Part shown: positions 1-64,000 of the stretch, piece by piece
How the letters are laid out: each line of letters begins with the position of its first letter
Numbering within the stretch: the stretch's first letter is position 1
NCBI GenBank assembly: GCA_018296165.2
Contig: JACKQL020000020.1
Coordinates: 1 to 64,000, forward strand
DNA: 64,000 nucleotides
From: Termitomyces sp. T153
Lineage: Eukaryota > Basidiomycota > Agaricomycetes > Agaricales > Lyophyllaceae
Direction of reading: 5' to 3'
Notes under the pieces: generated by a model
Databases searched by the model: none
What the model saw: only the letters and a program-made list of their open reading frames with translations
Told to the model about the DNA's origin: nothing
Position numbers and translations under genes: made by a program

Positions 1-3000
1 TCCTGGTTCTTATCATTGATGGATCAAATAGTACCAGTACCGCGGAGAGATTTTTTTATTGTAATGAGCTGCAATGAGATTGATTTCGACGGGGTGCTGT
101 CAAGCATTGTCGGATTGTTGGAACTTGAGGCCTAGGATCCACATGTCGGGTGAGTTCCGTTCTGATCTCCATGGCAGTTCAAACATGACATTGACATGCC
201 AGGTTCTGTTTGTAGAGCACCAATAAGTATGTTGCAATTGGTTTCGGCGGTAGCAAGTCTCAGCCGGGTCACCTGAGCACCCTGACAACCAGCTGTTTTC
301 TCTGGCTCATTCGGACGACAAATCCCCCTGATAGGCTACGTTACTGTTATCTTGGCTATCCTACCGCACTGGCAGGAAACTGTCGCCCACTTAGCTGGCC
401 ATAACTGTCAAAGAAAAAATTTCATCTGATCCTTCTGATACCTCAGCGCAATTTTCTAGCAGCACTCGTGCTTTTTTATTCATCGCTTTTTATGTCAAGG
501 GCACTACAACCAGGCACTACAAATTCAACATGATATCCAGGAGATAGACTTATTCGACCGGCAACGATTGAAGAATTATCGATCCTCTTGTACATTTTCA
601 AACACTCATGGTTCATGATTACTGGGAAATGGCTGTCGTTGATGTGATACACAGGCACGAAATCCTAAAACCACATCTTAAGCACGCGATTGCTAATATC
701 TCGTCAATCAGTTCTCAGCTTAAAAAGTTCTTGAATGCAGCAAAGATCGGCGAACCTTTCCAAGCATTCAAAGAGTAACCTTTTAATAACTCAGTGGACC
801 TCAATTCCTATCTCTTAGGAATTTCGAATGATCTTTGACATTTCGTCAGCTGTACAACCGGCGACAAATACGTTCTCGATGTAGCAATACCTGATCTAGT
901 GTGTCTGGAGACTGTTCAGCTTTGCAGCGAGTTCGTTCGTGATCTGACGGCTATCATGGAGAGCACGCCGATCGGCTGGTTGCTGATTCGTCAAACATTC
1001 TACTTGGCTTCTTCGAGGCTTCGTACAGTTACGAAAGCTCTTGCATGTTACAGGTCGAAGTCGTCGAGACATGATGCAGGATGTATCACTAAAGAAAGCA
1101 TGTTGTATTACTCTGTTTCTTACGTTCTTTCACATCTACATCATGCAAGAGAGGAAATTTTGTTCGTCACCCTGTCCTACAACTTGTCAGCATGCGCTGC
1201 AGTCGAGATATAGGTGTGGCAAGCTCGTCTCTGCGGCAATTCTACCTATTACTGATGTTCGTGTAAGTTTGCAGTCGCTCAATAACGGAAACCTCTAATA
1301 TCATGGCTGTCCCTTGCTATTTCCGTTTTCCTTTCGGTAGTGATTTCTTCTCCCCTTGTCTCCTTCCCCACAACCTAGGTGGAGTTAGACGCTCGGGAGT
1401 TGTGTGGCACAAATTTGTATAGATTCGACAGGAGTTTTTATCCTGACTCTGCCGAAAATGGTTGCTTCCTTTACTTATGGTGTGGGGAAGCCACCCTTCA
1501 CACACGAACCCTGTTGATCACCCAACACCTCTCATGCAATATACAATCTAGCCATTGAGATTTCTTGCTCTCCATGTGCACTCGCGGTTGCGCGCTCCTC
1601 AGCAGACATCAGTAGCAAATCATATACCCGGTCCGATGATGCAAACTTTCCGAATTCCCTTCGACGTCGTTTCTCCTCCTGCCGTTGCTTCTGCTCTCAT
1701 TAACTGGTATCGGGCACGCCCTATCCATGCAGTTAATGGCGTTAGTGGCCTAAATAAATACGGACCGGGAGAGAACAAAAGCCATCCTTGTGGCGCTGTC
1801 ACCTTTTTTCAGTTGTAGTGATGGCGCATGAGACATTCCGTCAACTCCACTTTCTCGTAATTTTGAACATAAAATATGCTGACTCACTGTCACTTTTATT
1901 CTTCAGACACATCGTGTAATCGCACCCGCTATCCCTGCGAAATACGATTCCTCTGAGCTCCGGTCATACACGTGTGGGCATCACTTCCCTCCGGTGCAGA
2001 TTCGTGATACGTGTCATTATCCCGGTCATGCTGGCTGGTGGTGGGAGGGTAGAACTCTGGGAGGATTACTCGAAGGTTTGGTATATTATTCCGTGGTAGG
2101 TTTGTCATTACAATGAAAGTACTTTGAGATTCTCATTGTCCTCTTGTCGAAATCACCGTACCAACAGACAAGTACATCTGCGGTACGAGGAATTTAATAG
2201 GAAGTTCCTGTCAAGTTCATCAGCGCACTTGCCGTACGGTCCGAGATATTACCAGGACTTTGGCGAGAGCTCTCTCAAGGCATAATTGATGGGTCATGTG
2301 ATGGTATGTCGATATTCCAAACTTATGAGGAGACTGAAATTTAAAGGCTCAACATTCACGCAGCATCATTGCATTATCCATTTCCACTCCCTGTTTCGAT
2401 GGCAACTTTCACCGAAGGAATTTATCTCCTTCCAGCACATTTAGGAAGGAATGGAGACATGCCTCTCATACGAGGAGTAGACTACCGTCTACGCTTGATT
2501 CTCGATCCTCAATGACCATTATCAAGGATTCCTCGACAAGATTGAGTATGCCAGTATCCTTTTCCATTATCTCAATTTCTTTGTCACGGTGGGCCATGTT
2601 ATTGGGAAATCTAGATATCTGTGGAACAAACCTGGTGCATCTCGTGAGACAGTAGTTTCGAGCAAGCATTGATTTTCCCAATAAATTGCGCAGATGTATC
2701 TATATACTATGTCTCTACTATATGATATGATAGTCTAAATCGATCTAAGTGAACTGTTATGCTCAAATCTCCATGTATTTGCTTATCTGAAAGCTGTTTA
2801 GACAGTAAATTCTGCACAATTTCTATTCTTGTACTATGGATAGATGATTTTGCCTTCTGGTATGCCATCACTTATATAGACCCTAGGGATGGGTCCCTAA
2901 ATCCATCGTCTGTTAGCCAACTGGAATGGAGGATGAACACAAGGATGATTATATAACAGAAGAGTTTACCTGCATCTACAACCTCATCCTTACCACGTTC

Positions 3001-3788
3001 TGGACATCTCTTCTGCGTCCCTTTTGTGATCCAGATGGTGCTTGATATTCAGAACTCGTGTCTACCCAAATTCAGACGACCTAAAGATGGCAAAGTGTAT
3101 TCCTTTGGAGTGAATGCCCTTTCTTTTGAAAATACAACTACATATCAACTTTCAAGTTATCCCTCCCTACCACTAGTCCCTAAACGATGCTGAAACTTGA
3201 TCGGATTCAAAGTGAGGTGAATCCAAGTAAGAAGTGAAAATATTCAACTTCCTTAAGACATTTGTGAGCTCTGGAGAGGTCTCGTTCTCGCCAACTTTAG
3301 GCTGGTCTCTTCCTGATTTGGACTCCCCGACAGTACATCTCAAGCGACGCCATCTATCCTCGAAACCCATCAATCTTCTGTTCACCAGACCTGCGTTGCC
3401 TCATTGCTCTTCTACATTATATTTGATCCATTGAGCGTTGTCCACGTGTACACGCCCGCGAGTCTAGCCTGTTAGCCCAAGGCTAGACCGTATAGATGTT
3501 CCGATTAGATCCAGAAGGCTGAGAGGTGCTTCAACTTTATCCAGATCTCGCGAACGGCGAGCGATAAGATAGGTAAGACTCGCAAAGATGTAATAAGGGA
3601 ATATGTACAAACCTGAAGAGGACAAATCAGACCAAATATTTGTCCTCTTCAGGCTTGCCGCTTGTTCAAAGTACAAACCTCCATAACCTTGACAAAGAGC
3701 TTTTTCACAAACTCTGCAGGTGGTGTCCTGTCATTTCTTGCATGCATACCTATAAAACACGCTAGCTATACGTTGTTTCTCGGTCATC
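1..3788. other. Region without a secure gene
   Basis: I see no gene that I can support in this 3.8-kb stretch. Two minus-strand open stretches look mildly protein-like. One is 476-660, which could be an exon because it starts just after a possible acceptor ending in ttttag. The other is 100-288. I could not join them into a gene or recognise either. The last 180 bases hold a hairpin, listed separately, and the 5' flank of EXO1. Confidence 0.5.
3612..3653. repeat. Perfect 16-bp inverted repeat upstream of EXO1
   Basis: The left arm (3612-3627) and right arm (3638-3653) are perfect reverse complements, separated by a 10-nt loop. The hairpin ends 135 nt before the EXO1 start codon. It therefore lies in the promoter or the 5' leader, depending on where transcription starts. 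The pairing is seen directly; any role is unknown. Confidence 0.9.
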
Positions 3789-6332
3789 ATGGGTATAACC
3801 GGTCTTCTCTCTGCTCTCAAATCAATTCAAGTCACGAAGCAACTCAGAGAACTTTCCGGGAAGACGATCGCGGTAGACGCGTATGTTTGGCTTCACAGGG
3901 GGGTGCGCACGTGTGCCACTGAGTTGGCGACAGGAAAACCGACGCACAAGTGAGTTTCGTGTTCTAGTTCTTCACGCGACCGGACATCATCATTGTCGTC
4001 GTTCAATAGATATGTTGATTATACTATGCGTCACGTTCGACTTTTGCGTCATCATGGCATCGAACCTTACCTTGTTTTCGACGGAGGTCCACTTCCGGCG
4101 AAGAAAGGGACCGAAGACGACCGCAAACGGCGACGCGACGAGGCACGCGCACGTGGAGATGCCCTGGCTGCTGCAGGAAAGCACAGTCAGGCGCGTGAAT
4201 TTTACCTAAAAAGCGTCGATGTGTCACCTCAGATGGCATACCAACTCATTAAGGTTCATACATTTTCCTTCTATAGCAGAAGATGGTTGAAGTTTTCTTG
4301 TAGGCCTTACGGGCAGAGTCCGTAGCATATGTTGTCGCACCATATGAAGCCGATGCACAACTTGCATACCTTGAACGTACAGGAACCGTAGATGCCATTC
4401 TCACCGAAGATTCTGACCTCCTAGTTTTCGGCTGTCAACACGTGCTGTTCAAGCTTGACACCATAGCTAACACCGTCGTCTCCATATCCCGCAAGGACTT
4501 TGGCTCTGTATGCACCCCTTCATCCGACATCTCTCTTTTTGGGTGGTCTGATGTACAATTCCGGGCTATGGCAATTCTAAGTGGATGCGACTATCTCTCA
4601 AGTATTCCGGGTATTGGCCTCAAGACGGCATACATGTTGTTGAGGAAGCACAAGACAGCAGAGCGTGTGGTGAAGATGATACAATTGGAAGGAAAGAAGA
4701 CGGTCCCACCTAAATATATGAATAACTTCAATTTGGCAGACAAGTGTTTCCAGCACCAGCGTGTTTACTGTCCGTTAGAGGAAAAGTTGGTGTATCTCAC
4801 TGAGGTCGATGCGGATTGGACTGAGGAGGAAGAGGCATATGTTGGAGGGTAAGTTCTTGTGGATCACGGTACCAAATGCCACTCAAATATCATTTAGCAA
4901 TCTCGATGCTTCACTTGCGAAAAATATCGCGATGGGCAATGTATGTCCGGTGTCACTTCTGCCAATAGAGGACATCAATCCGAGCTTCATTCCCCGTGCC
5001 AGACCACCCTCGACCACTAGAACCATGCGTCCAGGCAAAAGCAAAGGCATGAAGAAGCCAATGAAAGATGGTATCTTGAGCTTTTTCGGTTGGTTTGTTG
5101 TTTCGATTGTTCCTTTCAAAGTACGATGACATCAATGCCCAGGTCCTAATCCTAAGATACCTCCGAGACAACGCGAGGATCGACCTCCATTGTCCCCAAT
5201 ACGCCCCAAGAAGATTGCTGCAGGAAAAGACAGCGGGAAGCGTACGCTAACAGGGGTCATGGATCGCGATATAGTGGAGAAGCGCAAGCAGAAGAGTAAA
5301 TTCTTTGGTACATCTGCATCTGTGTCTCCGAAGTTGGAGCACCGAAATGCCATTGAGGGCCCGTCACGAGGACGCGAAAACAAGGAAAACATCTATCATG
5401 TCATCAGCGACGACGACGACGAAGTTGAAATCAGCTCAAATGTTTCCATTGAAGCACGAGGCGATGTCGACGAGGACATGGAACTGGATCTTGAGGATCC
5501 GGCGCTCGTTATGATTGTCGCACAGGAAGATGGATACATGTCAGCCACGTCAGATTGTTCTGAAGAGATGCAGGATTTATCGTCGCCGACGCGGCCGGGC
5601 GCAGGCTCCACAGCCCAATCTATATGTCAATCCGCACGAGAGTCAAGGTCTCCGGAGTTTGAGACGGAATTCCTGTCTAGTCCCCTGCCCGTGCTCAAGC
5701 GGCGGCGAGAGTCCGATCCACCCCTCTTCCAGGTGCTACGCACACGTTCTTTGGATTTACCAAGGCCACAAGCGCCACCTGAATGCAATATAAGTAAAGA
5801 CGGATCAATTACACCGACTACAGTGTGTTTCTCGGGTCCAGATCTACGGCACGCCTTCAATGATGACCACTCAACAACCGAAAACCACTGTTCTAATGAC
5901 GCAGCGGGACAACGCAGAATCAGTTCCATTATGTCAACACCACCGGTGCCGACTCCATCAACATTACTAGCGCAGGACCGCCAAGAGTATGATTTTGATG
6001 ATACAGACCCGGAAAGTGCGCATGAGCTGCGCAAGAAAGCTGTCATTAGTGGTTGGCAACAGCGTTGGTCATTGGTTGGGCGGAGAAACGCTCAAAGGGC
6101 GAGCCTGCCAAATCTTTCGCGACGAGAGACGAATGTGACTCCAACCGGACGGCATACGATACCACATCCGAAATCTCGGTTGCTACAGCCAACTTCCTAT
6201 CCGCGAACTGTCCCCAGTTCGGCGTCAAAGATCAACACGAAACCACGACATGCAGAACCCAGGAGGAGCCTTCCGTTCCTCATAACTGCAAAAGGTCAAC
6301 ATGACCTCGGTGGGGCTCTCACGGTGGGCTGA
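3789..6332 (+). CDS. EXO1: Exonuclease 1 (mismatch-repair and resection nuclease)
   Basis: This is a 5'-3' exonuclease and flap endonuclease of the XPG/Rad2 family, acting in the nucleus in mismatch repair and double-strand-break resection. I infer five exons: 3789-3949, 4010-4253, 4304-4848, 4898-5088 and 5143-6332, giving 776 aa. The protein starts MGITGLL. The metal-binding acidic residues fall at the same numbers as in the human enzyme: D30, D78, E150, D152, D171 and D173, followed by SGCDYLSSIPGIG for the last aspartate and the helix-hairpin turn. The C-terminal half is low-complexity. It contains KSKFF at about residues 430-435, which fits the MLH1-interacting (MIP) box known from yeast Exo1. 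The gene looks intact. The 3' exon is long and intron-free, as is usual for the disordered tail. Confidence 0.97.
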
Positions 6333-7106
6333 GGCGTCGACGCATTGTGATCCTCAGTAACGATATAGAAGACAACCTTGCCAGACAGAGATTGCAGTTC
6401 AGGTAATCCCATTGCCGTGTCGACCGTTTTCGAAAATCAAACTGATTGACTGATCGTCAAAAGGTGCTTTAGGTTTATCGCTGGATTGTATTGAAAGTTG
6501 TTTGAGAAGATAATGTTACCTACTCTGTTTGTATACTTATGTATTTTTTTTGAAATAGCTGAATCGAGTCGGATTTTTGGCCATTGGCTGAGGTTAAATT
6601 AAATTTGATACCAATCAGAGGCATTATCCGGTTACATAAGCGTTGAAATAAAGTTCTTTTCTAGATGTCCGACTCGGCGATGTTTTCAGCAAATCTGGAA
6701 TCTTGGAACCCTCGTCACTTATAATCCTCTCGTTGCATCGTAAATTTTTCGACCATTTTCCCTCGTTTTCTTGATTCTTTTCCGAAAGTAAAAGCGCGTC
6801 TATCTACTATATTCGACACAAGATCGAATCACGGATAATTCAACCTGCGTCCGAGTCCTCGCCCAGGGCCTGAGAAGTGAGAACTCGGAGACGACCACGT
6901 TTCGGGTCAGTATCATGCTCTTTTTTTCTACTTGGAAATGACATATATGGCTGGTGTTTCATGATTCAGAACCGAACTTTGTTGACCGTGAGCTTGATTA
7001 CTGCATCTTCGCGCTATTGTCAAAGCGATTTCTACGGGACTGTCTTGGGCGCCTAGTGGAGTTTGGAGCTGAATTTGTCTCTATCTATTAGCTGTATCCT
7101 TCCTCC
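6333..7106. other. EXO1 / zinc-finger gene intergenic region
   Basis: This region holds the EXO1 3' flank and the presumed promoter and 5' leader of the downstream zinc-finger gene. I see no coding potential and no repeat. Confidence 0.6.
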
Positions 7107-8745
7107 ATGAAGCATCGCACGGACACCTCGCGCATCGCTATCCCATTTATCAAGTATACTTCCGATCACGACTCTTTGGGCGAATCGCCGCCCTCCGAAT
7201 ATTCGTCCGCTTTTATCTCACGACACGGAACCCATACCTCTTCTCAATTGTTTGATCCCAGATCACGGCACTACCTTTCTACTGAGGGTTATTCGAGTGC
7301 TGAGCACGGCAGTGGACAAATGAGCTATCCGGAATCTTCTCAACGCACCGTTGTTTCTGAAGACATCAAACCATGTATTTCATACACTGATGAAGAACAC
7401 GGTCAGGCCACCATCGATACCAGGCTACCCTTCTCCACAAACGACACATTCCACCTGCCTTCCGCGCGAGAGCGTATGCTATCCCCGCCTGTCGTGGCGA
7501 ACATGTATCACAGCAGCCCAGTTGTTCCTTCGTCACACCAAACAGAGTTGCACAACTCTCATATGGTTGGCAATATACCTCACCCTTCACCGAGGAACCT
7601 CCATTCACCTCTCTATCTGCTTTCAAGTCCGACTCTGGAGAAAACGGAGCTCTTAGATCGTTACAATTCCCCTTCTCAGTCAGGTTCTGGCGTCGGCACC
7701 GACGCTGCATCGTATGCCAATTTTGATGTTGAACCTCCGCACGATCTAGGCCCTCCGGTTTGCTCTCCGGCACGATCCTCCATTCCCATGTGTAACATGG
7801 GCTGGTCGAGCGTCACTGCATCAGGTACCTATGACCGAGCCCAAGTCCCCGAGCCCAACGTTTCTGTAATCCAAAACTCGGGTTCTTCTATATCAGCCTA
7901 TCAACCTTCCGAGCACTTGGAACAGCAGAGCTCTCAACCAGCTTCCTCATCCTCTTTGCCGGCCAATGAGACAGTCAAAAAGAAGAAATCCAAGATGCAT
8001 CAGTGTGAAGTGTGTGGCAAATTTTTTCCACGGTTCGTTAGCCTACTGGTTTACTTCTACACATATTTCGGTTGACATCGTGCCGACTATAGTCCAAGTG
8101 GTCTCAAAACACACATGAACACCCACAACAATCTCAAACGTGTGTTACCTGCTTATTCTTTTTTGTGCTTCTTAATTACTTTTGCGTCTCTTTAGCCTTT
8201 TCATGTGGCTTTGAAGGATGCTCAAGAACCTTTACTGTCCGTTCCAATGCAAAACGACATCTCCGTACACATGGTGTTGAAACTGTATCATCTCGCCAAA
8301 CGTCATCAACACCTTACTCCATTGGTTTTGACACGCCCACCATTGTCCCTCCCACTACGATGCATGAGACAGCCACAACATCTTACAAGCTCCGTTGGAT
8401 GCCACCTAGCCTCTCAACACGCACGAATGCCACTTCCCTCGTGTCGGTGTCGGACGATGAGTCTTCTGATGATGAGTATGGTCATGGGCTGGGGGATCAA
8501 TCTAAGTCAGTGATAACACTTCCTCATCTCCCAGTGGTTTCATCATCCTCTGAGTGTGATCCTCAAGGTCCCTTGAAGGAAAGGAACTCTTACATTGAGA
8601 CATCCTCATATATCTACCACTTTTCACAGGTGAGTGAATCTCTCATATTTTTAATCTGATCGAATTACTTTCTTATGTGATCAAAAACTTTTAGTTTCAA
8701 GTTCTTCCCGGGCCAGCAATGGCCTTGACGGCAAATGTTGTATAA
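7107..8745 (+). CDS. C2H2 zinc-finger transcription factor
   Basis: This is a probable sequence-specific DNA-binding regulator. I infer four exons: 7107-8032, 8093-8139, 8196-8629 and 8695-8745, giving 485 aa. The first 290 residues are Ser/Pro/His-rich and look disordered. A basic patch, KKKKSK, comes just before two adjacent C2H2 fingers. Finger 1 begins at C300 (CEVCGKFF, ending HMNTH). Finger 2 is CGFEGC with HLRTH. Both introns in the finger region fall between finger elements, and only the spliced reading restores the fingers. The tail is acidic and Ser-rich (SVSDDESSDDE). The tandem-finger architecture is common in basidiomycetes, but I cannot assign a target or pathway. The last 17-codon exon rests on one splice prediction. 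Confidence 0.9.
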
Positions 8746-8937
8746 ATAAGGTAAACTGGACAGTTGTCGTCTGGCAATGATTTGAACATCCGTCTATATG
8801 TGTAAAATCCTAACGCAAAATTTTTTGTATCAATGACTTCCCATGTATCCCTTGTGTAGTTCCGTCTTGTCAAATATTGCCATATCGTTGTTATACTTAC
8901 GTACTAAAAAGCAGTGAAATGATTGAGTATATTGATG

Positions 8938-9503
8938 TTATTCATATTGTTTAGGGTCCAGACTGTCGTACAAGACACGATTGACCAAGCCAATAGGCAT
9001 ATCATATAATACTGGAGTACTGCTTGAATCGAGATATGGTGTGTGATTATTGGGGGATGTAGGGAAAACCGTATAGTTGTCTGTCAAATCGTCAGTGAAC
9101 GACGAGCTGAGCAAGGCACAGGAAGAGAGAGATTATGTACCTGTTATTGAGCTCATGTCGGAAAATGATGGCGTGACAGCGATGGCCATAGATGAATAGA
9201 CAAGGTAAGTCGTAATGACAAGCATGATGGACCACGCGGGAAGAAGTATCGCCCATTCACTGGAACCAGCCGATCACTATACATCAGATCGAACATACAT
9301 TGCGGAGAAGATGAAATACGTTACCGGTTTGGATACCAATGGATTCCAAACCATTCAATATATTCTTGGGGAAGTAAGCCCCACAGAATGTAAAGAACAA
9401 AGGCCAGAGTTGTGGAAGTCCATGCTACGAATCCATAGAATTCCGGTGCACGACTGCGACCAGGACGATATGATTCAAAATGTGTCTCGGTTACTCGGTC
9501 CAT
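8938..9503 (-). CDS. GPI19: GPI-GlcNAc transferase subunit P (PIG-P/GPI19)
   Basis: This is a small ER membrane subunit of the complex that adds GlcNAc to phosphatidylinositol, the first step of GPI-anchor synthesis. I infer three exons on the minus strand (9503-9325, 9259-9141, 9080-8938) encoding 146 aa. The signature is FYGFVAWTSTTLAFVLYILW followed by IEWFGIHWYPNR. A second hydrophobic segment (ILLPAWSIMLVITTYLVY) comes next, and then the C-terminal block DMPIGLVNRVLY that is typical of PIG-P. The length and two-membrane-segment layout fit the family. The gene is divergent from the 5-formyl-THF cyclo-ligase gene, with 237 bp between start codons. The start shown is the first in-frame ATG; a further upstream start is possible. 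Confidence 0.92.
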
Positions 9504-9740
9504 GACAAGATATCATCTTTCGACACAATGGCCTTGCAGCAGCAATTTGAGTGGATGTAGATGGGTGTAGTTTGAGAACCTGATACAATAACCGGGAACC
9601 GGATAGTTTTGGTGATGGCATCTTGATGGCACGATCCCTTCTCAAATTTAATTTTCCTTGAAACTGTGTCAGCCATCTGGGCTCTTCTGCTGTATTTTGC
9701 TGGAATCTATACCAAGGCACCTTGCTCCTAAAAGAAAAAT
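9504..9740. promoter_or_regulatory. Shared divergent promoter, PIG-P / cyclo-ligase
   Basis: A 237-bp spacer between two head-to-head start codons must carry both promoters. I see no clear TATA box. The assignment rests on gene arrangement only. Confidence 0.5.
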
Positions 9741-10673
9741 ATGGCATCTTCAGCTCTTACTACCCTCAAGGCGCAGAAGAGGTCATTGCGAAAAGCCATG
9801 TCTGTCCTTCTGAATGCTCTAACCTCTGCATCCATCGAAGAACAATGTACGTCTATGCATGAGAAATCACGCGATTTGTTCCATCCATTCGGTTCTCAAG
9901 GCTTTCTTAGCACGAGCCGTCACGGCACAGATTCTGTCATTACCTGCTTTTCAGCAGGCTAGATCCGTAAGCTGTTATCTGAGCATGCCGTCAGGAGAAC
10001 TGGACACGTCATTGTTGGTGTCGGAAATTATAAGATATGGTTAGGATACAGACTATCTGGCCGACTTTGGAAATGCTGATGAACGCAGGGAAGACCTTGT
10101 TCGTTCCAAAAATCGACCAATCTAAGGGTGGTCATATGGATTTTTTGAAAGTATACGAAAAGGAAGATCTAGATTCTTTTCCCCGTGGGTCTTGGGGGAT
10201 TAAAGAGCCTCCATCCCAGTGGCAAGGCTCTCCCCGAGATTCCGGTGTGTCTTAGAACTCAACTAACCCAGAGCTAACTTACTCACACTGCTGCAGCCTT
10301 GGATGAGAGAATTACTGGCTTGGACATTATATTTGTACCTGGTTCGTCCATGCAGTGGAATGTCTTTTAATTCTAATAATGCGCTGGAACATAGGTGTTG
10401 CATTTGATCGCTCATTTTGTCGGCTTGGTCACGGAAAGGGATACTATGATCACTTTATTGCCTCGTTTTCATCTACTAAGAAATCTAAACCACTACTGGG
10501 TAAAACTTTCTATTTCTTGCAACCATTCAGTGTGTCAACTTAAATTTGATTTTCTCTCAGTCGCCCTCGCTTTCCAAGAACAGGTCCTGGAAAAGGACAA
10601 GGTCCCAACCGAACCTCATGACTGGAGTATGGATTTGATTGTGACACCAAAAATGATTCTTTCGAAGGAATAA
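9741..10673 (+). CDS. 5-formyltetrahydrofolate cyclo-ligase
   Basis: This enzyme converts 5-formyl-THF to 5,10-methenyl-THF using ATP, in folate one-carbon metabolism. I infer six exons (9741-9846, 9911-10039, 10089-10244, 10297-10341, 10395-10499, 10561-10673) that splice cleanly to 217 aa, a normal length for the family. Recognisable blocks are SVSCYLSMPSGELDTS, KTLFVPKIDQSK, the nucleotide-binding LGHGKGYYD preceded by GVAFDRSFCR, and the C-terminal HDWSMDLIVTP. The gene ends 66 bp from the stop of the convergent hydrolase gene. The product is probably cytosolic or mitochondrial; I see no clear presequence. Confidence 0.96.
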
Positions 10674-10739
10674 GGATGCAACTAGAGTTGGTTGAATCAT
10701 TTGTTCTGAGTTGGTGCTATGATTCGTGAACTTCCCGCC

Positions 10740-12074
10740 TCAAACTTTGTATGCTTCCTTGTTTGGTAAAACGAGTGACTCGTGGTCAAATTCAGGAAAA
10801 AGGTCTGCTTCTTCTGGATTCTCATCGTTATGATCGGGAAACCACCCTGCCGCAATGAGGATAGCCTCGTAGGGAGATTTGACTCCCTCTAACGGAAGGG
10901 GAACGTCAGAAGTTGTTTGTTTCATGAGGAAGTCGTGCAGAAGTGAATTGATCCTGGCCAAGACTGGTTAGTATGATCCTTCTGAAGTGTTATTTGCTCA
11001 CTCGGTCGCATTTGTAACAGTGCCGAAGTGTGGTGCATCGTCAACAACTTCTAGGTCGGCGTTGACGTCCGCCTCAATGAGTCGCTGCAAAAGCTCTTCC
11101 GCATGATGTATAGGGTATGCAATATCGCCGCTACAGTGAACCAACTTCACCGGACACCGAATCCTCCTGAGTTTATCCATGGAGTAATCCACGTGTTCTG
11201 CAAAGAAGGCGACGGTCGCAATATAACATTCTTCAAATCTTCCAGGACCGTAGTTTCTTATTGCCTTTGGGATAGTGACTGGAGAATGGTTGAGTTTTCT
11301 GCTGTGCAACATGTTCATTGAGTAACGCTAACCTTTTCTCATTGCTTTAATGAGTGGCCCACTTGTTGAGTTGAACCCTAGCTGATTAGAACCCTTGGCG
11401 GAGTCCTTGATTGCTTCTATGTCCGGTCGTGCAGGGTCGCTCCATCCCAGACACCAGTATTCATATATTTCATGACGACCTTCTGTAACTTCTGCTGGCT
11501 GACGTCATGTTAATAATCGGTACATTCTTTCTGTGGTGTTTCGCTGACCTCTTCGATGGGAATAGGAGAGACAAGGAACAGAGAGAGGACTTTCTCCGGA
11601 TAGGAGATACCCATTTGTATCGCAATGCGTGTACCCATGGACAAACCGAAAAAATGACAAGGAGGTAACTGGAGGGCGTTCTATGGGAAGATTAAGGCTT
11701 CTTGAACTTTGAGATCGGTGACCACAATTACTCACCATGAATGCTGCCATATCATGCGCCGCATCCTCACTTCCAAAAACGCCTTTCACCTTTCCTTCTG
11801 TATCCCCATGAAGCCTCGTATCGACGCCAATGAGATTGAACCGACGAAGTTTAGGATCACAAAATTGAGCTAGGAAGCATTCAGACAAATGTAAGGGTGT
11901 GTCTCGTGTATAGTGCATACTCTGAAAGATATATTTCCCTATGTATACTGGGTGTAGAAAGATTACTGTTGGGATTTCTGAGTCTATTCTCTCAGCTGAT
12001 GTACATGCAGGGGTCGAGATCGTATACGAGATGTTAGCCGGCCCCGCCTGGGAATTGATTGAGACCATAGGCAT
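10740..12074 (-). CDS. Alpha/beta-hydrolase fold protein
   Basis: This is a serine hydrolase of unknown substrate. The gene is on the minus strand with several short introns. Exon 1 is 12074-11921 and exon 2 is 11869-11736. Exon 3 starts at 11681. Further exons cover about 11480-11340 and 11260-10998, and the last ends at 10740. The spliced protein has an early IFLHPVYIGK strand and oxyanion turn, the FNLIGVDTRLHG strand, the nucleophile elbow CHFFGLSMGTRIA (G-L-S-M-G), a late acid region (VKLVHCSGDIAYP) and the catalytic-histidine block DDAPHFG. Lid and substrate residues are not diagnostic. Related Agaricomycete proteins are usually annotated only as hydrolases. I see no signal peptide. Confidence 0.88.
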
Positions 12075-12721
12075 GTTAGGCGCTTATGTGGTGATCTATG
12101 TCTTGATGGAAGGTGACGTGGCGTAGGAAGCTCTTCACTGATAGGTGACGTGAGAGAAACAGTACTGCCGCGTCTGCGAGTCAAGGCGAGCATCACGAGC
12201 GCATTTGAAACATGATCGGAGAATGTCCGAGTCAACACTACAAGCTACTACTACTACTACTACTACATAACAACTATCCATCTAAGTTTCACCTGGAAGC
12301 GGGACCAACCAGATCCGACACACACACTGCCAATGTGCGACACATTTCGACATATATCCTCGTGTCCTAGGTCCACACGATTGTCGTTCGTGAACCACCC
12401 AATTGAGGAACCCTCCGGACCTACAAGGTACATACATCCACAACAAATCGACACAATAAATCGTGCATCAAAGATTCACTTGGAAGTTATCGAAACGATG
12501 GTCGGATCAGGTGTTAGCGTAAACGTTTAGCTGACTGTGCCATTTTTTGTCTATGTCACAAAGTTAGTGAACCTACAAGCGAAAGCAGCACAAACATACC
12601 ACTTCATACGACAATGAACACGACGAGCGCGTACCATGGGGGTCTCCCGGAGTTGAGATCAGCTTGATAATCCTACAACTAGTGTGAGTAATGATGATCA
12701 GTGACATGTGGCAGACAGTGA
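12075..12721. other. Intergenic region with (ACT)n microsatellite
   Basis: There is no supported gene here. A (CTA/ACT)n microsatellite lies at 12245-12266. The region must carry the hydrolase promoter and the 3' end of the RAD51C-like gene. A short additional 3' exon of that gene could lie near 12640-12660 if the last visible stop is bypassed by splicing. Confidence 0.5.
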
Positions 12722-13933
12722 TTACCCGCATGTATTGTTCACTGCAGCGAGAATCATCCGATACGCTCGACCAGGAAGATAGGCTAGACCTGAGCCAAGT
12801 TTGAATCGATCAGTAAATTTTGAGAGCTGCAGCTGAAACTCGCTGTCTATACCTAGCTGAGGTACCAGAATGCCCTTGGCTCCAGTATCAAAACTTCCAG
12901 TCGAGCCATCAGCATTCAGGATCTTGGTGGATAGCTGAGAAGTTGTCACAATCTTCAGGGGAAGAAATCATGACGATTAATAAAGCAGTAAGGTATGAAA
13001 TCCCTTTTGATCGCACCGTTAGTTTATGGCCCGTGACCGCTATGGTGAAAGCTTGTTTGATCTTCTCTAGAAGGGCGTTCCTTGCTGAAATCGTTAGGTC
13101 CTGCCTCGCTTGGAATGGAAAAGAGATGGAATTAATAACAAGAAGTGATGCCTGGTGAGCCAGATTGGATAGACAAGAACAGTATTCTCAGAATTGGAAC
13201 GTACTTGTGGATTGGACTCAAGCAATTTAGGTAGATTATATATCAAAACCATAAGTTCAGACAAGCTAGTAATGTCTGAGTAATGAACAAGTCGTAGATA
13301 ATCAGGAGTCGTTCCCAAAGCTAGTCACCATTTGTAAGATGCCCGAGTGAGATGTTTTTCTAGTCGACTTACTTCCAAGTATCCGGTCCAAAGTAGCTGG
13401 GCTTGACATATGCTGACAGTCTACATAAATGCGATCATTTTAATCTCTCAAAGATAGTCATAAATTTCATCTGACCGAAGAATAGAACTTCTTGACAGGC
13501 CTCTACAAAAGACTTGACAATGCTGATTGCCAATGCCTCCTTCGGTGTCCCTGGAGGTCCCGATATCTCGATTATTTGTCCACTAGAAAGACCACCGGAG
13601 AGGAGTTCATCAGCAGAGCGAGATCCAGTTGAGATTTTTTCACTAGTTTTGGCAATAGATGCAGCAGACTGAGTAAGTGCGGGCTGTCCAAGTGCCTGTG
13701 TGTAGCTCGGTATTTGGGTCACAGAGAGAATGGCTTCCGCGTCTGACAGAGATACTTTCAGTTCTACTCGCGCATCAGCTAGACGAAACTAATGACAACA
13801 GAAAAAAGTGACCCTGAGCAAGTGCTTCAACTGAGATACCCTGTAGATCCTGGACTGTTGTGTACCCTGCATTTATAAGTTGTAAGAGTGCGAATCCTGG
13901 AAGTCGGAGAGAAGAGATAGGCCTCGATGTCAT
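12722..13933 (-). CDS. RAD51 paralogue, RAD51C-like, with degenerate Walker motifs
   Basis: This is a RecA/RAD51-fold protein of homologous recombination. The minus-strand gene has several introns. The N-terminus (from 13933) forms a helix-hairpin segment with AGYTTVQDLQ. The ATPase core follows: GGLSSGQIIEISGPPGTPKE, then CQHMSSPATLDRILG, then NLPKLLESNPQ, then LLVINSISFPFQARQDL. The end has TSQLSTKI and VPQLG. The order and spacing match RAD51C. Two features are odd. The Walker A motif reads GPPGTPKE where GxxGxGK[ST] is expected, and the Walker B aspartate appears as Asn in LLVINS. A stop follows at 12722-12724; splicing from near there could add a few residues. The gene is otherwise open, so a structural, non-hydrolysing role is possible. 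Confidence 0.82.
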
Positions 13934-14484
13934 TTATATGAATGAGTGTTTGAACGAACACTGTCATTCAATTTCAATTTGGCTTCAGTGACAGAAAATC
14001 AATAAGTAGTACTTGTCGGGATGATGGTTGTTCAGAAATGAAGGCGCGACGCGCGAAGCACTGAAAGCACGTGGCAAGTGCGCACCGGCGCACTACGCGA
14101 TATACTTCTTAGGGGACCTCGCTGAAGGTCCGTTATCTAGGGAGATCATGATTGCCATCTTATTCGTACAATAACGGTCTTCTAATGCTACTTGCTGTAA
14201 AGGCCCTTTTCAACTTGTGTTACCGCTCTTAGTAGTTTGATTCTTGGAGTGTGGCAGCCTTAGTGGAGCCATTGATAATTATATCTGATTCATAGTACGG
14301 GTACACTGTCCAGAATGTTTATGATGAAGCAGGAAATAAAGTGGCATTAATGAAAAGACATGACTTGATGAAAAGCGGCGGAGACCAAGAAGATTGTCGG
14401 CCACCTCTCCAAGTTCTAGATCTACCGCTTACGTCCCTTCCGAACATTCATTTCAACAGGTTGGCGGTTGAGGTGAGTGACCGC
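13934..14484. other. RAD51C-like upstream region
   Basis: This is non-coding. About 110 bp upstream of the RAD51C-like start is a GC-rich patch near 14041-14100 with ACGCG cores. Such cores resemble cell-cycle-box half sites, but they are too short to be conclusive. Confidence 0.4.
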
Positions 14485-14975
14485 TCATGACCTCTGCACT
14501 TCCTTAAAAAGTTCTTCCTCATCCTCGAATCCATATTCCGAATCTTCGATATCGAGGAATGAGCACACTCCAAATAGATCGCCGTCGCTATCATTGAAGA
14601 CGCCGTGATTATCGCCGTGAATCGGAGGATGTTTATAGTGCTGTAAGAGTAAAACTAGGTCTATTATTAAAAATATCATTCAAGGAAGTAGCTCACCACC
14701 CGGAGAGCCCGCCTTGACTTGAAATCGACATCACAGACAGAGCAGTAGTGGTGGAAACAAGAATACATCAGGTGGTAGCGTAGTACATGACCGTTGAGAA
14801 ACCGTTGATGACCACAAGGTACGCAGCAGGGATGCTCCTCGCATTCCGTGACGTGCTCTGCGCGTTTTGCAGGTGAGGAAAACCACAGGTCGCACAGAAC
14901 ACAGTAAGATTTGAAGGACTCGACGATAGGTAACTCAGCATGGCGATTTGGGGACGTGTGGAATGTATCGGTCAT
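14485..14975 (-). CDS. Small C2H2-like zinc-finger protein
   Basis: I infer a two-exon gene (14975-14700 and 14640-14485) encoding 143 aa. Three zinc-binding units can be read. The first is YCVLCDLWF with a later H and C. The second is CVPCGHQRFLNGHVLRYH. The third is CSVCDVDFKSRRALRHYKH, whose final histidines appear only after splicing. The C-terminus is strongly acidic (EYGFEDEEELFKE). I do not recognise a specific orthologue. It could bind nucleic acid or act as a protein-binding adaptor. Confidence 0.68.
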
Positions 14976-15428
14976 AGTGAAAGCTGGTGAGTTAGAGTTC
15001 CTGCTTTTGTTTTTGGAATGTTTGAGTGAGCCGCATCCCGGTGTCAGCCCCCATCTCGTGGCTTCTCACATTGGTAGAGTCTCGGTCGAGGATTTTCCCG
15101 TTTTGACTGGTAATCGGGTTCAACCATTACTGTCCCGTTCCTGAATTATTGATACACTATCAACATCCACCGTATCCTCTATTTAGTCTACGTGCACATT
15201 CGATTGTTCAATTAACACTATCGAGTTCACAAGCCATGACTTACTGCGAAATCCATTTCACGAACGATTAGCATGATAGAAATGAGCGCGTTCTTTTGAA
15301 CGCAGCCGGAGACCAAAGAAGATCGTTATCCTTCCTCTTCTTATTTGATCTTCGAAGTTTCGATGGCGGATTAGTATGGCGTGCACGCTCACTGATGCTA
15401 TGATACAACAGTTTTAGACTGGAATTAA
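14976..15428. other. Intergenic, no feature seen
   Basis: This is the presumed promoter of the small zinc-finger gene together with the 3' flank of the methyltransferase gene. Nothing else is seen. Confidence 0.5.
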
Positions 15429-16502
15429 CTATACATTGGCCCACCTGCCAACCCAATAGTAGCAGTTGGCCTTGCGTACGGCCAATGCTTCCTGATCTAA
15501 ACCTCTAACTTTCATCGTGCCCTTCCAACCTGCCTCTTCGGGGCCGGTGAAAATCTCGTCAAAAATAAGACCAGCCTCCCGTCCTTTGCGCAGGAAGTCC
15601 TCACAAACATTTCTACGTGTATATTTCCCGGCCTTTTGAACGCTCACTTTCAGAAGTATACGACTTGAATGGAAGATGATTTACCGAGACATGGACTTTT
15701 GAATCTTCTGAACGCGAAAGGAGGACTCGGATCGACGAGATCAACACATCATGCGACCCATGGAAATGAAGAAGATCGGACAGAATTACGATGTCGTATC
15801 CCTGTTGTGAAATCTGTCTCGCTGATGGGTCTTGCAGTAATTTTCTGGTGGATCGAGATCAGTCCGAACCATATCGGGTATGAAACTGGACACTCAAAAA
15901 CGTACAGTAAGGAACCTGCGTCTGTCCCCCATTCATATCCTGTACATTCAACACGGCATGCAGGTTGAAAATTTGGTCTATTATTTTCTAAGTTTTTCTT
16001 CAAATTCCCGAGTATATTTTCATCGGGATAGTCAGTGACCACAGCGAGTGCCGGGTGGTTAGGGGTTGTCGCCAGAAGTAGCGAAGGTAGACCGGTTCCC
16101 GCACCAAGTTCAATGGCTACGAAATATTTGAGCTCGACAAGAATAATCAACAATCCGATCTCACACGAACCCGTTGAACCGCTCTGAACAGGAAAGAGTC
16201 CCCTCTCGATTCTCTCGGCGAGATACAATGCAGGGGAGAATAGATGATCTGCAAGGAGGGTATTGGCCTTGAATAGACATTGTATTAAGGCGATGAGTCA
16301 TCGGACATGACTGGCATTCGCACTTTGCCTTGCTGCAGTTGCATGGTTTCAGCTTAGTTCAGCGTTCTCAAGTGCGCAAACTTACTTTCTGCGCTATTTG
16401 AAGAGTGAGAGGGCCATAATATACGAAGCTGTCATCGATGACAGGCTGTCCTCCGAGAAAAGCGAGAGAGTCGTTCAAGATGTCCTCAGGATCGTCGTTC
16501 AT
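15429..16502 (-). CDS. NNT1/EFM7-type lysine methyltransferase
   Basis: This is a seven-beta-strand SAM-dependent methyltransferase of the METTL21-like group. In yeast, the member Nnt1/Efm7 methylates the N-terminal region of EF1A. The minus-strand gene is spliced. It starts at MNDDPEDILNDSLAFLGG and contains YYGPLTLQIAQ and NTLLADHLFSPALYLAE. SAM motif I is IELGAGTGLPSLLLA and the acidic post-I loop is VVTDYPDENILGNLKKN. A later block reads GYDIVILSDLLHFHGSH, and the C-terminus is NCYYWVGRW. The assignment to the nicotinamide-methyltransferase-named family rests on motif I and the VVTDYPD loop. It is divergent from MSH6 with only 126 bp between start codons. Confidence 0.86.
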
Positions 16503-16628
16503 GGTGAAAAAAAGCGTTAGGATATTTGGTAATATATCTGATCTCACCAAATACGGACTAACGCGTCGTATAATAGTCACGGTATTAGCGACTTTTTCTC
16601 AGTTCTGACGGACCCCTCACTTCCAGCC
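16503..16628. promoter_or_regulatory. Divergent promoter NNT1-like / MSH6 with MluI cell-cycle box
   Basis: This 126-bp spacer lies between head-to-head start codons. ACGCGT occurs at 16561-16566, 63 nt before the MSH6 ATG. In yeasts this hexamer is the MBF target that drives G1/S expression of replication and repair genes, including MSH6. Function here is inferred from sequence identity and position. Confidence 0.6.
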
Positions 16629-19600
16629 ATGGCGCCTAAGAAGGCCAACGCGGAGCACAAGCAGAAAAGTCTCATGTCGTGGTTCTCCAAAGACACGAAC
16701 GCGCCATCGAGCACGATGAAACCTCAAGCAAAGACAAAGCTTGTGGTCGCGCCTTCTGACGACGCGTCGATGTCGCAGTCTTCATCTCAAGAACCCCAAA
16801 CTCCCGCGTCGAAGTCATCTAACATACGCGCGCTGAATTCGTCTGCCATGGGCCGCTCCGTCTCGTCGCGTAGCCATAGTACACCACCGACAAGTGACCC
16901 GATAGACGTTGACATGCTAACATCTGATGAGGAAGACCCTCATCTTGTACAGAAGACGGTACTTTTACGTTAATCTTATTCCATTCTTGATTACCTTAAT
17001 AGTGAACAGTCTCAGCGAAAACGAAAAGTAGTCTTGTTGGATTCTGATGAAGAAAACGACAATTCAGTGCGCAAGCAACGCAAGTCGACTCAACCTGATT
17101 CTTCACCCGTCTCGAAAGGTTGTGATTTTTAACTGCAGCAGCTGTGCTTGGCATTCATTTGATGATCTAGCTGTCTCCAAAAAGCAACGTATCACTAAGG
17201 CACGCACGGATGACGAAGATGAAGATGACGAAGACTCTGGTCCAATTACATCTTTCTCCCAAAGGCTTACCAATTTCAAGAAATCGCCCGTAAAAAAAGG
17301 TACGAGCCTACATATATGTTGGCTATTTTTATTGACCCTTCTTCAGCACGCAAGTCTCGCTCAAACGCGTCTGAGGATGACGACTTTATCGTTCCTTCAG
17401 ACTCGGATGGCGACACGAAGTCTGTCAAGTCATCAGTGTCACGCTCATCTGTCTCCTCGAGACGCTCTGCAGTGTCCTCAGAGGATGAGTTTAGCGACGA
17501 CGGCGATCATGTCAAATCCAAGTCGAAATCCAAGTCATCAAGAAAGAAGGCTCCTTCCGCAAAGCAGACTTCTGCCGTATCGAACGGAGGTACTTCCGGG
17601 CTGTTCCTTACTGCTGCAGAGCGTCGAGAACAAGGAAAGAAAGACGAGAAGAAGGCTGCAGAAACTCCTTATTCGTTCTTGGAAGATATCAAAGATGCAA
17701 GTAGTTCGCCCCAATACTTCTGCGCATTTACTGAAGCAGTTGGTCTAATAGAAGGAGGGCCGTCGACCTGGAGAGCCTGATTATGATCCTCGAACAATCT
17801 ATATACCTAAATCGGCCTGGGTAGAGTTCACACCGTTCGAAAAACAGGTGAGCCTCAAGTTGAAACGTTAATGTTGATAACTTTGAGTAATCACTTCACC
17901 CAGTTTTGGGAGGTCAGTTATCGTCTCTAACTGATATCAGTATGAATGTTCACAATTGGATAGATCAAGCAAAATCATTATGATACGGTGAGAAATCTTG
18001 CTGCCCTGTTCATACCACGATTTCATAATTGCCATCAGATCCTATTCTTTCAGAAAGGGTACGCATTGATTCACTCCCTTAATCCATTTCACTGACAATC
18101 GATCCTCCAGAAAATTCCTAGAAGTAAGCGATACGTCACTCGCATACATTTCTTACTCGAACTTGAAGTGATAGCTGTATGAAGATGATGCAAGGATTGG
18201 ACATCAAGAATTCGACCTCAAGCTCACATCGCGGGTGAAGATGTCTATGGTCGTCTTCTTTTTCTCATCAGATAGCCAGATCTGATTCAATAATATAGGT
18301 TGGTGTTCCTGAAATGTCGTTCAACTTCTGGGCTGCGTAAGTCAACCTCAGTATGACCAGTGATGAAGGCGTTGTTGACACATCATGGCCCTTCAGGAAG
18401 TTCCTTGGGAAGGGTGAGTGTCACAGAAACCGTTATCATGGTGGATGAAGTTCATCTCGTCATGCAGGCTACAAAGTCGGGCGGGTTGATCAAGCAGAAA
18501 CAGCGCTTGGAGCAGAGATGCGCATGGCCGCCGACAAGTCTCAAGGAAAGGTCAGCAAAGACAAGAATAAAGAGAAAATAGTCAGACGGTGAGATTATGC
18601 GCCGTCATCGTGAATCCGCGAACACTTTTGATCCGGCTATCTCAGTGAACTCAACAAAGTCTACACGAATGGTACCCTTGTTGACGCGGAGCTTCTAACA
18701 GACGAACAAGCGGGACACTGCGTCTCTATTCACGAGGGAGAGTCTCAGGAGGACCTAGATAACAACAAGTTTGGCATATGTGTGCTCGATTGCTCGACAT
18801 CGCAATTTGATCTGAGTGCCTTCGAGGATGACGTGTGCCGCACCAAGCTGGAGACTTTAATGCGGCAGCTGCGACCCAAGGAGCTATTGTTCATCAAGGC
18901 AAGTCACCTGGACCTTTCAATGAAAATATCGACTGATGACCTTGCAGGGTAATCTATCAGTTGCCACGACTCGTCTACTCAAAGCCGTTCTCCCAGCCGC
19001 GTGTCTTTGGACTGGACTGCGCCCTGTTGAGGGATTTACTTATGATGAAACATTGCAGGAGCTCAGGAAGATGTACTCTGAAGAGGAAGATGATGCTACA
19101 ATGGCTGACGAGGACGAAGAGAACGTTTTGCCCTCATGTGTTCCGGAGCCTATCAGAGCTATGGTTGCGTCGCAGAACGCTATCAAGGCTTTGGGATCTA
19201 TGATTTGGTCCGTTTTCCTGTGGACTTATACAGTAACTACCTTCTCATATGCTAATACCCAGGTATCTCCGACAACTGAACATCGACAAGGATATCCTGA
19301 GCATGAAAAACTTCAATGTTTATGATCCTATGAAGAAAGGACAGGGTTTGACATTGGACGGACAGACCTTGGCTCACATCGAAGTGCGTACGGTGTGCGA
19401 CGACGGATCTTGGACTCCTGAAAACCAATGTTTTCAGGTTCTGCTTAATAACGAAGCAACAGAAGAAGGTTCGCTCTTGAAGTTGCTCGGTAGATGTGTT
19501 ACACCGTTCGGTGTGTTCTCTGCCTAATGACTCGCCTACATATACTGAACCTCGATCAAGGCAAACGACTATTCCGAATTTGGCTTTGCATGCCTCTGCG

Positions 19601-22029
19601 CCAAATTTCTGACATCAACGCAAGGTACTTTTCTCAAAATCTTCTGAGACACCAGGTCTGAAAAGTTGATCACTCCCAAAGGCTTGACGCAGTGCAAGAC
19701 CTCATCGACCACCAAACCTTCGAAGCCGACTTCACGGAGCTCGCCAAAGGAATGCCAGATCTCGAGCGTATTGTGTCACGAATCCATGCAAAGAACTGTA
19801 AAATCAGAGACTTTCTCAAAGTCCTTGCTGTAAGATAGCTTGACTTTTCTTCCATAATTCTTCTCCTCTGAATTCAACTCGATCATGTAGTCCTTCAAGA
19901 AACTCAGCATCGGCTTGAGCCGTCTGGCAGACACATCGGAGTCTTTCAATTCGAAAACGATATTTGGGTTGCTGCGTAGTGCTCCTGATTTGCTGCCTCA
20001 CATCAAGAACATTGAGAGTTTATACGTCAAGCCGTCATCTGACAAGGGTATTCTCCGTTTCTTCCTTTCACCGATCGCTTCAGTTGACTTCGTTTTATTA
20101 GACGATGAACTCATTCCTAGAGAGGGTAAAGATAGTGCTTACGACGAGATAATGACGGAAATCACGGATTTGGAAGTAGAGTTGGAGAATGATCTCAAGA
20201 AAATGGAGAAGAAGCTTGGGTATATTTACGAACCTTCTTCATTCACCGTTTTGGTTAACATTGGTGATAGCTATCCATTATCGTACTGGCATAGTGCTCA
20301 GGGTAATAAGGTACTTTCCCCCCCCTTCGGTAGCTATATTGTTCGAGTTTCTTGACGTCTCTTAAGGAAATCTACCTCGTTGAGACATCGGCGGGTCAGA
20401 AAGGAATACCAGATGATTGGACCAAGAGCTCTGCTACTAAAGTGTGTCACTGCCAGAGCTATTGTATCATTGATTTCTTGACTTACTACTTCCTCGCAGG
20501 CTAAATCACGATGGGTCATCCGATCTCTGCAAAAGAAAGTGCGTCAACTCAAGGAAGCGCGCGAGAATCGCAATACCGCTATCAAAAACTTCAAATCCAG
20601 GCTTTTCGCAGAGTTCGACACGGACCGTTCCGTATGGCTGCGAATTATCAAGGTCTTCGCTGAATTGGACTGTTTATTCAGTCTGGCAAAGTCGTCTGTT
20701 GCTATCGGTGAACCTGTGTGTCGACCCGAGTTCGTTGAAGGCGACACCGCATGGGTAGATTTTGAGGAGCTGAGACATCCGACGTTATCTTTGACGAGCT
20801 CGAAGTCCTTCATACCTAATGATGTTAAATTAGGTGGCGACGTAGGCAAGATCGTTCTGCTGACTGGTGAGTCGTTGTGATAAGTAAGCTTCATCTGTAA
20901 TGTTGATCGATCTTTGCAGGACCTAACATGGCGTAGGAATTCTTTTCTCGTAGCTGGCCTGTTTCTAATTCGAGAGCTTCAGAGGTAAATCGACTCTTAT
21001 GCGTATGACTGCTATTGGTGTTGTACGGCATATCCTTCATTCTCGTCCCTTGTGAATTACTTAAATGTTTCTTTTAGATCATCGCTCAGTTGGGCATGCT
21101 CGTGCCTGCCTCAAGAGCACGGTAAGTAGCTCAATATATTGATATCCCGTAGTCTGATTCTCTCCAGCCTGTGCCCAGTTGACTCTATTATAACTCGGAT
21201 GGGTGCTTACGACAATATGTTCTCAAATGCCAGCACTTTCAAGGTCGAACTGGACGAGTGGTACGTTGATCCACATTTGCCGAAGTTCGTTGTTCATGTA
21301 TTGATGTAGCTGTAAAATTCTTCGCGATGCCACGCCAAAATCGCTTGTTATACTGGATGGTAAAGAAGTTCACATCTTAACTATAATCACTCCTAACGCA
21401 ATATTCTTTGTTCTAGAACTTGGCAGAGGAACATCGACATATGTACGTCAATGTTCCATTGAGAACACAGATTAGGTTTTATGTTATTTTTATTAGGATG
21501 GCATGGCCATTGCCGGAGCCGTTCTTCACCAACTTGCGACCCATACCCTACCCCTTTCCTTCTTTGCTACTCACTATGGCTCACTCACGGATGACTTTGC
21601 ATATCATCCCAACATTCGAAATATGCATATGTCTACTCTCGTCGATGACGAAAAACGTGATGTATGTTCCGGTTCCTCGACCTGTCGGTCATATCCTGAC
21701 GAGATTTGTAGCTTGTATTCTTATTTAAACTCATTGAGGGTGCTGCAACGTCTTCGTTTGGTACTCATGTTGCCAACATCGCAGGTGTCCCCTTATCTGT
21801 GGTGGAACGCGCGGACGTAGTGTCCAAGAACTTTGCACAGCAGTTCAAGGAACGGATGCAGGTCAAGCAGATGAAAAATAGCGGCAGACTCCCCATTGAA
21901 GCTCATGCCGACTTCGCATACTTGTACAAAGCTGCAATGGGCCTGCTTGCGCTACCTGTTAACCCTGTCCGACGGAAAGAGATGCTCTTTGGATTAAGAC
22001 AAACGGTTCAGCAATATGTCAAGAAATGA
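16629..22029 (+). CDS. MSH6: DNA mismatch repair protein MSH6
   Basis: This MutS homologue pairs with MSH2 to recognise mismatches and small loops. It is a long multi-exon gene, by my reading over 1,100 aa. The N-terminus carries a PCNA-interacting PIP box (QKSLMSWF, residues 12-19) and a long acidic, Ser-rich tether. The mismatch-binding block with the Phe-x-Glu motif reads KFLELYEDDARIGHQ across two small introns, and VGVPEMSFNFWA follows. The lever and clamp regions are visible at 19.9-20.6 kb. The ATPase carries GPNMAGKSTLMRMTAIG, in which an intron splits the P-loop between GPNMA and GKST. Then come AQLGMLVPASRA, the Walker B region LVILDELGRGTSTYDG and FFATHYGSL. It ends RQTVQQYVKK. Apparent stops inside the P-loop codons vanish on splicing, so the gene looks intact. 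Confidence 0.96.
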
Positions 22030-22294
22030 AGTGCTGTTTACTTGTAATGCTGTTTACGTTACTATTCCCCCTGCTTTCTCATATTTGCTAATTGCCTCAT
22101 GTTTTTGACACCTGTTAAACAGCTCGTAATTCAGTCCATTGGATTTCAAGCTGTATGATGTATACTTTGTATTCATCAACCATGCTATGTGCGACTATAT
22201 TGATGTCAATTTATTCAAGGAGGACAACCGTGGTCACATCGCAAAGCAAACAGAAGTTTACGGAAAACTGATAGATTTGAGAAAATGTGCGATT

Positions 22295-23086
22295 TTATTT
22301 ACAAACATGACGACCTTTGACGAAAATTTTCGCCTGGTATTTCAACCACTTCAACTTTGAATGGAAAGACGATGAAAATGTCGAGACAGACTGGAAAAGT
22401 TGAGGGTGAAAAATCTCGCGCTGGGATGGGAAGGTAGGGCCAGATTGACAAGACGAAGATGGATACGCCTCTCTCCTCTGATGATAATTATGACTCCCAG
22501 TATGGTGGGGTATGTCTCCGCTCTCCTGATGATATAGTTTCCTCGGCTCGTGGTGATGGTGATGATAGCGCTTAGACTGGTGGGATGGGAGTATATCTCC
22601 ACTCGGGTGATAATGGTGACGATGATGCCCGGCTTTTTGATGATCATGCTGATCGACTCTAGTCTGGCATGGCTGTAGATCTGTGCTCTGTTGATAATGA
22701 TATTCATCCTGGGCCCGTGAGGTGGTGTGAGGGCTAGACCGCCGGGTTGGAGAGACATACGAAAATCCATACTGGCGGTGGTGATACCCAGCATGGGACA
22801 GGGTGTAGGTAGATCGTTTGCTCCGACCCCTTTCCATATTCTTAGGGGTCTGAAATCTACAGGCATCTCCGTCGTAATGAACATCTCTCCCAGCGGATGA
22901 CTCAGAATCCATCTTGAGACCCATGGATTGCATCCTATTAACAGAGTAGTGATGATGCGGACGAGGCGGCAGCGGAGGGGGAGGACCACGGTGAGCGTGA
23001 GGGTGAGGTCCCTTGATATCCATACTCTTGTGAGGGAGGCGAGGACGAGGACGATATGGAGGAGTTTCAATGGATGTGAGAAACAT
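22295..23086 (-). CDS. Histidine-rich low-complexity orphan protein
   Basis: This is an uninterrupted 263-codon reading frame with a strongly biased composition, rich in His, Pro, Ser, Arg and Tyr. It includes RPHHHY, GHHRHHYHPSGD and KRYHHHHHEPRKLYHQ. A loose internal repeat is built around SGDI followed by a His cluster (HPSGDILPSHQ, then ESGDIPHH). I see no membrane segment or known domain. His clusters of this kind can bind Zn, Ni or Cu, or drive condensation, but no function is shown. The stop is 266 bp from the end of the convergent MSH6 gene. Because biased frames can stay open by chance and no intron is visible, the protein is not certain. Confidence 0.5.
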   Translation of the reverse strand: MFLTSIETPPYRPRPRLPHKSMDIKGPHPHAHRGPPPPLPPRPHHHYSVNRMQSMGLKMDSESSAGRDVHYDGDACRFQTPKNMERGRSKRSTYTLSHAGYHHRQYGFSYVSPTRRSSPHTTSRAQDEYHYQQSTDLQPCQTRVDQHDHQKAGHHRHHYHPSGDILPSHQSKRYHHHHHEPRKLYHQESGDIPHHTGSHNYHQRREAYPSSSCQSGPTFPSQREIFHPQLFQSVSTFSSSFHSKLKWLKYQAKIFVKGRHVCK

Positions 23087-23908
23087 ACTTGATGATGTTG
23101 TAGAGGCTGATAACGGTCAGAAAGTTTGTTAAGTCGTGGATTTCAGGGGATTTTCAAGAAGTCCTGCCCTGTTTTATGTATTTCATGAAAGTGGGTCAGC
23201 CTCCAAATAATGCGCCACAAGCACTGCCTGGTCTCCTAGTGATACAGTTCGTGTGGGTCAAACTCAGACAGACCAGACTTCGATGACCGCCATGTGTCGT
23301 AGGAAAGGTATGATTACTCGGATGAAGGTAGCGTTGGTAATTGGTTGGGTTAGATTCACGGGTCGCAACGGATTCACGGTGTCACTGATGCCGTCCGCTA
23401 AAGATGGGTTGAGGGCTGTTCTTTAAGACATTGACCCATTTGTACACCGACGCCGCGGCTCAATAAAATATAGGAGGAATTCCTGTGTCTGTGATCCACC
23501 ATTCTCCGCGCGAACATATGTTCTCACTTGTCAAAGGTAAATAATGAAAGAAGAGGAGTAATACTCGATGTATCAATGGCGTGGGTTGATCCTTCATCTG
23601 TCGGCGTCTATCAACTTTTATACTGAAACTTGGACCTATTGACTGCTCGATATGATTGCCAACGCTTAAGCACAACATCGCTTGAACTCTACTTCACCAG
23701 CTCAACCTTAGAGACCCTGCAGATTGACGCCACATCTTTCCCCTACGTAATTGAAACAAAAAAATAGGAGATTTTACCTTTTGCGCATGAGACCCACATT
23801 TTTCCGCGGAGGCCAAAATACATAAAGCTTTCGCCTTTAGACTTCAAACGATATCTCAAAGCCGCAACTTACACTATCATAGTCATCATCATATCAATAT
23901 CTTACGTC
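23087..23908. other. Intergenic upstream of family member A
   Basis: This is non-coding. The last 105 bases hold the promoter block of member A, listed separately. The rest shows no gene or repeat. Confidence 0.5.
23804..23829 (+). promoter_or_regulatory. Family promoter block, copy A
   Basis: CCGCGGAGG is followed by an AT-rich TATA-like core, ACATAAAGCT. The core lies about 90 nt upstream of the start codon at 23909. The same pairing of elements at the same distance stands before members B, C and D, although member A has diverged strongly in its coding sequence. Confidence 0.65.
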
Positions 23909-24799
23909 ATGTCGACCACAATTGTCTTTGAACCACATCCCACCTATCTTTTTCAACACTGCTCTTGCACATCTCTTTATCTACATGTCTTGTTGGTAAG
24001 CCAATACATCTATAATTTAGGGACTTGGGCCTTACCACACATTCAGGGCGTTTTGGCAGTGTCTTTACTCTGGTTTGCGTTGACTTTAGTCTTCGTGAAA
24101 CCTCCCGCCCGTGACATCCCTTCCAGACGTCCTCCGATGTCATTCAAATCCAATTCTTCAATCATGGTAGTGGATAAACTTTCGAAGGACGTTTCTACTA
24201 GAGACACGATATCGACAGGCAACATATTGAAACAAAAATGTAAGATGACCCGCTTCATTCTGTAGCATAAATCCTGACACTGACGATATTCTCGGATAGC
24301 GGAAACAGCGCAACCTATATCTGAAGATATACCTTCCTCCAAGGCGGTGCCGGCAGACCCTTCGGACGGCTTCATCACTTTCAACAACCCCTTCTCCGAT
24401 GTTTCTGCACCGGTCAAAATATCTAGTTCACCCAGCCTCGCACTCTACCCATTTGTTCGTCGTATGTCCTTGCCTAGACACCGCTCCTCATTTTGTATCC
24501 CTGCTTCTAATTCTCGTGCTGTCACCTCTTTGCGCCAACATGCAACCGTGCACCGTCATGGATCCTTGGCTGAAGACAATGAATCTTATCCCTCCTCTCC
24601 TCACGTACCCTCCGGCAAAGTGAGGATATATGCCGATGATGACGACAAGGAAGCAAGGGCGGAATGTACACTGCCTGTCTCGTTATCCAAGTCTACCGCG
24701 AAAAACCCTTTGGCCCCAGATACATCGAGGAAGTTGACGAATCTCAAACGGATAACGAAAAGGGTAAGAAAGTTACTCCGTCACCCTCACAGGTCATAG
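23909..24799 (+). CDS. Unrecognised single-pass membrane protein family, member A
   Basis: I do not recognise this family. I infer three exons (23909-23995, 24047-24239, 24300-24799), encoding 259 aa. Exon 1 is 87 nt, exactly as in members B-D, and intron phases (0, then 1) are the same. Residues 1-29 begin MSTTIVFEP. A hydrophobic stretch, GVLAVSLLWFALTLVFV, straddles the first junction, followed by KPPARDIPSRRP. The body is Ser-rich with RRMSLPRHRS, which parallels RR-x2-LP-x2-R-x-S in B-D. The C-terminus is basic and ends HPHRS, like LHRS or LRRS in the others. The layout suggests a type II or signal-anchored protein with a long basic tail. Member A lies about 9.6 kb from the B-D cluster and is clearly the most diverged copy. 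Confidence 0.72.
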
Positions 24800-26044
24800 C
24801 AACAGAAATAGCTACAGTTCTATAAAGAAACATTCATACTCAAGTTTTCCACTATTCCCTCCAAGTACATTTGCATGTGCAGTTGTACCTATCCAATCAT
24901 TTTGCCAATACAAATAGTCCATCTTTGGTCACGGTTCACACATTCGCTGGCAATCGTTAGATCTGATCCTAAGTGTAAAGTCATGACATCGAGGACCGCC
25001 CGGAATATTGGTGTCGGGAACAAGATTGGGACAGCCGAGAACTAGCCAAAGTACGGTGAGGACAAATTAGGTTCGAGAAGCCGAGTTGAAAAGGGTAAAT
25101 TTTCCGAAAACATCCACATCGCTTGTGGTTCGGGTGATGGACCGTTCGCCCGGCAAACTTGCAACGAAAGTACGATACCCGACGAGGGGTGTATTGTCAG
25201 TGCCAATTTCAGAGATGATGGGTTGGGAATTCGGTCATTAAGTGCACATTGAACAACCTACAAGGGTCTAGAGCATTCCCGATTCTTCACTTGATCGGGT
25301 CGCAGGCGCTCCAGTAAAGGAGCGTGGTCTTGAGCAGAACAAAATCATGCTTGAAAGGAGGTCCGCATCTTGAGCCAGCGTCATTTGCAATCTTGCCTCA
25401 AAGACAGAATCAATTACGAGGGATCCCACGGTGGTGGCAAATTAGAAAATGGCTAGAAAATATAAGCACACCACACAGTAGTAATGTTCTACTTCGTTTA
25501 TGTAGATCGCGATATGGAAGCTGATACCACCCTGAAGGAGTAAACCTCAACTTGTGTACGATACGGGCTTTACTTATCTCAGCATTAATTTCTTAAGCAA
25601 TTTCTACATGTCACGGCGCATCAATCGTGACTGTTCCTTTAATGAGGTCAGGGCGCGGAGTATCAAGCTTCAACTGCTTTGAAATTCATGAGCATAACTG
25701 ACGAGAGTTGAGAGAGAATGACGAGTTACTCAGGAAGTAGAGACAAATTCAAGCAATCACAGGAGGCGCGAAAGATGCATGTTCGGTAACTTATTTGAAA
25801 TAGCTAACACCAGAGAACGAGTCGGGACGGGGATGGAAGAAAGAGAAATTATCCCTGGAAAGACTTTGATATTTTCCTTTTCGTTCAACTGAGCAATTGA
25901 GCGAAAAACGGCTCATTGGAAGCTGTTGCAAGTCCAAAGGAAAATTGTAATCCGCGTGACCATCGCGGCAGTCGCGTCGCTTTAGCCAAGCGAACTCTAT
26001 CGTTCTCCAATAACTTGCTAGCTTGCCAAGTTTCTGGACCAAAG
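24800..26044. other. Intergenic, no gene seen
   Basis: This is a 1.2-kb spacer between family member A and ORC3. I see no convincing frame, repeat or RNA gene. The ORC3 promoter presumably lies near 25900-26040, where several CG-rich words occur. Confidence 0.5.
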
Positions 26045-28794
26045 ATGGTTGAAAACATCAACTTGGACGACTTGAATCAAGTGTGTATGAATATCTCTAA
26101 TCTGTCTTCGTCTTACTCAAACACATAGACAACCTTTACAATTCCTTTTACAGGTTTGCTGAATATACAAAGAACTAGCAGTATGCTTCAGTTCACACAA
26201 GTTGACAGGGGACAGTGAGAACGGCGAAGATATAGAAGTTCCATTTCCACGACCTATATACTCCAAGTATGATCTCCCGGAAGGCGAGAAGCTTCGCATC
26301 GACGTGTATACGGCGGCTTGGGAAAAATGTTTGGATCGTATCAAGGTAGACAATAACCATGAGTCTTCCTGTTTGGATTTTGACTAGCCTTGATTTCTGA
26401 GTCAATTGTGCGTGCTCTACATGCGCCTATCGCATCCGAAATCAAACACGAGATCCATACGTCGTACGACCAACCACTACCTGGCCTACCATATCCAGAA
26501 ATCCCGGTTATCGGCATTACAGGTGTGCCAATTCCTCTTTAAAAGACACAACTTTTTATCATTTTGCAAGATCCTACCTCCAGCTCGACCTTTCTCGACC
26601 AAATTGCGGCTCACACAGATTCATTCGACCTAGAGAAAAGAGATGCAAGCAATACCGTTGCATTTACATCCCATTTGTACCCAAATGACTGCAATAACGT
26701 GATGTCTGCTATGAAGGCTCTGATCAATGGCTTTGTCGACAGGCCACACCTATTGGAAAAAGGTGCGGGAAACTTGATTTCCAGAAAAATGGTGATTGGA
26801 AGTCTTATTCAGGGAAGGGAAGATCCGGTATATCACTCGCCAAATACGATATAGAAACGCTGCTGGCTTGGTATACTGCTATTCGTGATACCTACGGTGC
26901 GTACGATAGCAAACACCGTGTAGTGGCGTTTCGTGACATCGTAAAGATCTTACCGAACAATGCAAACCAAAACTCGTTGTCCTATTTCATGATTTTGAAC
27001 AGCTCGATCCATTAGTTATCCAAGATATCTTCAGCATATCCAGGTGATGATTTGCACTGTTGTTCAAACAGCGCATGGAATGACGGTGCCTTCCAACAGT
27101 CTTTACATTTCACGACTGCCTCTCGTCTTCATACTTGCCCTGTCTTCCCCTGCATCACCATCCTATCTTCATTCCACTTACCCGCGATCGACTTTGGCTC
27201 TGCTTCGCTTTTCCAACTACACCGTGCCTTCTGGAACCAAGGTCTTAGAAGAAGTGTTACTTCGGGTTCGTGTCTCCCACTCAGTTGTAACGTTTGAAAT
27301 GTACTCAGCTACAGATAGACCTTTTTCGACACGAATTTTGAGCCTGATGTTATTATCGGTCCAGGTGTATTAACGTTTATAGCGGATTACTATAATCGAC
27401 ACAACTCATCAGTAGATGCTGTTCTCAACATTCTCCAAGTGAGCACCAGCTACTTCTGTTGCCGCTCGAAGGCTCAATCATGCATTAAGCTTGCTCACTT
27501 GAGACACTTCTCGGGAGAGGTGCTGACCCTTGTCGTCAAATCAACTCCATCCTCCGAGACCCTCTCAGAGGACACATCTCTACCGTTTGTCGAAGAAATG
27601 TTGAGCCGATTACAATCGTTCAACCCGTCCTCAGGAAGGGATCGGTCTATATCATCAATACCGTCACTGATTGCTGCCACCGACGATGCACGAAACTCCA
27701 TGTACTCTCGAGCCCGCCAGATGCGAGTAGGCTTCGGAATTGTCAAGCTCATTCAGGATTTCATGACCAGCCAAGGGTACAAGGGCCTGGATTGGGATAA
27801 TTCCGCTAAAGGAGTTGACATCATAGACGTGATGATTGGCGCTCTGCAGGGTGACCTGAGATCTGATGTGAAGTACCTGGGAACCATGATAAAGTAGGGA
27901 GTTCTTGAACCTTTGATTCTCCTTAAGTTTGATGATCGACATAGGAAGCTAGAGATCTCACAGCTTGGAACGCTCTTCGGTAACCTACATACATTTTATA
28001 ATGCTCTTCCTCTGTATATTCGATCTTCAGAAGAGGAGGCCCGCATGAACGTTATATTGGCAATCAATGCTATACCACCCAGCGGAGATGATGGTGTACC
28101 AGGAGTCAGTCCCCTAGTAGCTGCAAATTTCGCGGGCTGGCTGGTCAAATATATCAAGTAGGCACTTATTATTAGATTCCTGATTTCTTGTTGAATACTC
28201 CAACAGCAATCTCTTGACACCTTTGGAAGATGAGCCTCTCTGGGACATTTGGTACACCGGTGCATCGTCATTTCCATCCCCTGTATGCAGCCTGCCAGTG
28301 TGTTCGTCTTAAGCTAACTTCACATCCAGCTGATCAATCCATCAGTGCGCGCGACTGTAGTCGCGGGATTACTCCATCCCTATGACTTCGCGGAACCGAG
28401 CCGGAAGAAAGATGAAGAACAGACAGATCCCGCGCTCTGGGAGCTTCCGGACACGAGCATCCTATTTCACCGTTATTTGGACAGCGGCAAGATGCTCAAT
28501 ATCTACGACTGGTTCACAGCGTTTCAACAAGAATTGGAAACACAGAGGAAAAACCTCGAAGAGCGAGCGTTAGCCGTTAGGTCGGGACAATCGTCTCCCA
28601 GGAAGCGTGGAGGGAAAGGCAAGATAAAGGAGAAGGAAAAGCCCGAATCAGAAGAAGAGGTAGATAGATGGCAGTTGGAAATTCAGGCGAGGTTTGTGAG
28701 GGCACTGCAAGACCTTGATTATCTTGGTTTCTTGAAGCACACCGGGCGTAAGGCAGATCATGTTCAGCGGGTTGTATTTGACATGCACGACTAG
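26045..28794 (+). CDS. ORC3: Origin recognition complex subunit 3
   Basis: This is a subunit of the six-protein ORC that marks replication origins and loads the MCM helicase. The multi-exon gene begins at 26045 (MVENINLDDLNQ, then a tiny exon TTFTIPFTG) and ends at 28794. Diagnostic blocks follow the ORC3 order. PFPRPIYSKYDLPEGEKLR comes first, then KPKLVVLFHDFEQLDP, an AAA+-derived segment. Next is FEPDVIIGPGVLTFIADYY with NRHNSSVDAVLNILQ and LAHLRHFSGEVLTL. The C-terminus is LGFLKHTGRKADHVQRVVF. An acidic and basic linker (KGKIKEKEKPESEEEVD) precedes the C-terminal winged-helix part. All frame changes coincide with good GT..AG introns, and I see no disruption. The first short exons are the least certain part. 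Confidence 0.92.
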
Positions 28795-29357
28795 TAGGCT
28801 TTAGGAGACATTGAGGTTAATGTGCTTGTCTTTGTTTTAAATCTATCTTTAGGTTGGCGCTGACTGAAATGACGTCGGACTCGTTTGTTGCGCATGCTTT
28901 TCGCCGATCGAGTCGTTACCCTTGCGATCGTGGATGACGACATAACTTCTGATATAGTTCGCTCTATCTACTCTCGCGAAAATGCTCGAAGAATTGTCTT
29001 GATTCCCTGCAGCTGGGCTTCACTGGCACTTCCCAACAGCGAATTCTTAGAATTTTCAAAGATGCAACGTCTTGTGTTCATATAGTCTGGTTAACTAATA
29101 ATATACACACCATGAGATTGATCCTCCGCAAAGGACCACGATCGACTCACCACAGACATGACAGAAACGTTTCTTTGGGGCCCCGATCGTATGTAGGTCA
29201 TCTCTCGTCATGAGTATCCTCTGCTAGGACATGACATCAAGATGACGCGTCAGCCTCTACTGGCAATGCTTATAAACTCTGCGGTGCGAGAAGTAGTCCC
29301 AGCACCCACCTTCTACTCTTCACATCATCACCCCCAGTATCAACTCAATCAAATACA
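28795..29357. other. ORC3 / Con-6 intergenic region
   Basis: There is no supported gene. The region contains the Con-6 core promoter, listed separately. Confidence 0.5.
29271..29276 (+). promoter_or_regulatory. TATA box of the Con-6 gene
   Basis: TATAAA lies 87 nt upstream of the Con-6 start codon. A pyrimidine-rich stretch rich in CAA/TCA words, typical of fungal start regions, runs up to the ATG. Confidence 0.65.
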
Positions 29358-29827
29358 ATGGCCAGCCGTGAGTTTTTTCCCTTAGTCGGTCTGTTGCTGT
29401 CTCAAACCTTCTCGAAGAGGATCAAAGTCAAACTCGCGTCGCCGGCGGTTTGAAGGCTACTATCAACAACCCCAAAGTCTCCGATGAGGCGAAGTCCAGC
29501 GCTCACGAACGTCTTCGTGAAATGGGAACTTCTGCCGACGCCGACGCCAGTCAAAGTATGATTTTTCTCGTCAATCCGTCGAGCTACCTCTAATATTCCC
29601 CCCAACGTAGTCAAGAGGGACATTGGTGAAGATACCAACGACGCCCCCGAAGATCCTGATTCCTCGCTCACTCAGCAACAGCTTGGTGGCTACAAGGCTA
29701 CCCTCAAGAGTACGTTCCACATTCCCTTTTTTACATCTTGATTTACACGTCCTATGTAGACCCAAGAGTTTCTGAGGGTGCTAAGCAGCATGCCCAGGAC
29801 GTTTTAGAGGCCCATGATCAGGTTTAA
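29358..29827 (+). CDS. Conidiation-specific protein 6 family (Con-6)
   Basis: This is a small, hydrophilic, stress- and spore-associated protein with two Con-6 repeats. I infer four exons (29358-29367, 29418-29555, 29611-29709, 29760-29827), giving 104 aa. Repeat 1 reads GGLKATINNPKVSDEAKSSA and repeat 2 GGYKATLKNPRVSEGAKQHA; each is followed by a short helix with L and A. The first coding exon is only 10 nt; the 49-nt intron after it is needed to keep frame. In Neurospora the family is expressed during conidiation. In basidiomycetes copies are common and often stress-induced. The molecular role is not known. Confidence 0.92.
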
Positions 29828-30554
29828 CTGAATACAATAGAGGACAGATTCGGTCGGGACTGTATGATTAGATCAGTTTGTATAAGTGTATGATTAGACC
29901 AGGTCGTCTGAGATTAAATTAGTTTGTATGACGACGCCAGGGTTTGAGTACGTTCGAGAAAAATCGTGAGCCAGTTTTTGTGCGAACGGTTGTTGTGATG
30001 ATGGTTGAGCCGCAAAGAATGAAAGTGTTGCAAACCGGGATTACCTTGTTCTCATGTTTCTTCACAAGTGTGACACATTCGTCAGCATTCTTTGGCTAGA
30101 TTGTAATGAGAGCGGTCATACATGGCTGGATGTGTGTACGCATGGACAAGCGGGGGCAAATACATGCTTGGAATGAGGCATCCATAAACCTATATACGCT
30201 GTAACTTTTAAAAACATGTATGATTTCCCTCGAGTGCTGTGAAAACTGACCTTAAACTCGGCTTACCAGTAGCGATTTGGCAGCCATGATACTAAGTTAC
30301 TGAATTAATATATGGAGCACAGTACCTGTTGAGACCATATGGTGACAGGAGCGTATGTCTTTACTTCTACTTTCACACTCACGTGATCTCGTAGACAATT
30401 TTCTGCCCTGGAGAGTTTACCTGTCATTGATTATGCTATGTACTCATTGTCATTGATTCTGAACCCGCGAACCTCCAGTGTTTGAATCACTAAGGCGATC
30501 TAATCTCTCGGTCTTAATCAGGTCTGTTCCATTCCCTGCGCGCGTGTAGCTGCA
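29828..30554. other. Intergenic, no gene seen
   Basis: This is non-coding DNA downstream of Con-6. Near 30440-30525 (minus strand) there is a weak tRNA-like resemblance that I rejected. Confidence 0.5.
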
Positions 30555-30681
30555 ACAGTACCATGTCAATGCATAGAAATGGTCGAGAACAACATAGCTA
30601 TTAGTGAGCGTAGGTAGATATCAATTTAGTAACTTTAGCTATGTTGTTCTCGACCATTTCTATGCATTGACATGGTACTGT
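30555..30681. repeat. Perfect 46-bp inverted repeat (hairpin-forming)
   Basis: The left arm (30555-30600) and right arm (30636-30681) are perfect reverse complements over 46 bp, around a 35-nt AT-rich loop. If transcribed, this would make a long perfect stem. No terminal duplication is evident next to the arms. It could be a foldback element, a recent inverted duplication or a small-RNA hairpin locus. Confidence 0.95.
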
Positions 30682-30905
30682 GCCCGTGGCCACAAAACTT
30701 CTTGAACACCACCATACTTTCCGATCATTTGAGAAGTCGAGTCTTTCCTACTCGAGTTCACATCTGCACTGATCCTTCCTGTCTCTGTTTTCTGCGGCCT
30801 CTCGACTCTTTTAGTAGAAGTAGAAGCAGATAATGACAGAAAGTTCCGACATTTTTCCGTGATTAATCGGTCAACGATCAATACAAATTCGAGTCACTTA
30901 TTATA

Positions 30906-31485
30906 TGAGACCCCTGAAAATATGGCCGGAGGCCGTTCGCACAATTGGAATTCTTGTCCAGTGTCAGTTGGAACCATTTGTCCATTTTTCGAATGGCATT
31001 CGTCAAAGCGGCGATGCAAAGCCTAATAATTCGATGAGCACCAATTTTCAAGGAAGAGAAGCCCATTAATCTTCTGAGCTGCTGCTTTAGAAACAATTCG
31101 TCCACATATAATCCATTTTTATGCGTGAAAAGATGGAATACGCAATGTTTAGGAGGTATAGGAGCTTCCAGTTGTATACTTACTTGGTGTATTTGCCGAA
31201 CAAATATTATATGAGACATTCAAAAAATAGTGCTATTAGTCGTATCAGCGAGGTTCAAACAAATGGCTCTGAGCAAAAAAAATCAAAAGAAGCTGAGTAC
31301 CATAAAACTACATCATGTCTTGAAGAGCTAGACCGCACAAGAGATGTATCCCGGTCGGAGAACATGGCGGAGTCCATCATGTCCGTTTTGGAGAGCAAAA
31401 TGTCCGTTTTTCCGAACATCATTTTGCCAAAATTTCGCCGAACCTGTCGTTGCGAACGGCCTACGGCCGTATTTTCAGGGGTTCT
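30906..31485. mobile_element. Non-autonomous TIR DNA element (MITE-like)
   Basis: The ends carry imperfect terminal inverted repeats of about 34 bp. Each contains CCCCTGAAAATA, then GGCC, then GGCCGTTCGCA reading inward. Both flanks carry the 8-bp sequence CTTATTAT (30898-30905 and 31486-31493), a likely target-site duplication. The interior of about 580 bp has only short frames without transposase motifs. The 8-bp duplication would suit the hAT superfamily, but the terminal bases are not typical, so I leave it unassigned. Confidence 0.78.
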
Positions 31486-31557
31486 CTTATTATCCGAGCT
31501 ACTTCATCTGATTTTATGTATATATTCAATAGATTGAAGGTTCTGTTCTACCAAATC

Positions 31558-32297
31558 ATGTTGAAGTTCAAATTAGTCCTTGCTGCTGCTATATTATGCC
31601 CCTCCGGTTGGTTATACATCTTCCATAACCTCACGCAATCAACAACACTCATAGATATCAGGGACTTTCGCCACAACTCTCACCTTATTTCGAGCGTTGC
31701 CCGACACCACAACCACGTACCTACCAGTTTACTCTCCTTTGTTGTCTGCGACCATTCAGGGTCCAATTGGCACGGGCACAAACGGGATGACGACGTACCT
31801 GGAGGAAGCCGTAATTAGTGGCTGGGTCGTGGTGGAACCCATTCAAACACAATCTGACGGCAAATTTGTCCCAACCACGACCTTCAGTACCAGAACTCGA
31901 ACAGACATAATGGTTCCTTCAACGGTAACCAGTAAGTGTGCTGTTGGAACCTTCTTATGTGCAATGATAACGGAAATGCACAGACACATTTGCAGCGGAT
32001 GCAACACATTACGTTTATCATGACGACCCCGCGCCATCTGGAGACCCTCAACCCCACCTCGGTGTAGATGAAGACTGCGTCTTTGACGGGAAAAGCGTGA
32101 CATGTGTTTACAGATGGATAGACTCTGAAACTCAGACGCAAACGGGAACTTACCTGGCGACCACGTATCTTGCCACAATTGCAGCAGATTCGAGGGGCAA
32201 CAATGCAATTCTTGGTGCTGGGTTTGCGAAAGGGTCATCCATTGCATGGGGGATTTTTACGGCTGGTGTGCTCTCAGCATGGGTCTTGCTGCTCTGA
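31558..32297 (+). CDS. Small secreted, probably GPI-anchored protein
   Basis: I infer three exons (31558-31606, 31662-31931, 31984-32297), encoding 210 aa. The N-terminus, MLKFKLVLAAAILCPSG, is a signal peptide. The mature part is Thr/Ser-rich (TFATTLTLFRALPDTTTTY, VPTTTFSTRTRTD). It has one visible Cys pair (EDCVFDGKSVTC). The C-terminus is a hydrophobic tail, SSIAWGIFTAGVLSAWVLLL, with small residues just before it, as in a GPI-attachment signal. This layout is common for fungal cell-surface proteins of unknown role. The start codon is only 73 nt from the end of the upstream TIR element. The exact first intron acceptor was chosen for frame. Confidence 0.7.
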
Positions 32298-33509
32298 ACT
32301 TTATCCGCAATGCCTCTGTTACTTGTGTCAGGACCTTCGTCAGACTCGATCATAATATGTTTAAAAGAATCGAACATTGAGACGTGCGCACTGTATAAGA
32401 AAAACAGGCAACCGGAACAGAGCCGGATAGTCAAAAGAAACAGCTAGAGAAAACAAACTCACTCTGATCCATCCCTCCAACTAATTCCCCTACCATCCAA
32501 ACTCTCCCAAATATCTTCTTGATCGAGAGCTCATTCGAGTCTGCGTCTTGCGCGTCATCTGTCAACGAAAAGTAAACCCACATTAGCGCTGATCCAAATC
32601 GTATCAGAAAAACGTGACGTACAATTAAACAACGCCTCTGCTCAGATGAACCCTTTTCTTAGACGTAGGCTAGTTTGGACTTCATATGCTGGCCCGTTCT
32701 CATAACACAGTGCCAGCACCAACCACAGGAAACAGGATCCACGGACGACGAAGGCACCAAACGCCCGGCTCTCTGTCTTCAGCATAGCTTTTCGTGACTA
32801 TCTATCACTGCTGTGAGCTTAGCGTAGTTCACGGTACACTCACGTCCGTCACGTCACCACGGCAATGGACTCACGGCTGTACCCTGCTCAAAGGCGTGTT
32901 GGATGAGCAAGACGATCTGGTTGGAGACCCTTGGCCGGAGAAGGTATGCTACGGCGAGTTTTAATTGCTTTTGACGAGACATGTTGTAGAACCTGATATG
33001 CTAGGCAGTGGTCTTGAGAAGTAACCTCGTTCAATTTATGTTGTGGAATATTTATCAATTACCGCCATCGATTCGCAGGCGACGTGCCTGTTTTAGTTCA
33101 AATCTCTCAAAGGTCCTGGCCTGGTTAGAGTGCATATATGTCGTTCTTAAGTACTAGTCATGCAAGTTCTTCCATCAGTCGAATTCAATGTCAGAAATCT
33201 TAAACTTCGGCAGTTCCTTTGTTGACAGCCTGAACATCCAGTGACACACCCCATTCAGGATACTAATTCTAAGACTAGGCTATGCGATTTGTTGCACAGC
33301 CCACAGGTGGCGTTTGCAACTCCACTGCGCCACACCGTTTGTTCTATACGTCATACCACAGAATAGGAGAGAGTTCCTTTTATGTACATGACCCACTTTG
33401 ATCCCGCGGAGCTAAAATATATAAAGCTAGTCCAATTTTCGTCAGATTAGTCGATCACACTTGAACAACAACCACTATCACAAACCATTACACTCCTATT
33501 GAATCAAAC
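32298..33509. other. Intergenic upstream of family member B
   Basis: There is no supported gene in the first 700 bp. From about 33240 the sequence matches the 5' flanks of members C and D almost base for base, including the GTGGCGTTTGCAACTCCACT block. This marks the duplicated unit. Confidence 0.55.
33404..33428 (+). promoter_or_regulatory. Family promoter block, copy B
   Basis: CCGCGGAG is followed by a TATATAAAGCT core, about 92 nt before the start codon. It is nearly identical to the blocks of C and D and still recognisable in A. Confidence 0.75.
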
Positions 33510-34362
33510 ATGTCTACTGTCGTTCTTGTTGAACAACGTTCACCTTTCATCGTCACGCTCGCTTCCAGAGTTCCGACTTACATACACATCATTATCGTAC
33601 GTCTCACATGCTTAAAGACTCGTATAATCTTATCCCTGATCATATCCGCAGTCATTCTTGGCGGTGTTGTTAATTCAGGCTGTCCCGTCATGGACCACCA
33701 CAAAGCCTCCCGTCCGTGTAATCACTCGAAAGCGTCGTTCTTCATCACTCACATCCAATGCTTCCACTCTCGTAGACCATGACGAATCCAATGCTGCCAA
33801 GGAAGAGATGAACAAGCAAGGTAAGGACATTTATCATCCATGTATCATCTCTTGCAAAATCTTAACTTATACATCCACAGGAAAAGAAAAATGTCATCGC
33901 ATATCTTTTTCCAGCAAAAACCCCCCTTACAAATTAAAATCGGCTGATAAGAAGGCGATTTCACGTAATGAATATATGACGCCTACACTACCACGACGCT
34001 TTACACTTCCTGCGACACGATTCTCAACACATATCGTCACCGCCATGCGTAACCTTACACCTCATCATCGTCTATCTCAGGAAAACTTTGGCTCCTATTT
34101 CCCAAATGAGAAAGTCAACATCGACGCCTATGTGGCCGTCAACACCCTGGTGCAGAACGATATGACAGTCACCGCATCAAAACCGATCATCGTCTCGGTT
34201 ACTCAGTCCGTTAAAGTTGAAAACATTGAAGGGGATAGGGGAAATAACAGTCAGAGAAAATCATACGTTACCATCGAGACCCCAGGGAAGACAATTTCTT
34301 TCAAACGGGCTGCTAGGAGTGCTTCAGTTGTGTTTGGAGACCTTCATCTCCACCGTTCATGA
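33510..34362 (+). CDS. Unrecognised single-pass membrane protein family, member B
   Basis: I infer three exons (33510-33596, 33652-33820, 33881-34362), encoding 245 aa. The N-terminus is MSTVVLVEQRSPFIVTLAS, followed by a hydrophobic anchor made across the first splice (YIHIIISFLAVLLIQAV). KPPVRVITRKRRSSS is the juxtamembrane basic patch. Exon 3 begins GKEKCHRISFSS and carries the family core TPTLPRRFTLPATRFSTH, then LTPHHRLSQEN, an acidic and Val/Ser-rich middle, and a basic C-terminus, FKRAARSASVVFGDLHLHRS. No known domain or catalytic motif is visible. Its intron positions and phases match members A, C and D. B is the most diverged of the three tandem copies. Confidence 0.82.
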
Positions 34363-35392
34363 CTGTTTTTGACTTATAATGTATTAACGTCTACTAACAA
34401 GTCAAATTATCATCATCTATTGATCAACTATCAATTTGCTCTATTCATAAAAACCCCAATGTTCACACACTCGAAGACAAGCGAAGTTGTTTCAAGGTAC
34501 CATGAGTCGAATATTGCGGGTATGTACCCAAGAGCAGGCGTTTATCCTGCATGATGCAGATCGGAATTGTGAATGGCAACAATTGGTGTTGAGAATGTGG
34601 ATGTCATTTGACGACTTACTAAATTTGGGGCTAAGCAATTTGAGCTATGCTTTCAATCTTCTTTAGTGTAGTAAGGAAAATACACTTGTTCACAATGCAA
34701 ATTGAGCGGGCATGTTCTATCCTGCGCGTGTCGAATGAGTTGGCTCTAGAGGGTATCAAATTACATTCAAGCTGCTGCTCTGGAGGACCCACAAGGCAAT
34801 GCGGCAATGACCATTCTAAAAAGGACTTAAGAGCGAGATAGCCTAAACTTACTGCTATCGGTTCCAGGATGCTGGTTTCCCCTCTTAGTCAATGGTGTGT
34901 GCTCAAGACAATGTGGTCACGGATATGTACGAGAACGAAGGGATGGCTGATTTCTGCGAGAATTATATGAAGGCTCCATAATCGATCTGGATCGATTATT
35001 ACAATCAATCTGGTGAGAATACACATACACCGTTGCCAATTCCAAGGGTGCTAGTCATAGCAACGAAGCCTTCCGATGTCAGAAATCTCAAACGATGACT
35101 CCTTTATTACTCGCATAGGTGTCCAGTCACTCATACAACAGATTCTAATATAATACTAGGCTATGCGATTGGTGTTGCACAGCCCACAGGTGGCGTTTGC
35201 AACTCCACTGCGCCACAACGTTTGTTCTATACGTCATACCACAGAATAGGAGAGAGTTCCTTTTATGTACATGACCCACTTTGATCCCGCGGAGGTAAAA
35301 TGTATAAAGCTAGCCCTATTTTCGCCAGTTTTGATAATCACTCCTGAACAACAACCACTATGACAATCTATTGCACTCCTATTGAATCAAAC
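34363..35392. other. Spacer between members B and C
   Basis: There is no gene. From about 34940 onward the sequence is duplicated before member D (from about 37230), marking the start of a tandem unit of about 2.3 kb. Confidence 0.6.
35287..35311 (+). promoter_or_regulatory. Family promoter block, copy C
   Basis: CCGCGGAGG is followed by a TATAAAGCT core (TATAAA at 35303-35308), 90 nt before the ATG. It is identical to the block before member D. Confidence 0.78.
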
Positions 35393-36238
35393 ATGTCTAC
35401 AGTCTTCCTTGTTGAACAACGCCCGCCTTTCATCGTCATGCTCGCTTCGAGAGTTCCGACTTACACACACATCATTATCGTACGTCTCACATGCTTAAAA
35501 ACCCGTATATTCTTATCCTGATCACATCCGCAGTCATTCTTGGCGGTGTTGCTAATTCAGACTTTCCCATCATGGTCCACTCCAAAGCCTCCCGTCCGTG
35601 TAATCACTCGAAAGCGTCGTTCTTCATCACTCACATCCAATGCTTCCACTCTCGTAGACCATGACGTATCCAATGCTGCCAAGGAAGAGATGAACAAGCA
35701 AGGTAAGGACATTTATTGATCATGTATCATCTGTTACAAATTCTTACGTTATACATCCACAGGAAAAGAGAAATGTCATCGTATATCTTTTTCCAGTAAA
35801 AACCCCCTTAACAAATTGAACTCGGCTGTCAAGACGGCAATTTCACGTAGTAAAGCCATGAATCCCACACTACCACGACGCTTGACACTCCCTGCGAGAC
35901 GATTTTCAACGCATATTGTCAGCGCCATGCACAACCTTACACCTCATCATCGTCGTCCTCAGGAAAACTCTAGCTCCTATTTCCTGAATGAGGAGGTCAA
36001 CATTGACACGTCCCTGCTTGACAATACCCTGGTACAGAATGATATGCCAGAGCCCATTGCATCAAAGCCGACCATGGTTATCCAATCCACTCAAGCCGAC
36101 GATGCAGGGCATATGGGAGATCTTCAGCAGAGCGTATCTCACATTGCCATCGTAACTCCAGGGAAGACGAGATCTTTCAAACGGATTGCCAGGAGAGCTA
36201 CAGAGGTCTTTAGAGATCTTCGTCTTCGCCGTTCATGA
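35393..36238 (+). CDS. Unrecognised single-pass membrane protein family, member C
   Basis: I infer three exons (35393-35479, 35534-35702, 35763-36238), encoding 243 aa. It starts MSTVFLVEQRPPFIVMLAS with a hydrophobic anchor ending in SFLAVLLIQTFPSW and then KPPVRVITRKRR. The exon 3 core is NPTLPRRLTLPARRFSTH, followed by LTPHHRRPQEN and a basic tail, FKRIARRATEVFRDLRLRRS. It is open throughout. It differs from member D by scattered substitutions, mainly in the acidic middle segment, and exon and intron lengths are identical. I cannot assign a function. Confidence 0.83.
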
Positions 36239-37691
36239 ATGACAATTAAGCTAAATTACAATGTATTGACGATTATACCCATACACAATGATTAACCCTT
36301 TCTAAGAATTGAAACTGCGATATTTCCACTCAGTGCACGTTTCAATTAAACCTCCAAGTGTACAAGCTCGTGAGCTCTCGATACGGTCGGAAACGGGATT
36401 GGCGACGCGGTCCGCTAAGAAATGCGAATGGGCGCGTGTGTCTAGATTTGTTAGTTAAGCCACTCGAGCCATGATTTCAATCGCCAATCGCCTCCTTTTC
36501 ATCTTTAATAAGAGTTGTACAGCGACTATATATCTGCTGCGTTACGGTCGGAAATGGGATTGTCGACCAGTTCCGCTAAAAATGTGAATGGTCTCGCGTG
36601 TCTAGATCGTGAGTTAAATCTCAATCGCCCATCACTTCCTTTTCATCTTTGATGAGAGTTGTACAACTACTACAGATCTACAGCCTTACGTCCCAAATGT
36701 AAAAAGCAGGTGCCAGTGGACCATGTGCTTGGGACATAGAACACGGGAATCAAGACGTATATTACAAAGCCCGTCTTACACGGCATGGCATCGACAGCAG
36801 AGAAGAGAAGCTTTCTTAGTCTCAAATGCTCTTAGTATGTTGTACATCTGGTATCAATGCCTTCTGAATGCCGGAAGGTCAGCCCTAATACACCAGCCCT
36901 GAACTCCTTGACAGAAATTAACAGAAGCAATGGAAGCCTGGCTATTGCCGGGTCTTGTGCCGTGTTTGCCCAGAGAAGTGGTAAGCTTCAGAAGTCGAGA
37001 ATTTCAACAATAGTCTGACGAGAGGATACCGTGCATTTTACAAGGTTTTCGGTATTGGGCAAAAGAAGAAACTTCAAGGTGGTCGGCGACCTTGATTTAA
37101 TATGCCGTACAGGAATCTCCTAATCTCAGCCATCGATATCCCTCGAAATTGGAAACATGATACCGAGGACTGAAAAGGAAGCTGAAAGAGTCATCGATTT
37201 CACAGAGTCAAGGCTTACTCGGAGAAGTGGATGATCGATTTCTGCTAGGACTATATGAAGGTACCATAATTAATTTGTATTGATTATCATAATCAACCTG
37301 GTGAGAATACACCTACACCGTCGCAAATTCCAAGGGTGCTAGTCATATAAAGTCTTCCATCAGAGTTGAATTCAATGTCAGAAATCTCAAATGATAACCC
37401 CTTTATTGCTCGGATAAGTGTCCAGTCACTCATAACACAGATTCTAATATAATACTAGGCTATGCAATTGATGTTGCACAGCCCACAAGTGGCGTTTGCA
37501 ACTCCACTGCGCCACAACGTTTGTTCTGTACGTCATACCACAGAATAGGAGAGAGTTCCTTTTATGTACATGACCCACTTTGATCCCGCGGAGGTAAAAT
37601 GTATAAAGCTAGCCCTATTTTCGCCAAATTCGACATTCCCTCCTGAACAACAACCATTGTCACAAACCATTGCACTCTCATTGAATCAAAC
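36239..37691. repeat. Duplicated spacer C-D, with internal direct repeats
   Basis: This holds no gene I can support. It includes an internal imperfect direct repeat of about 170 bp (units near 36374-36545 and 36546-36690; both contain GGTCGGAAA, ATGTGAATGG-like and CCTTTTCATCTTT words). About 540 bp further on, up to 37221, it matches 38980-39523 almost exactly. The same blocks recur after member D at an offset of about 2.3 kb. Confidence 0.75.
37586..37610 (+). promoter_or_regulatory. Family promoter block, copy D
   Basis: CCGCGGAGG is followed by a TATAAAGCT core (TATAAA at 37602-37607), 90 nt upstream of the start codon. The block is at the same relative position as in A, B and C. Confidence 0.78.
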
Positions 37692-38537
37692 ATGTCTACT
37701 GTCGTTCTTGTTGAACAACGTCCGCCTTTCATCGTTATGCTCGCTTCCAGAGTCCCAACTTATACACACATCATTATCGTACGTCTCACATGCTTAAAAA
37801 CCCGTATATTCTTATCCTGATCACATCCGCAGTCATTCTTGGCGGTGTTGCTAATTCAGACTTTCCCATCATGGTCCACTCCAAAGCCTCCCGTCCGTGT
37901 AATCACTCGAAAGCGTCGTTCTTCATCACTCACATCCAATGCTTCCACTCTCGTAGACCATGACGTATCCAATGCTGCCAAGGAAGAGATGAACAAGCAA
38001 GGTAAGGACATCTATTGATCATGTATCATCTGTTACAAAATCTTACCTTATACATCCACAGGGAAAGAGAAATGTCATCGCATATCTTTTTCCAGTAAAA
38101 ACCCCCTTAACAAATTGAACTCGGCTGTTAAGACGGCAATCTCACGTAGTAAAGCCATGAATCCCACACTACCACGACGCTTGACACTTCCTGCGAGACG
38201 ATTTTCAACGCATATCGTCAGCGCCATGCACAACCTTACACCTCATCATCGTCGTCCTCAGGAAAACTCTAGCTCCTATTTCCTGAATGAGGAGGTCAAC
38301 ATTGACGCGTCCCTGGCTGACAACTCTCTGGTACAGAATGATATGCCAGAGGCAATCGCATCAAAGCCGACCATGGTTATTCAATGTACTCAAGTCGACG
38401 ATGCAGGGCATAGGGGGGATGTTCAGCAGAGCGAATCTCACATTGTCGTTGTAAGGTCAGGGAAGACGAGATCTTTCAAACGGACTGTCAGGAGAGCTAC
38501 AGCGGTCTTTGGAGATCTTCGTCTTCGCCGTTCATGA
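37692..38537 (+). CDS. Unrecognised single-pass membrane protein family, member D
   Basis: I infer three exons (37692-37778, 37833-38001, 38062-38537), encoding 243 aa. Every exon border lies exactly 2,299 bp from the corresponding border of member C. The protein begins MSTVVLVEQRPPFIVMLAS and shares the membrane anchor, KPPVRVITRKRR, the LPRRLTLPARRFSTH core and the basic LRLRRS end. Substitutions relative to C cluster in the middle (for example DASLADNSLVQ and QSESHIVVVRSGK). The frame is intact. This is a recent tandem duplicate; I infer no function. Confidence 0.83.
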
Positions 38538-39548
38538 ATGTTAATATAACTAACTTACAATGTATTGACGACTTATACCCATACACAACGTTCAACCCTT
38601 TTTAAGAATTCCAACTTCGATGTTTCCACTTAGTACACATTTCAATTAAGTCCCCACGTGCATATGCTTGCGTGCTATCGATTCGGTTGGAAATGAACTT
38701 GTCGACAAAGTCTGCTAAGAAATGTGAATGGGTGTGCGTGTTGAGATTTGTGAGTTTAGTCACTCAAACCATGATTTCAATCACCTATCACCTCCTTTTC
38801 ATCTTTAATGAGAATCGCACAACTACTTGACATCTACTGAGTTACGGTCGGAAATGGGATTGACGACAAGTCCCACTAAGAAATGTGAATGGGCGCGCGA
38901 CGTCACTCAAGCCATGATTTCCATCGCCCATCGCTTCCTTTTCATCTTTGATGAGAGTTGTACAACTACTACAGATCTGCTGAATCACGTCCTAAATGTA
39001 AAAAGCAGGTGCCAGTGGACCATGTGCTTGGGATATAGAACACGGGAATCAAGACGTATATTACAAAGCCCGTCCGACACGCATCGACAGCAGAGAAGAG
39101 AAGCTTTCTTAGTCTCAAATGCTCTTAGTATGTTGTACATCTGGTATCAATGCCTTCTGAATGCCGAGAGGTCAGCCCTGATACACCAGCCCTGAACTCC
39201 TTGACAGAAATTAACAGAAGCAATGGAAGCCTAGCCATTGCCGGGTCTTGTGCCGTGTTTGCCCAAAAAAGTGGTAAGCTTCAGAAGTCGAGAATTTCGA
39301 TAGAGTATGACGAGAGGATACCGTGCATTTTACAAGGTTTTCATTATTGGGCAAAAGAAGAAACTCAAAGGTGGTCGGTGACCTTGATTTAATACGCCGT
39401 ACAGGAGTCTCCAAATCACAGCCATCGATATCCCTCGAAATTGGGAAACATGATACCGAGGACTGAAAAGGAAGCTGAAAGAGTCATCATCATCGATTTC
39501 ACAGAGTTAAGCCTTACTCGGAGAAAAGAAACAAACTCAAGACGCCTC
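38538..39548. repeat. Duplicated 3' flank of member D up to CFAP20
   Basis: This repeats the spacer after member C. The match ends near 39523, about 25 bp from the stop codon of the convergent CFAP20-like gene. I see no independent gene. Confidence 0.7.
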
Positions 39549-40490
39549 CTATTCGTATCCATACAATTCGAACTCCCATGGGACTTTCTGGCCCGGTCCT
39601 CCCTCGCTGAACCATATCCTCCTAAGTCGACAGGTCGCGTAAACACGCACATAGGCCACATGCGAATATGAACCTCCCGGAGCTTCGTTACGCATGCCTC
39701 GGGAGACGCCCTCGGTATCCACGTCTCTCATGAGCTTCGGAGACGAGAAGTAGGGCAGATATGAAGGAAGATTGAGGGTGAGGGTAGACCATGCGGTCAG
39801 TGAGTGGGTGGATGGCGATGGAAACGAGATCGGAAGATGGAGAAGGGGGTATGCATTGGACGACAATCTTAGCCGAGGATGCTTCTACAATAACAACGAT
39901 GTATGTGAGATTATAGATACTACACCGACACGCATCCCTGGATGGCGACACTTGGAACTCGGGCAGGGTCGAAGGACAGGGTGTGGGTACAGAAGATATG
40001 AGATCAGAGAAGATGGGAAACACACCTGGAAGGTAGACAGCCGCAAGATTCCCAGCCGCGCAGATTGATCGACAAGACCGACTTCGAGTGCCCACTCCTT
40101 GTCTAGATTCCGCACCTGGATGTGCATCCATGGATGCTTGATTCCAAGGTCAGACGATTTTTCACGTCGGCCATCTAAGTGCGAAGGCCCGTCGACAGGG
40201 GGGCTCTGGATAAAGGTGGTCCGAATCGTAGGCGATTGGATGTGAAGCACGGTTTGATCCAATGAATAGTCGGTTCCCGCGTTAGTTGGAGGCGAGATGA
40301 GCTCCGAAGGGGGTTTGGGTTTGGGCTGCGATAGTTGGTCATGTAGGAAATGAATGCACGAGTCTACTGGCAAAGAAGTGTCTACACTCTTTCTAAACAG
40401 CTGGAGAGGCTCGGAGTTTGTAGATGAAAACAATGAGACCGTCGATGTCTGTACAGATGGTAAAAACATTGCAATAATGAAAGTTGACAT
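39549..40490 (-). CDS. CFAP20-like protein (CFA20/DUF667 domain)
   Basis: CFAP20 is a doublet-microtubule inner-junction protein of cilia; family members also occur outside cilia. I infer two exons (40490-40026 and 39884-39549) with a 141-nt intron, giving 266 aa against 193 in human CFAP20. Matching blocks, in order, are FLPSVQTSTVSLFSSTNSEP, LQLF, IQSPTIRTTFIQSP, LGIKHPWMHIQVRNLDKEW followed by ALEVGLVDQ, and the C-terminal VRVYATCRLRRIWF with PWEFELY. A Pro/Ser-rich insert separates the first and second parts. A second in-frame ATG (codon 8) may be the true start. A decayed inverted copy lies at 54.9-55.7 kb. The gene is intact. Confidence 0.87.
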
Positions 40491-43400
40491 TTTCCATCAA
40501 CGCGTTTGCCAAACAACCACATGTGCCGAATACCGCCGAACACGGGGAAAAAACAAACACTTGTGCTACATAATACTTCTCGTTACCACTTCACCCTCGG
40601 ATCCAATGCAGAATCACTCAAACATATGCTAGCCAGCTCCACCTCCAGGAATATTCATTCGAACCCGAACAGTCGGATAAAAGAAATATCTCACGGGCGC
40701 AGCCCTCGGACCTCGAGGCTGGGTTGCAGCAGAAAACCATACCGCAAAAAGCGGGCTTCTTCAAACGATCCACGGAAGTTGATCAGCCACACATTAACGC
40801 GCGATGCTCACTTGTGCGTGCGTGTGGTGTCTCATATTCCAGCTCTAAGCCAGCCGCGAGTCGTCTGGTCTCAGGTACTCTGTTATCCTCGTGTCCCAGG
40901 GCCGGTGATCTCCTCTTTCTCGTACCGAGTAAGCCGTACCCCCCCCTCTTCTCTCAAGCATTCTACTCGTCACAATGACTAGCCCCCCGGTGGATGGATG
41001 GCTTATCCGCTCACTCCTATTCCAGGCTAGTTCAGTCCAGGTGACTAATTAGAGCTACTAGCAGGCTAGTAAGTATACCCATGGCTCAAATCCCACACAC
41101 ACAAACATAGGCGCGCATCAAAAAAGAATCATGCGCCGCCCCCCCACCCCATCCTTGCTCCGCTTTAACGCCGTTTCAAAATATAAGAATTTTCATATTA
41201 ATGGCTTCTTTTGGTGCCTCGTGTCCGTATTCGCTGTCGTTCCTGTAATGTATGGAGTCTTCTCCGAATTGTCCGGGTGGGGGACTCTCTCTCTCTCTCT
41301 TCGAACATCACGAACCATGACAAAAATCCCGATAACTCTGCCTCGAGGCTAACCTGTCACCTGGAACAAAGCTATAATAATTCTTTCTCCGCGCTGCACT
41401 CGAGGTGTCCTTCGAGACTTGTACATGTACCGACAGCTTGGCTACGGTTTCTATGTGGATTATATGATAAAGCTGTCTATCTATCTATCTATCTCTGATA
41501 TGCTTCGAATCTCCCCTTGAAACCACCATCAATATCATTCGAATTCGAAGTCACCACCAGTATATACGAAATTGAGCCTACGAACGCCCGGCCGAGTATC
41601 AAAGAAACAAATCAATCGACCGTAGAACTCTGACTGACCCCACCTGTTTCGAGCCGACGAAGTTCAGCTCGCTACCCAGATTCTATCCTACTCTTTTTTT
41701 TTCGCCCATCAAATCGTCTCACAACTCGATCTTCAGCACCCAGCGTGTAGGTGTGTGTGTGGGTATAAGCACGTACAAGGCCAAACAATAAGAAGACAGG
41801 GTACGAACTCAGATCCACTCCTTCCATCATCCATCATCCATCTTCTTCGCTTGACACGACATGACAACGAACCTCAAGCTCGCCGTCGGCCCCACTCCCT
41901 CTCCCTCTCCCTGTTCTTTTTTTTCTATTTTTTTTTTCTTTTTCACGCATGTAGCTTTCCACGGCATTTAACAGTCAACACCGATATGAACGACCTTACG
42001 CTTACGGTTACGGTTACGAATCCAGAGTGCGCGGCCGTACGTACCTATGGCTTCGTCTTCGTCTTCGTCTTCGTTGAGCTAGTAGCTTAGCTTAGCTTAG
42101 CAAGCATGAGCATGAGCATAAGCATGAGCATGAGCATACTCGGCATAGCGTACATGGCCCGCGAGGTATACCACACCCACGTAGGTGGTGGTGTTCTTGA
42201 TATGGAGGGATGGACAGCTCCGAGTCGGAGGATGGGATACGGGGTTTAGGAGCTCGGAAGAATTTTTTTTCTTGTGGAAAAGAGGAGGGTTCGACTGATT
42301 GAGTGACTGACTGACTCGACGAGCGCGAGCTTCGACGGGGTATTGGTTATCTTTATTCTTTATTCTTTATCAAAAGGTTCACTGGAGACTTTTTGGTTTG
42401 GGCTTCTACATGCGATTCTAGAGATTGAATAGATGGATGGATGGATGGATGGATGGATGGATTAACCCCCGTGTATGTGAAATTTCAATTTCTACTTCTA
42501 CGAGCTGCTGGGGTTGGTAAAGATTGGTGTATTGGTTTGCAAGCTCGGTTGTACGTTATACACTGTACTTGCCCCACCCACCTGGATCCCATCCATCCTT
42601 AACTTCTCCACTCTCCGATTCTTGGCGTTGATGTGATGTGATGTGATGACGAGGGTCATCGATGCCTTTGTGTCGGACTGTGCATGATGGATTTGGCATG
42701 TGGACTAGAAATCGAAAACCAGAGACCAGAAACCAGAAACCAAAAAAAAAGAAAACACATAAAATTCAGAATGAATAAAGCATGATATATGATAAGTTTC
42801 GACATGCAGTTCTCAGTTCTCAGTTCTCAGTTCTATTCATCCATTCATCCATCCATCCACAGTCCTACACAAACACCGGCACCCCCCGTCCTTCTGCCCG
42901 CCTACGCACTACGCATACGCATACACAACCCCGCGTCCACACTCTGATTCTGAATTCCGACTACATACACATACACATGCACATACGAACGGCACCTCGA
43001 CCCCGAAATTTGCGTTGAACGTCCATCGTCCATCGTCCATCGTCCGTTCATCCTACCATCCCCATCGTGCATCCTTAATCGCCCATCGCCCATCGCCCAT
43101 CGTCCGTTCATCGTTTCGATCACAACTCACAACTCACAACTCATCTCGTGACCCCCCCCCACGTTCCGGCGAATTATTTTCCCCCACACGAACCCCAGAG
43201 GCTTCGACTCCTATTTCGGTTCCCCCCCGCACTTGGGTTGGGTCGGTTGGGGTCGGTTGGGTTGGGTTGGGTTGGGTTGGGTTGGGTTGTGTGTGCGTGT
43301 GTGGTTTGGACGGAGCGTTGTCGTTAGCGTTAGTGTATCGCCTTTATCTGTGAGTTGGGTATGTAGAGTTGGATCATGTGTGTGAGCGCATGCCTCTTTT

Positions 43401-44701
43401 TTTTGTTTTTTTTTGTTTTTTTTTTTTCTTTTGGGAAAGAGGATATCAGTGTGTATATGTTTGTTGTATTGGTGATGATAAGGATAAGGATAAGGATAAG
43501 GATAACGGGGTGGACGTGTCATTGTCCCCAGACCAGTATCGCGATCGCGAGGAGTTTGGAGTTTGGGTTTTGGGTTTTGGGTTTTGGGTTTGTGTTGGAT
43601 GGATGGATGGATACTCACTATTACTATTGGGATAGGTTATGTTGTGTGGTGGACTGATGAATGAGAACGAACGGGGACACACCCACCCACCTACGCACGC
43701 ACGAACGAACGAACGAACGGACAAAGCAACGCAAACGAACCACATACATACATGTTTTTTCTGAATTTGTATTTCGTACCGCCGGCTCGGACATAAGGAA
43801 AAAAACTTTACACATTACATTATACATTACATTACATTTTACATACGTCGAAGTTGAACCCTACCGGTAACCCTGCATCCGGGTATCTACGTCCATGTCT
43901 ATTCCGGTATCTCGGTATTCGGTATTCGGTATTCGGTATTTCAAACCCCAATCCCCACATACCTACTTGTTATTTCGGGTCGAGATACCGCGGTCCGTGT
44001 TTGGTACGATAAGTAAGGTGTATCGATGTTTTGGTAAGGGACTCGTACGAGGGAAGTGTTTGGGATATAATAATAATAATTATTATTATTAATACACTCG
44101 CACATGTAGAAATAGAAACATAGGCGTAAAACGTGTACTGGTGACTGTTCAGGGATGCATTACGAGAGACCGGGGTCTAACAAAGGTGGGGAAGCGGTGG
44201 TGACGACTCGAACTAGGATCTGAATTCATCCCTCCGGCGCCTAGTGTTGAATGATCTGTTTGGAAATTCCCGGGTGGACACACACAGTACATTTAGAGTC
44301 TAGAAGACCGGACAGTGATGCCGGGACGATGATGCCGGGTACTAAGAGGAAGGGACCCTGGAGAATACGTATGGCTTCCATGGCGAGTGTCGGGATGGGG
44401 ACCGCTGGGCTGGTGTCCGCGGACGAGTGGGGGTTCAGGAGGCAGGACATGGGACGGGATCGGTGCTGGATCCGAGCGCATCGCAAGACGAGGGATCTGC
44501 GTGGACCAGGCACCGAGAAATAAGGTGTAGGACGCCGGGCGAGATTGGTGAGATTGCAGGGCTGCCATATGGGGGAGCAGCAGGCGGCTTGCGGATCGTT
44601 CTGGGATGTTGCCATATATGGCGAGGGAGTGGGTGACGGCGATCTGGGCGTCACGGCACGCGTCGCGACATATAAGCGGACGATGGGAGGCCTCGAGCCC
44701 C
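40491..44701. other. Long microsatellite-rich non-coding tract
   Basis: I see no gene in 4.2 kb. From 41.4 kb the tract is crowded with unrelated short tandem repeats: (TCTA)n 41476-41495, (CTTCGT)n 42051-42074, (GCATGA)n 42102-42136, (GGAT)n 42432-42462, (GGGTT)n 43235-43289, (ATAAGG)n 43477-43505, (GGGTTTT)n 43562-43592, (GAAC)n 43702-43718, (CGGTATT)n 43912-43941 and an ATA/TTA palindrome 44066-44092. Poly-T and poly-C runs are frequent. Open frames here are repeat artefacts. It may be a long regulatory upstream region of the gene at 44.7 kb. Confidence 0.75.
43235..43289 (+). repeat. (GGGTT)n tract, G-quadruplex-prone
   Basis: This is a near-perfect run of GGGTT/GGTTG units on the plus strand with many consecutive GGG triplets spaced by two T, followed 270 bp later by a (GGGTTTT)n run. 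Both meet the usual G4 pattern of four G-runs with short loops. They resemble telomere-type repeats but are short and internal. Confidence 0.85.
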
Positions 44702-45451
44702 ATGGCGTATCTCAGCTTCTCCCCGTCCTGGCCCTGGTCTGACTGGCCCCAGCTCTACGCCCCCGCGTCGCCCAGCCCCAGCTCCGATTCAGACCCCGAC
44801 GTCAAGCAGGAGCCTGCCGACCCCGCGTGCTTCATCATCGAGCAGGCCAACGACCCCCAGCCGCTCGCCCCGCCCACCGAGGTGCCCCTCCGCGCCACCC
44901 AGGCCTCGTCCGACATGCGCCGCATGATGAACGTCTTCCGCCTCAACCCCTTTGCCATCCACGGCGCCGTCCCCGCCCCCTTCGAGTCTGCCCACGCCCT
45001 CGACGCCGAGCCCATCACCTTTGAGTTCCAGCTCGATCTCGCCCCGGGCATCCTCGATCCAGACCCCGGCCCGTCCCTCGACAGCCCCAGCCTCCGTCCC
45101 TTTTCCCCAGACTTTGACCTCCACCCCAAGGTCCCCGACGATCCCTGGCCCGTCTACCACGACCAGCCCTGGGACATTTCCTACCCCGACGCAGACGACT
45201 TTGATGTCTACCGTCCCGAGCCCCAGCACCTCCAAAAAGCCCCGCTCTCCACCTACCCCCAGCCAGACTGGGCCCACCAGTCGCGAGACCTCGCCTACCA
45301 CACCGCCCCTGCTTCGCGAAGCCCATACACCGACGTAAGTCTGCCCTCCCCTCCTCCCTGCCTCCGCTCACTTATCCGTCAGCCCACCATAAACTCCCTC
45401 CGCCGCTGGTCCCTCCCAGACGCACACCCCTCCTCTCACTTTCTCATCTAA
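44702..45451 (+). CDS. GC-rich conserved-looking orphan protein
   Basis: I infer two exons (44702-45334, 45383-45451) encoding 233 aa. The start MAYLSFSPSWPWSDW follows a good CCCCATGG context; the frame is open further upstream but that part is unlike protein. The protein is Pro/Asp-rich and acidic. It has a compact non-low-complexity block, SSDMRRMMNVFRLNPFAIHG, followed by an acidic segment (EPITFEFQLDLAPG). The intron restores a C-terminal SLRRWSLPD. I do not recognise a domain. Codon choice is strongly biased to C-ending codons and the GC content is far above the neighbours. This suggests high expression or a different mutational history. Confidence 0.75.
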   Translation: MAYLSFSPSWPWSDWPQLYAPASPSPSSDSDPDVKQEPADPACFIIEQANDPQPLAPPTEVPLRATQASSDMRRMMNVFRLNPFAIHGAVPAPFESAHALDAEPITFEFQLDLAPGILDPDPGPSLDSPSLRPFSPDFDLHPKVPDDPWPVYHDQPWDISYPDADDFDVYRPEPQHLQKAPLSTYPQPDWAHQSRDLAYHTAPASRSPYTDVSLPSPPPCLRSLIRQPTINSLRRWSLPDAHPSSHFLI

Positions 45452-45751
45452 CGTGCTTTGATTACGTCGCTTTCTGGATATATACCGCTATCGATACTCC
45501 ACCTCTAATCCCTTCTAACGACCCGAAAGCTTTTCACGTCCTAGACATCTCTCATGATCATCCGGACAGTATCGTGTACGATACGTAAAGTTGTTTTTGT
45601 GCTGTTGTATCTTTGTATCCAATCTTTAATCTTATAATGGTTGCCAGTGTTACGCTCTTCATCTCCGATTCGGTGACGTGACGCCAGTCTCTTGTTTCTG
45701 CCGTACACTTGTGATTTGGTTCTTGCAAGCTTGATTCCCGGTTGTGTTACG

Positions 45752-45886
45752 TATGATGCAGGTTACTTCTCGGTGGGTTTGTGTACCACGCTTCGCTATC
45801 AGCGTTATGGTTATGATGCAGGTAACTTTCTCAACGTTCTCGGTGAGTTTGTGTACGACGCTTCGCTATCAGCGTTATAGTTATGG
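45752..45886 (+). repeat. Two-unit direct repeat
   Basis: The units at 45752-45811 and 45812-45886 share TATGATGCAGGT at the start and CTTCGCTATCAGCGTTAT near the end. The second unit carries a 15-nt insertion. The repeat lies about 300 bp downstream of the GC-rich orphan gene. No coding role is evident. Confidence 0.85.
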
Positions 45887-46869
45887 ACGCGTGCATCATG
45901 GTTGTTGACCTCGGACTCCTAGTGATATCGATCATTAGTACGGCAGAGCAGCGCGCATCACGGACGTAGTATGTCCGTGATGGTCGACGAATGACGGGTG
46001 GGTACCGGACTTGCAATGGTTCCGCGGTCTGTCTGTGCGTTGTGCTCTGTCCTCAGGCTCGGGCTGGGAGTCAAAGCCGGAATCGGAATACTGACCTAAC
46101 CTCTACGAGATACGAGGAAGGAAGCAATAGCACACTGACAAGCCCCGCCCCGCCCTATCTGTCACATCCGACGATCCATCGAATCACATCATACATCGTA
46201 CATCGCACATCATAGTTCGTTGGCGTTGGCGTGACACTGACAGGCGGGGTGATGATCGGGGTTTGGGGGTGGGGATGGGGGTGGGATGGGGACTTGGGGC
46301 TTTAGCTTTGAGGCTTTGGAATTTTGGGACTTTGGAGCTTTGGAGCTTTGGATGGGGCTGAAGCACTTGGCTCACCGCTTGTTCGCGTTCCGCGTTCGAG
46401 CGCGCGTCTAGTCGTACAAGTCCAAGTCCAAGTACAAGTACAAGTGTATCACAATTACGAACAACTCAAAACCAACACCAACGCCAACGCCAAGCCTGAG
46501 GCCGTACAGAATCCCTTACGTCGCCACAAACGCATCTTACTAGTATTCGTTTGAGGATGTCATGTCCGTGTCCATGTCCATGTCGGCGTATATCTCCTCG
46601 CGCCACAGATGCAGATGCACAGATGCAGAATTGGGATGTGATGTGATGTGGTGTGAGTGGTCCTGGCACAAGCAGACAGATCGTTGATGTATATGTATGT
46701 AGGACTATCAGCCTTGGATCACAATCCAGCCGGAGAGTGTACAAGTACGAATGAATCCATGAATTCATGGATTCATGGATTCATGAACTCCTTCTGCAGT
46801 GTTAGATCAGATCAGGGTGGGGGTATGGTTATGGTTCAAGAACAATCAAGATCTAATGAGATTTTTTCG

Positions 46870-48064
46870 ATTGTGTTACCAGATCAACATCAACATCAAC
46901 ATTAACACTAAGATCTCATCCCAAAAGAAAACACTGAAAATCTATTATGTTGACTATAAATCCATCAGATGATGCTGTGCATACTTTTGCCTTTGTGTGT
47001 GTGTGTGTGGATTTTTTTTTGGAACCTTGGGTCTGGGAGGGTAGGGTATAGGAATATTGTAGCTAGCTAGCCTTGGATGAATTGGCATGCATGAGGGAGG
47101 GGAATTGTATGCTACTATGTATTATTGAATCATAAAGCAGCTTCCCAGGAAAAGTGGAGGATCTTGAAGTTGGGAGATGGATCCTGCTCTTGGATGGATG
47201 GATGAGTCAAGGACAGCTGTATTTGATTGGTTGAAGTGTCAGACTGCTGGTGAAGACACATTTTGTTGATGGCTGATCAAGGTGGGAGGGAGTGTATATG
47301 GATGGTCATGAACATGCTCTTTCTTGATGCAATGGCTGAGTTTGAAGGGTCTGATATGATATAAAGTGTGTACCCCCTGAACTGAAGTCTGGAGAGAAGG
47401 AGATCATTGAAAATTTGTAGGATGGATTGTGCTTTGCAGTAAATGAGTGCTTGGTATGTGTGTAGTCAGAAGAGCAAAGCAAAGCAGAATATATTTCTAC
47501 TCATCACCAGAATGATTTTGCAAAGAAAAAGATCAGGAAGACTGATCTTTTGTTCATGCTGAGGATGGTTGGTTTACTGTGATGCTGATTGTATCATCCT
47601 CAAAGAAGCTTGGGAGATCACAATGCATGGTGGGATGCAGATTGCAAAACAGCTTCTTGCTCAAGTGCATCACACCATCATAGTATGTTGGCCTCTTCAT
47701 TTTTTTTTTCAATCAGTCACCAGCACATGCATCTTTACCTCTTCCATCTGATGTGCTTCAATCTTTTGAGATGAACAAATCTGATGGTGGAAAATGAAGG
47801 AAATAATATGGTTTAGTTGTTCCTATTCCTGATTTGTATCTATATCTGGAACATTGAGGAAAAGTGTAAAAGATGACCCTTCCTGATGGTCAACCAAAAG
47901 GCCTTCAGTGGAATGTGGATGTGGATTTGATGTTTGGAACACCCAAGCCAAGCATTCTCCTGTATGTCCAGTAAAAAATCATGACTGTTGCATGGCTCAG
48001 ATCTTCAGTCATCAAGAAGATTTCACTCATCAAATTTCAGAACTTGAGACTGATCTTGATCAAG
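46870..48064. other. CpG-free stretch, probable decayed transposon DNA
   Basis: I found no CG dinucleotide in these 1,195 bases on reading them line by line, although G and C are both common and TG and CA are abundant. Flanking DNA contains CpG at ordinary density. Total loss of CpG is the expected end state of heavily methylated DNA after C-to-T deamination. No family can be recognised in what remains. Confidence 0.75.
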
Positions 48065-51000
48065 CGCTGTAGCCATAAATGTATTCTCTTGCCAATGTTT
48101 CACTGTGAACTCAACCCCCAATTGGGATGGTATGTAATTTTTATGAATTGATTGATTGCTCAAACTATAGCTTATGTTATGTATAAAGTATCGGGGAGGG
48201 TAAAATACAGACGGGTATAGGGAAGTCATGAAGGAAATGTTTGTTGAGGTAAAAGAAGCTGCTGAGCCGTATCTCGGTGCATGTGGTGATATCTTGATGG
48301 TTTAGGAGCACTGATTGCAAGGGACTCGCTGGAGAAGCGGCTGCATGGGCTGTTAGGCAGCAAAAGCAGCATTGTCAGGTTTCCCAGCATGCTATGATGT
48401 TTGTTGAAGTTGTCCTCAACCTAGTTGTGAGGCTATGTAAAGACCCAGAAATTTTGGCAGTTCCAAAAATGTCGTGGGAAAAACTCCGGAAGGGTGTTAT
48501 TTCAACCTGCTGAGTTCGGCCCTGTTTTGGAGATGTCGAGGTTGTTGATTTTGAGTGTCCGCAGCTGTAGGATAGGACCATGGGTCCTCACGTCGTATGT
48601 ACTGATCGTGACGTGATTAGGCAGGCGAGCTCGGATTGAGTATTTGAATTTGAACACGGTAACCTACTTCCCGCGAGCCTCCCCGGATCCGGAACGATGG
48701 ATGGATTTCTGAGATAGATGACAGCGCTTGTGCACGTCTACGTCGTGTCCCGCGAGGGAGCCTTTGATCGCGAAGTAGAAGTAGATACAAACAAAGAGGT
48801 AAGGTAGGTCAGGAATATACATACGGGTACGTGTATGATCATTGTGATAGGGGCGGGTGGTGGTGGTGGTGTTCACTGGGTGGTGGGTGTAGACACCTCG
48901 CATCGCACGCAAACACTGCGGCAGCACAGCACAAGCACAAGCACGAGCACGAGCACAAGAACCCCTCATCGATTCTCCGTCATACTTCCAAGTTCCTTTT
49001 TTAATTTCGGGGGTGGGCGAGCTTCGTGCTATCGTTCATGATCCATGATCATCTGCATCTGCATCGCGATCAGAATTATGAGTTCCTTCTGAGAATTCGT
49101 AGAATCGAGGGACGGGTGCTACTCGTACTGGCACACGCACACGCTGTCAGGGCATTCGGATGGTGGGCCCGTAGGCCGGTGTGCCGCGCCAGACTTCTCT
49201 CTCTTTTTTTTTCGCTTCCTCTCTCCTATCTACTTCTAGCAAAGCCCCCGAGAGCTGTTGACATGGATAATATCCCACCCCCGTCACGACATCTCTCCAT
49301 GTTCCCGCTTCGTCTTTTTCTATTCTATCCACGTCTGCGTCTCACACTCAAGTCAAGTCATCATGACTGAAAACTCCCATAACAGACGTTGTGCGAGGGG
49401 GTGGGGTGTGCAAATGATTCTGTAGACACGCCTAGCGCCTATCGCATGAATCAAAATCAAAAATCAAAGCAAATGTGCGCTTGAAAAATAAAATAAAATA
49501 AAATAAAATCGTGTTTTGTGCTGTTCCGAGAAGAGGAGGTGTGGACCGGGCATCCGATATGTACGAGACGGAGCATCGACTTTTAGAAGGGGTAGAAAAA
49601 ATATTTTAGGCGTCGGTGGCGGGGACACGGAAATCGGGGAAGGGGAAGGGGGTTCCTTGAGGGTTGAGGCTTGGCTACGAGTCGGAAGTTCGGTTCGCGG
49701 TGCATGCTTGCAACTCCATGGTCATATGTAAATCGTCCACGGTACGACGGCCGCGCTGCGATGCGGTGACACCGGGCATGGACCATGGAAGCAAATTCGG
49801 ACTCGTGAAGAAGATAGGGAATCCACGATCGGTGGGGGTTGTTCGAGCCGAGATAGATACGTGGGTACTTACTTACTAGTGGCAGCAAGAATTCAAGAGG
49901 CGGAGGGTTGTGTTTTCTTTTTCTTTTTTCTTTTGGATCGAGGATAAGCGGGGGATGGGGACCGGGGTTTGAGCTGGTGCGAGTGCGAGTGCGATGCCCT
50001 CGGGTGGCCGGTTTGCTGGACAAAGTAGCTCTGTGTGTGATATGTATGAGTGGGGCACACAGGCGCACTTAGGGGCGGGACAACATCAGGAACCCGGGGT
50101 CCCGATCTGAGGGTCCTTCCTTCTCCAGACGGATGGCCATGGGGTACATATGTGAACGTGACCACCCCCGCGCTCGAATTCAATTAGATCCTCATATAGT
50201 GACGCTGAGCCGTGCTGTACAGGAGCCCCGAGAAGTTCAGGGTGCAAGACTAGGAGTTTTAATATCGGCTCGTGCGTAAATAACCCAGAGCTAGATGGCT
50301 TCCGACTATCCATCCTATGGTCCTTCAGGAAATGAGACGTATACATCCAAATCGCGTACTAGTTACTCGTGGAAATTTTGTCAAGTCCGCGAATGGAAAC
50401 ATCAAAAGCATGGCGTGTCCACCGAAGACATAACAGGTAACTGATGTGTAGTATGCGGTGAAGACGGCGCCACCGCCACATTCATGCGGGGCCGGACAGT
50501 GGGCGCAGAGATGGATCCTAATATTTCGCCAGACATTTTCTGATTCCAGTAAAAAAAAACTCGAAATGGATGATAGGAACTGGAAATGTCACACCAGAGG
50601 TAAAATTGGGACTTTGTACCTATTGAATCGAACAAGAGAGCACTGAATAAGACCACTAAAGCTCCATAATAGAAGGTAGAAATGTTGAAAATTGTGCTTA
50701 CTTCGGTCTTTCAGAAAGAAAATTTCAAAGTGCCATATCAAGATTCTTGACCAAAGATATGGGACAGCATTACCGGAACGAATATGCTTGGAATTTGCTG
50801 ATAAAAGACGTTAGCTGAGTAGCTCAGGAACTCTCATACGATCGTTCTTTGTACGCAGAGGTTGATATAAGGATCCAGACTGAGATCAGATTTCTTCTCC
50901 AGCGTTTCAGAGCGACGGAGAAGGAAAATTACTAGTTGGTTTCCTCGGATGGGCATGAATTTTCCTGTTGAAGAGAAAAAAAGAAAGTCGAATGGAAAAA

Positions 51001-54000
51001 AGGGAGGTTCGAGTGCTCAACGACGGGTAGGTGCTCATACACGGGCAGGGTCATGCTTGAAAGTCGGCAAAGGGCTAAAAATTACGATCGAGCCTCATTT
51101 GGAGGGGTCCGGACGTAGCACAATGAGAATAGAACAAAGACCGGAGTGGTGTTTGTTTCGAGAGGACGACGTAGGTCGATACACCATGTCAGGTGAGACT
51201 TACTTCGGAGATAATGGCCGCGTTTCGCCGCGTATTGTTTGGTAACCATGTCAAGAACAAATCAATGCTGCCAAGTAAGGAAACCAGGTGTCATGCTCGA
51301 CCGAGTATCGCAACATCGTGCTCCGCGTGCTTTCCATAGAAAGTATGATACTCTGACCAGTCGAATCTAGTTCAAACTTGGGCAACATTGGCAGCGATCG
51401 CATCCTCATGAAATTCATTCTTGTTCAAGACACGGGCAGTCAGGTGTACGGTGACGATTTAGGTTAAACTATGGGTGGTCCTGAAGCCATGTCCACATGG
51501 GAAAAGAGGAATAACCTCAGTCTGTGGTTGTTTGTATCCTTTATTCTACTTTCATTGGCGTTCTGTGCAGTTTTACTTCCTAAACCTTCACCAATGTAAC
51601 CCCTTAGAGCCAACAATGTCGAATGCACCTGTCTTCCGGTGGCTACCGCACCCTGGTCTCAAGTTGTTCTCAGTTCAACTCTTTTAACCCGGGGACAGAA
51701 TGTGTTTTCACAGGTAAACAAATATCAGGGATTGTTCTACTTGCGCGTGGTCTATGCTAAGTTTCTTGACCGAACTCAAATTCTAACGGTATGGTTGCAT
51801 ATCGACTACACCGTCGCACGAAAAGAGGACCTTTTTTATATATAGATTCATATGTAAGGATGAATTCACTTCATCAGCTTGTTCTTGAGAAAGCAATGCA
51901 GTCCTGGAAGGCTGCATCAATGAATCAGATGGGGTTTGCAATTCCAAAATGCTGTCATGAGTGTTCTCTTTTAAATTACTCCTTTAACGTCTGATGGTCA
52001 TTCATGATGCCCAAGCCCCTTCAATCACGTCGATTCTAATCTCAGGGCATTGGTAGCAACGTGAGAGATCCTAATTTTTGAACCTCCAGTATATCCTCCT
52101 CTCCTATGCTCGTCTTGACTAGGACTACTTCAATGTGGTCCCTTTGAATATGATTTTCTCGATGATGAGATAGCATGAGATAGCAATACCAAGATTAGCA
52201 GTGGATGTGATGAGGACATGAATACGCAAATCTAAGATGATGGATAGGAAGTATGAGAATGAAAAAGTGGGGATCTCTCAACAATATGACTGTGAGGATC
52301 AAAATGAGAACCTGGAAGTAATGTTAGCTGGTGGCCGAAATTCTTGTGAAGCTAGCGTATTTAAGATCAGTTTTATTTTTGCTGCTTAGAACAAGTCATG
52401 TACAATATAATTGATGATCACTGTGTGCGTTGTGCGTCGCGGCGAAGACGTTATGATATAAAATGCTTGACTTAAACAAGTCAGGCTAGCCCCGTCCTAG
52501 ACTGACATCCCAAAATGTCTCTGTGATATGCATCCAGTACAGGGGCCATTGATTTTTTACCAGTCGTGAAGGGTGAACTTTGAAACCAGTAATACGGCCG
52601 GACTGGAAGATACCTCTAGTACTTAGAAGATATCTCCAGTACTTCAAGTTGTAGTAGATTTTGTAACGAACTCATTGCCCGGTCTCAACGGACAAGATAG
52701 CAATCGCTGAACTCGTCCGGCTCGGATCTTTCGTAGATATCAGATATTGAAATAAGCCTTTTTACCAACACACGCGCCGATTCCATACGTGCATACATAC
52801 ATAGTTAGAAATGGAAGAATTGAATTTGACATTTGGAAGCCATGATAGGCAGATGCCGCCGGCATGTGAACCGAAGAGACTATTCTAAACTTCCAAACAC
52901 GTTTGGTCACCGTAGAAGGAGCAGAAATGACCGTTGAACGTTGAAAGCCGGGGGAAGATCTGCCGTCGAATAAAATTGGTATCCCGAGAGATTCATACAA
53001 AATTATCAGATCATCATCTTGGGTGTTACTACAGACTGTTATAGCAGAAATTCCAATCAGAGATAGTCCTGCAACGCGAAATCTCGAGCCCAACCGCAAG
53101 GTGCGTAAATATAGGACAACAAATAACGATTAAACCCCGAATGAGAAAGCAATGTTTAGACTGGACAGTGGAATCGCCAAGAATTTTAAGGTCAGCGGAC
53201 CCGGAATAAGTTATGAAGCAAATCTTGAGTCGGTTCAGACGTCAGCAAGAGAGTGGTCTGAAGACAACAATTGTTTCATTGAATGATTGCCATTCTTGGG
53301 CTCACAGCCGCGATAAGGCAGATAGTAAAATTCGATTGTTCAGTATGCTGTCATAAGGAGGAGCCGTACATTTTTTTTGATAATGAAATTATATTATATC
53401 TCAGAAGAAAAATAGATCATTCACCATTGATCGCGAAAGAAACTGGCAGCGAAAGCTCGCAGCATTCTAGTTATGATAATTCATGAGATTGAAACATGGT
53501 ACACATTTCCATGACCGACATCATCGTCTGGAGAGTGGGAGCTATCCGATTTCTTCGCACAGAGCAGATATAGGGTACCTGATATGTGCATACCTCAGAC
53601 ACTCATCGACCGGCCCGCCTTGGTTGTCCCCGTCTGATCCTGACAGTTGAACCAGTCTTGACTGCTGATTACTGTGGGGAGATAGACACGAAGAAATGGT
53701 AGAAGGGCCAACTTACAAAGTGAGCATGCTACTCCACCTCGAGTAACTTTCGGATATTTGTTTGGTTGTATAATGGATTGGATACGGAGAAACCAGATCT
53801 CATCGCCGAAAGAGGGACCGCTAGTAGGTGTAATAGCTTGTATGTCGAACTTCGTGGTACACGTCGCTAGCCTTCTGTTTCAGGCTGATTTGAGCTGGAT
53901 CGTGGAAGTTCGTCGATTGGAATTTATGTGATCGGAAACTAGCATATTCGGTGATACCAGTGGTGAAACGGATTAGTCACTACAATTGGATGTTAATGGG

Positions 54001-54584
54001 GTTTCACAGATTTCAAAGGATACAAAAGAAAGTTTACTTCCGAGTCAATTGTGGTATTTCGTCAGGACAATCTGGTCAAGGATTGCGGTGTCGTATTTAC
54101 CGAGAAGACCATAGGCAAGACCTTGGGTCTTTTTGGAAAATGTTTAGGGAACCATGAACATAACAAATACCTAATCAATGTAGAGCAAAGCAGAAGTATG
54201 GAAGAAAACACGAAGCCGAGCATTACAATTATTATCCCTGCTACAGCATCAAAGGAAGCAGAGAACAGGACGGTGGAGAGTGCTTTGTAGTTGACACCGT
54301 GGAGGCACGAGGTCATAGGGCCAAATTTATTATTCGAGCCCAGTCATCTATATAGGTTATTTCATGTGCACCCATTCATCGTAAAACAGCCCAAATATCG
54401 ATTCTAAGGAGTAAACGACCCAGACGTCTGGCCCTGGGAAGCAGTAATGAGGGTGCAAAGATGACTTACTTGTATTGTATACCGGTCCGGATGTAACCCT
54501 AGAGAGCACCAATATACAATAGCCTGTGCTACTGCTTACTAGCAAGTAAATATGCCTCCTGAGTGCTGTGTTGATGAGCTTCTG

Positions 54585-55690
54585 CGGATTAGCCCCAGAA
54601 GCCGTCCTTTGCGGGATGGATTTCTGATCCAGCCAGTATTTGAAATGCATACAATTGTGAGGTATTTATCACCTCCCATGTTTACGACGAGTCTCAAGCC
54701 GCAGGAAGTGCTGAGTCGTGTTCGAAGGGTTTTAGGCCATGAACTGTGTGGATTTAGTCCCCATTTCCATAGAAGCCATAAAACGAAGCGTAGAAGGTGT
54801 CCGCTGGAAGCAAGGAATAAAACTGAGTTCAGTAGATCCAATAACATTGCAAAGTTCAACATTGACTTAGGGTTACAAGGAATTTTGAAGTTCCTGGTTA
54901 CGCATATTGATGGAACGAATTCTTCATGTCTCTGCCAATGTCGACAGTCTCTTTGGCCTCCTCTACAAGCTCTGAACTTCTCCCGCACCTGGAACTGGCA
55001 GACTCGTGTACTCATCCCAAACCTATTGAAGCAAGCGTGGACTACCTGTATTCGTCTCAATGGTTCTTCGTCCAGTCCAAAAAAGTTCAAGGTCCAATCA
55101 CACAGGATTCGAGGTTCGAACGACTTTCAAAGCCCTTGTTCCCCTAGCTCCGCTGATATGATGAGTCGCCTGACTTTGACATATGACACCTCCAGATGCG
55201 ATACCTCGGCGTCGTAGAGTGGTCATTTAAGTTGGTCAGTCTGAGCAGATTGGGAATTGTGCCGGTACCTACATTCTAGATGTGTTGCCCATCTTGCCAT
55301 GATCCTATTGCCATTCTGTTTTCCCCGACAGACTACACAGGTCCATTCCTACAGAACTGCAGATTGCTGTCCGCTCTTTGCTCTCTACGAATCTCATGTT
55401 ATTGGGGCGGAAAATTACAAGCTAGGATCCACACCGGACAATGCATACATCTTTCACTATCGTCTTATCTCGTTTTCATCGTCATTCACACATCTGCTGA
55501 CCGCATGTTCCACTCTTGCTCCTGTTGCTTTGCTCAGCTTCTCATCTCCGAAAATCGTCATGGACGTTGATACCGAGGAGTCTTACCAAGGCACATTGTT
55601 AAGTTAGACTGGCATGTGGCCATATTGCCCGTCTACACAACTTGTCAGATCAGGAGAATATTGTTCAGTGAGGAAGGACACGGCTAGATC
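54585..55690 (+). pseudogene. Inverted, decayed copy of the CFAP20-like gene
   Basis: This matches the gene at 39.5-40.5 kb on the opposite strand, including its upstream region (from about 54585), start region (MSLPMSTVSLASSTSSE at 54926), IQSP-like block (near 55085), the end of exon 1 (RLGIVPVPTF near 55250), the intron, and exon 2 (SFSSSFTHLLTACSTL, then FSSPKIVMDVDTE). The final match, near 55620-55683, corresponds to VRVYATCRLRRIWFSEGG. Because promoter and intron are both present, it was copied as DNA and not from mRNA. Frameshifts and stops break it throughout. It ends where the reading would continue with PWEFELY. Confidence 0.85.
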
Positions 55691-55906
55691 TATACAAATA
55701 ACACTTTGCGTAGTTTAGTTGTATGTAGGTTTGTACACTCACTGAGTTTTTACCTTTATATAAAGATGGCAATTTGGTTTGGATTTGAGCATATATACAG
55801 TCGAACCTCTCATAACCGATGGAAAAACGCTCTTGATCCGCAACCTTCACCTGACCGCGGTTTTCCCACGGCCAAGTAGAGGCAGGAAAAAGTATTCGCA
55901 GCACGA

Positions 55907-57733
55907 ATGTACAGCGAGAGCGTAATAAAACATCCTAAAAAAGGGCCAGGAGGCCCCCCGGGGGTAAATGCAAGTGCACAAATGCCGGTATCACCAGCAA
56001 AGTCAATGCTGGGCAGACGCAAACGGAGGGAAGCAGACGTATTCGGGCAACTGGAGGAACAGGAACCAAGGACACCTACGCGCCTCAGAAAGCAACCCGA
56101 GACAGGAATGCCAGATGTTCAGATGGAGATGGAGTCGGAGCAGGAGGAACGCACAGCAGCAGAGGCAGAGGCAATAGTGGTCTACCAACTCGAAAACCTA
56201 CGAAGAGAACTTCAACAATTCTCGAACCATCACGTATGGGGGTCGAGGGCTATGGATAACGTGTACGCAATCGCAAGAAAGTTCATGCCAGAACTCATTG
56301 AAGCCGGTGAGAAGCAACAAACTGATGGAAACGCTGATTCCTCGCGAGCCCTTCAGGAAACCGCGGAGCTACGTTCAACAGTCAAAGATCTCGCCAAGGC
56401 GGTAGCCGACCTGGCAGCGCGCCAGGAGACAAGACCGTCGACAGATGGGGGGAATAATAAAGGAACTCCAGGGGTAACAGGGACCAAAACTGTCATTGCC
56501 ACGGGGCCTACATATAGACCCACCAAAGCCGGCGCGACCCAAACACAGGCTATAGCGCTACGCCAACACGCCGGCCCACGCTCACCCAAAGACCAATACC
56601 ACCCAGCACGCCTTATCGTCATCCCACGCGGGGAGAAATTCGACGCAAAACGAATGAACCCACGCCAGCTAGTAAACCTCATAAACAACCGCCTATCTCG
56701 CTCGAATGAAGCAAAACACCTGTGTGTAGCGTCCGCACACTTCAACTTCAACCAAAACCTAGTCATTATGATGCGAGAAGACCAAAAAGGCGAAGAGCTT
56801 AGGCAACACGCGGGAATTTTTGCGGACATCTTCGGGGTGCCGGCCCACACCGTCGAGATGATCACAGACGACAGACGATACAAAGTTAGAATAAACGGCG
56901 TCTGGACGGGGAGAGATGATGGAGACGGCGAAGACAGTATACACACCCCCGACGACCTCCTGGAGGAAATTGAAAGATTCAACCCAGTTCTGTCAAAGGT
57001 TAAGTTGATCGGCAAACCCAGGTGGCTACGTGCCGAGGCAGACCTGAGACAAAAGGACTACTCCTCAGTAGTACTGGAGTTTGCTAAGGAAGATGATGCG
57101 AACATGGTTCTATCAACGAAATACATTGCGATGTACACAAAATTTTGTGAAGTCGTTCACCATGCAGACAGACCACCCGTGCTTCAGTGTAGTAAGTGCT
57201 GGACTCTTGGGCATCACGTATCGCGGTGCAAGCAGCCCACAAGATGCCGTCTCTGTGCGGGTGACCACAACGAGATAGAACACAAACGGGAGGAATACCA
57301 GACCATGATTGAAGACACGGAAGGAGCAGGTCAGGAAAGGGAAAGACAGGTGAAATGCGCGAGCTGTGGTGGAGACCACCCAGCAACGGAAAGGAACTGC
57401 CCGGAGAGAAAGAGGTATCAAATGCTGGCAAGGGAGAAGGAAGCCGGAGGGATCGAAGGAGGGAAGACGATGAAAAGGAAAGGAGGATGGAAGAAGAAAC
57501 CAGCAATAACGCAAACAACAGAAGAACCGAGGACGGGTAAGACAATAGCTGCACAAGACCATGGTGAGGCAGCGAACACGAATGAAAAGACAAATGGCAA
57601 TGCAAATAGATTCATGACCCTAGAACATCTGCTGAATGAGCGTGAGGAGACGCCAGGAAGATGGGCAGACGAGGAGATGGAGGGACAAGAGAGAACGGAA
57701 ATGACGCCGAACGGTAATGTCCCTTCCATATGA
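55907..57733 (+). CDS. LINE ORF1, gag-like nucleic-acid-binding protein
   Basis: This is an intact 608-codon frame. The N-terminal part is basic and Pro-rich. A coiled, Glu-rich region follows (about residues 80-200). A central RRM/PRE-C2HC-like segment is inferred at about 225-420. Zinc knuckles follow: CSKCWTLGHHVSRC (C-x2-C-x4-H-x4-C), CRLCAGDH and CASCGGDHPATERNC. A charged tail follows. It should bind the element's RNA and act as its chaperone. The stop overlaps the ORF2 start as ATGA, which suits termination-reinitiation translation. Confidence 0.93.
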   Translation: MYSESVIKHPKKGPGGPPGVNASAQMPVSPAKSMLGRRKRREADVFGQLEEQEPRTPTRLRKQPETGMPDVQMEMESEQEERTAAEAEAIVVYQLENLRRELQQFSNHHVWGSRAMDNVYAIARKFMPELIEAGEKQQTDGNADSSRALQETAELRSTVKDLAKAVADLAARQETRPSTDGGNNKGTPGVTGTKTVIATGPTYRPTKAGATQTQAIALRQHAGPRSPKDQYHPARLIVIPRGEKFDAKRMNPRQLVNLINNRLSRSNEAKHLCVASAHFNFNQNLVIMMREDQKGEELRQHAGIFADIFGVPAHTVEMITDDRRYKVRINGVWTGRDDGDGEDSIHTPDDLLEEIERFNPVLSKVKLIGKPRWLRAEADLRQKDYSSVVLEFAKEDDANMVLSTKYIAMYTKFCEVVHHADRPPVLQCSKCWTLGHHVSRCKQPTRCRLCAGDHNEIEHKREEYQTMIEDTEGAGQERERQVKCASCGGDHPATERNCPERKRYQMLAREKEAGGIEGGKTMKRKGGWKKKPAITQTTEEPRTGKTIAAQDHGEAANTNEKTNGNANRFMTLEHLLNEREETPGRWADEEMEGQERTEMTPNGNVPSI

Positions 57734-60700
57734 AGACAAAACCCATTAGAATTGCGCAGCTAAACACCAATCGCAGCAACACTGTATGCCATACCATGCT
57801 AAACACATTTATAGATAAATTCGACATAATATTAGTCACGGGGCCATGGTGGGGGGAAATTGGTAACGACCAACGTGGCCCAGCTGCCCAAGGAGCCTGG
57901 ATCCCAATCCCACCAACGGCGAACATACCAAAGGACAAACGACCCAGGGTAATGGCCTACACCAAGAGGAGAGGTGACTTCACGGTCACACTTAGGTCAG
58001 ATATCGCGGAAGATCTAGACATACAAGTACTAGACATCACACAAGCTAATTTCCCAACAGTCACCATAGTAAACATCTATAGCCAGCCGAAACCACGAGA
58101 TGGTCAGACACAAAGCAGAGACGCATCGGACTGAGTACGGGAACTCCGACTACCACAGGGCGAACCGACCATCATAAGTGGGGACTGGAACCAACACCAC
58201 CCGAAATGGAGCAATGGAGACCAAGAACCAACAAACAAGACAGAAGAACTGGTCGAATGGCTACAAGATCGAGAATTCAAATTGTTGAACACAAAAGGCG
58301 AATGCACTTACCATGAACACAGGAGGAGAGGAGCGACATCCGTCATCGACCTAACTTGGGTGAACACGGAAGCGCTGACTCTGGATGCAATGAAAGAATG
58401 GGCAGTAGATCCGAGTCTAGCGTGCGGATCTGACCACTTTGCCTTAAAGTGGACAATAGATCATGGATCTACAGAGGTACAAAATGTCACAGGTAGTAGA
58501 TACAACTTCAAGGATACAAAGCCAGATGACTGGAAGGACACATTCAAACACAAAATGAGCGAGCATGCGGAAAGGTGGGAGGCACTCCAAAATCTGGAAG
58601 CTAACTGCACCCGTGAAGAGCTAGATATCGACGTTGACCTAATAACTAGGGCGATGAAAAAGGCGACAGAAGAAATGGCAAAAGAGAGAAAACTATCCGA
58701 CAAGGCCAGGCCATGGTGGTCGGAAGAACTGAGCAACGCCAACAACAGGAGAGTAATGCTGCGGGAAGAACAGAGGGCTTACAGAGAGAGGTGGGGCAAA
58801 CAAAACCCAGGGACTGACCGGGAAATCCGGAAGGCCACTAACTACTTTAGACGATTATACAAGCACGAAAAGTCAAAGTGGATTAGCGACACACTTGAAG
58901 AAGCCACCCCGGAAACAATGTGGGGCCTGAGAGGTTGGTCAAAAGGATCAAGAAACTACCCGTCACCAGCTATCAAGAGGCAAGGGAGAGACCCCGCAAT
59001 TGACCACGGAGAAAAGTGCGATGCACTAAGGGACGCCCTGTTCAAACCACCCCCAGCACTAGAGAATGACGAAATACTGAACATGTCAGCCCGACAACGA
59101 CATGACTTGGAACACGTCAAACTGACAAGGGAGGAGGTAAGGGAATCGATATACAGGCAGAGCACGAAAAAAGCACCAGGGGTCAGCCAACAACCGTTCA
59201 ACACGGTGCGATGGGCATGGGAATCAGAAGGTGACATAATTTTTGCGCTCATGCATCACTGTCTAGAAACAGGACACCACCCGAGACCATGGCGTAGAGC
59301 TGTGGCAGTCGCACTACGGAAACCAAACGAGCCAGACTATTTGGAACCCAAGGCTTACAGGCTCATCCAACTCTTGGAATGCCTGGGCAAAGTACTAGAG
59401 GGAATCATAGCCCAGAGGATAAGTTTTATGGTCAGTAAGGAGGACCTGGTGCCCCCCACCCAGTTCAGGGGAAGACCATGTAGCTCAACAAATGATGCAC
59501 TAATGACTCACATAGCAGACATACAGGCAGCAAGGAACCATGGGAAAGTCATGTCGGTACTGACGTTCGACATCTCAGGCTTCTTTGATAATGTCAATCA
59601 CGCAAGGCTACTCCGAGAACTACAAAGAAAAGGTATCCCACTACCCATGGTCAAATGGGTAGCATCTTTCTTGGAAGACCGACAAGCAGCAGTATGTCTC
59701 GATGGTACCCGGAGTGACATGAAGCCGGTTAGAAATGGAATACCACAGGGGTTGCCAGTATTGCCAATATTGTCAATAATATATGGCAGCGAACTTCTTG
59801 AACTAATGGAAGCACGACGATCGCAACATAGAACAGTCCCAAGAGGTAACAAACCAACTGACACAACGCTGTACATGTACATAGATGATGGTACGCTGAT
59901 AACATTGTCAAACTCACTAGATGTCAACATCATCCAGCTTCGCAAAGAATTCATCTTCGTGAACACATGGATGAACAAAGTCGGCTTGTCAACGGTGCCA
60001 GAGAAAACGGAACTTATGCACCACTCATAGCGTCAGGATTGCGGCTACTCACCACCCATCAAGATACCAAAGCCAGATGGCACAGACACTACAATTAGAG
60101 CAGGAGAAACAATCCGGATACTAGGTCTGCACTTAGATAGGAAACTAATGTTCAACCAACACGTCCAGAAGACGGCACATAAAGCAAAGAGTGTGGTGGC
60201 AGGTACACAAATACTCACAAACACAATACGCGGGATCAGCCAGACGCAACTCCGCACAATGTACAGGACTTGCGTGGTCCCGATCATGACCTACACCAGC
60301 CCTATATAGTGGACAGGGAAGAAAACGCACGGCACGAAACTAGGTAAAGTACAAAACGACGCACTCAGACACATGGCTGGGGCGTTCAGAACCACGCCAA
60401 CACACGCACTGGAGATTGACATGGCAGTACCGCCCATTGAACTGATGATGGAGATGACAGCTGAAGGCTACGCAAACAGATTACACAGGCTCAGACACAC
60501 TAACCCTGTCATAGATCGTCTTCCGGATGAATGGCAACATGGCAGTCAAACGGGGAACCCTCCACCACTACCGCCCAGAACGAAAGCACAGGTAAAGAAA
60601 GGTACAAAACTCACGCAGCTCGAGTGCACCGCAAGGTTGATGTATCGACCTGAAATGGGGGAGAAAATAGACCCATTCTTCACGCCACCCTGGCGGAGAA

Positions 60701-61806
60701 CGGTGAAGGACCGACCCCAAAGGTTATTGATATCGGGTGCACCCAAAGGGTGCAAAAAGGCTGAAGAAGCTAAAAAACACAATGAGAAAGTGGAGAAGCT
60801 GGTAAGAGACAATGCACACTTGCTAGTGTATTCCGATGGGTCCATGCATGGGGAAGGGGATGGGACATGCAGGTCGACTGGCTGGGGGATAGTCGGATAC
60901 CACCTAGGAACAGAAGTCTTTGTGGATAAAGGCGGATTGGGACATAACGCCAAGGTATATGATGCGGAACTGATGGGCATTGCCAGGGCAGTCAAAGCAG
61001 CTAAGGAATATGCAGACCAACATGAATGGATCAAACATGTACACGTCTATGCTGACAACACAGCGGCGGTGACGTCGGCATACGAACCCAAACCCCGACC
61101 AGGCCAACTCCAGATGATAAGAACCACGTGTACAGTTGACAACTTCCTCAACCAGGATGAGGAGAGAACGGTAAGCATAGAATGGTGCTCCGGTCACAAG
61201 GACGTGGCCGGGAACAAGAGGGCCGATGAGGAGGCTAAGGACGGAGCCGAAATAAGGGCACATGACCACACAACACTAACAAACGCCAAGAGGATGGTAA
61301 AGGAGAGGGCCCTAGAGAAGTGGTCAGGCAACTGGCTAAAGACACCACCATCAGGAGGGTTCGCGGTTGCTAACAGACTGAAACCCCGGTGGAAACCGAG
61401 GGAACACGTCCAACATACACCACGGGAAGTATTCAGCAGACTAACTCAATGCAGGACTAAACACACATTTGTCGGCGAGTACTATGCAAGATTTGTGCCT
61501 GACAAAACAACTAGATGCACATGCGGAATCTGACCCCAAACTCGGGAACATATCATAAGGGAATGCCCCAGGTACTATGAATATAGAGGCATACTAAAGG
61601 AAGCGGACGCCCAGATGGAACTGGGGACACTGCTAGGCACGAAGAAGGGACTGGAGGCAGTGACAAAGTTCCTAGCCAAGATGGGCGCCTTCACCAAAAC
61701 GGGGAATAGACATGAACGGAAACCGAGACCGGAAATAGACGATGAAGAAAACGAAGACACAGAGGGAAGAGGGTGGACGCAGATGGAGGAAGAAGACAGG
61801 GAGTAA
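57730..61806 (+). pseudogene. LINE ORF2: endonuclease, reverse transcriptase, RNase H, with four in-frame stops
   Basis: A single frame spans 4,077 bp with no frameshift but stops at 58132, 60028, 60307 and 61531. The endonuclease part shows SGDWNQHHPKW and GSDHFALKW; the usual QEP glutamate position reads TGP. The reverse transcriptase has KKAPGV, LTFDISGFFDNVNHARL and YMYIDDGTL. The motif usually read QGSPLSP appears as QGLPVLP. RNase H keeps YSDGS, DAELMGI, YADNTAAV and GNKRADEEAK. A final Cys/His region, CTCGI then PQTREHIIRECPRY, closes the protein. Two of the stops and both Ser-to-Leu changes are explained by single C-to-T changes at CpG. Confidence 0.96.
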
Positions 61807-62249
61807 GGAGCAAGGAGGATAGAGGAAGGGTCAGGAAGGGGACAGACAACGACCGTAATGAGAAAACATCACTTAGAAGGAGTGGCGAGGCAGGGACCTA
61901 CACACCATGGGAAGTCGAGACAGCCTGCGTACACGTATACAGGACCAGGAAAGCAAGACCCGTAACTACATACATTCAAAATCCCAAGAAACCCTAACAC
62001 AAACACTTTCACTGATAGTACTTTGCGACATAACCTTGACCAACATTCACGCCACCCAGAAATCTGCGAGGACAGTTCCAATACCCAACTACTTTAGGAA
62101 ACGGCATACACCTACGGCAAGAAAAGATACATATTTACATTACCGGAGTAGAGTACAGTATTACTTTACCCCCGCCTCTTAGCCCAGCATTGTGGCTTGC
62201 CGGCGGTATAAACAGAGTCCATTCATTCATTCATTCTCATAACTGATGG

Positions 62250-62851
62250 CCCTTGTAACCAATAACCCCTTCAATCCCCTTCAATCCAATAGGTTTTCGG
62301 CATCCACCGACTTAGTTCGCAGGGCAATTTGATAACCCTCCAATATCCGATATTCGATGGGTCCCAGGAAGGGTCATAACTGATAATTTGCCCGAAAAGT
62401 ATATATTTTCATTCTAATTAATCAGTTTCTCCTAAGTATATGATGGAAGAATCACCATATTATTGACATATGTTGTAATTTTAATGGCAAACTGAGAAAA
62501 AAAAAAGATACAACGATGGAATTTCTGGTTTCAGGTCACGTGACTTTCATGATTCATATTTCCCACAGTTCATTTTTGTAAATTTGCAGTGCTAGTAATT
62601 GGGATCCTCAGACTTGTTCTCTATGGATTTCCCTCTGCCAGGTATGTAGTTATTTCTGCTGTGCCACTACAGTTAATAGACTTTTCTCTTCAGCCTACTA
62701 CTCTTCTTCACTAAAAATGCAAATGGTCATTAGCAGTGATGTATATAATGTCTACTTATACTAAAAGGAAGCATTAGAAGAGACTCTACAACAAACCCTC
62801 TTATACTTGATACTCCCTAATAACTGATACTTTTTGGCTTCCATGGAGGGG
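62250..62851. other. Interior of the pogo-like element
   Basis: These are the roughly 600 bases between the LINE's right target duplication and the right terminal repeat. They are AT-rich with few CpG and several copies of a CATAACTGAT-like word. There is no coding frame. Confidence 0.6.
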
Positions 62852-62876
62852 CCATCAGTTATGAGAGGTTTGACTG

Positions 62877-63276
62877 TACATACTAGCATCGCTTCTCCAC
62901 TTGGGGGAAGCTCATAACTTGGATCAAACTTGGATACTCAGATGTAAGGGCTGATGGTAAATAAATGGTAAATAAACAGTAAATGATAACCAGCCACATG
63001 AGCAAGGGATGTTCCAAGTGATTGGATCACTGCCAGCCAGTGATGCATTGGGCCTGGTAACTATGTATGGTGCAGGACACTTAGTTACCACTACTTTTGT
63101 ACAAATAAAGTGACTTGTCAGAAAACCATCCAATTTCTTATTCCTCTTGAGAAAGCGTGTATTTCAATGAAAGGAACAAATTGTCAAGAGTGATTTCCAA
63201 AATTCTCAAATCTGACAGAGATAGATTTCTTTGTCAAGTCCAATTCTGCCATTCTTTTCATATATAGTAATTCTAG
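62877..63276. other. Flank of the nested element
   Basis: There is no gene. This is CpG-poor sequence that grades into the transposase relic. Confidence 0.5.
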
Positions 63277-64000
63277 CTACTCCAACATGTTGGAAACCCT
63301 TCTATGAGAGCTGTAATGTATTGAACTCAACTTTACAGCTTGAACTTGAGCTTCCTTTGCTCCAACACCTTGCCTATATGCATCCATCCATTGTTTCATT
63401 CTATGTTCCCATTTGTGAATTGTTGAAATAGGCACCAATGCTTTTGGCAAGTTTCCCTGTAAAGTGGTGAATGTGTAATCACAATAGACACAAAGATATT
63501 TCATGACTGCACCCCAAAAGAACCTGATGAAGTTGAGTTCATAGTGAAATTTAGGGAGGAAGATGTAGTCATGACCTGCAGCCCTCAATGACTTCTTCAA
63601 CAAACTCCAAAAGATATGGCCAACATTGAAGAATGCATTTGGCACAGCAATCAGTAATACCACTTGGACATTTGAGTGGCTTTCCATCACCACTCTTGCA
63701 TGATTCACATTTCATCATCAGACCAGAATGACACTGGTGGAACTTGTAGAACCATGACTGACACCATTACAGGTAAGTTGTCATCATAATCTTCAATTGA
63801 AAGATCTCATGAGTATCCATGACAGATCTGATCTTTGTCATTGTTCATCTGTACTGCACCATGCTCCAAGCTGTCATGTTCAGCCTCTGGACCTGGGCTT
63901 GGGTCAGAACTTGTACATCCATTGATTGCTTGACATGGAAAAGCTTGGAATTTTACTGCCTGTTCACTAACAGATTCTTGTGACTATCATCTATTCAGTA
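63158..64000. other. CpG-free stretch over the transposase relic
   Basis: I found no CG dinucleotide in these 843 bases. The stretch runs to the window edge and includes the transposase relic. This is the same signature as at 46870-48064. Confidence 0.75.
63277..63722 (-). pseudogene. DDE-type transposase relic (C-terminal part)
   Basis: The minus strand encodes a C-terminal transposase fragment with the recognisable block IFLPKFHYELNFI...FWGAV, then CDYTFTTLQGNLPKALVPI and WEHRMKQWMDAYRQGVGAK. It ends with SHRRVSNMLE. The upstream part (MKCESCKSGDGKPLKCPSG) is in another frame, so there is at least one frameshift near 63585. The position after ELNFI that is normally the third acidic catalytic residue is Arg. 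The family is the fungal DDE-superfamily endonuclease type found in many Agaricomycetes. It is inactive. Confidence 0.65.

Follow-up and report, generated by a model that had tools for sequence, protein, structure and literature searches.

A protein family with one predicted membrane helix and an invariant RR[MLF][S/T] core, known so far from termite-farmed mushrooms and their close relatives

Two described systems are the nearest points of comparison for the genes treated here. The yeast protein Ist2, as described in PMC7387695, is anchored in the ER and has an unstructured linker leading to a lysine-rich end that binds PI(4,5)P2, and the title of a reference cited there indicates that a basic cluster and an amphipathic helix are involved in its lipid binding. 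For the channels TASK-1 and TASK-3, PMC4760375 describes a cytosolic site whose phosphorylation controls the binding of 14-3-3 and COPI, and hence traffic to the surface.

The genes compared with these systems, A to D, lie in a 64,000-nucleotide stretch of Termitomyces sp. T153 (hereafter the window) and are real paralogues, with the same exon structure and motifs when re-derived from the sequence. They are laid out as follows, with promoter elements that are discussed further below.

23763..23829, + strand: conserved promoter block of A, including a TATA-like stretch
23791-23811, + strand: promoter pair of A, GACCCAC-N6-CCGCGGAG
23909-24799, + strand: gene A, 3 exons, 259 aa, ATG at 23909
23909..23995, + strand: exon 1 of A, 87 nt
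24047..24239, + strand: exon 2 of A
24300..24799, + strand: exon 3 of A, with the RRMSLP core, RHGSL and the basic tail
33390..33411, + strand: promoter pair of B, GACCCAC-N7-CCGCGGAG
33510-34362, + strand: gene B, 3 exons, 245 aa, ATG at 33510
33510..33596, + strand: exon 1 of B
33652..33820, + strand: exon 2 of B
33881..34362, + strand: exon 3 of B, with the RRFTLP core
34941..39488, + strand: two tandem units (C unit, D unit) of ~2.3 kb each, intergenic DNA included
35273..35294, + strand: promoter pair of C
35393-36238, + strand: gene C, 3 exons, 243 aa, ATG at 35393
35393..35479, + strand: exon 1 of C
35534..35702, + strand: exon 2 of C
35763..36238, + strand: exon 3 of C, with the RRLTLP core
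37572..37593, + strand: promoter pair of D
37692-38537, + strand: gene D, 3 exons, 243 aa, ATG at 37692
37692..37778, + strand: exon 1 of D
37833..38001, + strand: exon 2 of D
38062..38537, + strand: exon 3 of D, with the RRLTLP core

All four genes have the anatomy given in the original prediction: an 87-nt first exon, an MST start, a phase-0 intron followed by a phase-1 intron, a hydrophobic stretch formed across the first splice, KPPxR, an RR-x2-LP-x2-R-x-S core and an end in HRS or RRS. The first intron has 51-55 nt and the second 60 nt, both GT..AG throughout. The introns were called from open frames, conserved borders and annotated relatives, and five Termitomyces models (P0001-P0005) cross both splice points gap-free and in register with A-D. 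The acceptor of A at 24299 was chosen over that at 24308 because the relatives P0006 and P0007 have KSET there. RNA-seq went into the T. cryptogamus v2.0 gene models, according to PMC10021994; the H2248 locus tags probably represent that release. Genes C and D are tandem copies, as had been proposed, and the duplicated unit includes intergenic DNA; their DNA identities to B as query are 83% (C) and 84% (D). The kinship of A to B, C and D is far beyond chance (local alignment scores 110, 123 and 126; shuffled means 36.6-38.4, sd 5.7-6.9), with none of 300 shuffles reaching the real score for any pair.

The paralogy of the four thus stands, but a membership of four does not. When A and D were used as queries against the same genome, of 307 contigs and 72.37 Mb, they found a fifth gene, E, on contig C16 (C16:18778-19661; exons 18778-18861, 18913-19108 and 19165-19661; 258 aa). 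Its first exon has 84 nt, and so the 87-nt exon is no family rule. Only the best candidates were scored, which makes five a lower bound (at least five genes); weak matches on C28 (E 0.16) and C13 (E 0.38) were taken as chance. In T. cryptogamus the nearby locus tags H2248_012008, 012029 and 012034 are kin of E (P0008), of A (P0007) and the B/C/D-type P0001, respectively, and partly from these we infer that the starts of contigs C16 and C20 may adjoin, which would place A-E in one neighbourhood.

Protein searches covered 5.77 billion sequences and gave overlapping result sets, namely 5 relatives from 411 candidates (E<=1), 8 from 723 (E<=10), and 14 proteins from 3712 candidates in a profile search (E<=10; weakest 2.5e-17; some fragments), for 19 distinct relatives in all. 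Twelve are from Termitomyces, two from Tephrocybe rancida, one from Tephrocybe sp., one from Arthromyces matolae and two from Blastosporella zonata, and one is unnamed (ENA). All 18 named relatives fall within the Lyophyllaceae, where a database look-up places Termitomyces, which bears out the proposed lineage-specific family. Tephrocybe, Arthromyces and Blastosporella belong to the same family of mushrooms and are not known to live with termites; one or two copies are known from each of these relatives. A protein of Termitomyces sp. Mn162 is 99% identical to A over 74% of the query. So far, then, the proteins appear confined to termite-farmed mushrooms and close relatives, in searches that rely on shared 5-residue words and leave room for more distant kin elsewhere.

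In agreement with the original prediction of no known domain, Pfam, NCBIfam and a PDB profile search gave no curated-domain or solved-structure relative. Pfam had no match in A, B, D and 18 of the 19 relatives beyond noise at E>=0.035; one family member reached E 0.0068 with an unrelated bacterial model in the Pfam/NCBIfam searches, likewise taken as noise, and the single PDB match (E 0.61) was taken as chance. Across the 64,000-nt window there were no Rfam matches at gathering scores and no tRNA. Among the best-ranked matches of a literature search that covered few subscription journals, no publication was found on the family or for six of its locus tags.

AlphaFold models of two relatives agree on a simple architecture, although both have low overall confidence. 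P0012, a T. rancida relative of A (16 rows), has predicted helices at 21-45 and 245-252 (mean pLDDT 53.6), and P0001, of B/C/D type (18 rows), at 23-44 and 225-235 (mean pLDDT 53.5). Each has one confident membrane helix, as expected of the single-pass proteins first proposed, and a short helix at the C-terminus; for the 180-199 residues between them no structure is predicted. In all 20 rows the 19-residue segment that scores highest for hydrophobicity is close to the N-terminus, and in B/C/D this hydrophobicity is moderate (KD 1.64-2.17). A second hydrophobic stretch (KD 1.61) is seen in the odd C-terminus of P0007. Lysine and arginine are more numerous on the C side of the helix than on the N side in 19 of 20 rows and equally numerous in the other, so by the positive-inside rule the tail is probably cytosolic; of the earlier alternatives, a basic tail that is cytosolic or lumenal, the basic character is confirmed and the cytosolic placement is favoured over the lumenal.

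A KPP/KPS-R border is present in all 21 covering rows (strictly KPPxR in 17), and RR[MLF][S/T] in all 23 covering rows, the 24th, P0019, being a fragment without the region. Serine and threonine interchange within this core, and RRx[S/T]xP is found in 22 of the 23 rows (P0009 has no xP). The LP of the core and the HRS/RRS end are not kept across the wider family, whereas RR[MLF][S/T] is. RHGSL is absent from all nine B/C/D-type rows, whereas 13 of the 14 other rows have it; the one without, P0007, has a differing annotated C-terminus, and P0019 does not cover this region either. Over its last 28 residues the protein is basic and amphipathic (mean z 1.98, range 0.55-4.00, in 22 rows with P0007 and P0019 dropped), with z just 0.55-0.78 for B, P0002, P0004 and P0015; the rows are related, so these values are not independent replicates.

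We tentatively propose, as a reading that falls somewhat short of probable, that these proteins are membrane-tethered, phosphorylation-switched adaptors or tethers with a cytosolic tail. A short non-cytosolic N-terminus would be followed by the single membrane helix (about residues 21-45), the basic KPPxR border, and a long, probably disordered cytosolic linker bearing the invariant basophilic site, nearly always with xP after it. The short basic amphipathic C-terminal helix would close the protein and contact acidic membrane, and trafficking or contact would be turned on and off when the RRxS/T site is phosphorylated and 14-3-3 docks. We take RR[MLF][S/T] with xP to have the shape of a PKA consensus and of a mode-1 14-3-3 site. 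The putative kinase site is suggested by a position, always behind the invariant RR and one hydrophobic residue, at which S and T replace each other, putative 14-3-3 docking by the xP that follows, and lipid contact by a basic helix that a long linker separates from the anchor, as in Ist2. Because RRx[S/T] alone is common by chance (25% of shuffles of A have at least one), the kinase-site argument rests on conservation.

In a tree of 21 rows (fragments P0006, P0018 and P0019 left out), the eight B/C/D-type rows group together with 100/100 support, their stem measuring 2.03 changes per column, and seven A-type Termitomyces rows form a separate clade (100/99). The tree does not unite the six outside rows in a single group, and the long Arthromyces branch is of unsure position. 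Proteins of B/C/D type are named from Termitomyces only; P0018, the unnamed ENA fragment, is of this type by the look of its core.

Within this branch the T. cryptogamus gene H2248_012034 is, on its site pattern, a mosaic with a B-like start and a D-like remainder. At 62 sites where B is unlike both C and D, it has the B state at the first 8, and at the remaining 54 the D/C state at 52 (two unassigned). Of the same 62 sites, the orthologue of B in Mn162 has 57 in the B state, 4 in the D state and 1 in neither. All three Mi166 copies have, over the first 8 sites, the D state at 4, the B state at 2 and neither at 2. The B state at those four D-like sites is therefore probably derived, which makes exchange the simpler account of the mosaic, although it may come from an assembly error in T. 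cryptogamus. The sliding identity of B against C/D agrees with exchange: it is 81-99% between the promoter (33284) and the middle of exon 3 (34131), and 64-78% over the rest of the gene. The B/C dS is 0.17 in the first 98 codons versus 0.50 after, and identity of B/C/D to the Mi166 copies is 84-88% in columns 1-40, 77% in 41-60, 79% in the RR-core block and 27-35% in 161-240. In our reading the B/C/D lineage would have diverged strongly in Termitomyces and been copied in tandem, with exchange keeping promoter, anchor and first half alike while the tails diverge.

The four pairs tested are under purifying selection. Intact frames after repeated duplication had been read as a sign of selection, and the dN/dS ratios, for B/C/D pairs 0.26-0.43 (NG86) and 0.29-0.54 (YN00), are not near 1: by NG86, C/D 0.26, B/C 0.43, B/D 0.42 and A/E 0.24; by YN00, 0.29, 0.54, 0.53 and 0.30, respectively. 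In each pair pS exceeds pN (Fisher P 4.3e-5 for C/D, 1.9e-5 for B/C, 9.6e-6 for B/D and 6.1e-17 for A/E); being pairwise, these tests speak for pairs and not for each copy by itself. The A-B and A-D ratios are given no weight because synonymous sites are saturated (dS about 1.8-1.9). C and D differ by 1 nonsynonymous and 10 synonymous changes in the first 98 codons and by 18.5 and 12.5, respectively, after them, where constraint is weaker (P 0.03).

Upstream, a block of ~70 nt can be aligned among A, E and B-D, with local scores of 45-54 for A/B, A/D, E/B and E/D, where 500 base shuffles of each pair reached at most 26-30. The introns of A and B, by comparison, resemble each other no better than shuffled sequence does (175 and 143 of 500 shuffles score as high). 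The pair GACCCAC-N6/7-CCGCGGAG stands 111-120 nt from the ATG in A-E, and its core, GACCCACN{3,10}CCGCGGAG, has exactly five matches in the genome (72.4 Mb), one before each gene, versus three for the reversed control; the pattern was drawn from A-E themselves, so this means only that no exact match exists elsewhere. A loose pattern (3 mismatches) gave 84 matches (reversed, 11), three being the exact ones of B, C and D and most others one repeated sequence, GACCAAG..CGCGGTG with near forms, which was dropped as a dispersed repeat. The GCGGAG part presumably fits a putative CreA/Mig1-like site. The shared block could be inherited from a common ancestor and preserved by selection, or it could be a private regulatory code, and either would imply function.

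The same features can be read in other ways. If the hydrophobic stretch served as a type II anchor or as a signal peptide, the protein would be secreted or lumenal with its tail outside the cytosol, and Kex2-type processing would release basic peptides; the RR, invariant in 23 of 23 covering rows, and the RKRR that follows the anchor would then presumably be processing sites. Dibasic sites are indeed frequent in the B/C/D types (RKRR, RR, ARR, VRR) and the net basic tail suits such a peptide, but in 19 of 20 rows the placing of K and R points to a tail in the cytosol, a predicted helix of 22-25 residues after about 20 others is long for a signal peptide, this length and the charge bias both favour an anchor, Kex2 does not require the S/T and P kept at fixed places after RR, and the anchor-adjacent dibasic is not kept in several A-type kin, so that we consider this unlikely. 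A tether of the Ist2 kind with no phospho-switch, in which the protein, anchored in the ER, would span the gap to the plasma membrane by its disordered linker and its basic amphipathic C-terminus and the RR core serves another contact, e.g. COPI retrieval, fits the anchor, the 180-199 residues without predicted structure and the basic amphipathic end, which recall the three corresponding parts of Ist2 itself (PMC7387695). It leaves the kept S/T and P of the core without explanation, and Ist2 is a multi-pass TMEM16 homologue, a domain that Pfam did not find in A, B, D and 18 of the 19 relatives; we think it unlikely.

That the tandem copies are transient, neutral or selfish by-products of chance whose products do little is very unlikely in our view. 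The last third of the protein does diverge fast (27-35% identity in columns 161-240) and intergenic DNA travels with the genes, but pS exceeds pN in four of four pairs (P 4e-5 to 6e-17), C and D have no indels in CDS or introns although their flanks have 2 (5') and 8 (3'), the coding gaps of B against C or D are 3, 6 and 3 nt, and the A/B promoter block is kept though the introns of A and B cannot be aligned.

To our knowledge, little is known of which genes set termite crops apart from the free-living mushrooms they came from, and this family offers a compact candidate. The B/C/D branch is strongly changed, tandemly copied and named only from Termitomyces, and the shared promoter gives a handle on the timing of its expression. 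As a speculation that we would not expect to hold, B/C/D could be a Termitomyces invention tied to termite life: a fast-changing switch protein split from an ordinary Lyophyllaceae gene and diversified cassette-wise, gene conversion keeping promoter, anchor and core while the tail varies, with a private cis-element making A-E their own regulon. The family may still prove to be an ordinary lineage-specific one. Added here to the earlier reading are gene E, relatives in genera other than Termitomyces, a history of mosaic exchange and a promoter common to the genes, together with the S/T that gives the RR core the look of a kinase or 14-3-3 site.

Compared with the described systems, the preferred reading of a switched adaptor or tether shares different parts with each. 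To Ist2, the yeast cortical-ER tether (as described in PMC7387695), the likeness is one of anatomy, with an anchor, a long unstructured linker and a basic C-terminus, which in Ist2 binds lipid. Ist2 is a multi-pass TMEM16 protein, whereas this family has one predicted membrane helix and no detected homology to it, with no Pfam match to the TMEM16 (anoctamin) domain in A, B, D and 18 of the 19 relatives, and is not a member. With TASK-1 and TASK-3 the likeness would lie in a cytosolic site under phosphorylation control, putative in A-E; the sites of these channels are at the extreme C-terminus, unlike those of A-E, and no homology is claimed. The true kin are the Lyophyllaceae proteins H2248_012034, C0989_007266, C0995_000537/539/542, C0995_003129 and DXG01_000292/296, all annotated as hypothetical proteins, which belong to the same family and share with A-E the length class, the anchor, the KPP border and the RR core.

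The window that holds A, B, C and D, four paralogous genes of an orphan family of predicted single-pass membrane-anchored proteins, also contains the following features:

26045-28794, ORC winged-helix gene, between A and B (start judged by eye)
29358-29827, Con-6 conidiation protein (E 5e-34, two matched stretches; splicing judged by eye)
39888-40496, minus strand, CFA20 domain frame, adjoining D (E 8.7e-11)
58135-61530, frames for an endonuclease, a reverse transcriptase and an RNase H

In the gene between A and B, a domain search placed the ORC winged-helix C-terminal domain in the frame 28318-28794 (E 7.8e-42), and we take the product to be probably ORC3. The CFA20 domain is known mostly from cilium proteins. 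The frames at 58135-61530 make up a non-LTR-like element. Between the Con-6 gene and B lies a perfect inverted repeat of 46 nt with a 35-nt spacer (30555-30681), which a search of the rest of the genome matched only in part, over 41 nt, at two places, one on contig C3 and one on contig C25.

In T. cryptogamus, the orthologue of A as annotated (P0007) has a C-terminus unlike A's own; in a sequence comparison, this C-terminus of P0007 matches an open stretch of the window (24860-25045) located 3′ of the A stop codon. The difference might stem from alternative splicing, from a change in the gene itself or from an error in the gene model.
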